Source: Deltaproteobacteria bacterium (GTDB lineage: Bacteria; Desulfobacterota; Binatia; UBA9968). Taken from it: a DNA stretch of 64,000 bases. Position numbers and translations under genes: made by a program. The notes under the pieces were generated by a model, which saw nothing but the letters and a program-made list of their open reading frames with translations, had not been told where the DNA came from and did not search any database. Where the stretch lies: assembly GCA_016874755.1 (NCBI GenBank), contig VGTH01000016.1, positions 1 to 64,000 of the forward strand. The letters are read 5' to 3'. Positions 1 through 64,000 of the stretch are shown here, in pieces (position 1 is the stretch's first letter; every line of letters starts with the position of its first letter).

Positions 1-105
1 CACAGCTTGTCGGAAAAGTAGCGCGCGGGACGAAGTATGACAATGGCAAAGAGATGAGGGTCGCCGCCTAGTATCTTTTTACACACCTATTGACAACGGC
101 TCCGA
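1..105. other. Foreign or junction sequence abutting truncated glgC
   Basis: This stretch does not continue glgC in any minus-strand frame: stops occur in all three shortly after the conserved GTAD motif. Read on the minus strand it contains TGTCAATAGGTGTGTAAAAA, which resembles the end of an insertion sequence by general appearance only (TGT tip, TGTAAAA word). No transposase can be seen because the window begins here. An assembly join is an equally good explanation. Confidence 0.3.
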
Positions 106-411
106 ATCGGCGGTGCCCTGGTACCAGTCCTCGCCCATGCGCATCTGCGCCGGCACCGCAGTGATAAAGTGCTCGCCCAAGAAATCGCTGGTGCGCCAGC
201 CGCGCTCGACATGTTCGAGCAGCGACTGTGCCTTGAACTGCGTCATCACATAGATCGATAATATTCCGGAGTTGACGAAGTTCGACAAAACAAAATCGAT
301 GATGCGGTAGCGCCCACCGAAGGGCACGGCCGGCTTGGCGCGGTGCTCGGTTAACGGAAATAGCCGCTCGCCGCGACCGCCGGCGAGGATAATGCCAAGG
401 ACAGGAATCAT
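79..411 (-). pseudogene. glgC: Truncated glucose-1-phosphate adenylyltransferase (N-terminal 100 residues)
   Basis: GlgC makes ADP-glucose for glycogen synthesis. Seen: the nucleotidyltransferase start [14 protein letters not shown] (residues 8-21), the [18 protein letters not shown] block and the WYQGTAD motif near residue 102. After GTAD the homology stops and the frame ends eight residues later; a normal GlgC has about 400-430 residues, so roughly three quarters is missing. It is the last gene of a malQ-glgB-glgA-glgC run, starting 6 nt after the glgA stop. The protein cannot be active as it stands. Either an element has inserted near position 105 or the assembly is joined wrongly. Confidence 0.8.
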
Positions 412-417
412 TCGTAG

Positions 418-1851
418 TTAGCGAACGAGATCCTGGTACAGGCTGCTGTAGAGGGCTGCGGAGCGATCCCAAGAATTGTCGATTTTCATGGCGCGCCGCA
501 TCAAGGCCGTCCAGGCTCGTGTGTCGCCAAATAAATGCAAAGCGCGTTCCACCGTGTTGTAGAGCGCGTCGGCTTCGTAGGGCAGAAAGGAAAACCCGGT
601 GCCGCTAAGGTTTTTTTCATCGAAGTTTGCCACGGAATCGTTGAGCCCACCCACCGCGCGCACGATCGGAATCGTGCCGTAGCGCAGGCTGAACATCTGA
701 TTCAGCCCGCAGGGCTCATAGAGCGAGGGCATCAGAAAAATATCCGCGCCGGCTTCGATACGATGCGCCAATTTTTCGTCAAACCCGATACGGATCGCGA
801 CCTTATCCGGATAGAGTTTGGCCGCAAGGCCGAAAAATTTGACGAAGCGAGCTTCGCCGGTGCCCAGCAAAACAAACTGCACGGGCCAATTCATCAGCTT
901 GGGCCAGATCGCCTCAACCAGATCAAAGCCCTTTTGCGCGGTGAGCCGCGACACCACCCCGATCAAAGGCACTTCGGCCCGTTCCGGCAAGCCGTAGAGC
1001 TGTTGTAATTCCTGCTTGCAACGTGCCTTGCCCGCCAATTCGTTGACATCGTAACGGGCCGCTATGACAGGGTCGTTCTGCGGGTTCCATTCGTCGTAGT
1101 CGATGCCGTTCATGATGCCGACCACGTCAGCGGCACGCTCGCGCAGCACGCCGTCCAAGCCGAACCCTTGCTCGGGCGTCATGATTTCTCGCCCATAGGT
1201 AGGACTGACCGTGGTGATCTTGTGACTGGAAACCAGCGCGCTCTTGAGAAAGTTGATCTTGCCGTGGAACTCTAGGTGCTTCGGGTTGAACCAGCTCCGG
1301 TCGCAATCGAGCAGCGGCCAGAGCGAACCATTGAACAGTCCTTGAAATCCGAGATTGTGCACGGTGAAGACGGTCTTAACCTGCACCAGCTCCGGATAGC
1401 GCTCGGGCTGAGCGCACAGAAAAAATATAGCCAGCGCGGTTTGCCAGTCATGCGCGTGCAGGATGTCAGGCGGATTGTGACGCGCGATCTCGAGTGCCGC
1501 GCGGCAGAAAAAGACGAAGCGTTCAGCGTTGTCGGGATAGTCCCCTGCCGGCGTGCCATAGAGAAACTCGCGGTCGAAGTAGCGGTCGGCGCGGACAAAA
1601 TGCACCGGCAGGTTTTTGCCTATGGTGGCCTTGTGCACGGAAAACTCTTGCGCCACCCCGCCCAGCGAAGCCGCAGCCGAAGCGCCTTCGAGAGCGTGAC
1701 TGCCGGCCAACGCTGGGCGATACGCTGGCATGATCAAACTCACCTGATGACCCAGGCGCTCCAGGGCAACCGGCAACGTGCCAATCACGTCGGCCAGCCC
1801 GCCGGTCTTGGCGAAGGGCGAGGCTTCAGAGGCGAGGAAAGCGATGCGCAT
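418..1851 (-). CDS. glgA: Glycogen (starch) synthase, GT5 family
   Basis: GlgA transfers glucose from ADP-glucose to the non-reducing end of a growing alpha-1,4-glucan in the cytoplasm. The 477-residue length is normal for bacterial GlgA. Seen: the N-terminal ADP-glucose-binding KTGGLADV motif (Lys15), HAHDW (residues 132-136), TVHNLGFQG (163-171), VVSRLTAQKG (299-308) and the C-terminal YEPCGLNQ motif with Glu379. It lies between glgB (77 nt upstream) and the truncated glgC, in the same direction, so a glycogen operon is clear. The start at MRIAFLASEASPF matches the family N-terminus. Confidence 0.97.
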   Translation of the reverse strand: MRIAFLASEASPFAKTGGLADVIGTLPVALERLGHQVSLIMPAYRPALAGSHALEGASAAASLGGVAQEFSVHKATIGKNLPVHFVRADRYFDREFLYGTPAGDYPDNAERFVFFCRAALEIARHNPPDILHAHDWQTALAIFFLCAQPERYPELVQVKTVFTVHNLGFQGLFNGSLWPLLDCDRSWFNPKHLEFHGKINFLKSALVSSHKITTVSPTYGREIMTPEQGFGLDGVLRERAADVVGIMNGIDYDEWNPQNDPVIAARYDVNELAGKARCKQELQQLYGLPERAEVPLIGVVSRLTAQKGFDLVEAIWPKLMNWPVQFVLLGTGEARFVKFFGLAAKLYPDKVAIRIGFDEKLAHRIEAGADIFLMPSLYEPCGLNQMFSLRYGTIPIVRAVGGLNDSVANFDEKNLSGTGFSFLPYEADALYNTVERALHLFGDTRAWTALMRRAMKIDNSWDRSAALYSSLYQDLVR

Positions 1852-1928
1852 CGACTGGTTTCTGGTTTCGAGTTTTGGGTTCCGCGTTTCCGGTTGTCGC
1901 TCGCTGGAGTGGACCTGACCCGGTTAAA

Positions 1929-3833
1929 TCATGACTGGTGTGTGAAAAACAATATCGCCAGAGGCGGCAGGGAAAGCTTTAGGGAATGAGAGCGGCCGTG
2001 ATGCGGCACCGGCGCGGCTTCGACACCGCCGCCGTTGCCAACGTTGCTACCACCGTAGCAGGCGGCATCGCTGTTTAACGCTTCGCGCCAGTAGCCGCCG
2101 CGCGGCGCGCCGACGCGGTAATTGGTCCGCAGGACGGGAGTAAAGTTGCAAACCGCGAGCACGATGCCTTCGGTCGATCGCCCTTTGCGTATCAAGCTGA
2201 CCACGCTGCCGTCGGCGTCGCCGCAGTCGATCCATTCGAAACCGGCGGGGTCGCAATCGAGCTCGTGCAGCGCCGTTGCAGTTTTATAAAACCGATTGAG
2301 ATCGCCGACCCAACGCTGCATGCCGGCATGCATGGGAAAATCGAGCAGCTGCCACTCCAAGCTGCCGTCATGGCTCCACTCGCTCCACTGGCCGAGCTCG
2401 CCGCCCATGAAGAGCATTTTCTTGGCCGGCTGCGCGTACATATAGCCGTAGAGCAGTCTTAAATTGGCAAACTTTTGCCAGTCATCGCCTGGCATTTTGC
2501 CGATAAGCGAGCCTTTGCCGTAGACCACTTCATCGTGCGACAGCGGCAGCACAAAATTTTCATGAAACGCATAGAGCATGCGAAAGGTCAGCTTGTCGTG
2601 ATGGTAGCGCCGATGGACCGGGTCTTTGCTCATGTATTGCAAGGTGTCGTGCATCCAACCCATGTCCCACTTGAGGCCGAAACCCAGGCCGCCCAAATGC
2701 GCCGGCCGCGACACCATCGGCCAAGAGGTCGATTCTTCAGCGATGGTCTGCACGTCGGGATGGGAGCGATAGACCTCACGGTTCATGCGCCGCAGGAACT
2801 CGATGGCGCCAAGGTTTTCCTTGCCGCCAAAGCGGTTAGGAACCCACTCGCCGACTTTACGCGCGTAGTCGAGATAGAGCATCGACGCCACCGCGTCGAC
2901 GCGCAGCGCGTCGGCATGATAGCGGTCGAGCCAAAAAAACGCGTTGCTGATGAGAAAGCTCTGCACCTCTTTGCGGCCGTAGTTGAAAATGTAGCTATTC
3001 CATTCGGGATGGTAGCCCTGGCGCGGATCGGCATGCTCGTAGAGATGAGTGCCGTCGAAAAAGCCCAGGCCATGCTCGTCGCTCGGGAAATGCGACGGCA
3101 CCCAGTCGAGGATCACCCCGATGCCCGCTTGGTGCAAGGTGTCGATCAAGTACATCAAATCCTGCGGCGTGCCAAAGTTTCCCGAGGGCGCGAAGTAGCC
3201 GGTAATTTGATACCCCCAGGAGCCAAAAAACGGATGATCCATCACGGGTAAGAACTCGACGTGGGTGAAATCCAGTTTCTGCAAGTACTCAGCGAGCTGC
3301 GGCGCCAATTCGCGGTACGACAGCGAGTGGCCATTGGCGGCGCGCCTCCAGGAGCCTAGATGCATCTCATAGATCGCCATCGGTTTGTCCAGGCCATTTT
3401 TCTGCCGCCGGCCCGCCATCCATGAATGGTCGTTCCAGTCGTAGTCCAAGTCCCAAACGATGGAGGCGTTCTTGGGCGGAATCTCATTAAAGAAAGAAAA
3501 CGGATCGGCCTTGTCGGCGCGGTAGCCGTGAAAACGCGAGGCGACGTGAAATTTGTAAAGCGTGCCGCGACCGATGTTGGGGAGAAAGCCTTCCCAAATG
3601 CCCGACTGCGCGCGCGGCCGTAGCCGATGGTTGGCGCCGTCCCAGCCGTTGAAGTCACCGACGACCGAAACCCGCTCTGCGTCCGGCGCCCACACGGCGA
3701 AATAAGTTCCACGCTGGCCATCGCGCTCGACCCCATGCGCGCCCAACTTGTCGGCCAAACGAAAGTGACTGCCTTCGTTGAAGAGAAAAAGATCGTCGTC
3801 GGTTAGCAGAGTGATTGTCTGTGGCCCATCCAT
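1929..3833 (-). CDS. glgB: 1,4-alpha-glucan branching enzyme, GH13
   Basis: GlgB introduces alpha-1,6 branches into glycogen. From the chosen ATG (MDGPQTITLL) the protein has 634 residues: a CBM48 domain at about 30-120 followed by the GH13 barrel. Catalytic elements seen: nucleophile Asp313 in LRVDAV, acid/base Glu366 in AEES, and His433-Asp434 in LSHDEV. The open frame extends 66 residues further upstream, but that part is low-complexity and unlike GlgB, and an AAAGGACG Shine-Dalgarno-like stretch lies just upstream of the chosen ATG. It follows malQ by about 80 nt and precedes glgA. Confidence 0.96.
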   Translation of the reverse strand: MDGPQTITLLTDDDLFLFNEGSHFRLADKLGAHGVERDGQRGTYFAVWAPDAERVSVVGDFNGWDGANHRLRPRAQSGIWEGFLPNIGRGTLYKFHVASRFHGYRADKADPFSFFNEIPPKNASIVWDLDYDWNDHSWMAGRRQKNGLDKPMAIYEMHLGSWRRAANGHSLSYRELAPQLAEYLQKLDFTHVEFLPVMDHPFFGSWGYQITGYFAPSGNFGTPQDLMYLIDTLHQAGIGVILDWVPSHFPSDEHGLGFFDGTHLYEHADPRQGYHPEWNSYIFNYGRKEVQSFLISNAFFWLDRYHADALRVDAVASMLYLDYARKVGEWVPNRFGGKENLGAIEFLRRMNREVYRSHPDVQTIAEESTSWPMVSRPAHLGGLGFGLKWDMGWMHDTLQYMSKDPVHRRYHHDKLTFRMLYAFHENFVLPLSHDEVVYGKGSLIGKMPGDDWQKFANLRLLYGYMYAQPAKKMLFMGGELGQWSEWSHDGSLEWQLLDFPMHAGMQRWVGDLNRFYKTATALHELDCDPAGFEWIDCGDADGSVVSLIRKGRSTEGIVLAVCNFTPVLRTNYRVGAPRGGYWREALNSDAACYGGSNVGNGGGVEAAPVPHHGRSHSLKLSLPPLAILFFTHQS

Positions 3834-3915
3834 CAATTTGCTAGCGTCCTTTCGAGTTTGCCGCCGTGATTCGTGTTCGTGGCTCGTGCTCGGAGTTGGG
3901 GGCGGCGCGCACGAG

Positions 3916-6027
3916 TCACGAGCACCAGCCACGATTGCCGGCCACCGCCGCCAAAATGTCCGCCACGGCGCGATTTTCCCGCAGGCTCGCCAACGTATGC
4001 CGCGCTTTGCGGCGCCAATTGGGCCGCTCATTCCAAGTGCCGGGCACGTTCTGCGGCAGCGCCTCGAGCCACAAATCTTCCAGGTTGATCAGCAACAGAT
4101 CGGCGCGACTAGCGGCCATGAAACAAAGCCACGCTTTCAATACCGCCAGTGGATCGTCCGTGTCCGGCGCCAGCAAGTTCCGCCCACGCAAAAAGTCGCT
4201 GAGCGCCCGGCGCTGCGCTCCGCGATAGTCATGATCGTGAGTCGCCTGCGCCGCATCGAGCAGGCCGAGCTCGACGCGATCTTGAATTTCGCTGCCATGC
4301 CAGAAGCCGGCAAAGGTCGCCGTGTCGTGGGTGTTGACGCTAGCCACGTTGCCCGGCGCGATGGGCTGCAGCGCCGGACCGCCGCCGGCGTCGACGCCAA
4401 ACTGGCCAACGGGCATGCCGAAGATCCGATGGCGCGCCAGCGCCTCGTTGGTATAGAACGGCACGGTGCCAAGATTTTCGCCGACGATCTGCGCCCGGTG
4501 GCGGTGCGACTCCAAGCAGAGGATCGCGTAGAGCTCCGCGGCTTTGCCATGCACGTAAATACCTTCCGTGGCGGCTGCGCCCTGCGGAATCCAATACATG
4601 CGGTGCAAGCCCATCACATGATCGATGCGCAAAAAATCGGCGGGTTGCAAATGATGGCGCAAACAGTCGACGAGATAACGATAGCCCTGGAGCCGGATCG
4701 CTTCTGGATGCAGCGGCGGGAACCCCCAGTTCTGCCCACCGACGAAGAGTCCGTCCGGCGGCGCACCGGCGCTGGCGCCGAGGACGAACAAGTCCTGATT
4801 GCGCCAGACATCGTAGCCGTCACGATTGACGCCGAGAGGAAAGTCGAGGTAAAGACTGACGCCGCGCTCGCGCGCGGTCGCGCCGACGCCGAGCATTTGC
4901 TCGGTTGCCAGCCATTGCACGAAGAGGTGATAGTTGCGCGCGCTCTCCTCGACGTCGGCGAGGCCCAACACACCGGTGCGGGCTGGCCCCGGCCAATGCT
5001 GCCAAGTTTCGTGATCGCGCTCGACCCTGGCGCGAAACCCCGCGTAGTCCTGCAAGTTCGGATGGGCCGCGACATAGTTCTCGTATGAGCTCCGGCGCAC
5101 GCCGGCCGTGCTGAGCAGGGCCGCAAGCAACTCCTCCAGCACGCTGCGCTTGAGCGCCATCAGGCGGCGATAATCGATCAACGGCGCCGCGCGCAGACTC
5201 CGTAACGCGTCGCGAAAACTGGCCGAATCCAACAAAGCTCGGGCTGCGGCACAATCGGCAACGCCGGGAATACGTTCCACGTCGATGTAAAACTCGTTCC
5301 AAAACAGCCGGCTCACCGGCGCATAGGGACTTGGATCGAAAGGCTCGTCCAGAAACGCCGGCAATAGCGGCAACGTGCCCACGACTGCGACGCGGTTTTG
5401 AGACGCGAAGAGCGTGAACGCTGCCAAGCTGGAGAAATCGCCGGCGCCCCAAGAGCGCTCTTCGGTCAATGCATAGGCGGGACAAAACAAACCGATGGGC
5501 CGGCCTAGCCGCGCAGAGGCGTTGTAGCTGTGCCGCGGCGCGCAGACGAGATCCGATGCAAGAGCCCGCGCACCGGTGAATAGGCGAAGCTTGTGATAAC
5601 CGTAGGGCACCGCCGCGCTGACCGCGAGATGGCGCGCGACATATTCCCGGCCTTCGATGTGACGTCGCGGTGAGATCGGCCAATCGTTCTGGCATGGACC
5701 CTCGATAGCGCTGCCGTCTTCCAATTCGAGCCGGTACCGAACCGGAGTTTCAGCCAGCGTAGCCGGCAGGCGCAAATTCACTTGTACCGGCGCGCCGTCC
5801 CAAGAGAGCGTCACCGGCTCAACACCGCGCTCCCAGAGACATTGGCGACGTTGACGCAACGCACTCGAGACGTCGTCAAGATGCTCCACTGACGCACCCA
5901 GCATTCGGAGAACGCACAGGACGGTCTCCACGGTGGGATGCACCGGGCGCGCGAAACCATCGCGATGCAGCGTCTGGACACCGTAGCTGCGTGCAAGACG
6001 ATGAAGAAGTGTCAGTTCGTTGGGCAT
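3916..6027 (-). CDS. malQ: 4-alpha-glucanotransferase, GH77 (amylomaltase)
   Basis: MalQ disproportionates malto-oligosaccharides and links glycogen turnover to short glucans. The 703-residue length matches long proteobacterial MalQ with an extra N-terminal domain (about 1-170). Seen: SPYAPVSRLFWNEFYID (233-249), nucleophile Asp469 in FLRIDHVMG, acid/base Glu517 in GENLGTVP. It is the first gene of the malQ-glgB-glgA-glgC transcription unit, with about 245 nt of non-coding sequence upstream. Confidence 0.95.
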   Translation of the reverse strand: MPNELTLLHRLARSYGVQTLHRDGFARPVHPTVETVLCVLRMLGASVEHLDDVSSALRQRRQCLWERGVEPVTLSWDGAPVQVNLRLPATLAETPVRYRLELEDGSAIEGPCQNDWPISPRRHIEGREYVARHLAVSAAVPYGYHKLRLFTGARALASDLVCAPRHSYNASARLGRPIGLFCPAYALTEERSWGAGDFSSLAAFTLFASQNRVAVVGTLPLLPAFLDEPFDPSPYAPVSRLFWNEFYIDVERIPGVADCAAARALLDSASFRDALRSLRAAPLIDYRRLMALKRSVLEELLAALLSTAGVRRSSYENYVAAHPNLQDYAGFRARVERDHETWQHWPGPARTGVLGLADVEESARNYHLFVQWLATEQMLGVGATARERGVSLYLDFPLGVNRDGYDVWRNQDLFVLGASAGAPPDGLFVGGQNWGFPPLHPEAIRLQGYRYLVDCLRHHLQPADFLRIDHVMGLHRMYWIPQGAAATEGIYVHGKAAELYAILCLESHRHRAQIVGENLGTVPFYTNEALARHRIFGMPVGQFGVDAGGGPALQPIAPGNVASVNTHDTATFAGFWHGSEIQDRVELGLLDAAQATHDHDYRGAQRRALSDFLRGRNLLAPDTDDPLAVLKAWLCFMAASRADLLLINLEDLWLEALPQNVPGTWNERPNWRRKARHTLASLRENRAVADILAAVAGNRGWCS

Positions 6028-6183
6028 CTTATCGGACGGTCACTGCTTCGATGCAAGGCCTTGCGTCAAAGTTTTGGCGCCCGCCTTTTGCGGCAAAGAC
6101 AAGTGTGGATGAATTCTAAACCGTTTCGCTGGTCACGTGTAGCACGAAAAGAAAATTTATCGGCGAGAGCGTGTCTGCGGTAG

Positions 6184-6222
6184 GGTGCGCCGTGCGCACC
6201 ATCCGGAATCCGAATGGTGCGC
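6184..6222. repeat. Overlapping inverted repeats upstream of malQ
   Basis: GGTGCGC at 6184-6190 pairs with GCGCACC at 6194-6200 (3-nt loop), and GCGCACCAT at 6194-6202 pairs equally well with ATGGTGCGC at 6214-6222 (11-nt loop), so two hairpins are mutually exclusive. They sit between the selD stop and the malQ start. They could be a selD terminator without a U-tract, a REP-like element, or a switch. The remaining sequence of the 6028-6272 gap shows no gene. Confidence 0.6.
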
Positions 6223-6272
6223 GCGACGCACTCAACGTCAACATGAATTTGTCCCTTGGAACGGCGCGCCCG

Positions 6273-7328
6273 TTAGACCAAGCGCACCCAGGGTTTCTGC
6301 AGCGACGTGGCGTAGCCGATCTCCACCGCCTCTGTGACGCCGGCCGCGTGGAGGTCAGAGATCAACTCGGCAACCTGGCGTTTGGCGATGGCGATCATTA
6401 AGCCGCCCGAGGTCTGCGGGTCGAGCGCAATCTCGAGGAGACCTTCGGATACCGATTTATCGACCGACATCTTGTCGCCGAGATAATCTCTGGTGCGTTT
6501 ACAGCCACCGGTGATGTAGCCCTTCTCGGCTAGGCGCACCGCGTCGGGCAGCAACGGCAATTTTGCCGATTCGAAGACCAGCGTCACGCCACTGCCGTGC
6601 GCCATGCCCATGCCATGGCCCATGACGCCGAAACCGGTAATGTCGGAGCAGGCATGCACCGGATACTTGCGGGCGATTTTCGATGCCACGGCATTCAAGG
6701 TCGTCATCGATTTCACCGCGGCATCGACGCTTTCTTGCGAAGCCTTGCCGCGTTTGAGCGCCGTTGTGATAATGCCGGTGCCAAGCGGCTTGGTGAGCAC
6801 CAGCGCGTCGCCCTCCTGCACGCCGACGTTGCGGAAAATCTTGTCGGGATGAATCGTGCCGGTCACCGCCATGCCGAATTTGATCTCTTCGTCGATGATG
6901 CTGTGGCCGCCGATGACCACCGCGCCGCTTTCTTTGACCTTATCGGCGCCGCCCTTGAGAATTTCGCCGAGGATGTCGATGTCCATCTTGTCCTTGGGAA
7001 AGCAGACGATGTTCATGCAGGTCTTGGGTTCGCCGCCCATGGCGTAAACATCACTCAGGGCGTTGGTCGCAGAAATTTGCCCAAAGACATACGGATCGTC
7101 GACGATGGGCGTGAAAAAATCCACCGTGTTGACGATCGCCAAGTCGGCGCTCAGCCGGTACACCCCGGCGTCATCGCCGGTTTCAGTGCCGACGAGCATG
7201 TCGGGATTGTCGAATTTCGGTAGCTCGTGCAACACTTGCACGAGGTCGGCCGGGCCGAGCTTAGCCGCTCAACCCGCGGCTTTAACCGATTGCGTTAACC
7301 GTACGGTTTTTCTCTTTCCAAGCAGCAT
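6273..7328 (-). CDS. selD: Selenide, water dikinase; selenocysteine-containing (UGA at 7269-7271)
   Basis: SelD makes monoselenophosphate from selenide and ATP, the selenium donor for selenocysteine. The frame is open without a stop only from a GTG at 7241, which would remove the catalytic N-terminus. Reading upstream through the in-frame TGA at 7269-7271 restores the family start: VRLTQSVKAAG-Sec-AAKLGP, where Sec20 aligns with E. coli Cys17 and Lys23 with Lys20. With ATG at 7326-7328 the protein has 351 residues, the normal SelD length. A perfect hairpin lies 24 nt past the UGA. The gene starts 33 nt after selB. Known from the family: many SelD proteins use Sec here. Inferred: read-through in this organism. 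Confidence 0.9.
7224..7244 (-). promoter_or_regulatory. Candidate bacterial SECIS hairpin in selD
   Basis: In the selD mRNA, CUCGUGCAA pairs perfectly with UUGCACGAG around a GUG apex, 24 nt after the in-frame UGA. Stem size, position and a G/U-containing apical loop fit the general description of bacterial SECIS elements, which SelB binds to decode UGA as selenocysteine. SelB is encoded directly upstream. Confidence 0.7.
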
Positions 7329-7361
7329 AGCCTGGTACTCTAGTGGGAACTCTGCGACTTT

Positions 7362-9287
7362 TCAATGCGTGCTGGGTTTGGCGGCGGGGGCTTTCAGTTT
7401 GCGCACATCGCCGATGCGAATCGTCAGCCCATCGCGATCAAAAAACTCCAGCAGGGGAATCGTATATTTGCGACTCGAATTGATCAGGTCGCGGAATGAC
7501 GCCGCGCTGATCTCGCCTTTTTGTGTCAAGTAATTCTTTAAAGTGGCGCGCAGCTGCTCGATGCTCGAAGCGGAAAAATACATGTCGCTGCTGACGCGCA
7601 CGATCGAGCCGTCCCGCTCGAGTAGCCGCAAAACCTCCATCAAACGATTGCGCGGCACGCCCGCCTGCTTTTCGATCTCCTTCAAATCCGGCGGCGCCAG
7701 CGGCTGCTCGCCAAGAATCTTCTTGATCTTGTCCATCAAGGTTTTTTCTTGACCGCCCAGTTGCACTTTGTGGCTAGCCAGCCGCAGCAGGTTTTCTTCC
7801 TTGGCAATCGCCTTCTCATTGATCAGCGTGTCGACCACCACGCGGAAAATTTTTGCTGAAAGATCGAATAGCAACTTGCCGCGCAGCTCTTCCATGTCCA
7901 TGCCGGGCACGAGCGGATGGGTCGCATGAAATTCTTTGAGAGTCTTCTGGAGCTGCTCCTTCAGACGCTCCCATTTGGCCGCCGTCGTAAACGCCTTCTC
8001 GCCTTCGGCGTTGATCGCGCGCAGGCTTTTCATCGCCTCGACCTTCTGCCGGGTCTCTTCTTCGCGCAGGTTTAAAAACTGATTGATGGTCTCAACCGAC
8101 GATGCGAAGGATTCACTCTCGTTCAGAAAAGACTCGGTGAGTTGCAAAACATCGCCCTTGTGCAGCGCTGCGAGTCTCGCTGTGAGATCTTCCTCGTTCC
8201 GCCGGTGCCGCTGCGCCCAAGGGTTAATCACCGTGCCACCGCCAAGGGTGCGCTGCGCGGTTTCGTCGCGCACGATGAAATGATCGTTGCGCAAGACCAG
8301 CAGCGGTTCTTCCAAAGTGATTTGGCAATAGACCGATTCCTTCGGTTCGGCTTTTTCTTTCGCACCGAGCTGCACGATTTTGCCCAAACGCTCGGCGGCG
8401 CCCATGTGAATGCGCACGCGCTGATGATTTTTGATGCCCTTGGCCGCTGCCGGGCGCACTTCGAGAAAAGCATCGAAGCGGTCGGACGTCAGCGCGAGCT
8501 TCTCGTGACAAATCACTTGGCCGCGCTCAATCGACGCGCGCTCCGGCCCGGTAAGATTCATCGCCACACGCTGGCCCCAGCCGGCTTTCTCCATCGAGTT
8601 GTTGTGCACCTGCAGGCTGCGCACGCGAAACAAAGCGTCCCCCGGCAAGCAGCGCACCTGCTCGCCGACTTTGACCTCGCCGCTGAGCGCCGTGCCGGTG
8701 ACGACGACACCGTGACCTTGCAAGACAAAGGCTCGGTCCACCGGCAAGCGAAAGTAGCCGGAGGGCGCGGCTTTACTGCCGCTCTTTAGAATCTGCAAAA
8801 TTCGCGATTTCAGCTCGTCGATGCCCAAGCCCGTGACCGATGACACGGCGACCTTCGGCGAATTTTCCAAAGTCGTCCCAAGGGTGAGAATGTCAATTTC
8901 CTCTTCCACTTCAGCGATGCGCGCCGGCGGCACGAGATCGGCTTTGGTGATGACGAAGATCGCCATCTTCACGCCGAGCAGATGGACGATGTCAAGATGT
9001 TCTTCGGTCTGCGGCATGACGCCGTCATCGGCGGCAACGGTGAAAAGAACCAGGTCGATGCCGTGGGCGCCGGCCAGCATGTTTTTGATAAAGCGCTCGT
9101 GGCCCGGGACATCGACGATGCCGGCCGAGATGCCATCCGGCAGATCGAGATGGGCGAAGCCGAGATCGATCGAGATGCCGCGTTCTTTTTCTTCCTTCAA
9201 CCGATCGGTGTCAGTGCCGGTGAGAACTTTGATCAGGCTGGTCTTGCCGTGGTCGATGTGGCCGGCAGTGCCGATAATGTAGGGCAT
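7362..9287 (-). CDS. selB: Selenocysteine-specific elongation factor SelB
   Basis: SelB delivers Sec-tRNA to UGA codons marked by a SECIS hairpin. The 641-residue protein has an EF-Tu-like GTPase at the N-terminus (P-loop in [12 protein letters not shown] at 6-17; DVPGHE; a TKAD variant of NKxD), translational beta-barrel domains to about residue 330, and a charged C-terminal half with winged-helix-like segments that in this family bind SECIS RNA. It sits between selA (41-nt gap) and selD (33-nt gap), all minus strand, so the three are probably co-transcribed. Confidence 0.96.
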
Positions 9288-9328
9288 GGGTCAATTCAAA
9301 ATTAAAAATCAGAAATTCAAAAACTCGG

Positions 9329-10708
<1,380 letters not shown>

Positions 10709-10715
10709 GTGGACT

Positions 10716-10853
10716 CTAGAGTGGTAAGAAAAAGACCTGGGTTAACGTATCCTCGGGCTCAGCTGCTTTAGCGACAAGTTCCAAATCGTCGATACATTGT
10801 CGAATCATGCGCTCAGCTGATGCGAGTCGATAACACCATAAAACTCGAGACCT
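10716..10853 (-). pseudogene. C-terminal remnant of a DUF5615-type (PIN-like) toxin
   Basis: Directly after the antitoxin stop, the frame reading GLEFYGVIDSHQLSA is stopped by TGA and followed in frame by MIRQCIDDLELVAKAAEPED and then TLTQVFFLPL. This pattern resembles the last 45 or so residues of DUF5615 PIN-like proteins, the usual partners of DUF433 antitoxins. The N-terminal acidic catalytic part is absent. Functional loss is inferred; the family match is from memory and moderate. Confidence 0.45.
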
Positions 10854-11147
10854 TTAAGTTGCCGTTCCTTGGCCTCGACGAGTAAAGCGAGTCTTCACAG
10901 CTTCAACGCGCGCGAGCCGTCGCTCTATCTCATCATCAAGGACCGTCTTATGATCCCAATAATAAGCCAATGCCGAATAGATCTGCCCCATGCTCAGATG
11001 CGGATGCTGAAAGTGCAATTCTTCCGGGCTCCAGCCATAGGCTAAGTGATCCAAGACAAGCTCGACAACTTTGATTGAGGTGCCGGCGATCATCGGCACC
11101 TGCGAGTCGTTTAGGATGATGTGTTCGTATCTCGTTGCAGCGACCAA
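10854..11147 (-). CDS. DUF433 antitoxin-like protein
   Basis: DUF433 proteins are small helix-turn-helix proteins that usually neutralise and regulate a DUF5615 toxin. Seen: VPMIAGTSIKVVELVLDHLAYGWSPEEL, HPHLSMGQIYSALAYYW and a charged C-terminal tail. The start is taken as TTG at 11145-11147 because AAGGAGG lies eight bases upstream; a longer frame begins at 11267 but its first 40 residues do not look like the family. The protein then has 97 residues. The toxin partner downstream is decayed, so this may be a solitary antitoxin. Confidence 0.7.
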   Translation of the reverse strand: MVAATRYEHIILNDSQVPMIAGTSIKVVELVLDHLAYGWSPEELHFQHPHLSMGQIYSALAYYWDHKTVLDDEIERRLARVEAVKTRFTRRGQGTAT

Positions 11148-11324
11148 GATTGACTCCTCCTTACAGTTTGTCCAAATTCTACGTCTTCCGAGCGTGTCAT
11201 GCAAAGGCGATCTTTCACTCTTCACTATCAAACGGTTGCCTTTCGCTGCGCTCTCGTTGACCCTCAATCCACTATCGGATAATTCATTTTTGGTTTATTG
11301 TCCGGATCGATAGGAGAGAAAGTC

Positions 11325-11510
11325 ATGTCACTCAGCTTCGAAGAAAATGAAATGCTCACCCGCGTTGGCAAAGGCACGCCGGGCGGCGAAATGTTGCGCC
11401 GGTACTGGCATCCGATCGGCTTTACCAAGGAATTGAAAAATCGGCCGGTGCGCCGGCCCCTGCGGCGAAGATCTCGTCTTGTTGCGCTGGGTGCCAGGTG
11501 AATTTCGCGT
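11325..11510 (+). pseudogene. N-terminal fragment of a Rieske oxygenase, frameshifted
   Basis: After AGGAGAG (11312-11318) an ATG opens MSLSFEENEMLTRVGKGTPG and continues through a RRYWHPIG motif, the typical start of Rieske ring-hydroxylating oxygenases (compare DWFRRYWIAVGTTQEL at 25346-26590). Around 11456-11470 a one-base shift is needed to continue into GEDLVLLRWVPGEFRVN, after which a TGA ends the homology. The CxH...CxxH cluster-binding region is missing. It abuts the UbiD gene at 11602, suggesting the plus-strand cluster once began with a full oxygenase. Confidence 0.7.
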
Positions 11511-11601
11511 CAACTGACGACCGGCGAAGTGAGGGCGGCGACCAGCCGGTCGCCCCTCCATCAATTTGGAATCTGTAATTTGAAATTTGGAATAACCCCG
11601 C

Positions 11602-13023
11602 ATGGCATTTTCCGACCTAAGAACTTTCATCGACGGCGCCGCCAAAATCGGCGAGCTAAAGAAAATCGACGGCGCCCACTGGGACCTTGAAATCGGTTGC
11701 CTAACCGAGTTGATGGCCGAACAGGACGGCCCGCTGTTACTCTTCGATAATATCTCCGGTTATCCCAAAGGCTTTCGCATCGCCACCAACGTGCTCGCCT
11801 CGGCGCGCCGCTTCGCGCTTGCTCTGGGTTTGCCGCACGACGCGCCGAAGATCGAGATCCTGAGAACCTGGCGCAACAAGATTCGCGACTTGAAAGGCTT
11901 CGCGCCCGTGGAAGTTTCCACCGGTCCGCTGACGGAAAATATTCTCGAAGGCGAGCGCGTCGACCTGGAAATTTTCCCGACGCCCAAGTGGCACGAGCAC
12001 GACGGCGGCCGCTACATCGGCACCGGCGACATGGTGGTGATCAAAGATCCCGACAGCGGCTGGGTCAACGTCGGAACTTATCGCTCGTGCATCGTCGGCA
12101 AAGATCGCGTCACGCTGTGGATCATCGAGCAAAAGCACGGCAAGCAGATCGCGCGCAAATACTGGCAGAAAAAACAACCCTGCCCCATGGCCATCGTCTT
12201 CGGCTGCGAGCCGGCGACCTGGATGGCCGCGCCGTCTGCTGCCAAAGCCGGCGTCAGCGAGTACGAATACGCCGGCGCTCTGCGCGGCGTGCCGCTGGAA
12301 CTGTTCAAGCTGCCGCTCACCGGCCTGCCGGTGCCGGCGACCTCCGAGATTGTCGTCGAAGGCGAGATGCCGCCGCCGGAAGAAGAGACGCACAAAGAAG
12401 GCCCCTTCGGCGAATGGCCGGGCTACTACACCCATAGCGGCGAAGAGTGCGTCGTGCGCGTGAAAAGAATTTATCACCGCAACGATCCCATTTTACTTGG
12501 CAACCCGCCGCTGTTGCCGATCACCGAGCGCTACGGCATCCCGCTCTTCGCCGCGCGCATCTGGGACCATCTCGAACAATCCGGCGTCACCGACGTCCAA
12601 GGCGTCTGGTGCCATTGCCATACGCTAATGGTCGTCGTCTCAATCAAGCAGCGCTTCGGTGGCCAGGCGATGCAAGCGCTGACGGCGATCGCCGGCATGT
12701 TCACCGGCGCCAGCATGTATCGCTATTACGTCGCCGTCGACGACGACATCGACCCGGTGGATTTGAAACAGGTCATCTGGGCCATGTGCACCCGCGTCGA
12801 CCCCAGTGAATCGGTAACAGTGTTAAAATCGTGGACCTCTGACTTGGACCCGCGCCTGCCGCCGGAAAAGCGCGAGCGCGGCGACTTCACCATGGGCCGC
12901 ATGCTAATCGACGCCTGCAAACCGTTTCACTGGCGCGAAAAATACGCACTCGCCAACAAGTTCAGCAGCGAAAAGCGCGAGGAGATCTGGGAGAAGTGGG
13001 CGGCAAAGCTAGGGTTGAAGTAA
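11602..13023 (+). CDS. UbiD-family (de)carboxylase 1
   Basis: UbiD enzymes use prenylated FMN for reversible decarboxylation of aromatic or alpha,beta-unsaturated acids. The protein has 473 residues, a typical length. The active-site Arg is Arg161 in NVGTYR and the two glutamates are Glu266 and Glu271 in the EGPFGE motif; WHEHDGGRYIGTGDMVV precedes the Arg. It is the first intact gene of a plus-strand cluster to 18951 and is similar to the UbiDs at 14965 and 62909. The substrate cannot be named. No UbiX is present in the window. Confidence 0.93.
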   Translation: MAFSDLRTFIDGAAKIGELKKIDGAHWDLEIGCLTELMAEQDGPLLLFDNISGYPKGFRIATNVLASARRFALALGLPHDAPKIEILRTWRNKIRDLKGFAPVEVSTGPLTENILEGERVDLEIFPTPKWHEHDGGRYIGTGDMVVIKDPDSGWVNVGTYRSCIVGKDRVTLWIIEQKHGKQIARKYWQKKQPCPMAIVFGCEPATWMAAPSAAKAGVSEYEYAGALRGVPLELFKLPLTGLPVPATSEIVVEGEMPPPEEETHKEGPFGEWPGYYTHSGEECVVRVKRIYHRNDPILLGNPPLLPITERYGIPLFAARIWDHLEQSGVTDVQGVWCHCHTLMVVVSIKQRFGGQAMQALTAIAGMFTGASMYRYYVAVDDDIDPVDLKQVIWAMCTRVDPSESVTVLKSWTSDLDPRLPPEKRERGDFTMGRMLIDACKPFHWREKYALANKFSSEKREEIWEKWAAKLGLK

Positions 13024-13103
13024 GATCCGACCGATCAACGCCACACGCCGGTTGACGCGCGCCGCGGCAACCACTATGGTCAGCCGAAAAAGGAGATGCT
13101 CCC

Positions 13104-14015
13104 ATGGACAAAGTCAATTTCCCCTATCGCTCGGACACTCACCTACCGTTTTTACACGTCGTCCACCATTCAGGCTCCTGGGCCAAGCATGGCCTGGAAG
13201 TGAACTACGATTGTGAAATCACCTCGGACGACTCGCACAAGAACGTCGCCAACGGCACCATCGAATTCGTCGGCGGCAATCATCTCTCTCCTTACATCCG
13301 CCGGCCTGCGGGCGACAAGTGGGTGTACCTCGGCCAGACGGTTAGCATGTTGAACCACCGATTAGTCGTGCGCGCCGACTCGGGCATTAACAAGATTTCC
13401 GATCTCAAAGGCAAGACCGTCGCAACCAAAGGCAAACACCCGGGGTTGAACACCTGGTTGTTCATCAAACAAGCAGGCTTGCTCCAAGACTGCCACGTTG
13501 AAAAAGCCAAGGGCAGCGCCTTTCATTGGGAAGAAGTGCGCGACGGCAAAGCCGATGCTGCATTCGTAACGCCGCCGGCCGATATTCTCTCCAAGCGCGC
13601 CGGCTTGAAAGTCATCGATGTGCCGTTCCTGCCGATGGTGTGGTTCACAACGGTTTCCAGCGGCGCTGGCTTCGTCGAGAAACGTCCCGACATCGTCGAC
13701 AAGATGCTGCGCGGCATCTGCGAAGGCATCGCCTACTTCAAAAACCACCGCGCCGAATCTATCAAGATCATCAAGGACAAGTACAAGGCCGAAGGCGACA
13801 TGGACGATGAGACGGCCACGCATCTCTACGAAGATCTCGCGAAAATCTTGCAGGCAAAACCCTATGCCACGATCCCGGCGATCTCCAACGTCTACGAGAT
13901 CGCCATCGAGCAGGATCGCGCCGCAGAAAAATGCGACCCCATGGCGCTGTGGGATTTTCACTATCTGCGCCGCATCGACGATAGCGGGTTTATCGATAAT
14001 TTGTATCGGACATAA
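13104..14015 (+). CDS. NMT1/THI5-like binding-protein-fold protein without signal peptide
   Basis: The 303-residue protein has NMT1/THI5 features (KISDLKGKTVATKGKHPG near residue 100, GKADAAFVTPPADI near 155) but begins MDKVNFPYRSDTHLPF with no hydrophobic leader, so it should be cytoplasmic. A strong AAGGAG Shine-Dalgarno lies just upstream of the ATG, supporting the start. It ends DDSGFIDNLYRT, the same C-terminal signature as the secreted binding proteins at 16421 and 17439. In this fold, signal-less members include 4,5-dihydroxyphthalate decarboxylase and Thi5-type enzymes, so an enzymatic or ligand-sensing role is possible. It lies between a UbiD and a haem-oxygenase-like protein. Confidence 0.8.
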   Translation: MDKVNFPYRSDTHLPFLHVVHHSGSWAKHGLEVNYDCEITSDDSHKNVANGTIEFVGGNHLSPYIRRPAGDKWVYLGQTVSMLNHRLVVRADSGINKISDLKGKTVATKGKHPGLNTWLFIKQAGLLQDCHVEKAKGSAFHWEEVRDGKADAAFVTPPADILSKRAGLKVIDVPFLPMVWFTTVSSGAGFVEKRPDIVDKMLRGICEGIAYFKNHRAESIKIIKDKYKAEGDMDDETATHLYEDLAKILQAKPYATIPAISNVYEIAIEQDRAAEKCDPMALWDFHYLRRIDDSGFIDNLYRT

Positions 14016-14020
14016 AACCA

Positions 14021-14098
14021 ACGTCTAGCGTCTAGGGTTTAGCGTCTGGCGTTTGCGAGCCCGAACGCTAGACCCTGGACGGCAAACCCCAAACGCCC
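14021..14098. repeat. Quasi-periodic spacer with mirrored arms
   Basis: The spacer repeats phrases like AGCGTCTGG and then their reverse complements: CGTCTAGGGTTTAGCG on the left faces CGCTAGACCCTGGACG on the right. It would fold as an imperfect hairpin between two plus-strand genes. No coding potential is seen. Confidence 0.6.
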
Positions 14099-14863
14099 AT
14101 GATCGCTCCCCAACTCGGCGTCAGAATGTCTCCAGACGACGCCACGGCTTACATCGCTGCACTGAATAGAAAAGTCCTTCTACGCTGGAAAGAACGCGTC
14201 ACCGACGGCCCGTTCATGCGGCCGTTTCTTGACGGCAAGCTGCCCATGTCGGCGATCAAACTATTCTTCAAAAACTGGGGTAACTTCACGGTCGAGATCA
14301 ACACGCTGGTGTCGGTTTCCTATCACAAGCACATTGGATTCTTTAAGCGCCATCCCGATTTGATGGGTCCCCTAGGCGTCAAAATCGCCGACGAGTTCAT
14401 TCATCCCCAACCACCGGGGCATGTACTGGTCATGCTGCAAACCGCCGAAGCGCTCGGCCTCACGAAAGAAGAGATTTTGCGCACACCGATGCTGCCGGAG
14501 TGCCGCGCCATCCTCGACTTCAAGCGCCAGCTCATGTGGGAAGGCACGGTCGCTGAGTGGTGGTTCTCGATGATGACCGAAGAACCGATCGGCTACTGGT
14601 CGGCGATGTGGGGTAAAACCTTGACGCAAAGATATGGCTTCACAAAACAGCAAGCGGTTTACTTCAAGACCCACGAAGAAGCCGACTTAAAAGAACATGA
14701 AGACGGCGTCATGGGCCACGCCACTTTCAACAAAATGGTCATGCAGCGCATCTTGGAAGACGGCTACGCCGACTGCCGCGAAGGATATAATTTAGAATAC
14801 TGTGCCCTGGCGGCGGTGGACCTCTATGGCGTAATGCACCGCGCTGCAGCGGAACTTGCATAA
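14099..14863 (+). CDS. Haem-oxygenase-like (TenA/PqqC-fold) diiron-type protein
   Basis: The 254-residue, mostly helical protein carries the metal-ligand pattern of haem-oxygenase-like diiron oxidases/oxygenases: Glu99 and His108 in ADEFIHPQPPGH, then His192, Asp196 and His200 in THEEADLKEHED. Members of this fold include PqqC, CADD and SznF/UndA-type diiron enzymes, and also metal-free TenA. The retained ligands suggest an iron-dependent oxygenase or oxidase. It sits between the signal-less binding-fold protein and UbiD 2. A second protein of this fold is at 51985-52689. Confidence 0.8.
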   Translation: MIAPQLGVRMSPDDATAYIAALNRKVLLRWKERVTDGPFMRPFLDGKLPMSAIKLFFKNWGNFTVEINTLVSVSYHKHIGFFKRHPDLMGPLGVKIADEFIHPQPPGHVLVMLQTAEALGLTKEEILRTPMLPECRAILDFKRQLMWEGTVAEWWFSMMTEEPIGYWSAMWGKTLTQRYGFTKQQAVYFKTHEEADLKEHEDGVMGHATFNKMVMQRILEDGYADCREGYNLEYCALAAVDLYGVMHRAAAELA

Positions 14864-14867
14864 GAAA

Positions 14868-14955
14868 GGCGGAATTATGAAAGCGGAATTATGAAGGACA
14901 GACCGAAGCTCGCCGCTAGGGCCCAGCTTCATCCTTCCGCCTTCATCCTTCATAC
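14868..14955. repeat. Purine-rich repeat spacer facing its complement
   Basis: GCGGAATTATGAA is repeated twice on the left (from about 14870 to 14896), and the right end carries CTTCATCCTTCCGCC and CTTCATCCTTCAT, their approximate reverse complement. It lies between the haem-oxygenase-like gene and UbiD 2. Confidence 0.55.
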
Positions 14956-14964
14956 TTTTTCACT

Positions 14965-16398
14965 ATGACCCCATCCAACCACGATCTCCGTGCATTCTTA
15001 AACGAAGTCGACAAAATCGGCGAGCTGCGCCGTATCTCTGGCATCCCGTGGGACAAAGACATGGGCGGGCTCGTCGAGATGATTTTGGAGCGCAGCAAAA
15101 ATCCGCCGGCGATGATCTTCGACAAAGTTCCCGGCTCGCGCCAGGACATGGAGATTCTTTGCAGCCAAATCGATACGCTACCGCGGCTAGCGATCGCCAT
15201 GGGCACGGACCCGAAACTCAGCCTCACCGATTTCATCCAGGCTTGGCGGCGCAAGATTCGCAACTTCGAGCCGGTGCCGGCGCAGTTCGTCAAAGAGGCG
15301 TCGATCTTCGAAAACTGCATCGACAAAAACATCGACCTGGAAGCCTTTCCGATCCCGCGTTGGCACGAAGAGGACGGCGGCCGCTACATCGGCACCGACG
15401 ATCTGGTCATCACCGAAGATCCCGAAGAACACTGGATCAATGCCGGCACCTACCGCGTCATGTTGCAGGGCAAAGACGCCGTGGCGTTGTATATTTCGCC
15501 GGGCAAACACGGCCGCGTGCAGCGGCAAAAGTATTTCGACGCCGGCAAGCCCTGCCCGGTTGTCATGTCCTTCGGCCACCATCCAATTTTGTTTCTCGCC
15601 GCCTGCACCGATGTGCCGGTGAAAATGAGCGAGTTCGACTACGCTGGCGGCGTGATCGGCGAGCCGATTCAAATGGTCAAAGGACCGCTCACCGGCTTGC
15701 CGATTCCGGCCTACTCGGAAATCGCCATCGAAGGCGAAATGGTTCCCGGCGAAAATTTGCCAGAGGGCCCGTTCGGCGAATGGCCCGGCTACTACGCCAG
15801 CGCGACGCGGCCCGAGCCGGTGGTGCGCATCAAGGCGCTGTATCATCGCAACCACCCGATTCTCTGCGGCGAACCGCCGCTGCGACCGTCGGCGGGTCAA
15901 GGCTTTCACCGGTCGATCCAACGCTCGGCGTTGATTTGGAATGCGCTCGAAGACGCCGGCGTTCCCGACGTGCATGGCGTGTGGCTGCACCCGGGCGCCT
16001 ATCGATTTTTTTCGATTTTGAAAATCAAACAGCGCTACCCCGGTCACGCCAAACAGGCGGCATTGATCGCGAGCCAGTGCCGTCCCGGCGCCTATCTGGG
16101 TCGCTACGTAGTGGTTGTCGACGACGACATCGATATCTACAACCCCGACGATGTCATCTGGGCCATCGGCACGCGCTCCGAGCCGGAGAACATCGACATT
16201 CTGCGCCGCTGTTGGAGCGGCCCCCTCGACCCGGCGATCCCGCGCGAGCGCAAGGGCTTCAACTCGCGCGCGATCATCGACGCGACGCGGCCCTACGAGT
16301 GGAAAGACAAGTTTCCGCCGGTAAACGCGGTGAGCGATCAACTGAAGGCGGAGTTGGATAAGAAGTACGCGACGCTATTGAAGGATATGATCCGATAA
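14965..16398 (+). CDS. UbiD-family (de)carboxylase 2
   Basis: A 477-residue UbiD-family protein for prFMN-dependent (de)carboxylation. The conserved Arg164 in NAGTYR and Glu267/Glu272 in EGPFGE are present, with WHEEDGGRYIGTDDLV before them and VVVDDDIDIYNPDDVIWA near residue 390, the family's conserved acidic loop. It is clearly paralogous to the UbiDs at 11602 and 62909 but differs enough to suggest another substrate. It is followed after 22 nt by a secreted binding protein. Confidence 0.93.
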   Translation: MTPSNHDLRAFLNEVDKIGELRRISGIPWDKDMGGLVEMILERSKNPPAMIFDKVPGSRQDMEILCSQIDTLPRLAIAMGTDPKLSLTDFIQAWRRKIRNFEPVPAQFVKEASIFENCIDKNIDLEAFPIPRWHEEDGGRYIGTDDLVITEDPEEHWINAGTYRVMLQGKDAVALYISPGKHGRVQRQKYFDAGKPCPVVMSFGHHPILFLAACTDVPVKMSEFDYAGGVIGEPIQMVKGPLTGLPIPAYSEIAIEGEMVPGENLPEGPFGEWPGYYASATRPEPVVRIKALYHRNHPILCGEPPLRPSAGQGFHRSIQRSALIWNALEDAGVPDVHGVWLHPGAYRFFSILKIKQRYPGHAKQAALIASQCRPGAYLGRYVVVVDDDIDIYNPDDVIWAIGTRSEPENIDILRRCWSGPLDPAIPRERKGFNSRAIIDATRPYEWKDKFPPVNAVSDQLKAELDKKYATLLKDMIR

Positions 16399-16420
16399 TC
16401 GCGTTGCGAGGAGGCACGCA

Positions 16421-17419
16421 ATGAAGCGAAATCTCGCCCTCTTTGCCGGGTTGCTATTGGCAAGCTTACCCTCTCTCGCCCACCCCCAAACCTCACTCTC
16501 CAATGTTATCCTCGGCCACAGCGGCAGCACCGGCTCGCTGGGCAATCTGCGCCGCATCATCGAGCGGGAGAAACTGTGGGAAAAGCACGGCCTCAGCGTC
16601 AAGAGCGTCTATTTCGGCAGCGGCGGGGTTTTGACCCAGGCGCTCGCCGGCGGCAACATCGCCGGCTCGGAATCCGAAGTGCCGGGCATGTTAAACCTCA
16701 CGGTGTCCGGCGTCCTCGACGCAAAGCTCCTCACGGTGACGATCAACAAGATCGAGCATGTCTTCGTCGTGCGCAAAAACATCGCGAAGAACGACGATCT
16801 CAAAGGCAAGAAACTCGCCGTCAGCCGTTTCGGTTCGGCCTCCGATACCGTCACGCGCCTGGTGCTGAAATCCTGGAAAATCGATCCCGAAAAAGAAGTG
16901 ATCTTGCTGCAATCCGGCAACACGCCGACGCGCATGTCGGCCCTTGCAGCAGGCCATGTCGACGGCGCGCTGGTGAGCCCGGAGAGCATTCACAAGATCC
17001 TAGCATCGGCCTGCTGCCGGATTCTTTTCGATCTCTCCGAGCTGCCGATGGACTATGCCCGCTACGGCTACGTCTTTCCGACCGCATGGATTAAATCGAA
17101 TCGCGACGTGCTGCGCCGCCTACTCATGGCATACTTGGAAGGCATCGCAATTTTTCGCACCCGTCCCACGGCCGCCTTCGCGGCTCTTGAAGACGACGGC
17201 ATCAAAGACCCGGCGGTGCAAAAAGATATCTACGAGCGCTCGCTAAAACATGTGCGCGAGTATCCAATACCAGAGCCCAATGGAGTGCAAAACGTACTCG
17301 AATCATTGCCCCATCCAAACGCCAAAACCAGCAAACCGGCCCAGCTCATCGACACCAGCGTCTTGGAAGAAATCCGAAAATCTGGTTTCATCGATAAACT
17401 CTACGGGCGGCCAAGTTAA
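16421..17419 (+). CDS. NMT1/THI5-type periplasmic substrate-binding protein A
   Basis: The 332-residue protein starts with a clear signal peptide (MKRNLALFAGLLLASLPSLA, cut before HPQTS), followed by the SsuA/TauA/THI5-like two-lobe domain: LRRIIEREKLWEKHGL, DDLKGKKLAVSRFGSASDTV and GHVDGALVSPES. It ends IRKSGFIDKLYGRPS. AGGAGG lies about ten bases before the ATG. Close paralogue of the next gene (19 nt downstream). Such proteins normally feed an ABC importer, but no permease or ATPase gene is nearby. Confidence 0.88.
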   Translation: MKRNLALFAGLLLASLPSLAHPQTSLSNVILGHSGSTGSLGNLRRIIEREKLWEKHGLSVKSVYFGSGGVLTQALAGGNIAGSESEVPGMLNLTVSGVLDAKLLTVTINKIEHVFVVRKNIAKNDDLKGKKLAVSRFGSASDTVTRLVLKSWKIDPEKEVILLQSGNTPTRMSALAAGHVDGALVSPESIHKILASACCRILFDLSELPMDYARYGYVFPTAWIKSNRDVLRRLLMAYLEGIAIFRTRPTAAFAALEDDGIKDPAVQKDIYERSLKHVREYPIPEPNGVQNVLESLPHPNAKTSKPAQLIDTSVLEEIRKSGFIDKLYGRPS

Positions 17420-17438
17420 ATAAGTTGCGAGGAGAAAA

Positions 17439-18446
17439 ATGTTCCGATCGTTCCGAATCAGAGTTCTTGCCGTAGTCGTCACCGCGCTGATTTGCGCCAA
17501 TGCCCATGCCCAAACCAATCAAGTCGTCATCGGCTACAGCGGCACCGGATTGACCACCGATCTGCGCAAGCTCATCGACCGTGAAAATATTTGGGAGAAG
17601 CACAACCTGAGCGTCAAGTCGGTTTATTTCAACAGCGGCTCGCTGATGAGCCAGGCAATGCTCGGCGGCAGCATTACCGCGTCGGACTCCGACGTGCCTG
17701 CAGTTATGGTCCTCACGGTCGCCGGCATCATCGACGCCAAGTTGGTCGCCGTCAGCATCAATCGGCTCGAGCATTACTTCGTCGTGCGCAAGAACATTAC
17801 CAAGGCCGAAGACCTCAAGGGCAAGAAGGTCGCCGTCAGCCGGCTGGGCTCTTCGTCCGACATGGTCACGCGCATGGTGCTCAAGCAATGGAAGATCGAT
17901 CCGGAAAAAGAGATGACTTTCCTGCAGGCCGGCAACACGCCGACGCGCCTGTCGGCTCTCAGTAGCGGCCACGTCGACGCCGCGCTGATCGGCCCGGATA
18001 ACGTCCACAAAATTGTCGCCACCGGCTGCTGCCGGGCGATGGCCGATCTGTCTGAATTGCCGCTCGACTATGCGAGATTTGGCCTCGTCGTGCCCACCGC
18101 CTCGATCAAAACTCAACGCGATCTGATGCGCCGCTTGCTAATGGCCTTCACCGAAGGCATTTACGTTTTCAAGACCAAACCCAAACTGGCCATGGCGATC
18201 ATCGAAGAAAACGGCATCAAGGATCAAAATATCGTCAAAGAGCTCTACGACCGCATCTCCAAAAGTCTGCGCGAGTTTCCCGTGCCAGAGGAAAAAGGCG
18301 TGCAAGGCGCCCTCGATTCGCTCACCCATCCCAACGCCAAGACCGCTAAACCTGCGAGCCTGATGGACACCAGCTTGATGGATGAGATCCGTAAATCCGG
18401 CTTTATCGACAAGCTCTACGGGCGGGCGCCGCGGAACGAGAAATAG
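17439..18446 (+). CDS. NMT1/THI5-type periplasmic substrate-binding protein B
   Basis: A 335-residue paralogue of the preceding gene: signal peptide to about residue 25 (LICANAHAQ), LRKLIDRENIWEKHNLSVKS, EDLKGKKVAVSRLGSSSDMV, GHVDAALIGPDN, and the C-terminal IRKSGFIDKLYGRAP. AGGAG lies directly upstream of the start. The tandem duplication suggests two related ligands or gene-dosage selection. The ligand is unknown; an aromatic or small carboxylic acid is an inference from the adjacent UbiD genes. Confidence 0.88.
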   Translation: MFRSFRIRVLAVVVTALICANAHAQTNQVVIGYSGTGLTTDLRKLIDRENIWEKHNLSVKSVYFNSGSLMSQAMLGGSITASDSDVPAVMVLTVAGIIDAKLVAVSINRLEHYFVVRKNITKAEDLKGKKVAVSRLGSSSDMVTRMVLKQWKIDPEKEMTFLQAGNTPTRLSALSSGHVDAALIGPDNVHKIVATGCCRAMADLSELPLDYARFGLVVPTASIKTQRDLMRRLLMAFTEGIYVFKTKPKLAMAIIEENGIKDQNIVKELYDRISKSLREFPVPEEKGVQGALDSLTHPNAKTAKPASLMDTSLMDEIRKSGFIDKLYGRAPRNEK

Positions 18447-18469
18447 TCTTTTCGATTCCGTGAAAACAT

Positions 18470-18566
18470 GAACGGATTCTTACCAACAATTTTCAACTTC
18501 TGATCCGTTCGCCCTGAGCTCAGTCGAAGGGCTCCGATGAGTTTTTCAGCAGCCCGAGTGAGAGTT
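18470..18566. repeat. Dispersed hairpin repeat, copy 1
   Basis: GAACGGAT (18470-18477) pairs with ATCCGTTC (18503-18510). The right side continues GCCCTGAGCTCAGTCGAAGG, then GCTCCGATGAGTTTTTCAGC. The same words recur at 18949-19079 and 60545-60656. It lies between binding protein B and the ABM gene. Confidence 0.7.
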
Positions 18567-18600
18567 CCCAAATTAGCTCGACTGTCGAGGAGGATCATTC

Positions 18601-18951
18601 ATGTTTATTGTCACCAACCGCATTCCCGTCACCCACGGCCACGAGTCCGACTTTGAAGATCGGTTCCGCAACCGGGCCCATCTCATCGACCAATCGCCCG
18701 GATTCGTCAAAAACCTTGTGCTTCGCCCAGTCTCACGCCGCTTTAACCATCAGACCGGACAATGGGAAGAAACCAAGGAGCAAGGCTACTACCTCGTGCA
18801 AACTTACTGGGAAAGCGAACAAGACTTTTGGAATTGGACAAAGAGCGAATCGTTCCGCATCGCTCACAGCAACCGTCCGGCGGCGGAAATGTTTGCCGGT
18901 CCAAACGTCTTAGAAACTCACGAAGTGATTCTTACAACGGACAAGAAGTGA
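18601..18951 (+). CDS. Antibiotic-biosynthesis-monooxygenase (IsdG/HmoA-like) domain protein
   Basis: A 116-residue ferredoxin-like-fold protein matching the ABM family: MFIVTNRIPVTHGHESDFEDR, HLIDQSPGFVKNLVLRPV, and a YYLVQTYWES strand. ABM proteins are small dimeric oxygenases; the IsdG/HmoA branch degrades haem and others oxidise quinones without cofactors. TCGAGGAGGATCATTC gives a strong Shine-Dalgarno just before the ATG. Last gene of the plus-strand cluster, separated from binding protein B by a dispersed hairpin repeat. Its TGA stop codon is also the first three bases of the next repeat copy. Confidence 0.75.
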   Translation: MFIVTNRIPVTHGHESDFEDRFRNRAHLIDQSPGFVKNLVLRPVSRRFNHQTGQWEETKEQGYYLVQTYWESEQDFWNWTKSESFRIAHSNRPAAEMFAGPNVLETHEVILTTDKK

Positions 18952-19079
18952 TTCTGCTGAAAAACCTAAGAAGGCTTCGACGGGCTCAGCATGAACGGAT
19001 CTTTGCTAAACGATTTCAACTCCGATTCCGTTCGTCCTGAGCTTGTCGAGGGACTCCGAAGGGTTTTTAGCAGAATCAG
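18949..19079. repeat. Dispersed palindromic element, copy 2 (about 130 bp)
   Basis: The outer arms TGATTCTGCTGAAAAACC (left) and GGGTTTTTAGCAGAATCA (right) are nearly perfect complements. Inner arms CTTCGACGGGCTCAGCATGA and TTCGTCCTGAGCTTGTCGAG also pair, giving one long imperfect hairpin. The left end overlaps the ABM stop codon. It lies between convergent genes and may also end transcription. Confidence 0.8.
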
Positions 19080-19124
19080 AAGCGAAGAACGAGTTCCCGG
19101 CAAAAGTGTTGATCAAGCCACTCT

Positions 19125-20141
19125 CTAGCCTTTGAACGCCGCCGCACTCGCCCGCCAGCCGGCCTCGTTTTCGCCCGGCACAAGTGGAAAGTAATAGCTC
19201 ACCCGGTCCAAAAGCCCCGTATATTTTTTCTGCATCAGCACAGGCAGCTCGGCCCAAGCACCCCGCAGCGCAAAGCGCTCTAACATCTCATCCGCAATCA
19301 GAGCCGGCATCTCATTCCACTTACCGCTTGCCGCCAGCGCCTTAAGTTGATCCGCAACTTCACCCCACCCTTCCACAGCGAACACCGGCCGGTACGGCGG
19401 CGTGCTCGCGTAGAAAGAAATCTGCTGCCGCACGTCGGCTTCGCATTTCACGGCCTGCTGGGGATCGTCAGTGGGAATCACAAAGATGCTGCTGGACAGT
19501 TCGATGGATGATCGCGGCCGCTGATTCTTCGCCAAACCGACTTCGATATTCGGCAAAATAATTTCTTGTAAGTAGCGCGTCGTGTGCAGCGGGTGCACGT
19601 GAAAGCCTTGGCACAATTCACCGGCCAACTGGCACATGCGCTTGTTGACCCCGGCAATGAAAATCGGAATCTGCGAATAGTCATGCGGCGCCGGACTGAA
19701 AAACGGCGTCATCAAAGTCAGCTTGTAAAACTCTCCCTGATAGTTAAGCCGCGCCCGATTCTGCCAACAATCCCACACCGCGCGCAGCGCCAAAATGTAG
19801 TCGCGCATTTTCTCTACGGGCCGCTCCCACTTCACCCCAAAGCGCCGCTCGTTGTGCCCTTTCACCTGCGTGCCTAGGCCGAGAATGAAGCGGCCTCTGG
19901 AATATGCCGCTAAGTCCCACGCGATCTGCGCGGTAATCGTCGGACTGCGCGGAAACGCGACAGCAATGCTCGTACCGATGCTGAGACTCTTGCTATGTTC
20001 TGCCGCGAGCACCAACGGCAAGTACGGCTCATGAGACGTCTCGAACGTCCAAATGCCGTCGAAGCCCAATTCATCGGCAAAGCGCGCCAGGGCGGGCATC
20101 TGGCCGAGATCGTGAGCCAGTAAACTCACATCAAACTTCAT
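19125..20141 (-). CDS. LLM-class (F420-dependent type) oxidoreductase
   Basis: The 338-residue protein has the luciferase-like monooxygenase fold pattern: MKFDVSLLAHDLGQMPALAR, ELGFDGIWTFETSHEPYLPL, LSIGTSIAVAFPRSP, and DLAAYSRGRFILGLGTQVKG followed by NERRFG. This pattern is typical of F420-dependent family members, though FMN cannot be excluded. It stands alone on the minus strand between the repeat at 18949 and a short ORF. The substrate is unknown. A downstream role in the catabolic clusters is an inference from position. Confidence 0.85.
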   Translation of the reverse strand: MKFDVSLLAHDLGQMPALARFADELGFDGIWTFETSHEPYLPLVLAAEHSKSLSIGTSIAVAFPRSPTITAQIAWDLAAYSRGRFILGLGTQVKGHNERRFGVKWERPVEKMRDYILALRAVWDCWQNRARLNYQGEFYKLTLMTPFFSPAPHDYSQIPIFIAGVNKRMCQLAGELCQGFHVHPLHTTRYLQEIILPNIEVGLAKNQRPRSSIELSSSIFVIPTDDPQQAVKCEADVRQQISFYASTPPYRPVFAVEGWGEVADQLKALAASGKWNEMPALIADEMLERFALRGAWAELPVLMQKKYTGLLDRVSYYFPLVPGENEAGWRASAAAFKG

Positions 20142-20313
20142 GGCTGGAATTCGATCACTTCAAACGAATGATGTAGCAACCGATTTCGCCGTCCGGTTTC
20201 CGACCCCTTCGTCAACGAAAGCGGGCGAGAACTGGGGTGAGGGCCCCTGCAGGACCGGCGGTCGCCCGACTCCTCACCGAGCCGGAAAATCCAGCGACGC
20301 GGCAATTTTTTGA
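20142..20313. other. Non-coding gap
   Basis: Between the LLM oxidoreductase start and a short ORF. No gene, RNA or strong hairpin is recognised; it presumably holds the oxidoreductase promoter. Confidence 0.5.
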
Positions 20314-20475
20314 TTAGTGCCTCGGCCCCGGCAGCGGCACGATGCGGCGACCTTCAAGTTTCTCGATATGGCGCATGAAGCGATAGAGATTTTCCACTTC
20401 GCCGTATTCGAAGGTGGGCAGCTCGTGCCAACTTTTAAAATACTCTTCACCTGATTCACTCTTAACGCCGATCAT
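20314..20475 (-). CDS. Small hypothetical protein (53 residues)
   Basis: Not recognised. The frame starts 35 nt after the stop of the TctC-type gene, with GGAAGG about eight bases before ATG 20473-20475 (a GTG start at 20496 is possible). The sequence begins MIGVKSESGEEYFKSWHELP and includes YGEVENLYRFMRHIEKLEGR: charged, soluble, no signal peptide. It may be a true small protein co-transcribed with the binding protein, or chance. Confidence 0.4.
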   Translation of the reverse strand: MIGVKSESGEEYFKSWHELPTFEYGEVENLYRFMRHIEKLEGRRIVPLPGPRH

Positions 20476-20510
20476 TGACAACGCCTTCCGCCCCACAGCT
20501 ACTCTGGAAT

Positions 20511-21530
20511 CTATTTGAGAACTTCCTTTAGCTTCGCGACAACACCCACAGGCGTTTTGAAAAGTCTGCCGATGGTTTTCTCTAACTCCTCGCCGGTCAT
20601 CGGATCGATACCGAGCCGCGACTTCTTGGTATCAGCCAGGAATTCCTGATCCTTCATCGTATCAGCGAATGCTTTGCGCAGCATGTCGACCCGTTCTTTC
20701 GGCGTGCGCGGTGGCAAAACATAGGAATAGATCATGTCGGACACGTCATGAATGCCGGCCTGAATGAGCTGGCGCGCGTCATCTGATTTAGCTAGACTGA
20801 TCGCCAAAGGAATGTTTGGCAACTCCGGGATCGCTTGCGGCACGGTCTGCAACACCACAACGGCATCGCCTGATTCCAGCGCACGCGACCACGTAGCTTT
20901 GAGCGAATCCCAAGTCCAGCCGCACGCGCCGGCTAGCTCGCCGCCTTCTGCTGCCAAGCGCACATCGGCGATCCCTTTGTAGCCGGAGACAAGTTGAATC
21001 GGTAGATTAAGCGCCTTCTGGAGAATCAACGGAACATTTTGTGTCGCCGAACCGGGACCGGTAGCGCCTAGCTTCAATGGGGTTTTTGAAGCTGTCCATT
21101 GTTCGAAGCTGGTGATGCCGCTAGTCTTGGTCATAACGCACACGGCTTTGTCTTTAACCGGCACACCAACATGCTCGAACTTCATTGCGTCAAATTCGAT
21201 ACCAGGGCGGCCAAGAAGCTGCTGGACAAACAGACCGCCGTTTACGTTTCCAAGAGTCAGACCATCCGGCTTCGCGGCTCGAAAAACATGATTGGCCGCA
21301 ACGAGGCTTCCAGCGCCGGTCATATTTTCGACAATCACGGTGGGATTTCCCGGAATATGTTTGTCGATATGTCGAGTGAGGGCTCTGCTATAAAGGTCGA
21401 AGCCTCCACCAGGACCGGCGCCAACGACTATTCGGAGGGTTTTGCCGCGATAAAATTGCTCTTGCGCGGACGCCGTCGCAGCAAAAAAAACTGTCAGGCA
21501 AAGGGCCAGCCAACAATGATGTAACTTCAT
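20511..21530 (-). CDS. TctC/Bug-family tripartite tricarboxylate transporter receptor
   Basis: The 339-residue protein has a signal peptide (MKLHHCWLALCLTVFFAATASA) and Bug-family features: FYRGKTLRIVVGAGPGGGFD (27-46), YSRALTRHIDKHIPGNP, VENMTGAGSLVAANHVF. Bug proteins bind carboxylic acids in the periplasm and pass them to TctAB membrane proteins, which are absent from the window. Transcribed away from the NMT1-type binding protein at 21708, sharing a roughly 180-nt divergent promoter region. Confidence 0.92.
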   Translation of the reverse strand: MKLHHCWLALCLTVFFAATASAQEQFYRGKTLRIVVGAGPGGGFDLYSRALTRHIDKHIPGNPTVIVENMTGAGSLVAANHVFRAAKPDGLTLGNVNGGLFVQQLLGRPGIEFDAMKFEHVGVPVKDKAVCVMTKTSGITSFEQWTASKTPLKLGATGPGSATQNVPLILQKALNLPIQLVSGYKGIADVRLAAEGGELAGACGWTWDSLKATWSRALESGDAVVVLQTVPQAIPELPNIPLAISLAKSDDARQLIQAGIHDVSDMIYSYVLPPRTPKERVDMLRKAFADTMKDQEFLADTKKSRLGIDPMTGEELEKTIGRLFKTPVGVVAKLKEVLK

Positions 21531-21707
21531 AGTTTTTTCTTTATCGATGAAGCCTCTCTCTGACAGCGACCTTCGCGAAATTATGCGAAGCAGGCGGTAA
21601 TGTCAAATAAACGGCGGTAGTTTGAGTTAGAACGAGCTTTCAGACATATTTGAGACCTACGGCAGAAAGTCGAAGGAAGTCGACACCGAAAGAGAGTCAA
21701 GAGTTCG

Positions 21708-22697
21708 ATGTGGAAGCGAGGCAATTTGAAATCTTGCGCGGTAGTGATTCTACCTATCGTCTTACTGTTGTCGTCCGCGCTTTCACGTGCCCAAGAGAAA
21801 TCTGCCCCAGAAAAAGTCCGCATCGCCATCGCCACCAGCTCGATGGCCTTTCTCGTGCCCTTCGTCGCCAAGGACCGCGGCTTTTATCTGAAGCATGGCT
21901 CGGAAGTCGAGCTGATCGTCATGCGGCCCAACATCGCCATGGCCGCGCTGCTCGGCGGTGACATCGACTACGCCGAGCTGATCGGCTCGGTGATCCGCTC
22001 GGCGGCGCGCAACCTGCCGGTGCGCGCGGTGTCGACCAGCATCAAGGCGCCATTTTTCAGCATCATCGCCCAGAACAAGTTCAAGACTCCCACGGACCTC
22101 AAAGGCGCTATCGTCGGCCTCACCTCCATCGGCGGCACCAACCATGTGAGCACGCGCATCACCATGCGCCAGTTCGGCCTCGAACTCGAAAAAGACATAA
22201 AGATCCTCGCCATCGGCGAAGAAAAGCTGATGTACGACACCTTCAAGATGGGCCGGGTCGATGCCGTGGTCCTGGCACCGCCCTTTTCAGTGCAGCTCAA
22301 GCGTGAAGGATTTCCGGTCCTGGCCCAAACCTCCGACCATGTCGTGATCCCCTTTTCCGGCCTCGGCACCACGCTCGATAAACTAAAAAGCAATCGCGCT
22401 CAAGCCAAGAAAGTCTTGAAAGCCGAGATCGAAGCGCTGCGCTACATCCACGGCAACGCCGCGGGGACCATCGATGTCATCCGCAAACGCTTCAACATGG
22501 ACGAAAAGCTCGCCCGCGAATCCTACGAAGTCGTCGTCAACTCGTTCAGCAAAGACGGCCGCGTCCCCCTCGACGGCGTCGACATCCTCCTGCAAATCGA
22601 AAAAGACCAGAAGTTAATCCCAGCAACGGTAACCCCGCAGATGGTCGTCGAGGCGTCGCTCGCAGAAGAAGTTCTGAAAGAGTTAGGCGGGAAATAG
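21708..22697 (+). CDS. NMT1/THI5-type periplasmic substrate-binding protein C
   Basis: A 329-residue binding protein with a signal peptide (MWKRGNLKSCAVVILPIVLL, cut after SRA), followed by VRIAIATSSMAFLVPFVAKD, DLKGAIVGLTSIGGTNHVST and GRVDAVVLAPPFSVQLK. It is diverged from proteins A and B and lacks their SGFIDKLYG tail, ending VLKELGGK. It stands alone on the plus strand and is followed by a strong hairpin. No ABC permease or ATPase is adjacent. Confidence 0.87.
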   Translation: MWKRGNLKSCAVVILPIVLLLSSALSRAQEKSAPEKVRIAIATSSMAFLVPFVAKDRGFYLKHGSEVELIVMRPNIAMAALLGGDIDYAELIGSVIRSAARNLPVRAVSTSIKAPFFSIIAQNKFKTPTDLKGAIVGLTSIGGTNHVSTRITMRQFGLELEKDIKILAIGEEKLMYDTFKMGRVDAVVLAPPFSVQLKREGFPVLAQTSDHVVIPFSGLGTTLDKLKSNRAQAKKVLKAEIEALRYIHGNAAGTIDVIRKRFNMDEKLARESYEVVVNSFSKDGRVPLDGVDILLQIEKDQKLIPATVTPQMVVEASLAEEVLKELGGK

Positions 22698-22712
22698 GCG
22701 ACCCGACAAATA

Positions 22713-22749
22713 GTTCACGAGCTGAACGATGATCATTCAGCTCGTGAAC
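22713..22749. terminator. Bidirectional terminator-like hairpin
   Basis: GTTCACGAGCTGAA (22713-22726) pairs perfectly with TTCAGCTCGTGAAC (22736-22749) around a 9-nt loop, between convergent genes ending at 22697 (plus) and 22782 (minus). A short T-run follows on the plus side. Confidence 0.75.
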
Positions 22750-22781
22750 AGATTTTCGATACCTGCACCAAACCGGCAAGC

Positions 22782-24380
22782 TCACCCCAGTTTATTCACC
22801 CGCACCCGCTGCTGTGCGCGTTTCTCGCCGGTTTCGTAATGGTCGCCTTTGACAGCCGCTTGCGCGTCCTGCTCGTCTTCATCGGACCACAAACCTAAAT
22901 CATAGCCGTGCCACGGATCCTGTGGTTGCAACTTGGGCAATTCCAAGCGCTCCCAGAGTTGCTTGGCGCGCTCCATGTATTCCTTCTTCGGCAACGACAC
23001 CGGCGGGTAGGCCCACTTGCGCGTCGCGTCCATCAGCATCGCCGAAGAACCGGCGATTTCATCCACCGACAAGCCTTGCTCGTGGCCCGGGGGAAAAACC
23101 GATGGATCCATCTGCGGCGTGCGGTTGCGAATGATCAGCACGTCGCGATGCGGCTGCATGCGAAACGCCATAGCCCAAAAAAGCGAATCGAGATTGCGCG
23201 GGTTGATATCCTCGTCGACGGCGATAACCATCTTCCCGGTCGCCGGATTGTAACCGACCATGCTATGCAGCGCCTGCCAGACATGGGCCTGGTTGATCTT
23301 CTTCATCTTGATGACGCAGATCTGACGCACCGCGATGCTGTGAAACGCCACTTCGATAATGCCGGGGATGTTGCACTGATCGCGTAGGAAGCGCAGATAG
23401 TTTCCCTCCGCCGAAACCTGGCGCATAACGCTCGATTCGCTGGGCGGCATTTGGCTGATGATCGTCGCAAGAATCGGATTTTTGCGATGCGTGACACATT
23501 TTACTTCGAAGTAAGGGTTCAATAATTTCTCGGCGATGTAGCCAGTCGATTCGCCAAAGGGCGCTTCCGGTTCGAGAAACTCCGTGGAGATTTCACCCTC
23601 GATGACAATCTCGGCATTGGCGGGAACCAGCACATCGTTGGTTTTACACTTTACAACTTCAATGGCTGCGCCTGCCAAGCCGCCGGCAACGTCGAGCTCG
23701 CTGACGTTGAAAGGAATGCGCGACGGCGCCGTGTATGCCACGCAGGGAGGCGCGCCGATCACCAACGCCGCCGGCAGCGGCACGCCGCGCTCTTGACACT
23801 TGCGCCAGTGATAGCCGCCATGATTGCTCGAGCTCAGGAACACGCCGGTGCGGGTCGGGCTTTTGATGTGGCCGCGGTAGTTGCCGATATTGATGATGCC
23901 GGTTTCGATATCCTTGGTGAACCAGTGCGACGCGGTGGTAAACGGCGCGCAATCGTAGCCCGGCGTGGAAATCGGAATGGGAAATTCGCTAAGCGCGCCG
24001 TGCTCCATCAGCGATGCGCCCATATGAACTTCTTCCTGCACCGGCGCTTTCTCGACGACCTTGGGTGGAATCGGATTCTGCTGCGCCTTCGACCAACGGT
24101 CGACAATTTCTTCCGGCGCGCACTGCAAGCCGAAGCCATAGATCTGCCGCGATGCCGCCAGACTCCCGCACACCACCGGAATATCGTACTTGCGCCCCTT
24201 GGCATCAACGACGTTGGTGAAGATGAACGCGCGCCGCTCTTCTTCTGACAGACCGCGAAACTGCCAGCGCACCAGCGGCATCAGCTCGGTGTCTTTATTG
24301 ATCTGCTCGTCGATCTTGACCAGCAGGCCGGCTTTATCGAGCGCGGCGATATGTTCTCTTAAGTCTTTGAAATAACCCAT
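22782..24380 (-). CDS. UbiD-family (de)carboxylase 3
   Basis: A UbiD protein of 532 residues from ATG 24378-24380 (MGYFKDLREHIAALDKAG), longer than the other copies. AAGGATTC precedes this start. Arg169 (NIGNYR) and Glu272/Glu277 (EAPFGE) are conserved, and VIAVDEDINPRNLDSLFWA is the family acidic loop. It is the last gene of the seven-gene minus-strand operon that begins with the Rieske oxygenase at 31097. It is distant from UbiDs 1, 2 and 5, so a different acid is likely. Confidence 0.93.
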   Translation of the reverse strand: MGYFKDLREHIAALDKAGLLVKIDEQINKDTELMPLVRWQFRGLSEEERRAFIFTNVVDAKGRKYDIPVVCGSLAASRQIYGFGLQCAPEEIVDRWSKAQQNPIPPKVVEKAPVQEEVHMGASLMEHGALSEFPIPISTPGYDCAPFTTASHWFTKDIETGIINIGNYRGHIKSPTRTGVFLSSSNHGGYHWRKCQERGVPLPAALVIGAPPCVAYTAPSRIPFNVSELDVAGGLAGAAIEVVKCKTNDVLVPANAEIVIEGEISTEFLEPEAPFGESTGYIAEKLLNPYFEVKCVTHRKNPILATIISQMPPSESSVMRQVSAEGNYLRFLRDQCNIPGIIEVAFHSIAVRQICVIKMKKINQAHVWQALHSMVGYNPATGKMVIAVDEDINPRNLDSLFWAMAFRMQPHRDVLIIRNRTPQMDPSVFPPGHEQGLSVDEIAGSSAMLMDATRKWAYPPVSLPKKEYMERAKQLWERLELPKLQPQDPWHGYDLGLWSDEDEQDAQAAVKGDHYETGEKRAQQRVRVNKLG

Positions 24381-24411
24381 GAAAGTAGAATCCTTGTAAA
24401 ATAGGCCGCGA

Positions 24412-25302
24412 TTACTGCCCGAGAATCCCGTTGTCCCGCAGCTCCCGTTCAAGTTTCACGATCTCCTCCTTGGGCATCTGCTCAGTATCCCACTTGGGAA
24501 ACCGCTTCACGGCAAGGCCTCGCATACGATAGACCTCTTGCAGCGGCGCGCGGCCCCACTTGCGCAGCCGCGCGGCGACGATGCGCGCTGCGGTGTCGAC
24601 TTTTTTCTGCGCCTCGACCGCGCTCGGATAATCCTTCCTATCAAGGGAGTTGAATAAATCGACGCACAACTCGGGCACGAAACTTGTCGGCGGATTGATC
24701 ATGCCGGCGAGGCCGAAAGGCACGAGTCCGAATAGATCGGCATTGCCCGTGAACACCGACACATCCGGCAGGAGGCGCACGTATTCGAGCAGCGCGCCCT
24801 GGCCATAGGCGACTTTGATGCCCTTCAATGCTGGCACCTGTTCTTTCATGCGCACGGCAAAGCCTGGGGGAATGGAGATGCCGGAGTATTTGGGATTCTC
24901 ATAGATATAAATAGGCAGCGACACTGCTTTGTGCACCATCTTGTAATGCGCCATGATCTCGAACTCGGTGTGATCGGAATAGTAATACGGCGGCACAATC
25001 GCCACCGCGTTCGCCCCATGCTGCGCCGCGTGCTCGGCTAACTCCGTAGTGCTCCACGCATCGGCCGTGCCGATGTGAATGATGACAGGCACGCGCTTCT
25101 TCGCCTGATCAAGCGCGACAGCCGCAGTCTGCTTGCGTTCGTCAATGGTCATCGCCGGCCCTTGTCCGGTCGACCCGGCAACGAACAACCCCTGCACTCC
25201 CGCCTTGATATGAAAGTCGACGATCTGGCGCATCATCTGTTCGTCGACACGCACTTTCTCGTCGAACGGTGTGATCACCGGCAGTAAAACCCCACGAATC
25301 AT
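24412..25302 (-). CDS. DapA-family (dihydrodipicolinate synthase/NAL-like) aldolase or hydro-lyase
   Basis: A 296-residue TIM-barrel protein of the DapA/N-acetylneuraminate-lyase superfamily, which form a Schiff base with a 2-keto acid. Seen: Schiff-base Lys163 in GIKVAYG, Tyr134 in YENPKYSG (YxxP in the family) and GSTGQG (43-48) where DapA usually has GTTGE. The changed residues and catabolic context argue against lysine synthesis and for cleavage of a pyruvate adduct, such as hydratase-aldolases of aromatic degradation. Starts 43 nt after the Rieske oxygenase and ends 31 nt before UbiD 3. Confidence 0.88.
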   Translation of the reverse strand: MIRGVLLPVITPFDEKVRVDEQMMRQIVDFHIKAGVQGLFVAGSTGQGPAMTIDERKQTAAVALDQAKKRVPVIIHIGTADAWSTTELAEHAAQHGANAVAIVPPYYYSDHTEFEIMAHYKMVHKAVSLPIYIYENPKYSGISIPPGFAVRMKEQVPALKGIKVAYGQGALLEYVRLLPDVSVFTGNADLFGLVPFGLAGMINPPTSFVPELCVDLFNSLDRKDYPSAVEAQKKVDTAARIVAARLRKWGRAPLQEVYRMRGLAVKRFPKWDTEQMPKEEIVKLERELRDNGILGQ

Positions 25303-25345
25303 GATTTCCTCCAGCCAATTTCAGAAAATTTTCCACTGTCCATTT

Positions 25346-26590
25346 TCAATTATCAATTAATTTTCTAACTCCCACCGCCGTATCAAGCGCCGTCGTGCCA
25401 CTCTTCATGTCCGTCGGCAGCGCTCCCTTCGGCGTGCCGCCCTGCTGCGCGGTCTCGATGGCGTCCAAGACGATGTTGCGAAACTTGATCACACCGCGAT
25501 CGGACGTGCCAAGCTGCTCGCTGCGCTCGCCGAGCAAACCTTGGGTGCCCTGGGTCATGATATCTTCTTTGCGCACGTTGCCTTTGTACGGCATGAATTT
25601 TCTTTTGTCGTAAGGCTTAACTTCCTGGATCGGCGTTTCCTTGGCGCGCATCTCTTTCAAGCGCGCAAAGAAATTTTCCTCAGGTCCCCGATAATTGTCA
25701 GCGGTAAACAGCATGAAATGATCGTCGTCGTTGGGCGTGACGAACATCCAGTGCTCGCAGCGCGAGCCCTCCTGGATCAGCGCCGCCGCGTCCATCTTGG
25801 CATGGACAAATTCGGTGTCGCCTACCTGCACGATCGCCGGCAGCGCGAGACTCATCTCGTCGATAAACTCCGTCCCCGGCCGCGGCCCCGGTTTGGTCAT
25901 GACGACTTTCATGCCATAGGGCATGTCGACAAACTCGAAATGTGGCATATCAGTGTAGCTAAAAAAATGATCGCCCCACGACTGCTGGCCGTAGCCGGCG
26001 TGGCGGTGCAGCACGCAGACATGCACCGGGTCGGCGGAGTTTTCGAAGAAATTGAACCAGTTGTACTCGGCGTGGCGCACGGGCTCCACTTGCCGTTGCC
26101 CGCCGCGATCCTGCAACGGCGGATAAATCGGCAGCGGCGGCGGATTTTCACGCTCCGCGCCCAGGTAGGCAAAGATCAATCCACCCTGCTCGCGCACAGG
26201 ATAAGCAAGGTGCTTCACCTTCTGTGGAAATTTAGAATCCTTGGGCTCGCCCGGCATTTCCAAACATTGTCCGCGCACGTTGAACAGCCAACCGTGATAG
26301 GGACAGCGGATGCCGCCATCTTCGATGTCGCCATACTCGAGCGACGTCCCGCGATGCGGGCAGTTCTGACCAACCAGCCCTAGTTGCCCATTGCCATCGC
26401 GAAACAATATAAGATCCTCGCCCAGCACCCGCACCGCCTGCGGGATGTCATATAACTCCTGGGTCGTGCCGACGGCGATCCAGTAGCGGCGAAACCAGTC
26501 TCCCGCCGGTGTGCCGGGGCCAACGCGGGGAATATCCGCAATCTTAAGCTTTTTGTTCCTTCCTCGCTTCGCACTTTTCGTCGTGTTCAT
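25346..26590 (-). CDS. Rieske [2Fe-2S] ring-hydroxylating oxygenase, phthalate-dioxygenase-like A
   Basis: A 414-residue oxygenase alpha subunit. The Rieske cluster ligands are Cys77/His79 and Cys96/His99 (CPHRG...CPYHGW); the catalytic iron ligands are His190, His195 and a later acid, with bridging Asp187 in ENSADPVHVCVLH. The C-terminal LGTSDRGVIKFRNIVLDAIE block is typical of the phthalate 4,5-dioxygenase-like group, which needs a separate reductase; none is encoded here. Paralogue at 29886. Within the operon it follows UbiD 4 by 36 nt. Confidence 0.94.
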   Translation of the reverse strand: MNTTKSAKRGRNKKLKIADIPRVGPGTPAGDWFRRYWIAVGTTQELYDIPQAVRVLGEDLILFRDGNGQLGLVGQNCPHRGTSLEYGDIEDGGIRCPYHGWLFNVRGQCLEMPGEPKDSKFPQKVKHLAYPVREQGGLIFAYLGAERENPPPLPIYPPLQDRGGQRQVEPVRHAEYNWFNFFENSADPVHVCVLHRHAGYGQQSWGDHFFSYTDMPHFEFVDMPYGMKVVMTKPGPRPGTEFIDEMSLALPAIVQVGDTEFVHAKMDAAALIQEGSRCEHWMFVTPNDDDHFMLFTADNYRGPEENFFARLKEMRAKETPIQEVKPYDKRKFMPYKGNVRKEDIMTQGTQGLLGERSEQLGTSDRGVIKFRNIVLDAIETAQQGGTPKGALPTDMKSGTTALDTAVGVRKLIDN

Positions 26591-26626
26591 AACCCACTTC
26601 CTAGGCGGTTGACCGGTCTCAGTGGT

Positions 26627-28006
26627 TCAAGACTTTAACCCGTACTCCTTCCACTTCTGCAAAACCTGCTCGCGCATCTTGTCCGTCGGCTCGGCCACTT
26701 CGCCGCGGAAATTTTCTTTGATCGTCAGATCGAGCATCAGCTTCGACGTAAAGCCGTCTGCTTCCGCCGACGGCTCCAACGAACTGGTGATACTGCGCGG
26801 GATCACGAACATGTCAGTGGCCGGCTGAAAGCGCGTTGTCAGCGCCCACAGAACTTCGTTCGGGTCTTCCATGTTGATGTCTTCGTCGACGACGATGACG
26901 TGCTTCCACTTGCCGCTGCGGGTGTAAAGCGATGAGGCGAGAATTTGGTTGGCGATGCCGCGGCGCATCAAACGCTTCTCCACCTGCAAAATCAAAACGA
27001 TCGACACCCCCCAGGGCGGCGCGTAGGCTTTCTTCAGCGCGGGATAGGCGGGCTTTAACTCTTGATAGGCCGCGACCGCGTAGGTCAAAGCGTCCACATA
27101 CAGATGCTCATGGGGCGGTTTGCCGAGCCAGATGTTGTGATAGATCGGATTGCGCCGATGGGTGACCGCTTTGATCGTCATGATCCGTTCGTTGGGCACC
27201 TGCGCCGTTGTGTAACCGCAAAATTCGCCGAACGGCCCTTCGTCGCCGGTCTTCGCCGGAATCGTCAGCTCGCCTTCGAGCACGATCTCGGCCAGCGCCG
27301 GCACTTCGAGATCGATGGTGCGGCACTTTACGACGTCAACCGGCTCACCGGCCAAACCGCCGGCGATTTCCAATTCAAAAACTCCGGCGCGCGGTTCGAA
27401 TTGCGAAGCAACGTACACCGCCGGCGGCACACCGATGCAGACCGCCACTTGAAAATTTTTCTGGCCGCGCTTCTCGGCATTGCGCATGAAGTCGTGGCCG
27501 TCGTGGCCCGGTGTGAAACGAAGGGTCACTTCGTTTTTCGACACCAGCATCATGCGGTAGATCGCCAGATTGTTGCCGAACTCGGGGTCTTTGATGATCA
27601 CGTGGCCGGCGGTGATGTACGGTCCACCGTCGCGCGGATTGTTCGTGCACAGTGGCAGCTTCGTAATATCGACGTCTTTCCCCTCGTAAACCACTTCTTG
27701 GCACGTACCGCTGGCCACTAATCGGGTTGGGATCGGCTGGCTCGCCCGCTTCACGGTTTCGTCGAAAACGTTCTCCTGCGACAGGCCGAGCGCCAGCGCA
27801 ACTCGCCTGTCGCTGGCCAACAATTGACCGACCACCGGAATCTTGTTGCTCTTGACGTTCTCAAACAGCAGCGCCGGGCTGTTGGGCTTTTCATTGTGGA
27901 TCTTACAAATCGCGCCCAGCTCGTGCTTCGGATCGACCTCGGCTTTGATCTTCGTGAGCTCGTGCTCTTCTTCCAAGACTTTGAGAAACTCGTGCAGGTC
28001 CATCAT
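26627..28006 (-). CDS. UbiD-family (de)carboxylase 4
   Basis: A 459-residue UbiD protein with Arg151 in NLAIYR, Glu256/Glu261 in EGPFGE, and VVDEDINMEDPNEVLWA. Two Met codons compete as start; the second gives one residue less. It lies 23 nt after the epimerase and 36 nt before Rieske A. It is the copy least like UbiDs 1, 2 and 5, having CTNNPRDGGPYITAGHVIIK where those carry WHE(H/E)DGGRYIG. Confidence 0.94.
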   Translation of the reverse strand: MMDLHEFLKVLEEEHELTKIKAEVDPKHELGAICKIHNEKPNSPALLFENVKSNKIPVVGQLLASDRRVALALGLSQENVFDETVKRASQPIPTRLVASGTCQEVVYEGKDVDITKLPLCTNNPRDGGPYITAGHVIIKDPEFGNNLAIYRMMLVSKNEVTLRFTPGHDGHDFMRNAEKRGQKNFQVAVCIGVPPAVYVASQFEPRAGVFELEIAGGLAGEPVDVVKCRTIDLEVPALAEIVLEGELTIPAKTGDEGPFGEFCGYTTAQVPNERIMTIKAVTHRRNPIYHNIWLGKPPHEHLYVDALTYAVAAYQELKPAYPALKKAYAPPWGVSIVLILQVEKRLMRRGIANQILASSLYTRSGKWKHVIVVDEDINMEDPNEVLWALTTRFQPATDMFVIPRSITSSLEPSAEADGFTSKLMLDLTIKENFRGEVAEPTDKMREQVLQKWKEYGLKS

Positions 28007-28029
28007 GTCGTAATTACCAACCGTCCTCT

Positions 28030-28914
28030 CTAATTCAGCAGCGACAATTTCGCTTCGAATCCCAACACCGTTTTTGCCTTTGCCACAGAGTAACCGCTGC
28101 AGGCTCCATCCAAACCCTCTCGTAGATCACTTACCTGGGAAAGATAGCGGCTGGCAAGCTCGCGAAACGAAATGTCCACCAGATTTCCGGTTGCGGCGAT
28201 GTTAAAAATTTGATGCCCCGGCAGGGTCGCTTCCAGCGCCAAGCGCACCGCGCGCGCCGCGTCGCGCGCGTCAATATAGCTCCAAAGCGCGCCCGTGCCG
28301 CGAACGAGCGGATCTTTCTTGCGCTCTAACAGCATAGCGCGGTGCGCTTCGGTATAGATGCCGGAGAAGCGCAGGCTCACAATCGGCATACCGCTCTTTC
28401 GGCTCAATGCGTCGCAAAGCGTCTCGCCGACGAGCTTCGTGAGTCCGTAGGGATCTTGCGGCCGCAACGGATGTGCCTCGTCCACTGGCAAGTAAGCCGG
28501 CAACAAATCTGTCGAAGGATAGTAGAGTCCATAGATCGCCAGGCTCGAGCCGCAGACGATTTTCTTCACGCCCGTCGCCTGCGCCGCCGCGAGAACATTA
28601 TTCGTGATCGCCAGGTTTTGGTTGAACAGCTCGGCATCGCCGGCGCTGTCACGGAACTCAAATTTCAACGTGGCCGCATTAAACCCGTTCTCGGTGTAGG
28701 GGAAACGTACGCGCGCCAGATGCACCACCGCATCGGCATTTTTAAAATGGTCGGCAAGCCGGTCGATTTTCGTCAGATCGGTCACATAGGTGGGGCACAA
28801 ACACTCGCGCGGCTTGATCGTGTCGAGCACCGAAACGCCGTGCGCGTGGGTGAACAGCTCGCGCACGACAAACTGGCCTAGTCTCCCCGAGCCGCCTGTA
28901 ACAACCACGCGCAT
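28030..28914 (-). CDS. NAD-dependent epimerase/dehydratase (extended SDR)
   Basis: A 294-residue extended short-chain dehydrogenase with the nucleotide motif TGGSGRLGQ (6-14) and the YxxxK pair in PYGLTKLVGE. A role in sugar metabolism is the family default, but the catabolic operon suggests it may instead oxidise a dihydrodiol or hydroxy acid made by the Rieske enzymes; this is inference. It starts 2 nt after the binding protein ends, indicating tight co-transcription. Confidence 0.85.
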   Translation of the reverse strand: MRVVVTGGSGRLGQFVVRELFTHAHGVSVLDTIKPRECLCPTYVTDLTKIDRLADHFKNADAVVHLARVRFPYTENGFNAATLKFEFRDSAGDAELFNQNLAITNNVLAAAQATGVKKIVCGSSLAIYGLYYPSTDLLPAYLPVDEAHPLRPQDPYGLTKLVGETLCDALSRKSGMPIVSLRFSGIYTEAHRAMLLERKKDPLVRGTGALWSYIDARDAARAVRLALEATLPGHQIFNIAATGNLVDISFRELASRYLSQVSDLREGLDGACSGYSVAKAKTVLGFEAKLSLLN

Positions 28915-28916
28915 GG

Positions 28917-29882
28917 CTATTTCCCCAATGAACGGAAATAGCCGGCCTGCTCGAGGTCTTTGAGTAAGCTATTGTCGACAAAATCGCCGGCCTTTGCCTC
29001 GCGCGCTTCTTTGCCCGGCGTGCGCTTGAGAATTTCGTCAATACTTTCCGGCCGCACGTAGGGAATCCGATCGCCGCTGTAACGAACATAGGTTTGATGG
29101 AGCTGCGCCAGGGTTTCCGGATCGACGACCTTGGTGTACTTCGACAGCACTTTCATGCTGAACTCTTTGTCCGCGCGCAGCCGCTGCAAACCTTGATTAA
29201 AACCACGCATAAACCGCAGCGCCGTGTCGCGCTGCGCGCGAATAAACGGTCGCGTGGTCGACAGCGGTGTGTTGGGAAAAACGATCTTCAATTGCCCGAC
29301 GTCCTGCAGCTCATGCATGCCGGCCTTGGCTGCACGAAAATTGCTCGGCGGCGATAGCACCACCGCATCGAGCGCACCGGAAATCAGCGCCGCCAAACCT
29401 TCCGGCATGCCGCCGGTCTGAATCACCGTGACCTGCCCGCGCTCCATGCCCCACTGCTGCAGCGCCGCGTCGAGCGCCCAATCGGTCGAGCCGCCCAGGC
29501 GCGTCACACCGACTTTCTTGCCGCGCAACTGCGCCGGTTGTTTGACTTCCGACCGCGCCATGATCGAGAACACCAGCGAATTGCCGGTGTTGCCGATCAA
29601 AACCAAGTCCGAGCCGCGCAGCGACGCGTTGATCACCGGAACTGACGGTCCGTAGGCAAACGGCACATCGCCGCTGAGCATCGACTGGATCAACAGTGAG
29701 CCGCCTCCAATGTAGAGCAGCTCCGTGTCGAGCCCTTCGCGCTTGAAGTAACCGCCTTCCTGCGCCACCCAGAGAGACGACATGGCGCCGCTGATGGCGC
29801 TGTAGGCGACTCGCAGCGGCGCGGCGCGCGACACCGAAGGTCCAAACAGCAGAAAAAGCGCCAGCACAATTGCGTGAATCAT
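28917..29882 (-). CDS. NMT1/THI5-type periplasmic substrate-binding protein D
   Basis: A 321-residue secreted binding protein: signal peptide MIHAIVLALFLLFGPSVSRA, then LRVAYSAISGAMSSLWVAQE, QLRGKKVGVTRLGGSTDWAL and SGALDAVVLSPPSNF. The tail ends LEQAGYFRSLGK, a weak version of the signature in copies A and B. Only 3 nt separate it from the upstream Rieske gene and 2 nt from the epimerase. Fixed inside a catabolic operon, it probably captures that operon's substrate, yet no permease or ATPase is present. Confidence 0.88.
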   Translation of the reverse strand: MIHAIVLALFLLFGPSVSRAAPLRVAYSAISGAMSSLWVAQEGGYFKREGLDTELLYIGGGSLLIQSMLSGDVPFAYGPSVPVINASLRGSDLVLIGNTGNSLVFSIMARSEVKQPAQLRGKKVGVTRLGGSTDWALDAALQQWGMERGQVTVIQTGGMPEGLAALISGALDAVVLSPPSNFRAAKAGMHELQDVGQLKIVFPNTPLSTTRPFIRAQRDTALRFMRGFNQGLQRLRADKEFSMKVLSKYTKVVDPETLAQLHQTYVRYSGDRIPYVRPESIDEILKRTPGKEAREAKAGDFVDNSLLKDLEQAGYFRSLGK

Positions 29883-29885
29883 CAG

Positions 29886-31097
29886 TTAGAAAAGTCCTTT
29901 CGCGCGAATCCCCGTGAACGAATCGATCGTAACCATTTCATCCGCCCGCGCAGCGGTAACAACGCCCTTGGGCGTCTTACCTTGCCGCACCGCTTCTATG
30001 CCGGCAAGAATCAGCTTGCGAAGCAAGATCACGCCCTTGTCGGACGTGCCGAGCTGTTCGGTGCGCCGATCGAGTTTGGGCTGCGTCGTCTGGCAGGCGA
30101 TATCCTCGGTGCGCACGCTGCCACGAAACGGGGCAAACTGCCGTTTGTCATAGGGCTTCTTTTGCACCGGCGCCTCGACCCGCCGGCTGGGCGAAAGTTT
30201 TTCGAAGAACTCAGGATCGTCGCCCATGTAGTGGTTGACGGTGTAGAGTGTAAAGCTCTCGTCGTCGTTGGGCGTGACAAACATGATGTGCGCATTGTGC
30301 GAGCCGGCGGCGAGCGCCTCCTTGGGTTGTTTGAAATGAGTGAATTCGGTGTCGCCGATCTGCATCACGCTCGGCAGCGCAATGCTCTTTTCGTCGACAT
30401 ATTCCGTCGCGTCCGTCGGCCCTGGCTTGCGCGAGATCACTTTCATGCCGTAGGCAGTTTCGACGGCGTCGAATGGCGGCACATCGCGATAGTTAAAAAA
30501 CCAACTGCGCCAGGTGCCATCAGTCGGATCGGCACGATGGAGGATCGAGAAATGCACCGGATCGGCGCCGTTCTCGATAAAGTTAAACCAGTTGTAATGG
30601 AACTGCCGGGTCGCTTCCAAAGAACGCTGCCCCGCGGAGTCGCACAGCGCTTTGTACTTGGGCAGCGGCGGCGGACTGTCCTGCTGCGGTCCTAAGTAAG
30701 CGAAGAGAATGCCGCCCTGCTCTTTGACTGGGTAGGCGAGATGCTTCACCTTCCGAGGAAACTGACTGCCCGGCGGCTCGCCGGGCATGGCAAGGCATTG
30801 GCCGCGCACATCGAACAACCAGCCATGATAGGGACAGCGAATGCCGCCGTCTTCAATGTCGCCGTATTCCAGCGACGTGCCGCGGTGCGGACAGCTCTGG
30901 CCGACAAGTCCGTAGCGACCGTTCGGATCGCGAAACAGGACTAAATCTTCACCAAGAACTTTAACGGCTTGGGGAATGTCGCGCAGATCGCGCGTTGTGC
31001 CAACGGCTAGCCAATAACGGCGAAACCATTCGCCAACGGTTGTACCGCGGGCAACGCTGGGGAAATCAGACAGAGAAACTTTCTTACGGGAACCCAT
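29886..31097 (-). CDS. Rieske [2Fe-2S] ring-hydroxylating oxygenase, phthalate-dioxygenase-like B
   Basis: A 403-residue paralogue of the oxygenase at 25346. Rieske ligands Cys69/His71 and Cys88/His91; catalytic-site Asp179, His182 and His187 in ENGADPVHFSILH; C-terminal LGTSDKGVILLRKLILAGIE. ATG 31095-31097 (MGSRKKVSLSDFPS) is preferred over an in-frame start ten residues earlier because it aligns with the paralogue. It is the first gene of the seven-gene operon 22782-31097. Confidence 0.93.
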   Translation of the reverse strand: MGSRKKVSLSDFPSVARGTTVGEWFRRYWLAVGTTRDLRDIPQAVKVLGEDLVLFRDPNGRYGLVGQSCPHRGTSLEYGDIEDGGIRCPYHGWLFDVRGQCLAMPGEPPGSQFPRKVKHLAYPVKEQGGILFAYLGPQQDSPPPLPKYKALCDSAGQRSLEATRQFHYNWFNFIENGADPVHFSILHRADPTDGTWRSWFFNYRDVPPFDAVETAYGMKVISRKPGPTDATEYVDEKSIALPSVMQIGDTEFTHFKQPKEALAAGSHNAHIMFVTPNDDESFTLYTVNHYMGDDPEFFEKLSPSRRVEAPVQKKPYDKRQFAPFRGSVRTEDIACQTTQPKLDRRTEQLGTSDKGVILLRKLILAGIEAVRQGKTPKGVVTAARADEMVTIDSFTGIRAKGLF

Positions 31098-31214
31098 GAA
31101 TCGACGGCTGCAGCGGGCGGTGCCCAAGGCATGCGACTATTCATGAATTAATATGTGCTGGGGTGGCTGTCAATCGCGACGGCAGCCTACTAGATGACAA
31201 GTGGACTCGCGCAG

Positions 31215-31619
31215 TTACGAAGCCAATGCCGCAGCTGGCCGAGGTTGGAGATAACGGCGCACGGCTTTTCTGAGGGTCTCTACGTTGACCGGTTTGTAAA
31301 TAACCTCGGCCGCACCGGCCGCGATCGCATCGGCAAAAAGACCTTCCTTCATCGACGCAGTCAAAACCACGATCGGAGGATCACAAGAGAGCCGACGAGC
31401 CTTGATGCGGCGGATCGCTTCGATCCCATCCATCACCGGCATCATCAGATCCATGATAATCAAGTCGGGCCGTTCGTTGATCGCCTTTCTGATTCCTTCC
31501 AGGCCATTGCTCGCATGGATGGTTTGATAGCCCAAGTGCTCGCCGATGACGACGAAGAGATCGCTCAAGCTATCGTGATCTTCCACCAATAAGATTTTTT
31601 GACTCAATTGAACCTCCAA
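31215..31619 (-). CDS. Stand-alone response-regulator receiver protein 1
   Basis: A 134-residue single-domain receiver: acidic pair in LLVEDHDS, phospho-acceptor Asp57 in IIMDLMMP, Thr/Lys switch in VVLTAS and YKPVN. No output domain, so it acts by protein contact in a phosphorelay, as CheY/Spo0F types do. No histidine kinase is in the window. It is related to the receiver at 31828 on the same strand. Confidence 0.92.
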   Translation of the reverse strand: MEVQLSQKILLVEDHDSLSDLFVVIGEHLGYQTIHASNGLEGIRKAINERPDLIIMDLMMPVMDGIEAIRRIKARRLSCDPPIVVLTASMKEGLFADAIAAGAAEVIYKPVNVETLRKAVRRYLQPRPAAALAS

Positions 31620-31827
31620 CTTGCCTCGGTCTTAGTGGACTGGGCACAGCACCGCAACCACTATGCAGAAAAAACTCGGCAGGTTTGTTGGTAGAATCTT
31701 ATTGTTCATCGCCGTTGCCAAGCAGAGTCGCGGAGCCAATCGCTAGCGCCGCGGACCCATTAATAGTTCCATTGACGAGAAATTATTTCAAGACTCTGCG
31801 CAGTAAATGCCCTCGAATGCGGCAGTG

Positions 31828-32193
31828 TCAGACCACGTACTTGCCCAATGTGCCCCCAAGCGCGGCAACACCTAAAGGCTTAGGTAAATAATCTGACGCC
31901 CCTGCTTGCAGAGCCGCTGCCCGGTGTTGGTCGTCGATCAAAGCCGTACACACCACCACGGGGATATCCCGCGTAGCTCGATTATTCTTGAGCAGCCGCG
32001 TGGTTTCGATGCCGTCGAGGCCGGACAACATAAGATCCATGACGATCACATCCGGGCGCTCGGTTGAAGCTATAACAATCCCTTCCATCCCAGACTCGGC
32101 GCGCACAACCTCATAGCCCAAGTGCTGCGCCATCGTCACGAAGATCTCCTGGAAGTCCGGATTGTCCTCCACCAGCAGAATCTTTCGTCCCAT
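31828..32193 (-). CDS. Stand-alone response-regulator receiver protein 2
   Basis: A 121-residue receiver domain: Glu9-Asp10 in LLVEDNPDF, phospho-acceptor Asp53 in VMDLMLSG, VVCTAL and LPKPLG for the switch Thr and Lys. No output domain. A roughly 210-nt gap without a recognisable gene separates it from receiver 1. The two may be a duplicated pair serving one relay. Confidence 0.92.
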   Translation of the reverse strand: MGRKILLVEDNPDFQEIFVTMAQHLGYEVVRAESGMEGIVIASTERPDVIVMDLMLSGLDGIETTRLLKNNRATRDIPVVVCTALIDDQHRAAALQAGASDYLPKPLGVAALGGTLGKYVV

Positions 32194-32407
32194 GCTTGTT
32201 TTAAGCCGACATTAAGCACAGAACGCTCCAAGAAGTATACTGAATGGTTTTCAGCTACTTAGAGCTGCCAGGCATCGGGCTCATGAAGGAAATATTTTAC
32301 AGTTGTGCAGGGACAGAACGTTGACAAGACCTGGTTCACTAATGGATATTGAACCAATCCAACGAAGACTACCGCTTCTTAATGTCATCGACAAAGGGAA
32401 ATATGAA

Positions 32408-33040
32408 ATGAACCCAAGAGAACTCAACGATGCCTATGCAGTTAAATCGCTGGACGATCTGGCGAAAATTTACGCCGAGCCGTTCCCCCATGTCGCCACC
32501 AAGGAAACTGACCACATCACTGAGGTCGGGCGAAGCTTCATTGCGGCATCACCATTTCTGGTGCTCGCGACCTCTAATGGGGTTAGCATCGACTGTTCGC
32601 CGAAAGGCGATGCGCCGGGTTTCGTGCAGCTCCTCGACGACCGCACCTTATTGATCCCTGACCGGCCGGGCAACAACCGCATTGACGGGTTGAAGAACCT
32701 GCTTATTGATCCGAAGGTCGGACTCATTTTCATGGTCCCGGGATCGAATGAAACCTATCGCGTAACTGGCAGCGCGACCATCAGCACGGACCCGCAGCTG
32801 CTGAAGCGCTGCGAGGTCGGCGGCAAGCTGCCGCGCGTGGTCATGGTCGTCGCTGTCGAGGAAGCGTTCAATCACTGTCCCAAGGCCTTTGTGCGTGCCA
32901 AACTGTGGGAGGCGAAGGCACAGCAGAGCGGCGCCCCCACCCACGGCGACTTCGCCGCTGCCCGCGACGGCAAGGATGCGGATTATGCCAAGAACTACAA
33001 TCAGAAGTACGCCCAGCGCATAAAGAGCGAGCTTTACTGA
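32408..33040 (+). CDS. Pyridoxamine-5'-phosphate-oxidase-family FMN-binding protein
   Basis: From ATG 32408 (MNPRELNDAYAVKSL, with AAGGGA about ten bases upstream) the protein has 210 residues. Split-barrel features: SFIAASPFLVLATSNGVSID, SPKGDAPGFVQLLDDRTLLI, DRPGNNRIDGLKNLL and VPGSNETYRVTGSATI. These match the PPOX subgroup of FMN/F420-binding reductases (MSMEG_1061-like) rather than true PdxH. Role unknown; oxidation or reduction of a small molecule or detoxification is likely. A strong terminator lies about 190 nt downstream. Confidence 0.82.
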   Translation: MNPRELNDAYAVKSLDDLAKIYAEPFPHVATKETDHITEVGRSFIAASPFLVLATSNGVSIDCSPKGDAPGFVQLLDDRTLLIPDRPGNNRIDGLKNLLIDPKVGLIFMVPGSNETYRVTGSATISTDPQLLKRCEVGGKLPRVVMVVAVEEAFNHCPKAFVRAKLWEAKAQQSGAPTHGDFAAARDGKDADYAKNYNQKYAQRIKSELY

Positions 33041-33232
33041 CCGAACTGCGAAACGAAAATCACCATCGCTTGCTGAACTTGCGCCGCCGTTCGACGAAAT
33101 TTTCGAAGAAGATCGCTCATCCCCACCACCGCCGATCCCACCCACCAAGAGTTCCTCGTGCTCATCGTTTAGGACGAAAAAAACCTACCGTGAGAATCTC
33201 CGCCTAACACGACTGCGAAACGCCAAGCTCCT

Positions 33233-33275
33233 AAAAAAACAAAGGCCGGGTTTATTGCCCGGCCTTTGTTTTTTT
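33233..33275. terminator. Strong bidirectional Rho-independent terminator
   Basis: AACAAAGGCCGGG and CCCGGCCTTTGTT pair around a TTTATTG loop (33251-33257), flanked by A-runs on the left and T-runs on the right, so it works in both directions. It closes the plus-strand PPOX gene and the minus-strand mini PEP-CTERM ORF at 33290. Confidence 0.9.
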
Positions 33276-33289
33276 CTTTGGGTTGGTTT

Positions 33290-33457
33290 TTAGTTCTTAC
33301 AACTCACCCAAGCAACCACCCCGACCAAACCCGCCCCCAGCAAGAACATCGCAGAGGGTTCCGGCGTTTGCATCGTTGGCGGAAGGGCTACGATTCGAAT
33401 CGCACCGGCATCGTAACAGGGGTCCACCGCTGGGTTAAACGCTGGAGCTACCTCCAT
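33290..33457 (-). CDS. Mini protein or remnant ending in a PEP-CTERM sorting signal
   Basis: The 55-residue frame ends with a near-classical PEP-CTERM tail: PEPSAMFLLGAGLVGVVAW followed by VSCKN, i.e. PEP motif, hydrophobic segment and short tail. The usual Arg cluster is reduced to one Lys. The N-terminal part (MEVAPAFNPAVDPCYDAGAI) is short and has no signal peptide, so this is probably the 3' end of a larger decayed gene; an upstream stop lies nine bases before the Met. It sits directly downstream of the TPR gene at 33549, matching the usual coupling of PEP-CTERM proteins with TPR and EPS genes. No exosortase is in the window. Confidence 0.65.
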   Translation of the reverse strand: MEVAPAFNPAVDPCYDAGAIRIVALPPTMQTPEPSAMFLLGAGLVGVVAWVSCKN

Positions 33458-33548
33458 CTTGCGTTACCAACACAAGCATTACCGATAGACAAGTGTAAGG
33501 CAAACTTACATTTTTATGAAGTTTCATGGGCAACTTATCAAATTTATT

Positions 33549-35738
33549 CTATTTTCCCTGAAGCTCTGCCAACGTCTTCTTCGCTTCGTCGACTCCCGGA
33601 AAGCTCTGGTTGCTTGCCAATGCCTTTGTGAGCGATTCCTTCGCTAGAACTTTGTCGCCGGACCTGTTGGCCGCCATACCGAGGTGATATAGAATCGCCG
33701 GGTTCGAGTTCTTCGTCTTCTCACTGCTTTCCTTAAGTAGATCCAGGGCCGTGCTATAGATCCCCTTCTTGTAATAGATCCACCCCAATGTGTCGCCGAT
33801 GCCGGGATCATTGGGATTGGCTTCCCTCGCACGCTGTGCAAGGCCCAGAGCGATGTCCAAGTTTCCGCCGTATTCAGCATAGTTCCAAGCCAGATTGTTA
33901 ACTGCCGGGTAAAAGTTTTTATCGATATCGAGAATCTTCTGGTAATATTCGTTCGATTTTTGCGGTTGTTTCTTAATGTCGTAGAGAATCCCCATCATCA
34001 TGTAGGGTTGGATGGCCTTGGGATTCTTTTTGATAACCTTCTCATACTGCTCAATCGCAACGTCAAATTTCTGTTGCGCGGCATAGGTATTGCCAATCAG
34101 AAAATACGCCGACAAAAGATTTGGATTGAGCTCGGTGGCTTTGTTGAGATGTTCAATCGCTTTGACGAAGTCTTTGCCTTCCAGGTGGATTTGACCGAGC
34201 AGTTGGTGAACTTGTGCTGGATTTTTCGAGTTCTTCAGGTGTTGTTGGACCAGCTCCGTGGCACCCTTGCGGTCGTTTTGCCGCAGCATCAGTTGCGCAA
34301 TCGCTGTGAGGGCTTCGTTGCGGCCAGGATCGAGCTTTAGGGCAGCCTCATACTCCTTGATCGCTTCGGGATACTTTTTCTGGATGACGTACACAGCCGC
34401 GATATTGAGCAGGGGGGCCGGGTCGCGCGGGCTCAATTCTCGCGCTTTTTTAAACAACTCCAGCGCTTTGCCACCGTCGCCCCTGCCGAGACGCGCGGCA
34501 CCGCTGGTGATGAGTGCCGCCGGATTATTCGGTTGAATACTCAGCACCTTGTCGCTTTCTTCCAAGGCCAAGTCCCGATCCCCAGTGGCCAGATGCAGCT
34601 GCGCCAAGCTCAAGCGTGGGAAGGTCCAGTTTGGGCTCAGTTCAGTGGCCTTCGCAAAGTTTTTCTTTGCCTCTTGAATCTTGTTAGACCGAATCAGCGC
34701 CTGCCCATAAAAATAGAATCCACCGGCAAACTGCGGCGCATTGAGAGTGACCTTCGACAGGTCTTCGATCGCTTTGGGAATATCGTTGCGGCCCAAAGCG
34801 AGCCGCCCACGGTAAAATAAACCTTGGGTATCGCTCGGCTGAGCCTTCAGAATGTCGTTGACATATTCGGTCGCTTTAACAATGTCGTTTTTACTGACGT
34901 AGAAATCGGCAAGCTGTTTTTTGGCAACGATGGAATCGGGCTTCTTCTTTAGAAAGTCCAGGTAGAGTTTCTCGAGCTCCGCGGTGCGGCGACCAGCGGA
35001 ATAAAAGCTTCCCAGCACGTTTAGTAACTCTTCGCTTTCAGGATCGCTCTTGATCGCCGCTAGCAATTCTTCCTCGGCCTTCTGCGAATTATCCGTCGCC
35101 GCATACAGCTGGGCGAGAGCGATTTTGGCTCGATTGAGCTTACCGTCGAGCTCCAGTGCTTTGCGATAAGAGGTTTCGGCAGCCTTAAAATCACGCTTGA
35201 GAAACTGAATCTGTCCGAGATCGACATAGATCTGCGCCTTGCCGGGTTCTTTCGTCAGAACTTCTTGCAGCTGTTGAATTGCGGTGTCCGGGTCCTTGCT
35301 TGCAATCGCGATCTGCGCGGCCAGGTAGCGCGCTTCCTGCGCGTCCTTGTCTTGCTCCTGAATTTTTTGCAGTTCTTGCTTGGCCTTCGGGAGGTCTCGC
35401 GCGAGCAACAATAAGTTGGCCATTTGGTAACGGGCTTGAATGAAATTGGGCTTGAGATCCACGGCCCTGACAAATTCGGCGTAGGCGGCTTTCGGATCGC
35501 CTCTTTTGAGCAGCGCCACGCCAAGCTCGTGGTGTGCTTCCGGATGCGCGGGATCGACTTTTAATGCGTTTTTAAATTCGATAATCGCTTCATTGACTTT
35601 GGCCGCCGTCATGAAATCGCGCGCCTTAGTCAGATAGCGATCGCGTTTGGTCTGCGGGCTAAGGCCGATTTCGAAATACCTTGCCGCGCCAAAACCTAGC
35701 ACCGCGATGACAACGCCCAAGATGATAAAACGTCTCAT
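33549..35738 (-). CDS. Large TPR-repeat protein, PrsT-like (PEP-CTERM/EPS associated)
   Basis: The 729-residue protein has an N-terminal membrane segment (MRRFIILGVVIAVLGFGAAR) and then an almost uninterrupted array of about 18-20 tetratricopeptide repeats (for example LGVALLKRGDPKAAYAEFVR, AAVYVIQKKYPEAIKEYEAA). It should be anchored in the inner membrane with the repeats in the periplasm. TPR proteins of this size accompany exosortase/EPS loci (PrsT). No lipobox Cys is seen, unlike typical PrsT. Its neighbours are a PEP-CTERM tail and dTDP-sugar genes. Confidence 0.85.
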   Translation of the reverse strand: MRRFIILGVVIAVLGFGAARYFEIGLSPQTKRDRYLTKARDFMTAAKVNEAIIEFKNALKVDPAHPEAHHELGVALLKRGDPKAAYAEFVRAVDLKPNFIQARYQMANLLLLARDLPKAKQELQKIQEQDKDAQEARYLAAQIAIASKDPDTAIQQLQEVLTKEPGKAQIYVDLGQIQFLKRDFKAAETSYRKALELDGKLNRAKIALAQLYAATDNSQKAEEELLAAIKSDPESEELLNVLGSFYSAGRRTAELEKLYLDFLKKKPDSIVAKKQLADFYVSKNDIVKATEYVNDILKAQPSDTQGLFYRGRLALGRNDIPKAIEDLSKVTLNAPQFAGGFYFYGQALIRSNKIQEAKKNFAKATELSPNWTFPRLSLAQLHLATGDRDLALEESDKVLSIQPNNPAALITSGAARLGRGDGGKALELFKKARELSPRDPAPLLNIAAVYVIQKKYPEAIKEYEAALKLDPGRNEALTAIAQLMLRQNDRKGATELVQQHLKNSKNPAQVHQLLGQIHLEGKDFVKAIEHLNKATELNPNLLSAYFLIGNTYAAQQKFDVAIEQYEKVIKKNPKAIQPYMMMGILYDIKKQPQKSNEYYQKILDIDKNFYPAVNNLAWNYAEYGGNLDIALGLAQRAREANPNDPGIGDTLGWIYYKKGIYSTALDLLKESSEKTKNSNPAILYHLGMAANRSGDKVLAKESLTKALASNQSFPGVDEAKKTLAELQGK

Positions 35739-35785
35739 GACGATTCCCTTCGCTGATCTAGTTCACGATACGCTAAGTTGTGGCA

Positions 35786-36031
35786 CTATTGATTGGTCGA
35801 ACGTTCCGCAAAAAACTGCACGGTCTTTTCGAGCCCCGTTCTGACGTCAACCAGAGGCCGATAGCCGAGCAAGGTCTCAGCCCGAGTTATGTCAGCCAAG
35901 GAATCGCGCACATCCCCCTGCCGAGACGGCTGATATTCCACCTGCGCATGGATTTGCAGAATGTCTTCAAGCGAGCGAATCAGATGGTTGAGCGTGATGC
36001 GCACACCACATAAGAACCGCCTGTCTCTTTG
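35786..36031 (-). pseudogene. C-terminal stub of a UDP-sugar epimerase (extended SDR)
   Basis: The 72-residue frame ITLNHLIRSLEDILQIHAQ, QPSRQGDVRDSLADITRAETLLGYRP, TGLEKTVQFFAE is the typical C-terminus of UDP-glucuronate/UDP-GlcNAc 4-epimerases. Upstream it meets a stop within 10 residues, and the NAD-binding domain is missing. It lies between rfbB and the large TPR gene and is probably left by a deletion or rearrangement in the polysaccharide region. Confidence 0.75.
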
Positions 36032-36038
36032 CTACTTC

Positions 36039-37079
36039 TTATTGGCCGAACCGCATTGAATACTGCTGGTCGTAGTAACGCCGATACTCACCGCTCTTAA
36101 TTCGTCGCCACCATTGCTGCTCCCTGCAGAACCAGTCAATCGTATCTCGAAGGCCGGCATCGAGCGAAATACTGGGTCTCCAAGACAGCTCGTTGCTTAG
36201 CTTCGATGCATCGATCGCGTAGCGCCGGTCATGGCCGGCCCGGTCTGTAACGTAGCGGATGAGACTTGGAGGCTTGCCTAAGGCTCGGAGTACCTGTTCA
36301 GCCATGTGGAGGTTGGTTTGCTCGCCGCCGGCGCCGATGTTATAGATCTCGCCGACCGTGCCGTGCTCCAAAACACACAGCAAAGCACGGGCATGGTCCT
36401 CTACATGGATCCAGTCTCTTACTTGCATCCCATCGCCATAAAGTGGCAGCGATTTATCCTCTAAAGCATTCGTGATAAAGAGCGGCAGAAATTTTTCCGG
36501 GAATTGATAGGGTCCATAGTTGTTGCCGCACCGCGTGATCAGGGTCTGCACACCGTAACTTTTGTGATAGGCCCGTAATAGCAAATCAGCAGCGGCTTTA
36601 CTTGCCGCATAGGGGCTGTTGGGCTTAAGCGCATGGTCCTCGGTAAATGCACGACCCCCTGGGGCCAGCGCACCGTAGACTTCATCGGTCGAAACTTGCA
36701 GAAAACGCTCAACCGGCTGGCTGCAGGCAGCCTCCAGCAGCACGCGGACACCTTCAACGTTGGTACGAAGAAACGGCGCACTATCCAGAAGTGAGCGATC
36801 GACGTGCGTCTCGGCCGCAAAGTTGATAACCGCGTCGATATTTTCCTTTTGCAAGATTTGCTTGGTTGAGGCCAAATCTGCAATATCACCTTGTACGAAA
36901 TGATATCGCGCGGGATCCCTAGTTTCCCTGTCCTTGGAAAAATTCTCTAGATTGCCGGCATAGGTGAGCAAATCTAGATTGACAACTCGGTAGTTGGGCC
37001 GCTCTCGAAGAACCAGCCGAACGAAATGACTACCGATAAATCCACAACCACCCGTGACTAGCAGATGCTTCAACCTCAA
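36039..37079 (-). CDS. rfbB: dTDP-glucose 4,6-dehydratase
   Basis: RfbB (RmlB) makes dTDP-4-keto-6-deoxyglucose, second step to dTDP-rhamnose and related sugars. It has 346 residues. Seen: NAD motif TGGCGFIGS (9-17), catalytic Thr131-Asp132-Glu133 in STDEVYG, Tyr157 and Lys161 in YAASK, and YGDGMQVRDWIHVEDH. It follows rfbC by 27 nt. The operon order is rfbA-rfbC-rfbB; rfbD, the final reductase for rhamnose, is absent here. Confidence 0.96.
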   Translation of the reverse strand: MRLKHLLVTGGCGFIGSHFVRLVLRERPNYRVVNLDLLTYAGNLENFSKDRETRDPARYHFVQGDIADLASTKQILQKENIDAVINFAAETHVDRSLLDSAPFLRTNVEGVRVLLEAACSQPVERFLQVSTDEVYGALAPGGRAFTEDHALKPNSPYAASKAAADLLLRAYHKSYGVQTLITRCGNNYGPYQFPEKFLPLFITNALEDKSLPLYGDGMQVRDWIHVEDHARALLCVLEHGTVGEIYNIGAGGEQTNLHMAEQVLRALGKPPSLIRYVTDRAGHDRRYAIDASKLSNELSWRPSISLDAGLRDTIDWFCREQQWWRRIKSGEYRRYYDQQYSMRFGQ

Positions 37080-37106
37080 CTCCTCAGCTGATTTTGTCCA
37101 AACGCC

Positions 37107-37670
37107 TCAAGAACCAGTGTAGTCGAAGCCATTATCTGATTGGGCAAGAGGGGGCCAGATTTGATCGCGTCGCGATAGCGTCGGCGTAGCAATCGGCCAA
37201 GTAATGCCTAAAGCGGGGTCGTTCCAAAGCACACCGCGTTCACAATCAGGCGCATATTCGTCGGTTACCATATACAGCAAAACGGCTTGCTCGCTGGTCA
37301 CACAGGCGCCGTGGGCAAATCCTGCCGGGATATAGAGCATGCGTTTGTTCTCCGCGGACAGCTCGATTGCCGCCCACTGGCCGTATCGCGGCGAGCCCTT
37401 GCGAAGGTCGACCGCCACGTCAAATATCGCACCTACTGCGGCGCGTACCAGCTTGCCCTGAGCCCTTGGAGCGTTTTGATAATGCAAGCCACGCAGCGTT
37501 CCGCGAGTGGAAAAGGAATGATTGCACTGCACGAATTCCTCTTGGATACCGCAGCGCGCGAACTCTGATCGCTTGTAGGTCTCCATAAAAAAACCACGCT
37601 CGTCAGAAAACACCTTGGGTTCGATCAACAGAACCTCGGGAAGATCGAGAGGTGTAAACACGAACGGCAT
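37107..37670 (-). CDS. rfbC: dTDP-4-dehydrorhamnose 3,5-epimerase
   Basis: RfbC (RmlC) epimerises dTDP-4-keto-6-deoxyglucose at C3 and C5. The 187-residue cupin has catalytic His63 in GTLRGLHYQ, DERGFFMETYK (23-33) and YIPAGFAHG. Its ATG overlaps the rfbA stop by one base (TAATG), so the two are translationally coupled. Confidence 0.96.
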   Translation of the reverse strand: MPFVFTPLDLPEVLLIEPKVFSDERGFFMETYKRSEFARCGIQEEFVQCNHSFSTRGTLRGLHYQNAPRAQGKLVRAAVGAIFDVAVDLRKGSPRYGQWAAIELSAENKRMLYIPAGFAHGACVTSEQAVLLYMVTDEYAPDCERGVLWNDPALGITWPIATPTLSRRDQIWPPLAQSDNGFDYTGS

Positions 37671-38755
37671 TACAACAGAACCTCGGAGTCGTCGCCGATC
37701 ATCAGCCTATACGCGTGATGAGTGCCATGATCTTTAACAACGACAGAATTTTTACCTAGCAAGCTGTCCTCTAAGCGATCGACGTTCTCTACCCGTGCGG
37801 ATTCCAAAAAAACGCAGTGCTCCAACACCGAAGAGATAATTTGGCAGCCATCCGCAATCGAAGTAAACGGCCCGATAAACGAATTTTCAACCAGGACGTT
37901 ATCCCCAATAACGACTGGACCGCGAATTTTGCTTCTCACGATCCGGCTATTCTTGCCCAACTGTACACGGCCGGTCACATTACTCGCGCTGTCGACGTCG
38001 CCTTGGATAGAGCGTTGAATCCAATCGTCGAGAACCACAGTATTGGCCGTCAAGAGGTCGTCTTTCTTGCCCGTGTCCAACCACCACCCGTCTATCTTGT
38101 CGCTAAGCACCTTACCACCGCGGATGAGCAACGATTGAATAGCGTCAGTGATTTCTAGCTCACCGCGCCACGAGGGCTGAATCTGGCTTATCGCATGGTG
38201 AATCTCGGAGGAAAAAATATAAATCCCAACCAACGCCAAGTTGGACTTTGGTGCATTCGGTTTTTCAACGAGGTTTCGCACGCGCCCAGCCTCGTCGATC
38301 TCAGCGATGCCGAAAGCGGAGGGGTTGCTCACCTCCTTTAAAAGTATCATCGCGTCGGCATCCGAACGCGCGAACTCCTCGCAATACTGCGATATCCGCG
38401 AGCCAATCAGATTGTCACCGAGATACATGATGAATGGGTCGTTACCCAGATAAGGTTGAGCAACTTTGACTGCGTGAGCAAGTCCCAGAGGCTCTTCTTG
38501 AAGAATGTAATCGATCTTCAAGTCCCAGCGCCTGCCGTCGCCAATCGCACTCCTGACGGCATTTCCAGTCTCCGGGCATATGACCATGCCAACTTCGCCG
38601 ATACCCGCCGCTTTCAAGTTGTCTAGCACGTAATAAAGAATGGGTCGGTTAGCCACCGGGACCAATTGCTTGGCCGCGGTATGGGTCAACGGCCGCAACC
38701 GCGTGCCTCGACCTCCGCTTAGTATCAGTCCCTTTAATTTAGCCGCCCCGCTCAT
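37670..38755 (-). CDS. rfbA: Glucose-1-phosphate thymidylyltransferase, long form
   Basis: Transfers dTMP to glucose-1-phosphate. The 361 residues exceed the 290-300 of common RmlA because of a C-terminal left-handed beta-helix (NVTGRVQLGKNSRIVRSKIR, VVIGDNVLVENSFIGPF), as in the long or StrD-like form. The nucleotidyl site is LSGGRGTRLRPLT (12-24), with LQEEPLGLAHAV and YLGDNLI. It is the first gene of the dTDP-sugar operon. Confidence 0.93.
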   Translation of the reverse strand: MSGAAKLKGLILSGGRGTRLRPLTHTAAKQLVPVANRPILYYVLDNLKAAGIGEVGMVICPETGNAVRSAIGDGRRWDLKIDYILQEEPLGLAHAVKVAQPYLGNDPFIMYLGDNLIGSRISQYCEEFARSDADAMILLKEVSNPSAFGIAEIDEAGRVRNLVEKPNAPKSNLALVGIYIFSSEIHHAISQIQPSWRGELEITDAIQSLLIRGGKVLSDKIDGWWLDTGKKDDLLTANTVVLDDWIQRSIQGDVDSASNVTGRVQLGKNSRIVRSKIRGPVVIGDNVLVENSFIGPFTSIADGCQIISSVLEHCVFLESARVENVDRLEDSLLGKNSVVVKDHGTHHAYRLMIGDDSEVLL

Positions 38756-39113
38756 TTCTTATCCTGCTCTCGACACGAATCGTACAAATTCCTCTGCGTG
38801 GATAGGCTTCCGCCAAGCGCGCATGTGACCGAAGTCAAGTCGCCCAGAGAATTTACGACGAAAAAAGCCACGCGTGCCAATTTTTGGACGGATTAGACAC
38901 CCGCCTGCCCAGAGGGGCTGCAACACTTAGCCCACCCAACACAACGCGCTAAGCGGTAAAATGACTTGTCGTCACTCGATGTAAGCGGTTCTTGGCCGTT
39001 TCTCAAGACGAATTTGCGAAATTGCGTCTAGAACTCCTTCGTCTCACAGGCACTGCCCTGCCCGTTCGGTCATCACCGGACGCATTTTACGCAAACAGCA
39101 TTCCAAATACAGC
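38756..39113. other. Non-coding gap upstream of rfbA
   Basis: No gene or RNA is recognised in about 360 nt. It should hold the promoter of the rfbA-rfbC-rfbB unit. A TGGCAC word on the minus strand near 38870 lacks a properly spaced GC for a sigma-54 site. Confidence 0.5.
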
Positions 39114-39800
39114 TTAGCGTCCCACTTTCGCTAGCTTTTCTCTCAATGTCTTAAAAGGCACACCGTATTCGATGGCCTTTTCCGACTGCTTGCGAGCCAA
39201 ATCATATCGCTTCTGGTCAAAATAGAGGAATCCAAGGCTGTAATAGGCCCGCCCATAGTTGGGTTCAATTTCGATCGCCTTTAGAAAAGCTTCCTCGGCT
39301 TTCTTCAAATTACCAATCTTGTAATAGACGGTTCCTATGTTGAAATGGGCTTCTGAATACTGTGGATCAAGTTCTAGCGCTGCTAGAAAATTCCTGATTG
39401 CGCCGTTGGAGTTGCCTTCAAGCGAGTCCACCACTCCCAGGTTTGAATAGGCGATGTGCTTAAGCTTCAGGCCACCAAGGGCGGGGGCATCATCTTTGAG
39501 GTTAATGATGAAGAGGAAGTTTTGTCTAGCTGCGTGCAGCTCGTTGTTCTCGAGTTGATCAACCCCCAAAATGAGATGATTCACCGCCGCTGCATTCGAG
39601 TTATACTTCGGAAGATGCCCCTTGATTGCCTCGCGCGCCGTCGGCAGGGGGTTCCAATTGGCATCCTGCGCGAACGCTTGGGAGCCTCCGTAGCCGCCTG
39701 ACAACAATAAGGCGGCCAACACGTAAGCGCACAATCCGCTTCGATGCTCAAGGTCCGCGCAGCAATAAAAGCTCGGCAACAACTCATTGATCTTTTTCAT
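39114..39800 (-). CDS. Secreted TPR-repeat protein
   Basis: A 228-residue protein with an N-terminal hydrophobic stretch (AYVLAALLLSGGYGGSQAFA, probable signal peptide after a longer-than-usual leader) followed by three to four TPR units (SEAHFNIGTVYYKIGNLKKA, GRAYYSLGFLYFDQKRYDLA). It is probably a periplasmic scaffold of the exopolysaccharide region. Its start overlaps the 3' end of the broken deacetylase by 17 nt. Exact role unknown. Confidence 0.78.
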   Translation of the reverse strand: MKKINELLPSFYCCADLEHRSGLCAYVLAALLLSGGYGGSQAFAQDANWNPLPTAREAIKGHLPKYNSNAAAVNHLILGVDQLENNELHAARQNFLFIINLKDDAPALGGLKLKHIAYSNLGVVDSLEGNSNGAIRNFLAALELDPQYSEAHFNIGTVYYKIGNLKKAEEAFLKAIEIEPNYGRAYYSLGFLYFDQKRYDLARKQSEKAIEYGVPFKTLREKLAKVGR

Positions 39801-40471
39801 ACGTGTTCCCTCTCCGGTAAAGATAACTCAGCCTACACGCCAAACTGGGCAAATGCGTTTCCCAGACGCTGTATCGTCGCAATCTGAAACAATCCGAAAC
39901 ACTGTCATTAACTCCGCTCAACGTCGTAACGGAGCCCGCCAAGTTCAACTCTCTGACAAGATCGATTACTTCTGCGCTGAAATCAGACTCTTTGCCATTT
40001 GGAAATGCACAGAGACTGACGGGCCGCTGAAGCTCACGTTCAATACTGCTTTTGGACGATACCAGCTCATCACGAGCCTGGGATAAGCTTACTTTCGTCA
40101 GTATCACGTGATTGACCGTGTGCGAGCCGACGTCCCAACCCTCTTCTGCCATCAAGCGCAGCTCGCCCCAGTTCAGCATAAGCCGCTGTGGTCCGCGATT
40201 GTTGGCTTTAAAAGCCGCGATAATTCCGTCCAACATTCTGTTTTTTTATCTTCGGCACATGATTTGAGGCGCTCTTGAAGCAGTGTTAGTGCGACCAACT
40301 TATCTGCCGGGCTTTCCACTGAGAGATCAAGCTCATGTTCGCCCGCTGGGCAACGCACCCTTTTCAAGTCCGTATGCTTCACACTCCACGCCAGCCGGTC
40401 ATTCCACAGCGCCGGCGGCGCCGGCGCTCCACTCAAACCCACTAAATAGTTCGCGATTGACGGGGAAAGTT
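39784..40471 (-). pseudogene. Broken polysaccharide deacetylase (NodB domain), truncated and frameshifted
   Basis: Two minus-strand frames together encode the second half of a NodB-type deacetylase: PALWNDRLAWSVKHTDLKRV to LLQERLKSCAEDKK in one frame, then MLDGIIAAFKANN, GWDVGSHTVNHVILTK and LRRYSVWETHLPSLACRLSY in the other. The switch falls at a seven-base T/A run at 40241-40247; one extra base would join them. The N-terminal half with the TFDDG catalytic motif is missing, and the remnant starts directly at the secA 3' end. Because the domain is truncated, loss of function is likely even if the frameshift is a sequencing error. Confidence 0.75.
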
Positions 40472-44083
<3,612 letters not shown>

Positions 44084-44193
44084 GCTTTGCCCAGCTCCCT
44101 GCGCCTGCCGCTTGGTTTCGTAGGACACGCGCAAAGTATTAGAAGATTTGCGATTATTCTACAGGATACCAAGCGAGAATGAAATTGGCCAAA

Positions 44194-44991
44194 TTAGCGC
44201 TCGATGCGCACGGCCGACTCCACTTTATCGCCCAAAAAACGGCGCCCGACCTTAATAAACCGCTCCGGAGCATCGGTCACAAAGAAGCCGTGGCTTGCTC
44301 TGCCAGCACCTTTGGCGAGGGACAACTTCTTCAGGGTCGCCTGCACCTCTTTTGCCGTTTCCTCGGCGGAGTCAACCAGCCGCACCTTTTTGCCCAGGTA
44401 CTTGCGAATCGCTTTCTTAAGCAACGGGTAATGCGTGCAGCCCAGAATCAATGTATCGATGCCGCTTTGCTTCAGGCTACCGAGGTAAGCTCGCACGGTC
44501 ATTTCCACGACCGCGTTATCGGTCCACCCTTCTTCGACTAGCGGCACAAACAACGGACAAGCGCGGCTGTACACTTCGATGCCGGGCTCCGCCGCCTTCA
44601 AAGCCCGCGTATAGGCGCCGCTTTGAATCGTCGCCTCGGTGCCAATCACACCGACCTTCTTGTTTTTGCTGCTGGCGACCGCGCGCCGCACGCCTGGCTC
44701 GATCACGCCAATGATGGGCAGCGTCAATGCAGTGCGCAGCCGCTCGAGCGCAATGGCGGTTGACGTGTTGCACGCCACGACAATCATTTTGACGCCCTTT
44801 TCGGCGAGGAATTCACTGTTTTCAAACGAATAGCGCAGCACGGTTTCGGTCGATTTGCTGCCGTAGGGCGCGCGCGCGGTGTCGCCCAAGTAAACGGTAT
44901 TTTCGTTCGGCAGTGCTTCGATGATCTGGTGCAACACCGTCAGACCGCCTATGCCGGAATCGAAAACCCCGATGGCGCTCTCCGCGCTCAT
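44194..44991 (-). CDS. murI: Glutamate racemase
   Basis: MurI makes D-glutamate for peptidoglycan. From ATG 44989-44991 (MSAESAIGVFDSGIGG) it has 265 residues, the usual length. Catalytic cysteines: Cys74 in VACNTSTA and the second in LGCTHYPLL; GDTARAPYG (36-44) and DSGIGG (11-16) are conserved. The frame extends 14 residues upstream into the repeat spacer, which does not look coding. It follows the SPL-like gene, with a hairpin-forming spacer between them. Confidence 0.96.
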   Translation of the reverse strand: MSAESAIGVFDSGIGGLTVLHQIIEALPNENTVYLGDTARAPYGSKSTETVLRYSFENSEFLAEKGVKMIVVACNTSTAIALERLRTALTLPIIGVIEPGVRRAVASSKNKKVGVIGTEATIQSGAYTRALKAAEPGIEVYSRACPLFVPLVEEGWTDNAVVEMTVRAYLGSLKQSGIDTLILGCTHYPLLKKAIRKYLGKKVRLVDSAEETAKEVQATLKKLSLAKGAGRASHGFFVTDAPERFIKVGRRFLGDKVESAVRIER

Positions 44992-45071
44992 TTTGGATTT
45001 TCGATTTTGGGTTTTGGATTGTCGCTCAACCACAGATCGCTCTTTCTGGCTTCAATCGGAAAATCCAAAAT
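44992..45071. repeat. Quasi-periodic AT spacer with complementary ends
   Basis: TTTTGGATTTTCGATT at the left end (from 44992) faces AATCGGAAAATCCAAAA at the right end (to about 45071), with further TTTTGG/CCAAAA words in between. It can form a 16-bp hairpin between the SPL-like gene and murI. Confidence 0.7.
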
Positions 45072-46166
45072 CTAAATTCCAAAATTGGCCAGCTGCCCTG
45101 CCAGCTCTTTTTCACAGCTCGGCGCAAAACCGAAAACCTGCTGCCAAACTTCGCTGGATTCCATGCAAAGATAAGCTTTCGTAGTCGGTGCCAAAGGACG
45201 AATCCACCCGAGCATCTTACGATACATCTCAACGCGTAGCGGCTGAAAATAGCGCAGCTTGCCATCGGGACAGAGAACCTGTTCACCCGTGAGCAATTGA
45301 GTCTTCGGAAAACGCTGGCGCATGACGCGCTTTAGAGCCGGCGTGTCGCGCAACACGCCCATGCTGAGCCAGGCAATACGCCGCCAATCGACCGCCGCGA
45401 AAGTCTGCTCGATCATATCCCGATAGTCGTCTTCCCAGCCCGGGTATTCGATGATCGGGTCGAAGTGAAAGCCCAAACGATAGCCGGCGCTTTGACAGCG
45501 CCGCGCGGCAGCCAAGCGAGCGCTGAGCGACGCCGTGCCGTGCTCATCTTGATCGATCACTCTCTGTGGGTTCATCGACCACGAGACCACGACATGCTCT
45601 TTCGGATCGATATCGAGCAAGCCGTCGACACAATCGCTCTTGGTCTTTAGCTCCAGCAGAACATTGGGCTGCTCGGCAAAAAACGGCACCACCGCGCGGG
45701 CAAAGCCGATGTAGGGCTCCAATGCCAAGCTATCCGTGATCTCGCCCGTGCCAATGCGAAAGAAATAGCGTCGGTGTTTACTTAGCATCTCGTCAGCTTC
45801 GGTCAGCAAATCATCGACGTTGCTAAAGACGGTCAGTGCGGCATTGTCGGCAAGATAATCCTGCAGGTAGCAATAGCTACAGTCCATCGGGCAATTGCTG
45901 GCGAAATTGATCACGAAATAGTTGCAACAGACTTGTCCCTCACTGCCCGGACACTTCTTCAAAAACTCACCGCGGTGCCGGGCCAGTGTCAGGGTTTTTT
46001 TCGCCGCACCGAACCCGTCGCGCAACCCGCCATCGCTTTGCTTGGCATCTACGCAATCGACGATCTTAAACTTCGCGTCGGGCAAGGCCCTGCGTAAATT
46101 TTCGTAGACAAGGCTCGACTGCGAGCCCTCTTCGACGACAATCTCTTCGGGTTGAAATAGTTGCAT
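45072..46166 (-). CDS. splB: Spore-photoproduct-lyase-like radical SAM protein
   Basis: A 364-residue radical SAM protein of the SplB family, whose founding member repairs the spore photoproduct thymine dimer. The 4Fe-4S/SAM motif is Cys92-x3-Cys96-x2-Cys99 (NCPMDCSYCY), and Cys in YLCMESSEVW near the C-terminus is typical of this family. HVVVSWSMNPQRV and FHFDPIIEYPGWEDDY are family blocks. No sporulation genes are nearby and the lineage does not appear to sporulate, so another DNA- or nucleotide-repair role is possible. Starts 2 nt after the hypothetical gene at 46169. Confidence 0.88.
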   Translation of the reverse strand: MQLFQPEEIVVEEGSQSSLVYENLRRALPDAKFKIVDCVDAKQSDGGLRDGFGAAKKTLTLARHRGEFLKKCPGSEGQVCCNYFVINFASNCPMDCSYCYLQDYLADNAALTVFSNVDDLLTEADEMLSKHRRYFFRIGTGEITDSLALEPYIGFARAVVPFFAEQPNVLLELKTKSDCVDGLLDIDPKEHVVVSWSMNPQRVIDQDEHGTASLSARLAAARRCQSAGYRLGFHFDPIIEYPGWEDDYRDMIEQTFAAVDWRRIAWLSMGVLRDTPALKRVMRQRFPKTQLLTGEQVLCPDGKLRYFQPLRVEMYRKMLGWIRPLAPTTKAYLCMESSEVWQQVFGFAPSCEKELAGQLANFGI

Positions 46167-46168
46167 CG

Positions 46169-46708
46169 TTACTTCGCTGAACGGCCGGCCAACAAGTCAA
46201 AGACTTGACGCACGGCATCCTGTTCGAGGCTCTGCTCTAGCTTATGGCTCAAACGCTTGAGCTCGTCGTAACTGCCCGCGCTGAACTGAATCTGCAAACG
46301 GCCGCCTTCCAAACCTGGCGGCACTGAGAGCTGGATTTCCGGCTGCAGCTTCAGCTCCTTTAGTCGCTTTTGGATGCCATCTTCGATCTCCGCCAACCGT
46401 GGGAAGCGCCAGCGCCGCAGCTGCTCTTTTATCCGTTTGAACTTGTCAGCCCGCCCCAAACGCGGGTCGGTCTCGATATCGCCAATCGATTTATCAGCGA
46501 GAACCTCGTAACCCCTGCGGTCGTCGCGCAGCGCGATCTCTTCCAGCCAGTCCATCAAATCGCGCAGATGGTTCTCGCTGGGCTTCAACGCCGAGACCAG
46601 CCGCCACAAGGCGTCGCGATCCGTCGCCTCCCAAGTCAACCAGCGCTCAAGCGTCTGTGGATGAAACGCTTTCTCCTGGGCAAACTGGCGCACCAGCGCT
46701 TCCGACAT
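46169..46708 (-). CDS. Hypothetical protein upstream of the SPL-like gene
   Basis: Not recognised. From ATG 46706-46708 (MSEALVRQFAQEKAFHPQTL) it has 179 residues: an N-terminal helical part, a DMDW-like stretch (RDLMDWLEEIALRDDRRGYE), a basic LGRADKFKRIKEQLRRWRFP segment and a C-terminal alpha/beta part. No signal peptide or membrane segment. It overlaps the glycosyltransferase 3' end by 62 nt and ends 2 nt before the SPL-like start, so a partner role for the radical SAM protein is possible. Confidence 0.7.
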   Translation of the reverse strand: MSEALVRQFAQEKAFHPQTLERWLTWEATDRDALWRLVSALKPSENHLRDLMDWLEEIALRDDRRGYEVLADKSIGDIETDPRLGRADKFKRIKEQLRRWRFPRLAEIEDGIQKRLKELKLQPEIQLSVPPGLEGGRLQIQFSAGSYDELKRLSHKLEQSLEQDAVRQVFDLLAGRSAK

Positions 46709-47546
46709 CGAGCGGCTCCTTGCAAAACTCCAACGGCATCGCTTCATATTCCGCAGCTTCGGCGAACCTGCCTCGCTTGCGCGCCCCCTGAGTCAAGACC
46801 CTGACCTTGCGCTGCAACACGGCAAATGCCCAAGCGCGCTTTTGCAGCGGCAGATGACCGCGCAGGAGCTTTTGCAACGCCGCAACGCGGAAGCGGTCCA
46901 TGCCCCAAAGCGCATGGGACAATTGATCGGCGTGGCCGCCGCGCTTGACGATCAACGGCTCCGGCAGCAAACCAACCTCTTGGTCAACGGCGATGCGCAG
47001 CCACAAATCGTAATCTTCACAAACCGGCAGGTTCTCATCGAAGCCGCCCACTCGATCGAACAACTCCCGCGTCAGCATCGCCGCAGAGGGGCTGACGAGG
47101 CAGAGATCGAGACTGGCGCGAAAAATATCACCCGACGGTTTACGGTGAATGTTTCTGGGATTGACCCGCACCCCATCACGCATCCAGATTTCCTCGGTCT
47201 GGCAGATGTTGTATTCGCGATGGCTCTCCATAAAGGCGATTTGCTGCTCAAGCTTGCGCGGCAACCAAATGTCATCGGAATCGAGAAATGCCAGATACTT
47301 TCCCCGCGATGCGCGGACACCCCGATTGCGCGCCGATGACACCCCACCCTTAACTTGGCTAATCACCTGCACCCTGGTCCCGTAGTGCGCGAGACGCGAC
47401 TCGGTCTCATCGGTGGAACCGTCATCCACCACGATCAATTCAAAATCGGCAAAAGTTTGACGTAAAACTGAATCAATCGCCTCACCCACCCAGGGCCAAC
47501 GATTGTAGGTTGGAATAATGACACTGACGAGAGGAGCTGATGACAT
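46647..47546 (-). CDS. Glycosyltransferase family 2
   Basis: A 299-residue GT-A fold transferase: VSVIIPTYNRWPWVGEAIDS, VVDDGSTDETE, ARNRGVRASRGKYLAFLDSDDIW (with the DxD metal-binding Asp pair) and FDENLPVCEDYDLWLRI (catalytic-loop ED). The C-terminal 60 residues are basic and variable. It probably adds a sugar to a cell-surface glycan. ATG 47544-47546 is chosen; a start three residues upstream is possible. Its 3' end overlaps the hypothetical gene by 62 nt. Confidence 0.9.
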   Translation of the reverse strand: MSSAPLVSVIIPTYNRWPWVGEAIDSVLRQTFADFELIVVDDGSTDETESRLAHYGTRVQVISQVKGGVSSARNRGVRASRGKYLAFLDSDDIWLPRKLEQQIAFMESHREYNICQTEEIWMRDGVRVNPRNIHRKPSGDIFRASLDLCLVSPSAAMLTRELFDRVGGFDENLPVCEDYDLWLRIAVDQEVGLLPEPLIVKRGGHADQLSHALWGMDRFRVAALQKLLRGHLPLQKRAWAFAVLQRKVRVLTQGARKRGRFAEAAEYEAMPLEFCKEPLDVGSAGAPVCPGESVSSTDA

Positions 47547-47572
47547 GAAAGGCAAGGGTCCGGCGCGTTCGA

Positions 47573-48004
47573 TTAAACAAAACTCTCCATCTTCTTAAAA
47601 AACTGATCGACCATCATCTTGGCCACGCCGTTGAGCATTCTTTGCCCGACGCTGGCAATCAGCCCGCCAACCTTGGCATCGGTGCTGTATTTGAGCAATG
47701 TCTGGCCATTGGCTTCTTCGAGATCGATGGCCACATCGCCCTGCATGAAACCCGGACCGCCGGAGCCGGAACCGCTCAGCACATAGTGCGACGGCGGCTG
47801 TTTATCTTTGATGGCGACTTTGCCTTTGTAGGTTCCTTTGACCGAGGCCACTCCCACCTTCATCACCGCTTCATATTCGTCCGGACCAATCTCATTCATG
47901 CTCTCGCAGCCGGGCATGCACTGCCCAATGATCTTCGGATCGAGCAGCACCTGCCAAACGCGATCGCGTGGCGCACTAAACGTGTAAGTGCCTTCTATCT
48001 TCAC
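47573..48004 (-). CDS. SRPBCC-fold CoxG-type protein
   Basis: A 143-residue START/SRPBCC domain protein of the carbon-monoxide-dehydrogenase subunit G family: MKIEGTYTFSAPRDRVWQVL, IGQCMPGCESMNEIGPDEYE, VKGTYKGKVAIKDKQPPSHY, LKYSTDAKVGGLIASVGQRM. CoxG recruits CO dehydrogenase to the membrane in Oligotropha, but many copies lie away from cox genes, as here (no cox genes in the window). It ends QFFKKMESFV without a membrane tail. Confidence 0.88.
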   Translation of the reverse strand: MKIEGTYTFSAPRDRVWQVLLDPKIIGQCMPGCESMNEIGPDEYEAVMKVGVASVKGTYKGKVAIKDKQPPSHYVLSGSGSGGPGFMQGDVAIDLEEANGQTLLKYSTDAKVGGLIASVGQRMLNGVAKMMVDQFFKKMESFV

Positions 48005-48162
48005 CTAAGGAAGCCTCCTGCGCACGACCGCAACGGCCGCAAAACACTCCTGCCAGCGGCGTAAACGTGCGAAAAACATAACGTTCATCCCCAGAAAACA
48101 CAACATGTTGGGAAACTTATTGGTTGAATACGGCGTGCGCGTCCGTTACAATTTTCCCATCC

Positions 48163-50196
48163 ATGAACCTCTCGGGGCCGATATTTCTCGCCGCTCTGCT
48201 GTTTTTCGGGTGGACACCTCGCATACCGGCTCAAGAGCTTTCTCCGAAAGAATTCTTTTCCAGCGGCTACGCCTTGCACACCACGGGCAAGTCCGCGCGC
48301 GCCAAAGAATTGTTGCAAAAGGCCGTCGACCCCAAGTTTACCCTGGCCGACTATAGTCTGCGCTATTTGTCGGCCATCGCTTTTGGCGAAAAGAATTGGG
48401 ATCAGGCTCGTAGCTATGCACTGCAGCTGCGCCAGCAGTACCCGCAAAGCCTCTGGTACGCGCAAGCGGAGCTGCAGCTAATCAAAATTGACCTGGCGGA
48501 AAAGAAACACCGTCAGGCGCTTGCCAGCCTGCGCGCCCTGCGCGCGAATAAAAATGCCAAGAACGAAATTCTCCAGGAAGCGCTGCTGCTCGAAGCCCAG
48601 CTCCAAGACAACCTTGGCGAGCCGCAGCAGGCATTTGCGCTGTACCGCGACCTGCGCGCAGGCTATCCCAATTCGCGCTGGACCGACGCGGCGCGCCGCG
48701 AACAGAGCCGGCTGCGCGAGCGCTATCCTGAGCAGTTTGCACTCAGCACCCCGACCGCCATCGCCGATGAAGCTGACCGTCTAGCGCGCGAAGCGCAGCA
48801 CGGCGAAGCCGAAAATCTTTATAAACGGCTTCTTGCCAACAATCCCGATGGCGAGTTCCGCCTGCGTCTGCTGGTCAAACTGGCCGCCTTGTACATGTCG
48901 ATCGTCAAACGCAATGAAGCGATTCCGCTGCTCGAACAGATTGCCCGCGACTACCCCGAAGCAGCGGAAGCGCCGCGGGCGCTTTACCAGGCGGCGCAGA
49001 TCCTGTGGAATCGTCATGACAACGCCCAGGCGCTGGAATATTTCAAAGCGGTGATCGACCGCTTTCCCAAGAGTAGCTACATCGACCGCGCGCACTTTGC
49101 GCTGGGCGACATCTACGAATATTTCGGCAACAGGGAGCTGGCGATTCAATATTACACCAGCGTGCCTAAGCAGTTTCCCAAGAGCAATTTGCGCAGCGAT
49201 GCCCTCTGGCGGCTGGCATGGCTTTACTACCGTGCCGCCGACTGGCCGCAGGCGCAGACGACCTTTGCCTCGTTGAGTCAAACGGGCGACAGCTCGTTTC
49301 GCACTGCCGCACTCTACTGGCAAGCGCGCTCAGCGGAAAAACTAAATGACCAGGAAACCGCGCGCCAGCTGCACCGGCGTATCATCAACGGCGGAGAAGA
49401 ATCGTACTATCAGGCCTTGTCCCAGCAGCGGCTTGGCTTGCCGCCTTCGGAGGCAAGGGCTATCTCCACGTCGACAACGATGGAGGCCGACCCGCCGATC
49501 ACGCCCGAGGTAAATTTTCATTTCAATCGAGCGCGCGAGCTTTTGTCTCTGTCACTGCACCGCTTGGCGGTCGCCGAGCTCGACGAGGTCGAACGCCTAT
49601 CGCGCAAACATGCGCGCCTGCGGCCGGTATTGATGCGCGAGTATTTCCGCGGCCAAGCCTACGGCCGCAGCCTGACGATCGCCAACCAACTGCCGGGTTC
49701 GGTGGAAGATCGCGATCGTTTCCGCTTCCCGCTCGCCTATTGGAGCGCGATTCAAAAGAAAGCTCAGGAACGGGAAATCGACCCCTTTCTGGTTTTGTCG
49801 TTGATTCGCCAGGAAAGCCTGTTCGACGCGCGGGCCCGCTCGCCGGTATTTGCGTTGGGTTTGATGCAGTTGCTGCCGTCTACTGCGGCGCGAGTGGCTA
49901 AGGAGATCGGGCTTGAACCACCGTCGAATGAAAAACTCTTCGAGCCGGAAACCAATCTGACTCTCGGCATGCAGTACCTGAGAGATCTTTTGCAGCGCTA
50001 CTCGAACAATTGGTACAAAGCCATCGCCGCCTACAACGCCGGCGAAGGCGCCGTGGACCGTTGGGAGCGTGAGATCGTCACCGACGATATCGAAGAGTTT
50101 GTCGAGCGCATCCCGTACATCGAAACCCGCGGCTATGTAAAACTGGTCATGCGCAACCACCGCATCTACAAAAAGCTCTACAAAAAAAACTCATGA
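48163..50196 (+). CDS. Soluble lytic murein transglycosylase (Slt-like) with TPR region
   Basis: Cleaves the glycan backbone of peptidoglycan in the periplasm. From ATG 48163 a signal peptide (MNLSGPIFLAALLFFG...PAQ) leads a 677-residue protein; an in-frame ATG at 48124 is less like a leader. A helical TPR-like region covers most of the length; the C-terminal catalytic domain has the acid Glu in SLIRQESLFDARARS, GLMQLLPSTA and AIAAYNAGEGAVDRW. Its stop overlaps the start of the next gene by 4 nt (ATGA). Confidence 0.93.
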   Translation: MNLSGPIFLAALLFFGWTPRIPAQELSPKEFFSSGYALHTTGKSARAKELLQKAVDPKFTLADYSLRYLSAIAFGEKNWDQARSYALQLRQQYPQSLWYAQAELQLIKIDLAEKKHRQALASLRALRANKNAKNEILQEALLLEAQLQDNLGEPQQAFALYRDLRAGYPNSRWTDAARREQSRLRERYPEQFALSTPTAIADEADRLAREAQHGEAENLYKRLLANNPDGEFRLRLLVKLAALYMSIVKRNEAIPLLEQIARDYPEAAEAPRALYQAAQILWNRHDNAQALEYFKAVIDRFPKSSYIDRAHFALGDIYEYFGNRELAIQYYTSVPKQFPKSNLRSDALWRLAWLYYRAADWPQAQTTFASLSQTGDSSFRTAALYWQARSAEKLNDQETARQLHRRIINGGEESYYQALSQQRLGLPPSEARAISTSTTMEADPPITPEVNFHFNRARELLSLSLHRLAVAELDEVERLSRKHARLRPVLMREYFRGQAYGRSLTIANQLPGSVEDRDRFRFPLAYWSAIQKKAQEREIDPFLVLSLIRQESLFDARARSPVFALGLMQLLPSTAARVAKEIGLEPPSNEKLFEPETNLTLGMQYLRDLLQRYSNNWYKAIAAYNAGEGAVDRWEREIVTDDIEEFVERIPYIETRGYVKLVMRNHRIYKKLYKKNS

Positions 50197-50918
50197 GCGG
50201 CGCGCCGATCATCGGTATCACCGCCGATTGGGCAGATGCGACGCCGTTCCGTGAACCGACGGTTTTTCTGCACCACCGCTACTGCCGCGAAGTGGAACGA
50301 GCCGGCGGTGTGCCGCTGATTTTGCCGCCCGGCAAATCCACCAAGAACCTCGATCATTCGCTGGATCGAATCGACGGCCTGATCATCAGCGGCGGCGACT
50401 TCGACATCCACCCCCGGCATTACGGCGAAAAGCCTATTGCAAAGTTAGGCGACATCATTCCAGAGCGAACCGAATTTGAACTGGAGCTGATTCTTCGCGC
50501 TCTGCGCCGAGACTTGCCGATTCTCGGCATCTGCGGCGGCGCGCAAGCGATCAACGTCGTCCTGGGTGGCTCATTGTACCAAGACATCGCCACCCAGGTG
50601 CCAAACGCGGTCTCGCATCGGCAAAGCAAAATGAAAGAACGCGGTGGCCACAGTATTCTGGTCACAGCTAAAACGCTCCTAGCAAGGGCCGTCACTCGCC
50701 GCGTCGTCGAAGTCAACACCACCCATCACCAAGCAATAAAAAACGCGGGTAAGAATTTGCTTGTTAGCGCGCAAGCCCTTGACGGCTTGACGGAGGCGGT
50801 CGAGAGCACCAACCACGCCTTCGTGCTCGGCGTGCAATGGCACCCGGAGGTGCTAGCACCCAAACGCGCCGACCAGCGGCGCATCTTCTCTTTGTTAATT
50901 GCCGCGTGTCGCGGGTAA
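50193..50918 (+). CDS. Class-I glutamine-amidotransferase-like hydrolase (peptidase C26, PuuD-like)
   Basis: A 241-residue hydrolase like gamma-glutamyl-GABA hydrolase: nucleophile Cys114 in LGICGGAQAIN, catalytic His-Glu in GVQWHPEVL, and DGLIISGGDFDIHP. It splits gamma-glutamyl amides. It overlaps the transglycosylase by 4 nt and so is translationally coupled to it, hinting at a role in recycling peptides released from peptidoglycan; this is inference. Confidence 0.92.
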   Translation: MSGAPIIGITADWADATPFREPTVFLHHRYCREVERAGGVPLILPPGKSTKNLDHSLDRIDGLIISGGDFDIHPRHYGEKPIAKLGDIIPERTEFELELILRALRRDLPILGICGGAQAINVVLGGSLYQDIATQVPNAVSHRQSKMKERGGHSILVTAKTLLARAVTRRVVEVNTTHHQAIKNAGKNLLVSAQALDGLTEAVESTNHAFVLGVQWHPEVLAPKRADQRRIFSLLIAACRG

Positions 50919-51041
50919 ACACGCTGCCGGCTCCCACGCACTCCGAGCACGCGCATCCCGAACTTGTCCCAATCGTTATTGCCTTCGCGTATCGAAATGG
51001 GTTCATAAATTAAAAATTCCGGTGCACCCTGCGGTCACATG

Positions 51042-51065
51042 TTGCGTAGTTGCGCAACTACGCAA
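51042..51065. repeat. Perfect 24-bp palindrome
   Basis: TTGCGTAGTTGC (51042-51053) is followed without a loop by its exact reverse complement (51054-51065). It shares the central TTGCGCAA word with the palindrome at 51118. It lies in the gap between the C26 hydrolase and the GNAT gene, about 125 nt after the hydrolase stop. Confidence 0.9.
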
Positions 51066-51117
51066 TCTACGGTTTTTTGCTTGATCAGAAACCCTATCCG
51101 CAGATCAGCGGGTATGG

Positions 51118-51153
51118 GGTTGCGGACTTGCGCAATTGCGCAAGTCCGCAACC
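51118..51153. repeat. Perfect 36-bp palindrome
   Basis: GGTTGCGGACTTGCGCAA (51118-51135) is followed without a loop by its exact reverse complement (51136-51153). It lies 52 nt after the 24-bp palindrome. The gap 50919-51375 carries no recognisable gene. Confidence 0.9.
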
Positions 51154-51375
51154 TCTCCAGGATAGAGTCAGTTAGCTAGCACGAACCGGCGATAGGACCC
51201 TGGGATTTAGTTAGCTGCCGTTTGGCAAGCGGTGTGGGATCGAGTCTCGCAATTGTCGAGGAATCGCAGCTCAACGTTTTCGCTCCGATCGCGTTCTTCG
51301 TCCCGCTGAGGAATTCTTAGTTTGACCACGGCTTCAAGGAACGTAGCTTGCTTTGTTGGCACTCAGGCAAGACTC

Positions 51376-51960
51376 TCATTTCACAATCGCGTAGCAGTAG
51401 GAATCGCGCGGCTCGGGACTGATATTGGGGTGCACTGACCAGCGGCGCAGGACGCCTTCGCGCTGCATGCCGGACTTTTCCATGACGCGGGCTGACGCGG
51501 CATTGTCGACGTCGCACACCGCCCAGACTCGGTAGACATCTTTTTGTTTGAAGGCCCAAGCGATCAGTCCCTTGACCGCTTCGGTCATGTAGCCTTGGCC
51601 CCAGTGGCCGCGCGCCAGCACGAAGCCCAACTCCCATTTTTCGCCGTTGACGCGGGTGATGATCATGCCGATAACTTGCTTGTCTTCAAGCCGCTCGATC
51701 GCCCAATGGTAGGCCTTGCCGACATCCCAGGCGAGCAAACACATGCGCACGTATTCGCGGGTTTCATCGAGGCTCTGGTGCGCGCGCCAACTGACGTAGC
51801 GCGTCACTTCAGGGTCTTGGGCGTATTGGCGAAAGATCGCCTCGGCGTCGGAGAGTTTGACTTTTCGGAGTCGTAGACGTTCGGTCTTGAGCGTTTGTGG
51901 CTTGATCACTCTCGGTGGGTCCAACAAAAAATCACTGACCCGAGTGTAGGGTCCTGTCAA
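51376..51960 (-). CDS. GNAT-family N-acetyltransferase (RimJ-like)
   Basis: A 194-residue acetyltransferase of the RimJ/RimL type: LKTERLRLRKVKLSDAEAIF, VTRYVSWRAHQSLDETREYV, ELGFVLARGHWGQGYMTEAV (acetyl-CoA loop, variant RGHWGQG) and NAASARVMEKSGMQREGVLR. Such proteins acetylate protein N-termini or small amines; the substrate is unknown. It ends the minus-strand series from 61675 but may be an independent gene. Confidence 0.9.
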   Translation of the reverse strand: MTGPYTRVSDFLLDPPRVIKPQTLKTERLRLRKVKLSDAEAIFRQYAQDPEVTRYVSWRAHQSLDETREYVRMCLLAWDVGKAYHWAIERLEDKQVIGMIITRVNGEKWELGFVLARGHWGQGYMTEAVKGLIAWAFKQKDVYRVWAVCDVDNAASARVMEKSGMQREGVLRRWSVHPNISPEPRDSYCYAIVK

Positions 51961-51984
51961 GAAATATGCAAGAGTTTGGCGGCT

Positions 51985-52689
51985 TCAAAGCGTCGGCGTG
52001 TCGTCCTCCTTGCCGTGCAGCGCGTACCAGTAGATGTTGTTCATGTAACGCCAGCGCCGAATCGTTGCGGCTTCGACGGTTTTCAACGCCTGCGCTTGCA
52101 GCTCGGGCGTGGTGCAATACTTTTCGACGATCGCGAAGCCCTTCGAGCCGTGGATTTCATCGGCGTAGATGTGTTCTTCAAAGAAGCGAATCTCCCGCGC
52201 CTTCACAGCGAAACCGTAATGCTTGTGCAGCGCCGGCACGATTTTTTTGCAGATGTCTAGGAATTGCGACTCTAGCCCGATAAACATGCCCGCCAGCGCT
52301 GTCTGCCAGGGCTGCTGATAAACCATGCGCCAGCCCCAGCATTGCAGAGCATCGGTGCCGCCAAGCACGATCGTGCTCTCGACACTGTTGCGGTCGACAC
52401 CGCAGGCAGCGACGAAGTCCTTAAGCATGTCCAAATGACGATCGTCCGGATTCTCCTCGTCGCCGAGATTCTCAAACAGATAATTCTTTACGTCGCGCTG
52501 TTCGATCTGTGCGCCCTGGTAGGCGAGCCAGTTGAGAAACTGCGCGACGAAATGAAAATGCTGCGTGCAATAGAAAGCCATCTGCGACTTCGTCAGCTTG
52601 CCCTGCGCCCAGAGCTCGAAGAACGGGTGGTTCTTACTGTGCTTCTTGTCGCGGGTGGCGACTAGTTGATCATGAAAGCTGCTGCCCAT
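51985..52689 (-). CDS. Second haem-oxygenase-like (PqqC/CADD-fold) diiron-type protein
   Basis: A 234-residue helical protein with the fold signature: FENLGDEENPDDRHLDML (Glu78 or Glu79, His85) and RFFEEHIYADEIHG (His173, Asp177, His180). The ligand pattern suggests an iron-dependent oxygenase/oxidase. Only distantly similar to the protein at 14099. It follows the ThDP enzyme, and position suggests it oxidises a pathway intermediate. Confidence 0.8.
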   Translation of the reverse strand: MGSSFHDQLVATRDKKHSKNHPFFELWAQGKLTKSQMAFYCTQHFHFVAQFLNWLAYQGAQIEQRDVKNYLFENLGDEENPDDRHLDMLKDFVAACGVDRNSVESTIVLGGTDALQCWGWRMVYQQPWQTALAGMFIGLESQFLDICKKIVPALHKHYGFAVKAREIRFFEEHIYADEIHGSKGFAIVEKYCTTPELQAQALKTVEAATIRRWRYMNNIYWYALHGKEDDTPTL

Positions 52690-52820
52690 GACTTACCTCG
52701 ACATTCTGCGGTCACATCCTTGAAACGCAAAGAGGACTTACCTTAAACCGGACGGCCATCCGATTCAAGATAAATCCTCTTTGCCCATCTTTGCCGGGGG
52801 AACGCGAAAAAAATCCCCCT

Positions 52821-52890
52821 CTGTCCCCCTTTTTCAAAGGGGGACAGATTCAGGCTGACTCCGAGTTCCTCTCTTTGGAAAAGAGGGGTT
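52821..52890. repeat. Pair of hairpins in the spacer after the ThDP gene
   Basis: CTGTCCCCCTTT (52821-52832) pairs with AAAGGGGGACAG (52836-52847) around a 3-nt loop, and CCTCTCTTT near 52868 pairs with AAAAGAGG. This C-rich/G-rich type of spacer is common in intergenic regions and may end transcription of the ThDP gene. Confidence 0.75.
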
Positions 52891-52981
52891 AGGGGAGATT
52901 TGCCGGCGCGGTTGGGGAGGCTGATGATTTTACAGCCCTGGCGGCCACCGGGGGCCGCCCTTGCATTAACGATACCGGAAC

Positions 52982-54718
52982 TTATCCTTCGCCGCGGCCC
53001 TGGGTGTTTTCGACGGTGCGCAGGCGAATGTCGATCAGCGCCGATTGGCCCCCAGCGATCGCGCGCAGGCCGCGCTCGACGGCTTTGCGCACTTCGCCGG
53101 GCTCTTCGACTTTCTCGCCATAGCCGTCCCAGGCTTTGATCATCTGCGAATATTCCGGGCACGGCGTAATGTGCAGGCCGGAGAAATTGCCGGACTTCAC
53201 CGCCCAGCCATTGGGATAGTATTTCGGGATGCCGGATTTCTGCGAGAGATAACCCTGGTTGTTAAACATGATCGTCAGAAACGGCAGGTTGTGTTCCTGG
53301 GCGGCGCCGAAGGCGGCGGGTGAGGGATCATAGTTAAATGAGCCGTCGCCAATCAGGCAAATCACGGGGCGCTTCGGATTGGCAGCCTTCACGCCAAGCG
53401 CCGTCGCTAAGCCTGTGCCCAGACCGCCGATGCAGCCGTTGAAAAACGAGCCCGGCGTTAGGTTGTCGAAGTACCGGTGCACTGCGAGACGATGCGTGAT
53501 CGTCTCTTCCACGACCATCGCATCCTTGGGCAGCGCCTGGCTGATTTCGTGCGCTACCCAGCGTTGATCCATCGGTTTGGTGTTGGCCAAGGCCATGGCT
53601 TCTTCACGCCATTTCTTGCGGCGCGCGTCGTTCTTAGCTTTCAGTTCTTCAGCGCGCTTGGCACGTGCCGGATCGCCGTTGGTGACTTTCTTTTTCAATG
53701 CCGCCAACAAATGCTCCAGCGACGACTCCACTTCGCCCGTCAAGCACAGATCGCATTGATAGCCATAATAAGGAATCTGACTGCGCAGCGGGTTTTCATC
53801 GAGCATGACGACCTTGGCACCCTTTGAGGGCGTGATCGAGGCCGGATGCCACGGCGCGATCACCGAGCACAGGAAAATCACATCGGCGCCCTGCACCGCT
53901 TCGGCGGCATCATAGCCGCTGTGCAGTGGGTGGGTGCGCGGAACATTGATCACACCGGTGCTGCGCGTCTCAGCCACCGGGCAGCCGAGCAGCTCGGCAA
54001 TCTCGACCAAAAGATTCACACTCTTTTGCGTCCTGCCGGCGTCTTCGGCGATGATCACCGGATGACTGGCGCCCGCCAGCATAATGGCGAGTTCCTCAAC
54101 GCCGTGCGGATCAGCCATGGCCAGAGGCGAGCTGCCGAGATCCGACGGCACATCCTTCGTCATCGTATCGAACAGATATTCCATCGGCATTGACACAAAC
54201 ACCGGGCCGCGCGGTCCAGCCATGGCGAGGCGGCAGGCACGCTGCACCGTGGACGGCACGATCGACTTGGTGTTGACGCCGAAGCTCCACTTGACGGTGT
54301 GATCAACCAACTTCGCCGGCCCGCCCATGTCGCCCAAATGGCCTTGCCATTGGCCCCCTACGTCGGGGCCTTCGTCTTCGCCGAAGCCAATGGACTCGCC
54401 GGCGAACACAACCATGGGAATTTGTTCATGCAGCGCGGCGCGCATCGCCATCGTCGCGTGCAACGCGCCGACCGTCGTGTGAATGACCACCGCCGGCAAT
54501 TTGCCGGTTGACTTGGCGTAGCCGCTCGCCATGCCAACGGCGATCTCTTCATGGCGCGTGCTGTAATATTGCGGCATGCCTTCGACGCCAGGCTCCGCCA
54601 ACGCTTCCCAGAGCGGCGACCATTCCGATCCCGGCGACGCAAAAATCTTCTCAACTCCCATTTTGCCCAGCACGCGCAGCATGCTCTGCGCGCCGGTCAA
54701 TCCCTTGGTTTGAATCAT
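52982..54718 (-). CDS. Thiamine-diphosphate-dependent enzyme, acetolactate-synthase-like
   Basis: A 578-residue ThDP enzyme. ATG 54716-54718 is supported by AGAGGAGA just upstream. Activating Glu57 is in YSTRHEE, and the ThDP/Mg motif is GDGSFNYDPSPAAF...FNNQGY near 440-475. The VVEETITHRLAVHRYF region resembles decarboxylases of 2-keto acids such as benzoylformate-type enzymes, but substrate cannot be fixed. The catabolic setting suggests cleavage of a 2-keto acid produced from ring breakdown rather than branched-chain amino acid synthesis. Confidence 0.88.
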   Translation of the reverse strand: MIQTKGLTGAQSMLRVLGKMGVEKIFASPGSEWSPLWEALAEPGVEGMPQYYSTRHEEIAVGMASGYAKSTGKLPAVVIHTTVGALHATMAMRAALHEQIPMVVFAGESIGFGEDEGPDVGGQWQGHLGDMGGPAKLVDHTVKWSFGVNTKSIVPSTVQRACRLAMAGPRGPVFVSMPMEYLFDTMTKDVPSDLGSSPLAMADPHGVEELAIMLAGASHPVIIAEDAGRTQKSVNLLVEIAELLGCPVAETRSTGVINVPRTHPLHSGYDAAEAVQGADVIFLCSVIAPWHPASITPSKGAKVVMLDENPLRSQIPYYGYQCDLCLTGEVESSLEHLLAALKKKVTNGDPARAKRAEELKAKNDARRKKWREEAMALANTKPMDQRWVAHEISQALPKDAMVVEETITHRLAVHRYFDNLTPGSFFNGCIGGLGTGLATALGVKAANPKRPVICLIGDGSFNYDPSPAAFGAAQEHNLPFLTIMFNNQGYLSQKSGIPKYYPNGWAVKSGNFSGLHITPCPEYSQMIKAWDGYGEKVEEPGEVRKAVERGLRAIAGGQSALIDIRLRTVENTQGRGEG

Positions 54719-54854
54719 GCTCGTCTCCTCTCGAGGTTTGCGCTTGTTTGGTACGGTCAGAACGCGCCTTAATCTACGCCAGGCACGCGCAAAAAAGCAA
54801 CGCGGAACCCCGCCATGCTGCAAGGTTCCTCGCGTGCTTCTTAAAGCCCCTAGG

Positions 54855-55871
54855 TCAAATGTTGTAAAATCGTTTGGCGTTATTCAGCAGCAGGTCCTTC
54901 TTCACATCCAGCGAAATATCGTCGCGCTCCCACAGAATCGTCGCCGACTCCGGCCAGCTCATATCCCAGTGCGGATAGTCCGACGCGTACATCAAGGTTT
55001 TCGAGCCGACCTCTTTGGCAACGTAACTGATCATCTTCTCTTCCGGCTCGCAGCCATAATAGCTGTACTCGCTGAACAGATATTCGCTCGGTTTTTTCTT
55101 GCACAGCGGCGCTTCGACTTTGCCGCGCTTCTCCCACTCCTCGTCCATGCGCTCCGCCCAGTACGGCAGCCAGCCGCAGCCGACTTCGAGGTAGCCGATT
55201 CTCAGCTTGGGAAACATTTCCGGGATGCCGCCGAAGACCATGCCGGTAAGCTGCCGCAGCACCGGAAAGGGATGGCCGCAGGTGTGCAGAGAAATGAACT
55301 GATCGAACACTTCGCTGCCCGGTTCATCGCCGCCGAAGGCGTGGATCGAGAGTGACGTATTCAAGCGCTGCGCTTCTTCGTAGAGCGGATAATATTCCGG
55401 ATTGCCGAAGTTCTTGCGATGCGCCTGCGCCGCCAGCATGCCACCGCACAGACCAAGCTTGGTCACCGCGCGATTCAATTCCTTGGCGCACTCCGCCGGA
55501 TCGGCCACCGGCAAATTCGCCACGGCTTTCAAACGCGGCGAAGCTTTGCAGTAATCCGAAATAAAATCGTTATAGGCGCGGCACAAGGCGATTTGAAATT
55601 TAGGATCACGCACCCGGCCAACGCCGAGACCACTCGTCGGAAACATCACCGCGGTGTCGATCTGCTGCAAGTCCATCGCCCGCAAGCGATCTTCGACCTT
55701 GGCGCCAGACTGCCCCAAGGTGCCGCCGAGATTGCGATCGTAGTGTTCGCTGGGAATAAACGACGACCTTTGACTCTTGTAGGGCTCCGGCAAGTAAGGC
55801 CGAATGTCGTTGTCGAGATCGCGCGCATGGGCGTCGGAATCTAAGACTTTGATGGCTTCGCTCAACTCCAT
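54855..55871 (-). CDS. Amidohydrolase-2 family protein 1
   Basis: A 338-residue metal-dependent hydrolase or decarboxylase of the ACMS-decarboxylase/gamma-resorcylate-decarboxylase group. Metal-site elements: DSDAHARD (Asp13, His15), SIHAFGG, and YASDYPHWD near the C-terminus. The group carries out non-oxidative decarboxylation or hydrolysis of aromatic and related acids. It lies 136 nt upstream of the ThDP gene and is paralogous to those at 56031 and 60656. Confidence 0.9.
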   Translation of the reverse strand: MELSEAIKVLDSDAHARDLDNDIRPYLPEPYKSQRSSFIPSEHYDRNLGGTLGQSGAKVEDRLRAMDLQQIDTAVMFPTSGLGVGRVRDPKFQIALCRAYNDFISDYCKASPRLKAVANLPVADPAECAKELNRAVTKLGLCGGMLAAQAHRKNFGNPEYYPLYEEAQRLNTSLSIHAFGGDEPGSEVFDQFISLHTCGHPFPVLRQLTGMVFGGIPEMFPKLRIGYLEVGCGWLPYWAERMDEEWEKRGKVEAPLCKKKPSEYLFSEYSYYGCEPEEKMISYVAKEVGSKTLMYASDYPHWDMSWPESATILWERDDISLDVKKDLLLNNAKRFYNI

Positions 55872-55950
55872 AGTGCCTCCTGAAAATACTCTCTCGCACG
55901 AGAGCCCGATTCTCTCCCTGCCGCCTCATCGTCGTTGGCAGAGCAGCCCC

Positions 55951-55991
55951 CATCCTAACCTTCCCCCGAGGCGGGGGAAGGAACTCGGATG
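55951..55991. repeat. Hairpin in spacer between amidohydrolase genes
   Basis: CCTTCCCCC (55959-55967) pairs with GGGGGAAGG (55973-55981) around GAGGC, with an outer CATCC/GGATG pair. A CGAAACTCAAAACCCGCAAC phrase follows at 55997. No gene is seen. Confidence 0.75.
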
Positions 55992-56030
55992 GACTCGAAA
56001 CTCAAAACCCGCAACTCGAAACTATCCCAA

Positions 56031-57167
56031 CTAAGCCGCCACCGGCAGCGACGCCGGCACTTTCAAGTTGTAGAGCTTCTCACAATTGGTGAACAGCAGC
56101 TTTCTACGATCCGCCGGCTTCACGTCGACCATGTCGCGCTCGATGACTTGCCGTGAGTTCGGCCAGGTCGAGTTCTGATGCGGGTAGTCGTTGGACCACA
56201 TGCAATTATCGGCGCCCCACCAGGAGAACATTTTGCCGCCCACATGATCGTTGAAGAAGGTCGAAAAGACCTGTTCGTAGAAATATTCGCTGGGCAGCCG
56301 GTCGATCGGCAAATTCTGCGCATGGCGATGGCGCTTGAAGTTCTTGTCGCACTGGCCGATCCAGAACGGCATCCAGCCGACTTCGTTTTCCACCGACACG
56401 ACTTTGAGCTTGGGATAGCGCTTGAGCACACCGGTGAAAATAATATCGAACAGCGCGGTCTCGATCTCACGGGTTTGATCGACACCGATGCGCGGGCGCT
56501 GGATGCCCTGGGCGGTCTGCCGGTGCATGCTATCGCCAAAGCCGGTAAGGATGTGCAGGTGAACTGGCATCTCGTTGGCCGCCGATGCCGCCCAGAAACG
56601 CTCATAATGGTCCGAGGTAAACGGCAGCTTGGCGTCGGGCACCTGCCAGATCATGGTCCCGACCATGCCGGCTTTTTTGCAGCGTTCCATTTCAGCAATC
56701 GCGTGATCGATGTTGTACATCGAAATCAGTCCGACGCCGTAGAGCCGATCCGGCACTTTACTGCAGTAGTCGATCATCCAATTATTGAAAGCGCGGAAGA
56801 TCTCTTCCTGAAACGCCGCGTCGTTTATGCAATAGAGCGCCAGCCCCAAGCTCGGATAAAGCACTTCGGCGCAGACGCCGTCGGTGGCCATGTCTGCCTT
56901 GCGCGCGATCGGATCCCACCCCCCTGGGCGCGCCAACTTGAAACCTTCTTTACGAAAGCGCTCGCGATCCTCCGGCTTGTTGCCGGCCATAAACAATGCG
57001 CCCACCGCCTGCTCGGGAACCCCTTCCGCGCCAAACATCCAGGCGTCGCGCTTTTCATCGAAATAGACTTTCGGCGCGCGGTCGCGCAGCGCAGCCGGCA
57101 TACCCTTTTCCCAAAGATCGGGCGGCTCGATCACGTGTGAGTCAGACGAAATAATCAATTCATCCAT
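56031..57167 (-). CDS. Amidohydrolase-2 family protein 2
   Basis: From ATG 57165-57167, preceded by an ideal TAAGGAGGAAGCC, the protein has 378 residues: ISSDSHVIEP (Asp9, His11) as first metal motif, VHLHILTGFG, VSVENEVGWMPFW and MWSNDYPHQNSTWP as the C-terminal metal-site block. It belongs to the same group as copy 1 but is more distant. It is preceded by the tandem binding proteins, whose operon it continues. Confidence 0.9.
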   Translation of the reverse strand: MDELIISSDSHVIEPPDLWEKGMPAALRDRAPKVYFDEKRDAWMFGAEGVPEQAVGALFMAGNKPEDRERFRKEGFKLARPGGWDPIARKADMATDGVCAEVLYPSLGLALYCINDAAFQEEIFRAFNNWMIDYCSKVPDRLYGVGLISMYNIDHAIAEMERCKKAGMVGTMIWQVPDAKLPFTSDHYERFWAASAANEMPVHLHILTGFGDSMHRQTAQGIQRPRIGVDQTREIETALFDIIFTGVLKRYPKLKVVSVENEVGWMPFWIGQCDKNFKRHRHAQNLPIDRLPSEYFYEQVFSTFFNDHVGGKMFSWWGADNCMWSNDYPHQNSTWPNSRQVIERDMVDVKPADRRKLLFTNCEKLYNLKVPASLPVAA

Positions 57168-57198
57168 GGCTTCCTCCTTATGAGAGTTGGTTAATTTC

Positions 57199-58188
57199 CT
57201 ATCTTTTAGCCCAAAGCTGATCGAAAAAGCCACTCTTTTCCATGTCGGTTAAAAAGCGCGTGTCCATGAGCTCCTGCGGTTTAACGCCTTTGGCTTTGGG
57301 CTCCGTCTGCGCGACCTCGTCGAGAATCGCCTGAAAAGCTTCCGCTTTGAGCGCCAGGCGCGGCTCCATCACTTTGATCTCGGCATTGTAGGCCGACTCC
57401 AGAATCGCGCGATCGTTGAGCCGAAGCTGTTTACCTAAAACCTTGTAGACGAACTCTTTGTCCGTGTGCATGATCTTCACGGCTTCGGCCATCGCCTTCA
57501 TGTACCGCGCCATCGCCTGTGGCTTGCGCGCGATCGTCGAACGCTTGGTGACAAACGAGGTGGCAGCGTAGGGAATTTTCAGATCGGGACCGTAGATGAC
57601 GTAGTGATACCCTTTGGCCAAGGCTTGCACGTCCGTGGGCGGCGTTAGCGAGGCAACTTCGATGTTGCCGCTGAGCAGCGCCGTGAGCGACTCCGGATCG
57701 CCGCCGGACTGCAAAAACGTGTAGTCGCGATTAGGTTCCAGGCCATGGCGGCGCAGCGCCTGAATCGTGAAGTAATGCGAGTTGCTGCCGATGCGGCTCA
57801 CCGCGATCCGTTTTCCCCGCAAATCCTCCGGGCGCTTCAGATTGCCGCCGGCGATGATGTTCTGCGTCATCGAATTTTTCGCACTGCCAATGTAGACGAT
57901 CTCGGACGAGCCGCGCGCGAAGGCGATCACGTTGCCGACGCCGCCGGTCATGGTCATATCAGGATCACCGCCGAGCAGGGCCGCCGTGACAATGCTCGAC
58001 GACGCGATGAAAACCAGATTGTGGTCAAGATTGTACTTCTGGAAGAGCTTGGCTTCTTCGGCGATCCATGGCAGCGCTTGGGCCATGACTCGGGCGGAAT
58101 AGATAGTCGTGAACTTGTCGGCTGCCCATGCACTCGCAGCCGTTAGTGAAATCGCGAGAACCAGCGCAAATCGGATTCGCCGCATCAT
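57199..58188 (-). CDS. NMT1/THI5-type periplasmic substrate-binding protein E
   Basis: A 329-residue secreted binding protein: signal peptide MMRRIRFALVLAISLTAASA, then TTIYSARVMAQALPWIAEEA, DLRGKRIAVSRIGSNSHYFT and SGNIEVASLTPPTDVQAL. It ends EKSGFFDQLWAKR. Its start overlaps the end of the next gene upstream by 4 nt (ATGA), so the two are translationally coupled. Nearly 60 percent or more of positions look shared with copy F by eye. No permease or ATPase is nearby. Confidence 0.9.
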   Translation of the reverse strand: MMRRIRFALVLAISLTAASAWAADKFTTIYSARVMAQALPWIAEEAKLFQKYNLDHNLVFIASSSIVTAALLGGDPDMTMTGGVGNVIAFARGSSEIVYIGSAKNSMTQNIIAGGNLKRPEDLRGKRIAVSRIGSNSHYFTIQALRRHGLEPNRDYTFLQSGGDPESLTALLSGNIEVASLTPPTDVQALAKGYHYVIYGPDLKIPYAATSFVTKRSTIARKPQAMARYMKAMAEAVKIMHTDKEFVYKVLGKQLRLNDRAILESAYNAEIKVMEPRLALKAEAFQAILDEVAQTEPKAKGVKPQELMDTRFLTDMEKSGFFDQLWAKR

Positions 58189-59195
58189 TTCTTACCCCAC
58201 AACTGGTCCATGAAGCCGCTCTTGTTCATCTCCTCGAGATAGCGAGTGTCGACCATGTCTTGCGCTCTGACGTTCTTGGCTTTGGGATCGGTAGGAGCCA
58301 ACTCGTCGAGAATCGCTTGCAGCGATTCCATTTTGAGCTGCAGGCGCGGCTCCAACGCTTTGATTTCAGCGTTATAGGCAGAGTCGAGCACGCTGCGATC
58401 GGTGAGGCGCAGGTATTTGCCCAGGACTTTGAACCAGAAGTCGCGGTCGGTATGCACGATCTTCGAAGCCTCCGCCATGGCGCGCATGAAGCTGCCGATT
58501 ACCTGCGGCCGCTTGGCGATGACCGAGCGCTTGGTGACAAACGCCGTCGCTGAGTATGGAATTTTTAGATCGGGACCGTACACCACGTAATGGTAGCCTT
58601 TGGCGATCGCTTGCGCATCGGTGGGCGGCGTCAGATTGGCGACTTCCAACGAACCGCTCAAAAGCGCGGTGAGCGTCTCGGGGTCGCCGCCGGTCTGGAG
58701 AAAGCTATAGTCGCGGTTGGGTTCCATACCGTAGCGGCGCAGCGCCTGGATCGTGAAGTAGTGAGAGTTGCCGCCAATTCGGCTCACCGCGATGCGCTTA
58801 CCCCGGAGGTCCTCCGGCTTTTTGATGTTGCCGCCGGCCACCAGCGTCTGGGTCATGACGTTCTTGACGCCGCCGGTGAAAACGATGTCCGTGGAACCTT
58901 TCACGAAGGCAGCGACATTGCCGATGCCACCGGTGACGGTCATCTCAGCGTCGCCGCCCAGCAGCGCCGCCGTGACGATGCTCGACGACGAGATGAACAC
59001 TAGATTGAAATCGAGATTGTATTTCTTAAACAGCCCTGCCTCCTGAGCCACCCAGGGGAAGGACTGTGACATAACGCGGGAAGAATGAATGCCGACGAGT
59101 TTGTCGGGCGCGGTGGCTGCCGGTGCTGGTAGGGTCAGTGCAAAAGAGAACAGTAACAGCGAAGTCCAAAAAACCAACGGTTTTATTTGATTCAT
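58185..59195 (-). CDS. NMT1/THI5-type periplasmic substrate-binding protein F
   Basis: A 336-residue tandem paralogue of copy E: signal peptide to about residue 28 (LPAPAAT), GIHSSRVMSQSFPWVAQEAG, DLRGKRIAVSRIGGNSHYFT, SGSLEVANLTPPTDAQAI, and the tail NKSGFMDQLWGKK. The duplicate arrangement mirrors copies A and B in the first catabolic cluster. Ligand unknown. Confidence 0.9.
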   Translation of the reverse strand: MNQIKPLVFWTSLLLFSFALTLPAPAATAPDKLVGIHSSRVMSQSFPWVAQEAGLFKKYNLDFNLVFISSSSIVTAALLGGDAEMTVTGGIGNVAAFVKGSTDIVFTGGVKNVMTQTLVAGGNIKKPEDLRGKRIAVSRIGGNSHYFTIQALRRYGMEPNRDYSFLQTGGDPETLTALLSGSLEVANLTPPTDAQAIAKGYHYVVYGPDLKIPYSATAFVTKRSVIAKRPQVIGSFMRAMAEASKIVHTDRDFWFKVLGKYLRLTDRSVLDSAYNAEIKALEPRLQLKMESLQAILDELAPTDPKAKNVRAQDMVDTRYLEEMNKSGFMDQLWGKK

Positions 59196-59225
59196 AGTTT
59201 TGGCTCTAGTCGCCCTTTTAACTCC

Positions 59226-59445
59226 TCAATTGTGCTCTGTCAAAGAAGGCTGCTTGGCTGCCTTCAAGTAGCGCTGATCGAAAAAGTCCTGCGGATTGGC
59301 ACCGGCGGCTTTGGGGTGCTCCGAGTACACCAAACTCGACTTGATCATCTCTTCAGTAACGTAGGGCACGCGTGGAAACATGCCGCGAAAGGTCTGATAG
59401 GCTTCTTCCAGGATCGCGTTGTCATTCGTGACCAAGTAGCGGCTT
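59226..59445 (-). pseudogene. C-terminal fragment of an NMT1-type binding protein
   Basis: Roughly the last 73 residues of a binding protein remain: LSRYLVTNDNAILEEAYQTF, FPRVPYVTEEMIKSSLVYSE, NPQDFFDQRYLKAAK. This matches the C-terminal lobe of NMT1-type proteins in catabolic operons. Upstream the frame runs into a TTTGCG-repeat spacer (NFSRKGAKNAKRA is that repeat translated), and the N-terminal lobe is missing. It lies directly before copy F, so a third tandem gene was lost. Confidence 0.75.
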
Positions 59446-59488
59446 AACGCTCTCTTTGCGTTCTTTGCGCCTTTGCGCGAGAAATTTT
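59446..59488. repeat. TTTGCG direct repeats at the fragment junction
   Basis: TTTGCG occurs three times (CTCTTTGCGTTCTTTGCGCC, then TTTGCGCGAG). The tract lies exactly where homology of the binding-protein fragment ends and just after the 2-hydroxyacid dehydrogenase stop, marking a likely recombination point. Confidence 0.7.
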
Positions 59489-60520
59489 TCAAGACCAAAA
59501 CCGCTCTTTCCAAAGCGGGATCGCATCCGGATTGACCACGGTGTCCGGCACTTTGCCATCGAGAATCTGCAAGATACTCTGCGCCGCCATGGTCTGCCCC
59601 GCTTCACCGGAACCAGGGTTAGCGCCGATGTTGTGCGGCGTCAAAATCAGCTTCAGAGGATCGATCTTGTGCAAGCGACTCGTCTTGGGTAGTGGCTCCT
59701 GCTCGAACACATCGAGGGCTGCGCCGGCGATCACGTTGTCGTTCAGCGCTGCGATCAGCTCGTGCTCTTTGATCGCCGGACCGCGCGACGTGTTGATGAT
59801 AAACGCCGTCGGCTTCATCATTTTTAGCTCGCGCATGCCGATCATACCGCGGGTTTCGCGCGTCAAGACAACGTGGATAGTCACCGCATCGGAGTTTTTC
59901 AGTAGCTCCTCCAAGCCGACCATCTTGATGCCCAGCGACGCCACGGTCTCTTGTTTCACGTAAGGATCGTAACCGAGCACCTTCATGCCCCAAGAGTCGA
60001 GACGTTTTGCCACCGCCTGGCCGATGCGGCCGACGCCGATGATGCCGACCGTCCGGCCCAGCATGAGCGTGCCGCGGTTTTCCAGCTCCTTCCAGCCGGA
60101 ATTGCGGATCACGGTTTCATTGAGCTTGAGCCGCTTGAACAACGCGATCATCAACCCCATGGTCGCTTCAGCGACACCAAGGTAATTTTCCAACGTCGGG
60201 CTATTGCAGCAGAGAATCCCCAGATCCGTCGCCGCATCGACGTCGACCGTCTCGATGCCAATGCTCGACTTTACCACCGCTTGCAGGTTGGGACAGGAGT
60301 CCATGACGTCGCCACCGATGAAGTCGCGTCCCGACGGATAGATAATCGAGCTATCGCCGACCAGGTTGATCAGTTCTTTGCGCTCGTAACGAAAGTTACG
60401 AAAATCGTCCTGCGGCTTGCCCAACACCACCTCGCACCCGGAATCACGCAGGGTGTTTTCAACGATCTTGATGCGCATTGGCCCGGTCACACAGACTTTG
60501 CGTTTGGCTGCCATTTTCAC
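59489..60520 (-). CDS. D-isomer 2-hydroxyacid dehydrogenase (SerA-like)
   Basis: A 343-residue NAD-dependent dehydrogenase: NAD motif GIIGVGRIGQAVA, INTSRGPAIKE with the substrate Arg region, DVFEQEPLP and catalytic His in LTPHNIGANP. It lacks the ACT domain of SerA, so a catabolic D-2-hydroxyacid is likelier than phosphoglycerate; hydroxyacid products of ring cleavage are an inference. It is flanked by an amidohydrolase gene and a binding-protein fragment. Confidence 0.9.
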   Translation of the reverse strand: MKMAAKRKVCVTGPMRIKIVENTLRDSGCEVVLGKPQDDFRNFRYERKELINLVGDSSIIYPSGRDFIGGDVMDSCPNLQAVVKSSIGIETVDVDAATDLGILCCNSPTLENYLGVAEATMGLMIALFKRLKLNETVIRNSGWKELENRGTLMLGRTVGIIGVGRIGQAVAKRLDSWGMKVLGYDPYVKQETVASLGIKMVGLEELLKNSDAVTIHVVLTRETRGMIGMRELKMMKPTAFIINTSRGPAIKEHELIAALNDNVIAGAALDVFEQEPLPKTSRLHKIDPLKLILTPHNIGANPGSGEAGQTMAAQSILQILDGKVPDTVVNPDAIPLWKERFWS

Positions 60521-60544
60521 ACCTCGCTACGCGAATTTTCTAAA

Positions 60545-60656
60545 ACCCAAAGAATGCTTCGACTAGCTCAGCATGAACGGACTCATCTGAGCCATCACGG
60601 CTTTGTTTCCGTTCGTCTTGAGCTTGTCGAAGGACTCCGAGGCCGGCTTCTAGAAT
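60545..60656. repeat. Dispersed palindromic element, copy 3
   Basis: GCTTCGACTAGCTCAGCATG followed by AACGGA faces TCCGTTCGTCTTGAGCTTGT and then CGAAGGACTCCGAGG. On the minus strand it opens TGATTCTAGAAGCC, overlapping the TGA stop of the amidohydrolase at 60656-60658, just as copy 2 overlaps the ABM stop. Confidence 0.75.
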
Positions 60657-61675
60657 CACGACAAGTTGTAGAGCTTTTTCGCAGTCTCTGCGAACAACCA
60701 CTTTTTCGCCTCGTCATTCAAATCTTTGCGCTTGCCCAGGTGCTCGATGTTTTGCGGAAACTCATTATCCCAGTGGGGAAAGTCCGAGGCGTAGTAAATG
60801 TTCTGATGCGACATCACCTGAGTGGCCGCCCCGATAAGCGGTTCATAATCTTCCGCGTGAAAATAAATGCGCCCGTCCTTCAAATAATCGAGCGGCTTTC
60901 TTTTACACATGGGCGCCTCGACCTCGCCGCGCAGCTCCCACTCCTCGCTCATGCGACCAAACCAATAGGGCGCCCAGCTGCAGCCGGCTTCCATGAAAGC
61001 AATGCGCAGCTTGGGGAACCGGTCAAACACGCCGCGAAACATCATGCTGCAGGCGTGCATCATCTGCGCAAACGAATGCGACAACGTGTGCACCTCGATG
61101 AACTGATCGAACATGTCGCCGGCAAAGTAATGCGGCCCGCGCACGGTGGCGTGCACGCCGACCATGCAATTTAGCTTCTCCGCTTCTTCGTAGATCGGCC
61201 AATAGCTTTCGTGGCCGAGGGGATGACGCAGGCCGACGGCAGGCAGCATCAAGCCGACCTGCTTCAAATCTTGCACGGCCCGGCGCAGTTCCTTCACCGC
61301 TTCCGGGACGTCCTGGAACGAAACCAACGCCACGCATTTCAAGCGCGGACTAATTTTCTGAAACTCTTCCGAACAAAAATTGTTCCACGCCTGCGCGTAT
61401 TGCACGGCTACGTCCGGCTCACGAATCCAGCCAATGCTCAGGCCGTTGGTCGGATAGAGCACCGCTGTCGAAACCCCGCCCTTGTCCATGGCCGCCAGCC
61501 AAGTCTTGGCATCTCCGGCTCGCGTCCCAAGCTTGCCGCTGAGCGAACGATCCCAGCTATCGCCGGGCGCCAAGCTGGAAACCCGCTTCACATACTTTTC
61601 TGGCATGTATTTTTTGAGCTGCGCATCGGTTTCGGTAATGTGTCCGTCGGCATCGATGACTTCAATTTGCGCCAT
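60656..61675 (-). CDS. Amidohydrolase-2 family protein 3
   Basis: From ATG 61673-61675 (MAQIEVIDADGHITETDAQL, after ACGGAGGACG) the protein has 339 residues. Metal-site blocks: VIDADGHI (His12), VGVHATVRGP, and YASDFPHWDNEFP. It is closest to copy 1 (shared VLYPTNGL, EWELRGEVEAPMCK). It starts a minus-strand series running through the 2-hydroxyacid dehydrogenase and tandem binding proteins. Its stop codon is shared with a dispersed repeat. Confidence 0.9.
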   Translation of the reverse strand: MAQIEVIDADGHITETDAQLKKYMPEKYVKRVSSLAPGDSWDRSLSGKLGTRAGDAKTWLAAMDKGGVSTAVLYPTNGLSIGWIREPDVAVQYAQAWNNFCSEEFQKISPRLKCVALVSFQDVPEAVKELRRAVQDLKQVGLMLPAVGLRHPLGHESYWPIYEEAEKLNCMVGVHATVRGPHYFAGDMFDQFIEVHTLSHSFAQMMHACSMMFRGVFDRFPKLRIAFMEAGCSWAPYWFGRMSEEWELRGEVEAPMCKRKPLDYLKDGRIYFHAEDYEPLIGAATQVMSHQNIYYASDFPHWDNEFPQNIEHLGKRKDLNDEAKKWLFAETAKKLYNLS

Positions 61676-61741
61676 AGCAATCGTCCTCCGTTGGGGTTCT
61701 TTCTCTTCCCTGTACGCCCGCAGCAAGCCGGGTGTCAAGCA

Positions 61742-61821
61742 GGCCGCGCCATGCGCGGCCGTTTCGAGTTTTGAGTTTCGGGTTTAGCCCGGGGCAACAC
61801 GAAACAAGGAACCCGAAACTC
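61742..61821. repeat. Hairpins in a divergent promoter region
   Basis: GGCCGCGC (61742-61749) pairs with GCGCGGCC (61753-61760), and GAGTTTCGGGTT (61773-61784) pairs with AACCCGAAACTC (61810-61821). The tract lies between the divergent amidohydrolase (minus) and decarboxylase-like (plus) genes and may hold control sites for both. Confidence 0.75.
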
Positions 61822-61891
61822 TTTGATGGGGCGTTTGAACCGAAGCGCCGAATCGCGATAACCTCCGCATCAATCGATAAGGAGCTCTTCC

Positions 61892-62842
61892 ATGCCCAAC
61901 TCTGAACTGCGCTTTTATTTCCGCGAACCGACCATCGACACCAACATCCCGATCACCGACGGCACCGTTAAGCTAGATGGCTTCGATTGGGAATTCGTCC
62001 CCAATGAAGAACAATGCGACGCCTGGGACTGTGGCTTTGCCGCGCGCGTGCGCGCCTACGCCAAGGGCGAGAAGCACATCTCGATTCCAGCGTTTCCTAA
62101 TCGCAAATTCCGTCAAGCCTACATCTACGTCAACAGCAAAGCCGGCATCGACTCGGCGAAAGACTTGGAAGGCCGCCGCGTCGGCATCATGCAGTGGGAC
62201 AACACCGCCGGCGTCTGGGCGCGCGGTGCCTTGCAGCACTATTACGGCGTCGATATCAAGAAACTAAAATGGTGCTCGCCGCGGCCGAAAAAAGAAGGCG
62301 TCGCTGCGGGCATCGAGATCGAAAAGATCGATGCCGGAGGCGACCCGGATCATCTGCTCGATAACATGTTAGTCGATGGCAAAATCGACGCCGTCATCAG
62401 CCCCAACGTGCTGCCCTCGATCACTGCGCGCGACCCGCGCACCCGCCGCCTGTTCAGGGATTTTCGCAAAGAAGAGCAAGAGTACTATCGCAAGACCGGC
62501 ATTTTTCCGACCAGCCACATTGTGACTTTCAAGCAAGCCTTCGTCGACAACCACCCCAACGCGCCGGTGGCGCTACTCAAAGCCTTCCGCCAATCGCGTG
62601 ACGTCGCCTTCGACCGCTTGATGGGACCCGACCCGCAGATCATCGCTTACTCATGGATCGCCGCCGCCGTGGCCGAGCAGCGCGAGCTCATGGGCGACAA
62701 CTACTGGCCATACAATGTCGGCGAGAACGTGAAGGCTCTCGAAGCGATGACGCTCTACGCCCACGAGCAGGGACTCACTCCGACGCGGATCGACTACAAG
62801 ACTTTTTTTCATCCCGAGGCGGCGGCATATCCAGGCAATTGA
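61892..62842 (+). CDS. 4,5-dihydroxyphthalate-decarboxylase-like protein (binding-protein fold, no signal peptide)
   Basis: The 316-residue protein lacks a signal peptide and matches dihydroxyphthalate decarboxylase-like proteins: TNIPITDGTVKLDGFDWEFV, ISIPAFPNRKFRQAYIYVNS (48-80 region), DLEGRRVGIMQWDNTAGVWA and RGALQHYYGVDIKKLKW. In phthalate degradation the related enzyme removes CO2 from 4,5-dihydroxyphthalate. AAGGAGCTC lies just before the ATG. It converges on a UbiD gene at 62909, repeating the UbiD plus signal-less binding-fold pairing of 11602-14015. Substrate not proven. Confidence 0.85.
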   Translation: MPNSELRFYFREPTIDTNIPITDGTVKLDGFDWEFVPNEEQCDAWDCGFAARVRAYAKGEKHISIPAFPNRKFRQAYIYVNSKAGIDSAKDLEGRRVGIMQWDNTAGVWARGALQHYYGVDIKKLKWCSPRPKKEGVAAGIEIEKIDAGGDPDHLLDNMLVDGKIDAVISPNVLPSITARDPRTRRLFRDFRKEEQEYYRKTGIFPTSHIVTFKQAFVDNHPNAPVALLKAFRQSRDVAFDRLMGPDPQIIAYSWIAAAVAEQRELMGDNYWPYNVGENVKALEAMTLYAHEQGLTPTRIDYKTFFHPEAAAYPGN

Positions 62843-62870
62843 AAATTAACAGTTGAAAATTGAAAATGAC

Positions 62871-62885
62871 TCGGAACGATTCCGA
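62871..62885. terminator. Short hairpin between convergent genes
   Basis: TCGGAA pairs with TTCCGA around CGA, between convergent genes ending at 62842 and 62909. No T-run follows, so terminator function is tentative. Confidence 0.5.
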
Positions 62886-62908
62886 TCACCTGAATCTTCA
62901 ACTTCCAA

Positions 62909-64000
62909 TTACCGTAAGCCGAAGAATCCCCCTCCTAGTTTGTCAATCACTTTCTTACGCAATTCCGGGCTAGTTTCCGCAACATCAGGAAAGCGGTTCA
63001 TCCATTCATAGGGCCGGCAGGCGTCGATCACCGCGCGCGAGTTTAAAAACACTTCCGAGTCGGGATGGATCATCGGGTCGAGCGAGCTCGACCAGCTGCG
63101 TCGTTGGATGTCGATATCTTCCGCCGGATCGCAGCGTGTCGACAGCGCCCAGACGACATCATCGATGCGTGTCGGGTCGATGTCATCGTCGACGACGATG
63201 GTAAAGCGATTCTGATAGCCACCCGAGAAGCACTGTGAGGCAATCACTCCGGCTTGTTTGACGTGGCCCGGATAGCGCTGCTCGATCGCTACCACGGTGA
63301 ACTGCCGCGGGCCCGGTTCGTGCGACCAGACGCCTTTCACGTCGGGGATGCCGGCCTTCTCCATTTCCTCCCACACATGTGCCGAGCGCGTTATCGCGCG
63401 CAGCAATGTCAGCGTGTGCGGCGGCCGCGCCGGGTTGGCGCCCGAGATAATCGGATCGTTGCGGTGCAGCACTCGCTTGACTCGAATGAACGGCTCCGGG
63501 CTGCGCGGGCTGGCGTAGTAGCCCGGCCATTCGCCGAACGACCCCTCGTCTTTGAATTCGCCTGGGCGAATTTCGCCCTCGATGACGATTTCCGCGTCAG
63601 CAGGATACGGCAATCCAGTGATGTCGCTCTGAATAACTTTGGTCGGCGCGCCGCGCAGGCCTCCGGCGTAGTCGAACTCGCTCGTGCCTGCGGGAACGGG
63701 GCAAGCTGCGGCGAACCAATCCAACGGATCACTCGCGAGCACGACATTGACCGGCATCGGCTGGTTCTTCTCGAAATATTTCTGTTTGTGAATGAAAGCG
63801 TGCTTGCCCGGCCCGATGTAGATCGACAGCGTGTCGCGGTCCTGCGACATGATCCGGTAGGTGCCGACGTTGATCCAATCCGAGTCGGGATCTTTAGTAA
63901 TCACCAAGTGTCCTGTGCCGATATAACGTCCGCCGTCTTTCTCATGAATCAGCGGCGATGGGAATTTTAGAAGATCGACCGCACTCCCCTCTTGGACGTT
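62909..64000 (-). CDS. UbiD-family (de)carboxylase 5, 5' end beyond the window
   Basis: The frame is open to the window edge. Visible: HEKDGGRYIGTGHLVITKDP, active-site Arg in NVGTYRIMS, both glutamates in EGSFGEWPGYY, the acidic loop TIVVDDDIDPTRIDDVVWAL, and C-terminal RPYEWMNRFPDVAE. About 365 residues are present of an expected 470-480. Closest to UbiDs 1 and 2 in this window. Together with the decarboxylase-like gene at 61892 it forms the second such pairing. Confidence 0.93.
   Translation of the reverse strand, partial: NVQEGSAVDLLKFPSPLIHEKDGGRYIGTGHLVITKDPDSDWINVGTYRIMSQDRDTLSIYIGPGKHAFIHKQKYFEKNQPMPVNVVLASDPLDWFAAACPVPAGTSEFDYAGGLRGAPTKVIQSDITGLPYPADAEIVIEGEIRPGEFKDEGSFGEWPGYYASPRSPEPFIRVKRVLHRNDPIISGANPARPPHTLTLLRAITRSAHVWEEMEKAGIPDVKGVWSHEPGPRQFTVVAIEQRYPGHVKQAGVIASQCFSGGYQNRFTIVVDDDIDPTRIDDVVWALSTRCDPAEDIDIQRRSWSSSLDPMIHPDSEVFLNSRAVIDACRPYEWMNRFPDVAETSPELRKKVIDKLGGGFFGLR

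Follow-up and report, generated by a model that had tools for sequence, protein, structure and literature searches.

A recurring UbiD, NMT1-fold and haem-oxygenase-fold gene core in a Candidatus Binatia family, possibly for carboxylic acid catabolism

The window, that is, the whole 64,000-nucleotide stretch of DNA analysed here, contains a four-gene core that recurs, whole or in part, in the window's Candidatus Binatia family. It encodes two prFMN-type (de)carboxylases (UbiD1 and UbiD2), a signal-less NMT1-fold protein (NMTcyt) and a haem-oxygenase-fold candidate dimetal oxidase (HO). We propose, with a probability of about 0.5, that the core serves this one family in the catabolism of a carboxylic acid that is aromatic, heteroaromatic or unsaturated. 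A more specific proposal is tentative and somewhat less probable: that the HO dimetal oxygenase, a histidine-bearing NMTcyt enzyme and the prFMN decarboxylases form a new non-Rieske catabolic module for an aromatic or heteroaromatic acid in an uncultured lineage. The preliminary description of this DNA knew of no pathway with such a gene set, and our search of open papers likewise found none that combines UbiDs, NMTcyt and HO.

Results

Seven plus-strand open reading frames occupy positions 11602-18951, at the coordinates first read, with intergenic gaps of 80, 83, 101, 22, 19 and 154 bp in gene order. The core comprises UbiD1 (11602..13023; PF01977, 215 bits, with UbiD_N and UbiD_C), NMTcyt (13104..14015; PF09084, 42 bits), HO (14099..14863; PF14518, Haem_oxygenas_2, 36.4 bits against a cut-off of 28.9) and UbiD2 (14965..16398; PF01977, 206 bits). 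It is followed by two accessory genes for secreted NMT1-fold binding proteins, SBP1 (16421..17419; PF09084, 37 bits) and SBP2 (17439..18446; PF09084, 45 bits), and by an ABM-domain protein (18601..18951; PF03992, 46.7 bits), a neighbour outside the conserved unit. All seven Pfam assignments score above cut-off. Thus the layout given in the preliminary description, seven plus-strand genes with short spacers (19-154 bp), and its family names (UbiD, NMT1, haem-oxygenase and ABM) hold. Its seven-gene unit does not: only four genes form the core, to which the ABM gene does not belong, and the secreted binding proteins differ between genomes. Counts of promoters and terminators were as expected by chance. 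A PHROGs search gave no match, nor did a P-loop pattern scan of the window's ORFs, a pattern that also misses known P-loop genes and is therefore uninformative about transporters.

A close HO orthologue was found in 14 of the 148 genomes of the class that were searched. NMTcyt adjoins HO in nine of these, is not there in four, and in one the contig ends too early; since the genomes are related, these counts are not independent. Wherever close orthologues of both are present (9/9 genomes), the two genes are adjacent, with differing surroundings. UbiD2 lies directly 3' of HO in 7 of the 14 genomes and is absent after HO in G132, G129 and G125. UbiD1 orthologues, at 80-88%, occur in G128, G126, G125, G139 and G124. 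The core arrangement spans six genera with differing flanks if G125 is counted, in which HO is split across two frames and which stands outside the 14; in G122 and G129 only part of HO is present. Neighbouring genes in the relatives' loci were called by codon scoring, and seven loci (L032, L033, L034, L035, L036, L037 and L048) were taken as G128, G127, G130, G139, G124, G132 and G125, respectively, and counted once. Conserved co-occurrence, which the preliminary description had made decisive for its cluster, is therefore observed, in the form of NMTcyt beside HO in nine of 14 genomes. The secreted binding proteins differ from genome to genome, and the order SBP1 after UbiD2, then SBP2, is the same in G126 and G124.

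The abundance of these families has to be weighed against this pattern. UbiD matches number 43 in the window's genome, and scoring of 150 of the 263 NMT1-fold candidates gave at least 138 matches, numbers for which we know of no explanation. Closeness of such genes therefore says little by itself, some neighbourhoods will be accidental, and the informative link is that between HO and NMTcyt. It is possible that related genomes simply retain an old neighbourhood of lineage-abundant families whose products share no pathway. Besides the gene numbers, this would fit the orthologues found apart: HO without NMTcyt in G121, G133, G138 and G134 (in G134 only 318 bp of contig precede HO, and the best NMTcyt match in the genome reaches only 40%), and NMTcyt (at least 62%) without a close HO orthologue in eight more genomes (G131, G123, G111, G116, G109, G114, G112 and G110). 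We consider it unlikely, however, because particular subfamilies recur rather than any family member, and because HO and NMTcyt keep together while their surroundings change.

The AF2 model of HO (pLDDT 92.3) has the haem-oxygenase fold of the HDO class, with CADD (Z 24.3), PqqC (22.3), HrmI (21.3) and UndA (20.6) among its matches, together with TenA. Six putative ligands, E99, H108, E161, H192, D196 and H200, are invariant in 18/18 rows and reach at least 90% conservation across 46 rows. H108, E161, H192 and D196 align with CADD H88, E142, H174 and D178; E99 and H200 are matched to CADD ligands by position only. Judged from its sequence, HO has all three histidines and all three carboxylates of the 3-His/3-carboxylate set that marks haem-oxygenase-like dimetal oxidases. 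The E-H-H-D-H ligands listed earlier are all present, but E161 had been overlooked and the full set has six. Together with the CADD-like fold, this set makes HO a candidate dimetal oxidase, and the earlier suggestion of non-Rieske oxygenation is supported to the extent of such a dimetal-type candidate. The HO tree was built from 48 rows, each cut to its last 262 residues, after rows below 200 aa or 100 bits had been dropped; it was midpoint-rooted, and long branches were flagged.

HO shares its fold and the 3-His/3-carboxylate set with CADD, HrmI, UndA, BesC, AetD and SznF, but is only about 14-18% identical to solved haem-oxygenase-like dimetal oxidases and differs in its probable catabolic setting. 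A CADD-type p-aminobenzoate synthase identity was rejected: Tyr27 and Lys152, the self-sacrificed residues of CADD according to PMC11965152, align with F57 and W171 of HO, and K173 is two residues off. PMC13108848 describes the characterised dimetal enzymes of this fold as mostly serving natural-product biosynthesis. HO might accordingly make part of a specialised metabolite from which the UbiDs trim carboxyl groups, and a Streptomyces plasmid UbiD, 55% identical to UbiD1, does lie with a UbiX near NRPS-type genes. Such a biosynthetic role appears quite unlikely here: no carrier-protein, NRPS or PKS families were found among the window's and relatives' genes scanned, and the secreted binding proteins and ring-cleavage-type neighbours indicate uptake and breakdown.

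The N-terminus of NMTcyt is not hydrophobic. Within the first 45 residues, its top 11-residue Kyte-Doolittle mean is 0.58; three secreted binding proteins of the window reach 2.36, 3.12 and 3.36 by the same measure. Its whole open frame encodes 319 aa, compared with 303 aa from the ATG, which leaves no room for an overlooked signal peptide. On both grounds NMTcyt lacks the signal peptide of secreted ABC binding proteins, and its earlier designation as signal-less is borne out. H13, H60, N116, W283 and H286 occur in all 14 full-length cytosolic rows and H112 in nearly all; none of the four histidines is present in the seven secreted NMT1/SsuA-type rows compared, which lack the His/Asn/Trp signature. 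Because they are invariant and absent from the secreted proteins compared, these residues are probably catalytic or metal-binding, and NMTcyt is probably a catalytic or metal-binding member of a cytosolic subfamily.

The transport binding-protein fold serves catalysis in Thi5, MqnD and DszB. These cytosolic enzymes are fold matches of NMTcyt, whose predicted model is weak (pLDDT 67.6) and whose closest folds are binding proteins, with ThiY and Thi5 among the best. Since TenA is among the HO folds, a thiamin-pyrimidine function could be imagined, with a Thi5-like NMTcyt and a TenA-like HO. This is very improbable. HO keeps its dimetal ligands and is nearest to CADD, and NMTcyt, with cysteines at 37, 130, 206 and 277 only, has no CCCFC segment, the motif of Thi5; the Thi5/TenA identity was rejected for this absence. 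As far as checked, no signature is shared, MqnD and DszB having been compared by fold only.

The NMTcyt profile keeps its link to secreted NMT1/SsuA-type proteins (275 columns, E 1.8e-32) and matches Pht5, a 4,5-dihydroxyphthalate decarboxylase, only in part (181 columns, E 8e-7). An identity with Pht5 had been suggested by the fold, the missing signal and the aromatic setting. It was rejected because NMTcyt is much nearer to the secreted proteins, and Pht5 is retained as an analogy only: both are signal-less binding-protein folds, Pht5 being one of aromatic catabolism. Plasmid genes annotated pht5, which would encode such a decarboxylase beside aromatic dioxygenases, provide a precedent in favor of the catabolic reading.

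Both UbiDs contain the N, central and C domains and the segments N-(V/A)-GTYR, SEI(V/A)(V/I)EGE and EGPFGEWPGY, which align with the active-site segments of solved UbiD enzymes. These include the letters that we take to be the catalytic Glu-Arg-Glu set. Of the earlier claim of intact catalytic Arg/Glu sets, the retained segments are therefore confirmed and the individual letters are presumed. The best solved relative of UbiD1 is 7pda_A (592 bits); no open paper linking 7PDA with UbiD was found. UbiD1 and UbiD2 share the three-domain architecture and active-site segments of 7pda, HudA, VdcC and AroY, but differ in that they fall below all NCBIfam equivalog cut-offs and exceed only that of the general TIGR00148 subfamily. 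One UbiX in the genome is above cut-off.

The NMTcyt and HO genes lie between the two UbiDs, and it could be argued that they support them, NMTcyt as a cytosolic binder or chaperone for prFMN or substrate and HO in oxidative prFMN maturation. UbiD partners do exist: PMC13040415 describes two for other UbiDs, PhdC, which matures prFMN, and LpdD, which carries it. The binding-protein folds closest to NMTcyt would also suit such a role. PhdC, however, is described in the same paper as having a flavin-reductase fold, unlike HO or NMTcyt. HO lacks an adjoining UbiD2 in several genomes, some NMTcyt orthologues are found in non-UbiD settings, and the HO/NMTcyt unit occurs only once beside the genome's 43 UbiD matches. 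A supporting function is thus decidedly unlikely.

Discussion

In the catabolic reading that we favor, the secreted binding proteins would capture the acid for a transporter encoded elsewhere. The cytosolic UbiDs, with prFMN from the genome's one UbiX, would strip carboxyl groups, a function established for the family, from a substrate of the proposed kind; the presence of two such enzymes hints at either two decarboxylations or two isomers. HO, whose fold is known from a model and whose ligand set from sequence, may bind two metal ions and, with O2, oxidise or cleave the acid, before or after its decarboxylation. NMTcyt would be a transport binding protein turned cytosolic that has kept the secreted-protein layout. 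Given the missing signal peptide and the invariant histidines, its most likely role is a lyase or hydrolase step that depends on metal or His. Neighbours in some relatives include gentisate/5-aminosalicylate-dioxygenase-like cupins, dienelactone hydrolases and molybdenum hydroxylases, and the proposed scheme of capture, decarboxylation and oxygenation fits these catabolic-type genes.

If HO is catabolic and kept with the UbiDs, the role of dimetal haem-oxygenase-fold enzymes would be widened. NMTcyt, with its signal peptide lost and its histidines invariant, is a case in which the conversion of a transport protein into an enzyme can be tested. The cluster also gives a handle on the many UbiD and NMT1-fold matches of this genome.

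The ABM protein, previously included as a monooxygenase of the cluster, is not core. Its relatives occur in 65 of the 148 class genomes, the best (81-89%) in other families, and those of the window's family reach 52-54% and lie off the cluster contigs. A search of the relatives' loci for ABM (170 sources, the window as control) returned only the window's own copy. Haem handling, suggested by the name of the HO family and an HmuQ-like ABM protein, was rejected: HO has dimetal ligands, and the ABM protein, scoring 66.5 bits against an HmuQ cut-off of 130, is untied to the cluster.

The distribution survey covered the class genomes, a 395-genome phylum sample, plasmids and close-relative contigs. 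Plasmids gave no match to HO and only partial Rhizobium matches (25-28%) to NMTcyt. HO-profile matches (E <= 1e-40) were found in two of the 395 phylum genomes, both of the window's family. The contig search, whose reach is limited to close relatives, yielded 18 loci; the MAGs that carry them are titled Deltaproteobacteria, Candidatus Binatia or Syntrophobacter sp. SbD2.

Results and Discussion

The seven plus-strand genes at 11602-18951 contain a real conserved unit, smaller than the undescribed seven-gene cluster proposed in the preliminary description: a four-gene core recurs, complete or in part, in related genomes, whereas the binding proteins vary and the ABM gene lies outside the core. 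All seven open reading frames are present where they had been placed, with intergenic gaps of 80, 83, 101, 22, 19 and 154 bp, and their Pfam families in gene order are UbiD (UbiD1), NMT1 (NMTcyt, 13104-14015), Haem_oxygenas_2 (HO, 14099-14863), UbiD (UbiD2), NMT1 and NMT1 (the secreted binding proteins SBP1 and SBP2), and ABM. The genome (G000; 5.56 Mb, 101 contigs), in which the window spans positions 1-64000 of contig C16, contains 43 matches to PF01977 (UbiD) and, with HO itself included, 8 HO matches at E ≤ 1.6e-39; for NMTcyt there are at least 138 NMT1-fold matches, with 150 out of 263 candidates scored. Therefore, a UbiD gene adjoining an NMT1 gene is weak evidence on its own. One UbiX lies above the cut-off in this genome, and a second match falls far under it.

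Close HO orthologues (at least 67% identity) occur in 14 of the 148 class genomes searched (G000, G128, G127, G126, G130, G139, G124, G121, G133, G138, G132, G134, G129 and G122; partial in the last two). The adjacency of HO and NMTcyt is conserved in 9 of these 14, with direct neighbours in G000, G128, G127, G126, G130, G124, G132 and G129; in G139, NMTcyt lies upstream of HO with two called genes between them (a TctC-type receptor gene and, named by eye, a TctA-like membrane gene). NMTcyt was not found near HO in G121, G133, G138 or G134; the G134 contig stops 318 bp upstream of HO, and the best NMTcyt match in that whole genome is only 40%. In G122 the contig ends within HO. G125 would add a tenth case if its HO frame were intact (L048/L146): the gene there (L048 5906-6597) is split over two frames, through either assembly error or decay.

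UbiD2 directly follows HO in 7/14 genomes (G000, G128, G127, G126, G130, G124, G122); the G139 contig ends at HO. In G000, G128, G139 and G125 the contig also carries UbiD1 upstream, with a binding-protein gene in between in G128. The upstream UbiD1 of G129 is a more distant relative (686 bits). In G126 and G124, UbiD1 stands at a contig end, which is consistent with the gene order but does not demonstrate it, and a UbiD1-like gene (492 bits) adjoins HO on the opposite strand in G138.

Counting from NMTcyt gives 18 genomes at 62% identity or more: the two genes are neighbours in all nine that have a close HO orthologue, eight have none, and G125 is one more. At a relaxed cut of 51%, G121 and G138 join the count with HO and NMTcyt at separate sites, making neighbours in 10/12 with G125 included. 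The ten genomes belong to six genera (g1, g6, g7, g8, g9, g13), all of the window's family, and are related, so that these counts are not independent events. The flanks of the pair differ: G130 has a molybdenum hydroxylase, G139 has Tct genes, G128 has a cupin/dienelactone-hydrolase cassette and G132 has a gentisate-dioxygenase-like cupin that scores under its NCBIfam cut-off; G132 also carries an additional NMTcyt copy elsewhere, adjoining two UbiDs. Our searches found the unit in this one Binatia family only, and the assignment of the class to Binatia rests on the named HO relatives, which are MAGs listed as Deltaproteobacteria, Candidatus Binatia and Syntrophobacter sp. SbD2.

The HO model (pLDDT 92.3) predicts a haem-oxygenase-like fold, closest to CADD (Z 24.3, 2.0 Å, 212 residues), followed by PqqC (22.3), HrmI (21.3) and UndA (20.6); the HO profile search also matched CADD (1rcw and 8va9, E about 1e-7). 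E99, H108, E161, H192, D196 and H200 are invariant in 18/18 rows and reach at least 90% conservation across 46 rows, which fits the 3-His/3-carboxylate ligand set described in a review of haem-oxygenase-like dimetal oxidases (PMC13108848). H102 is invariant in the 18 rows and under 90% in the 46, and E153 is an additional conserved glutamate. HO may carry out dimetal chemistry. A CADD-type enzyme was considered and rejected, because the self-sacrificed Tyr27 and the Lys152 of that p-aminobenzoate synthase align with F57 and W171 in HO. Elsewhere in the window, another HO-fold gene, CADD-like, at 51985-52689 (-) scores 102 bits against TIGR04305 (cut-off 200) and 86.5 bits against PF14518.

We interpret NMTcyt as a transport protein that has taken on a cytosolic and probably catalytic function. 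Its N-terminus has no signal-like stretch. H13, H60, N116, W283 and H286 are present in 14/14 full-length cytosolic rows of a 22-relative alignment, and H112 in 13/14; none of the four histidines occurs in the 7/7 secreted rows (secretion judged by eye from N-termini; one truncated row left unscored at missing positions). The same five residues are invariant in a 16-row alignment. In profile comparison, the match of the NMTcyt group with secreted binding proteins extends over 275 columns (E 1.8e-32), compared with 181 columns (E 8e-7) for a four-row set with two annotated Pht5 proteins. The weak model (pLDDT 67.6) suggests a binding-protein fold (ThiY Z 18.5, Thi5 16.4, DszB 13.9, MqnD 13.3).

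Small HO-fold genes from a different subfamily are also found close to NMTcyt orthologues (L129 2248-3697, L132 11735-14945). The one in G109 (L129:2248-2958) is confirmed as PF14518 (68 bits), one is a weak HO match, and the others are judged by eye, as are genes of similar appearance near NMTcyt in G110, G116 and G123. A further signal-less binding-protein-fold protein, encoded at 61892-62842 (+), has ~32% identity to plasmid-borne annotated Pht5 proteins, and another UbiD gene adjoins it.

Both UbiDs keep the family's conserved segments, and their nearest solved relative is 7pda_A (UbiD1 592 bits, UbiD2 351 bits), which gives no substrate clue; an open-literature search returned no paper on 7pda. 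The unit might capture, decarboxylate and oxygenate an aromatic or unsaturated acid, as suggested earlier. What the data show directly is the gene content, the conserved adjacency, the ligand and signature residues and, by model, the fold of HO; the class of substrate, the step order, dimetal chemistry, transport and a catalytic NMTcyt are inferred from these. Open-licence literature on UbiD with diiron, TenA, binding-protein or Binatota topics gave no paper describing a UbiD/haem-oxygenase-like/binding-protein unit. A second aromatic-type block lies at 22782-31127 (-), with UbiD, DHDPS-family, Rieske, UbiD, epimerase-type, NMT1 binding-protein and Rieske genes. A Streptomyces plasmid (L158 8995-11178) encodes a UbiD with 55% identity to UbiD1, then UbiX, near NRPS-type genes.

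SBP1 and SBP2 follow UbiD2 in G000, G126 and G124, and different binding proteins occur in other genomes. ABM (18601-18951, +) was rejected as a core member: its relatives occur in 65/148 class genomes, the closest (81-89%) come from other families, those inside the window's family reach 52-54% only and sit on other contigs, and the loci compared hold none besides the window's own copy. The same identities raise the possibility of horizontal gain.

A second HO type lies directly upstream of UbiD1 in G128, G126, G124, G129 and, weakly scored, G125; it follows HO in G132, and the G000 copy is on contig C8. It forms a single clade in the tree (7 rows, support 100/100). At L097 8521-14635, L079 13274-15821 and L140 1833-4425 it is found near a cupin, a zinc-ribbon gene (FmdB-like by eye) and a dienelactone hydrolase, and UbiD1 adjoins such loci in some genomes.
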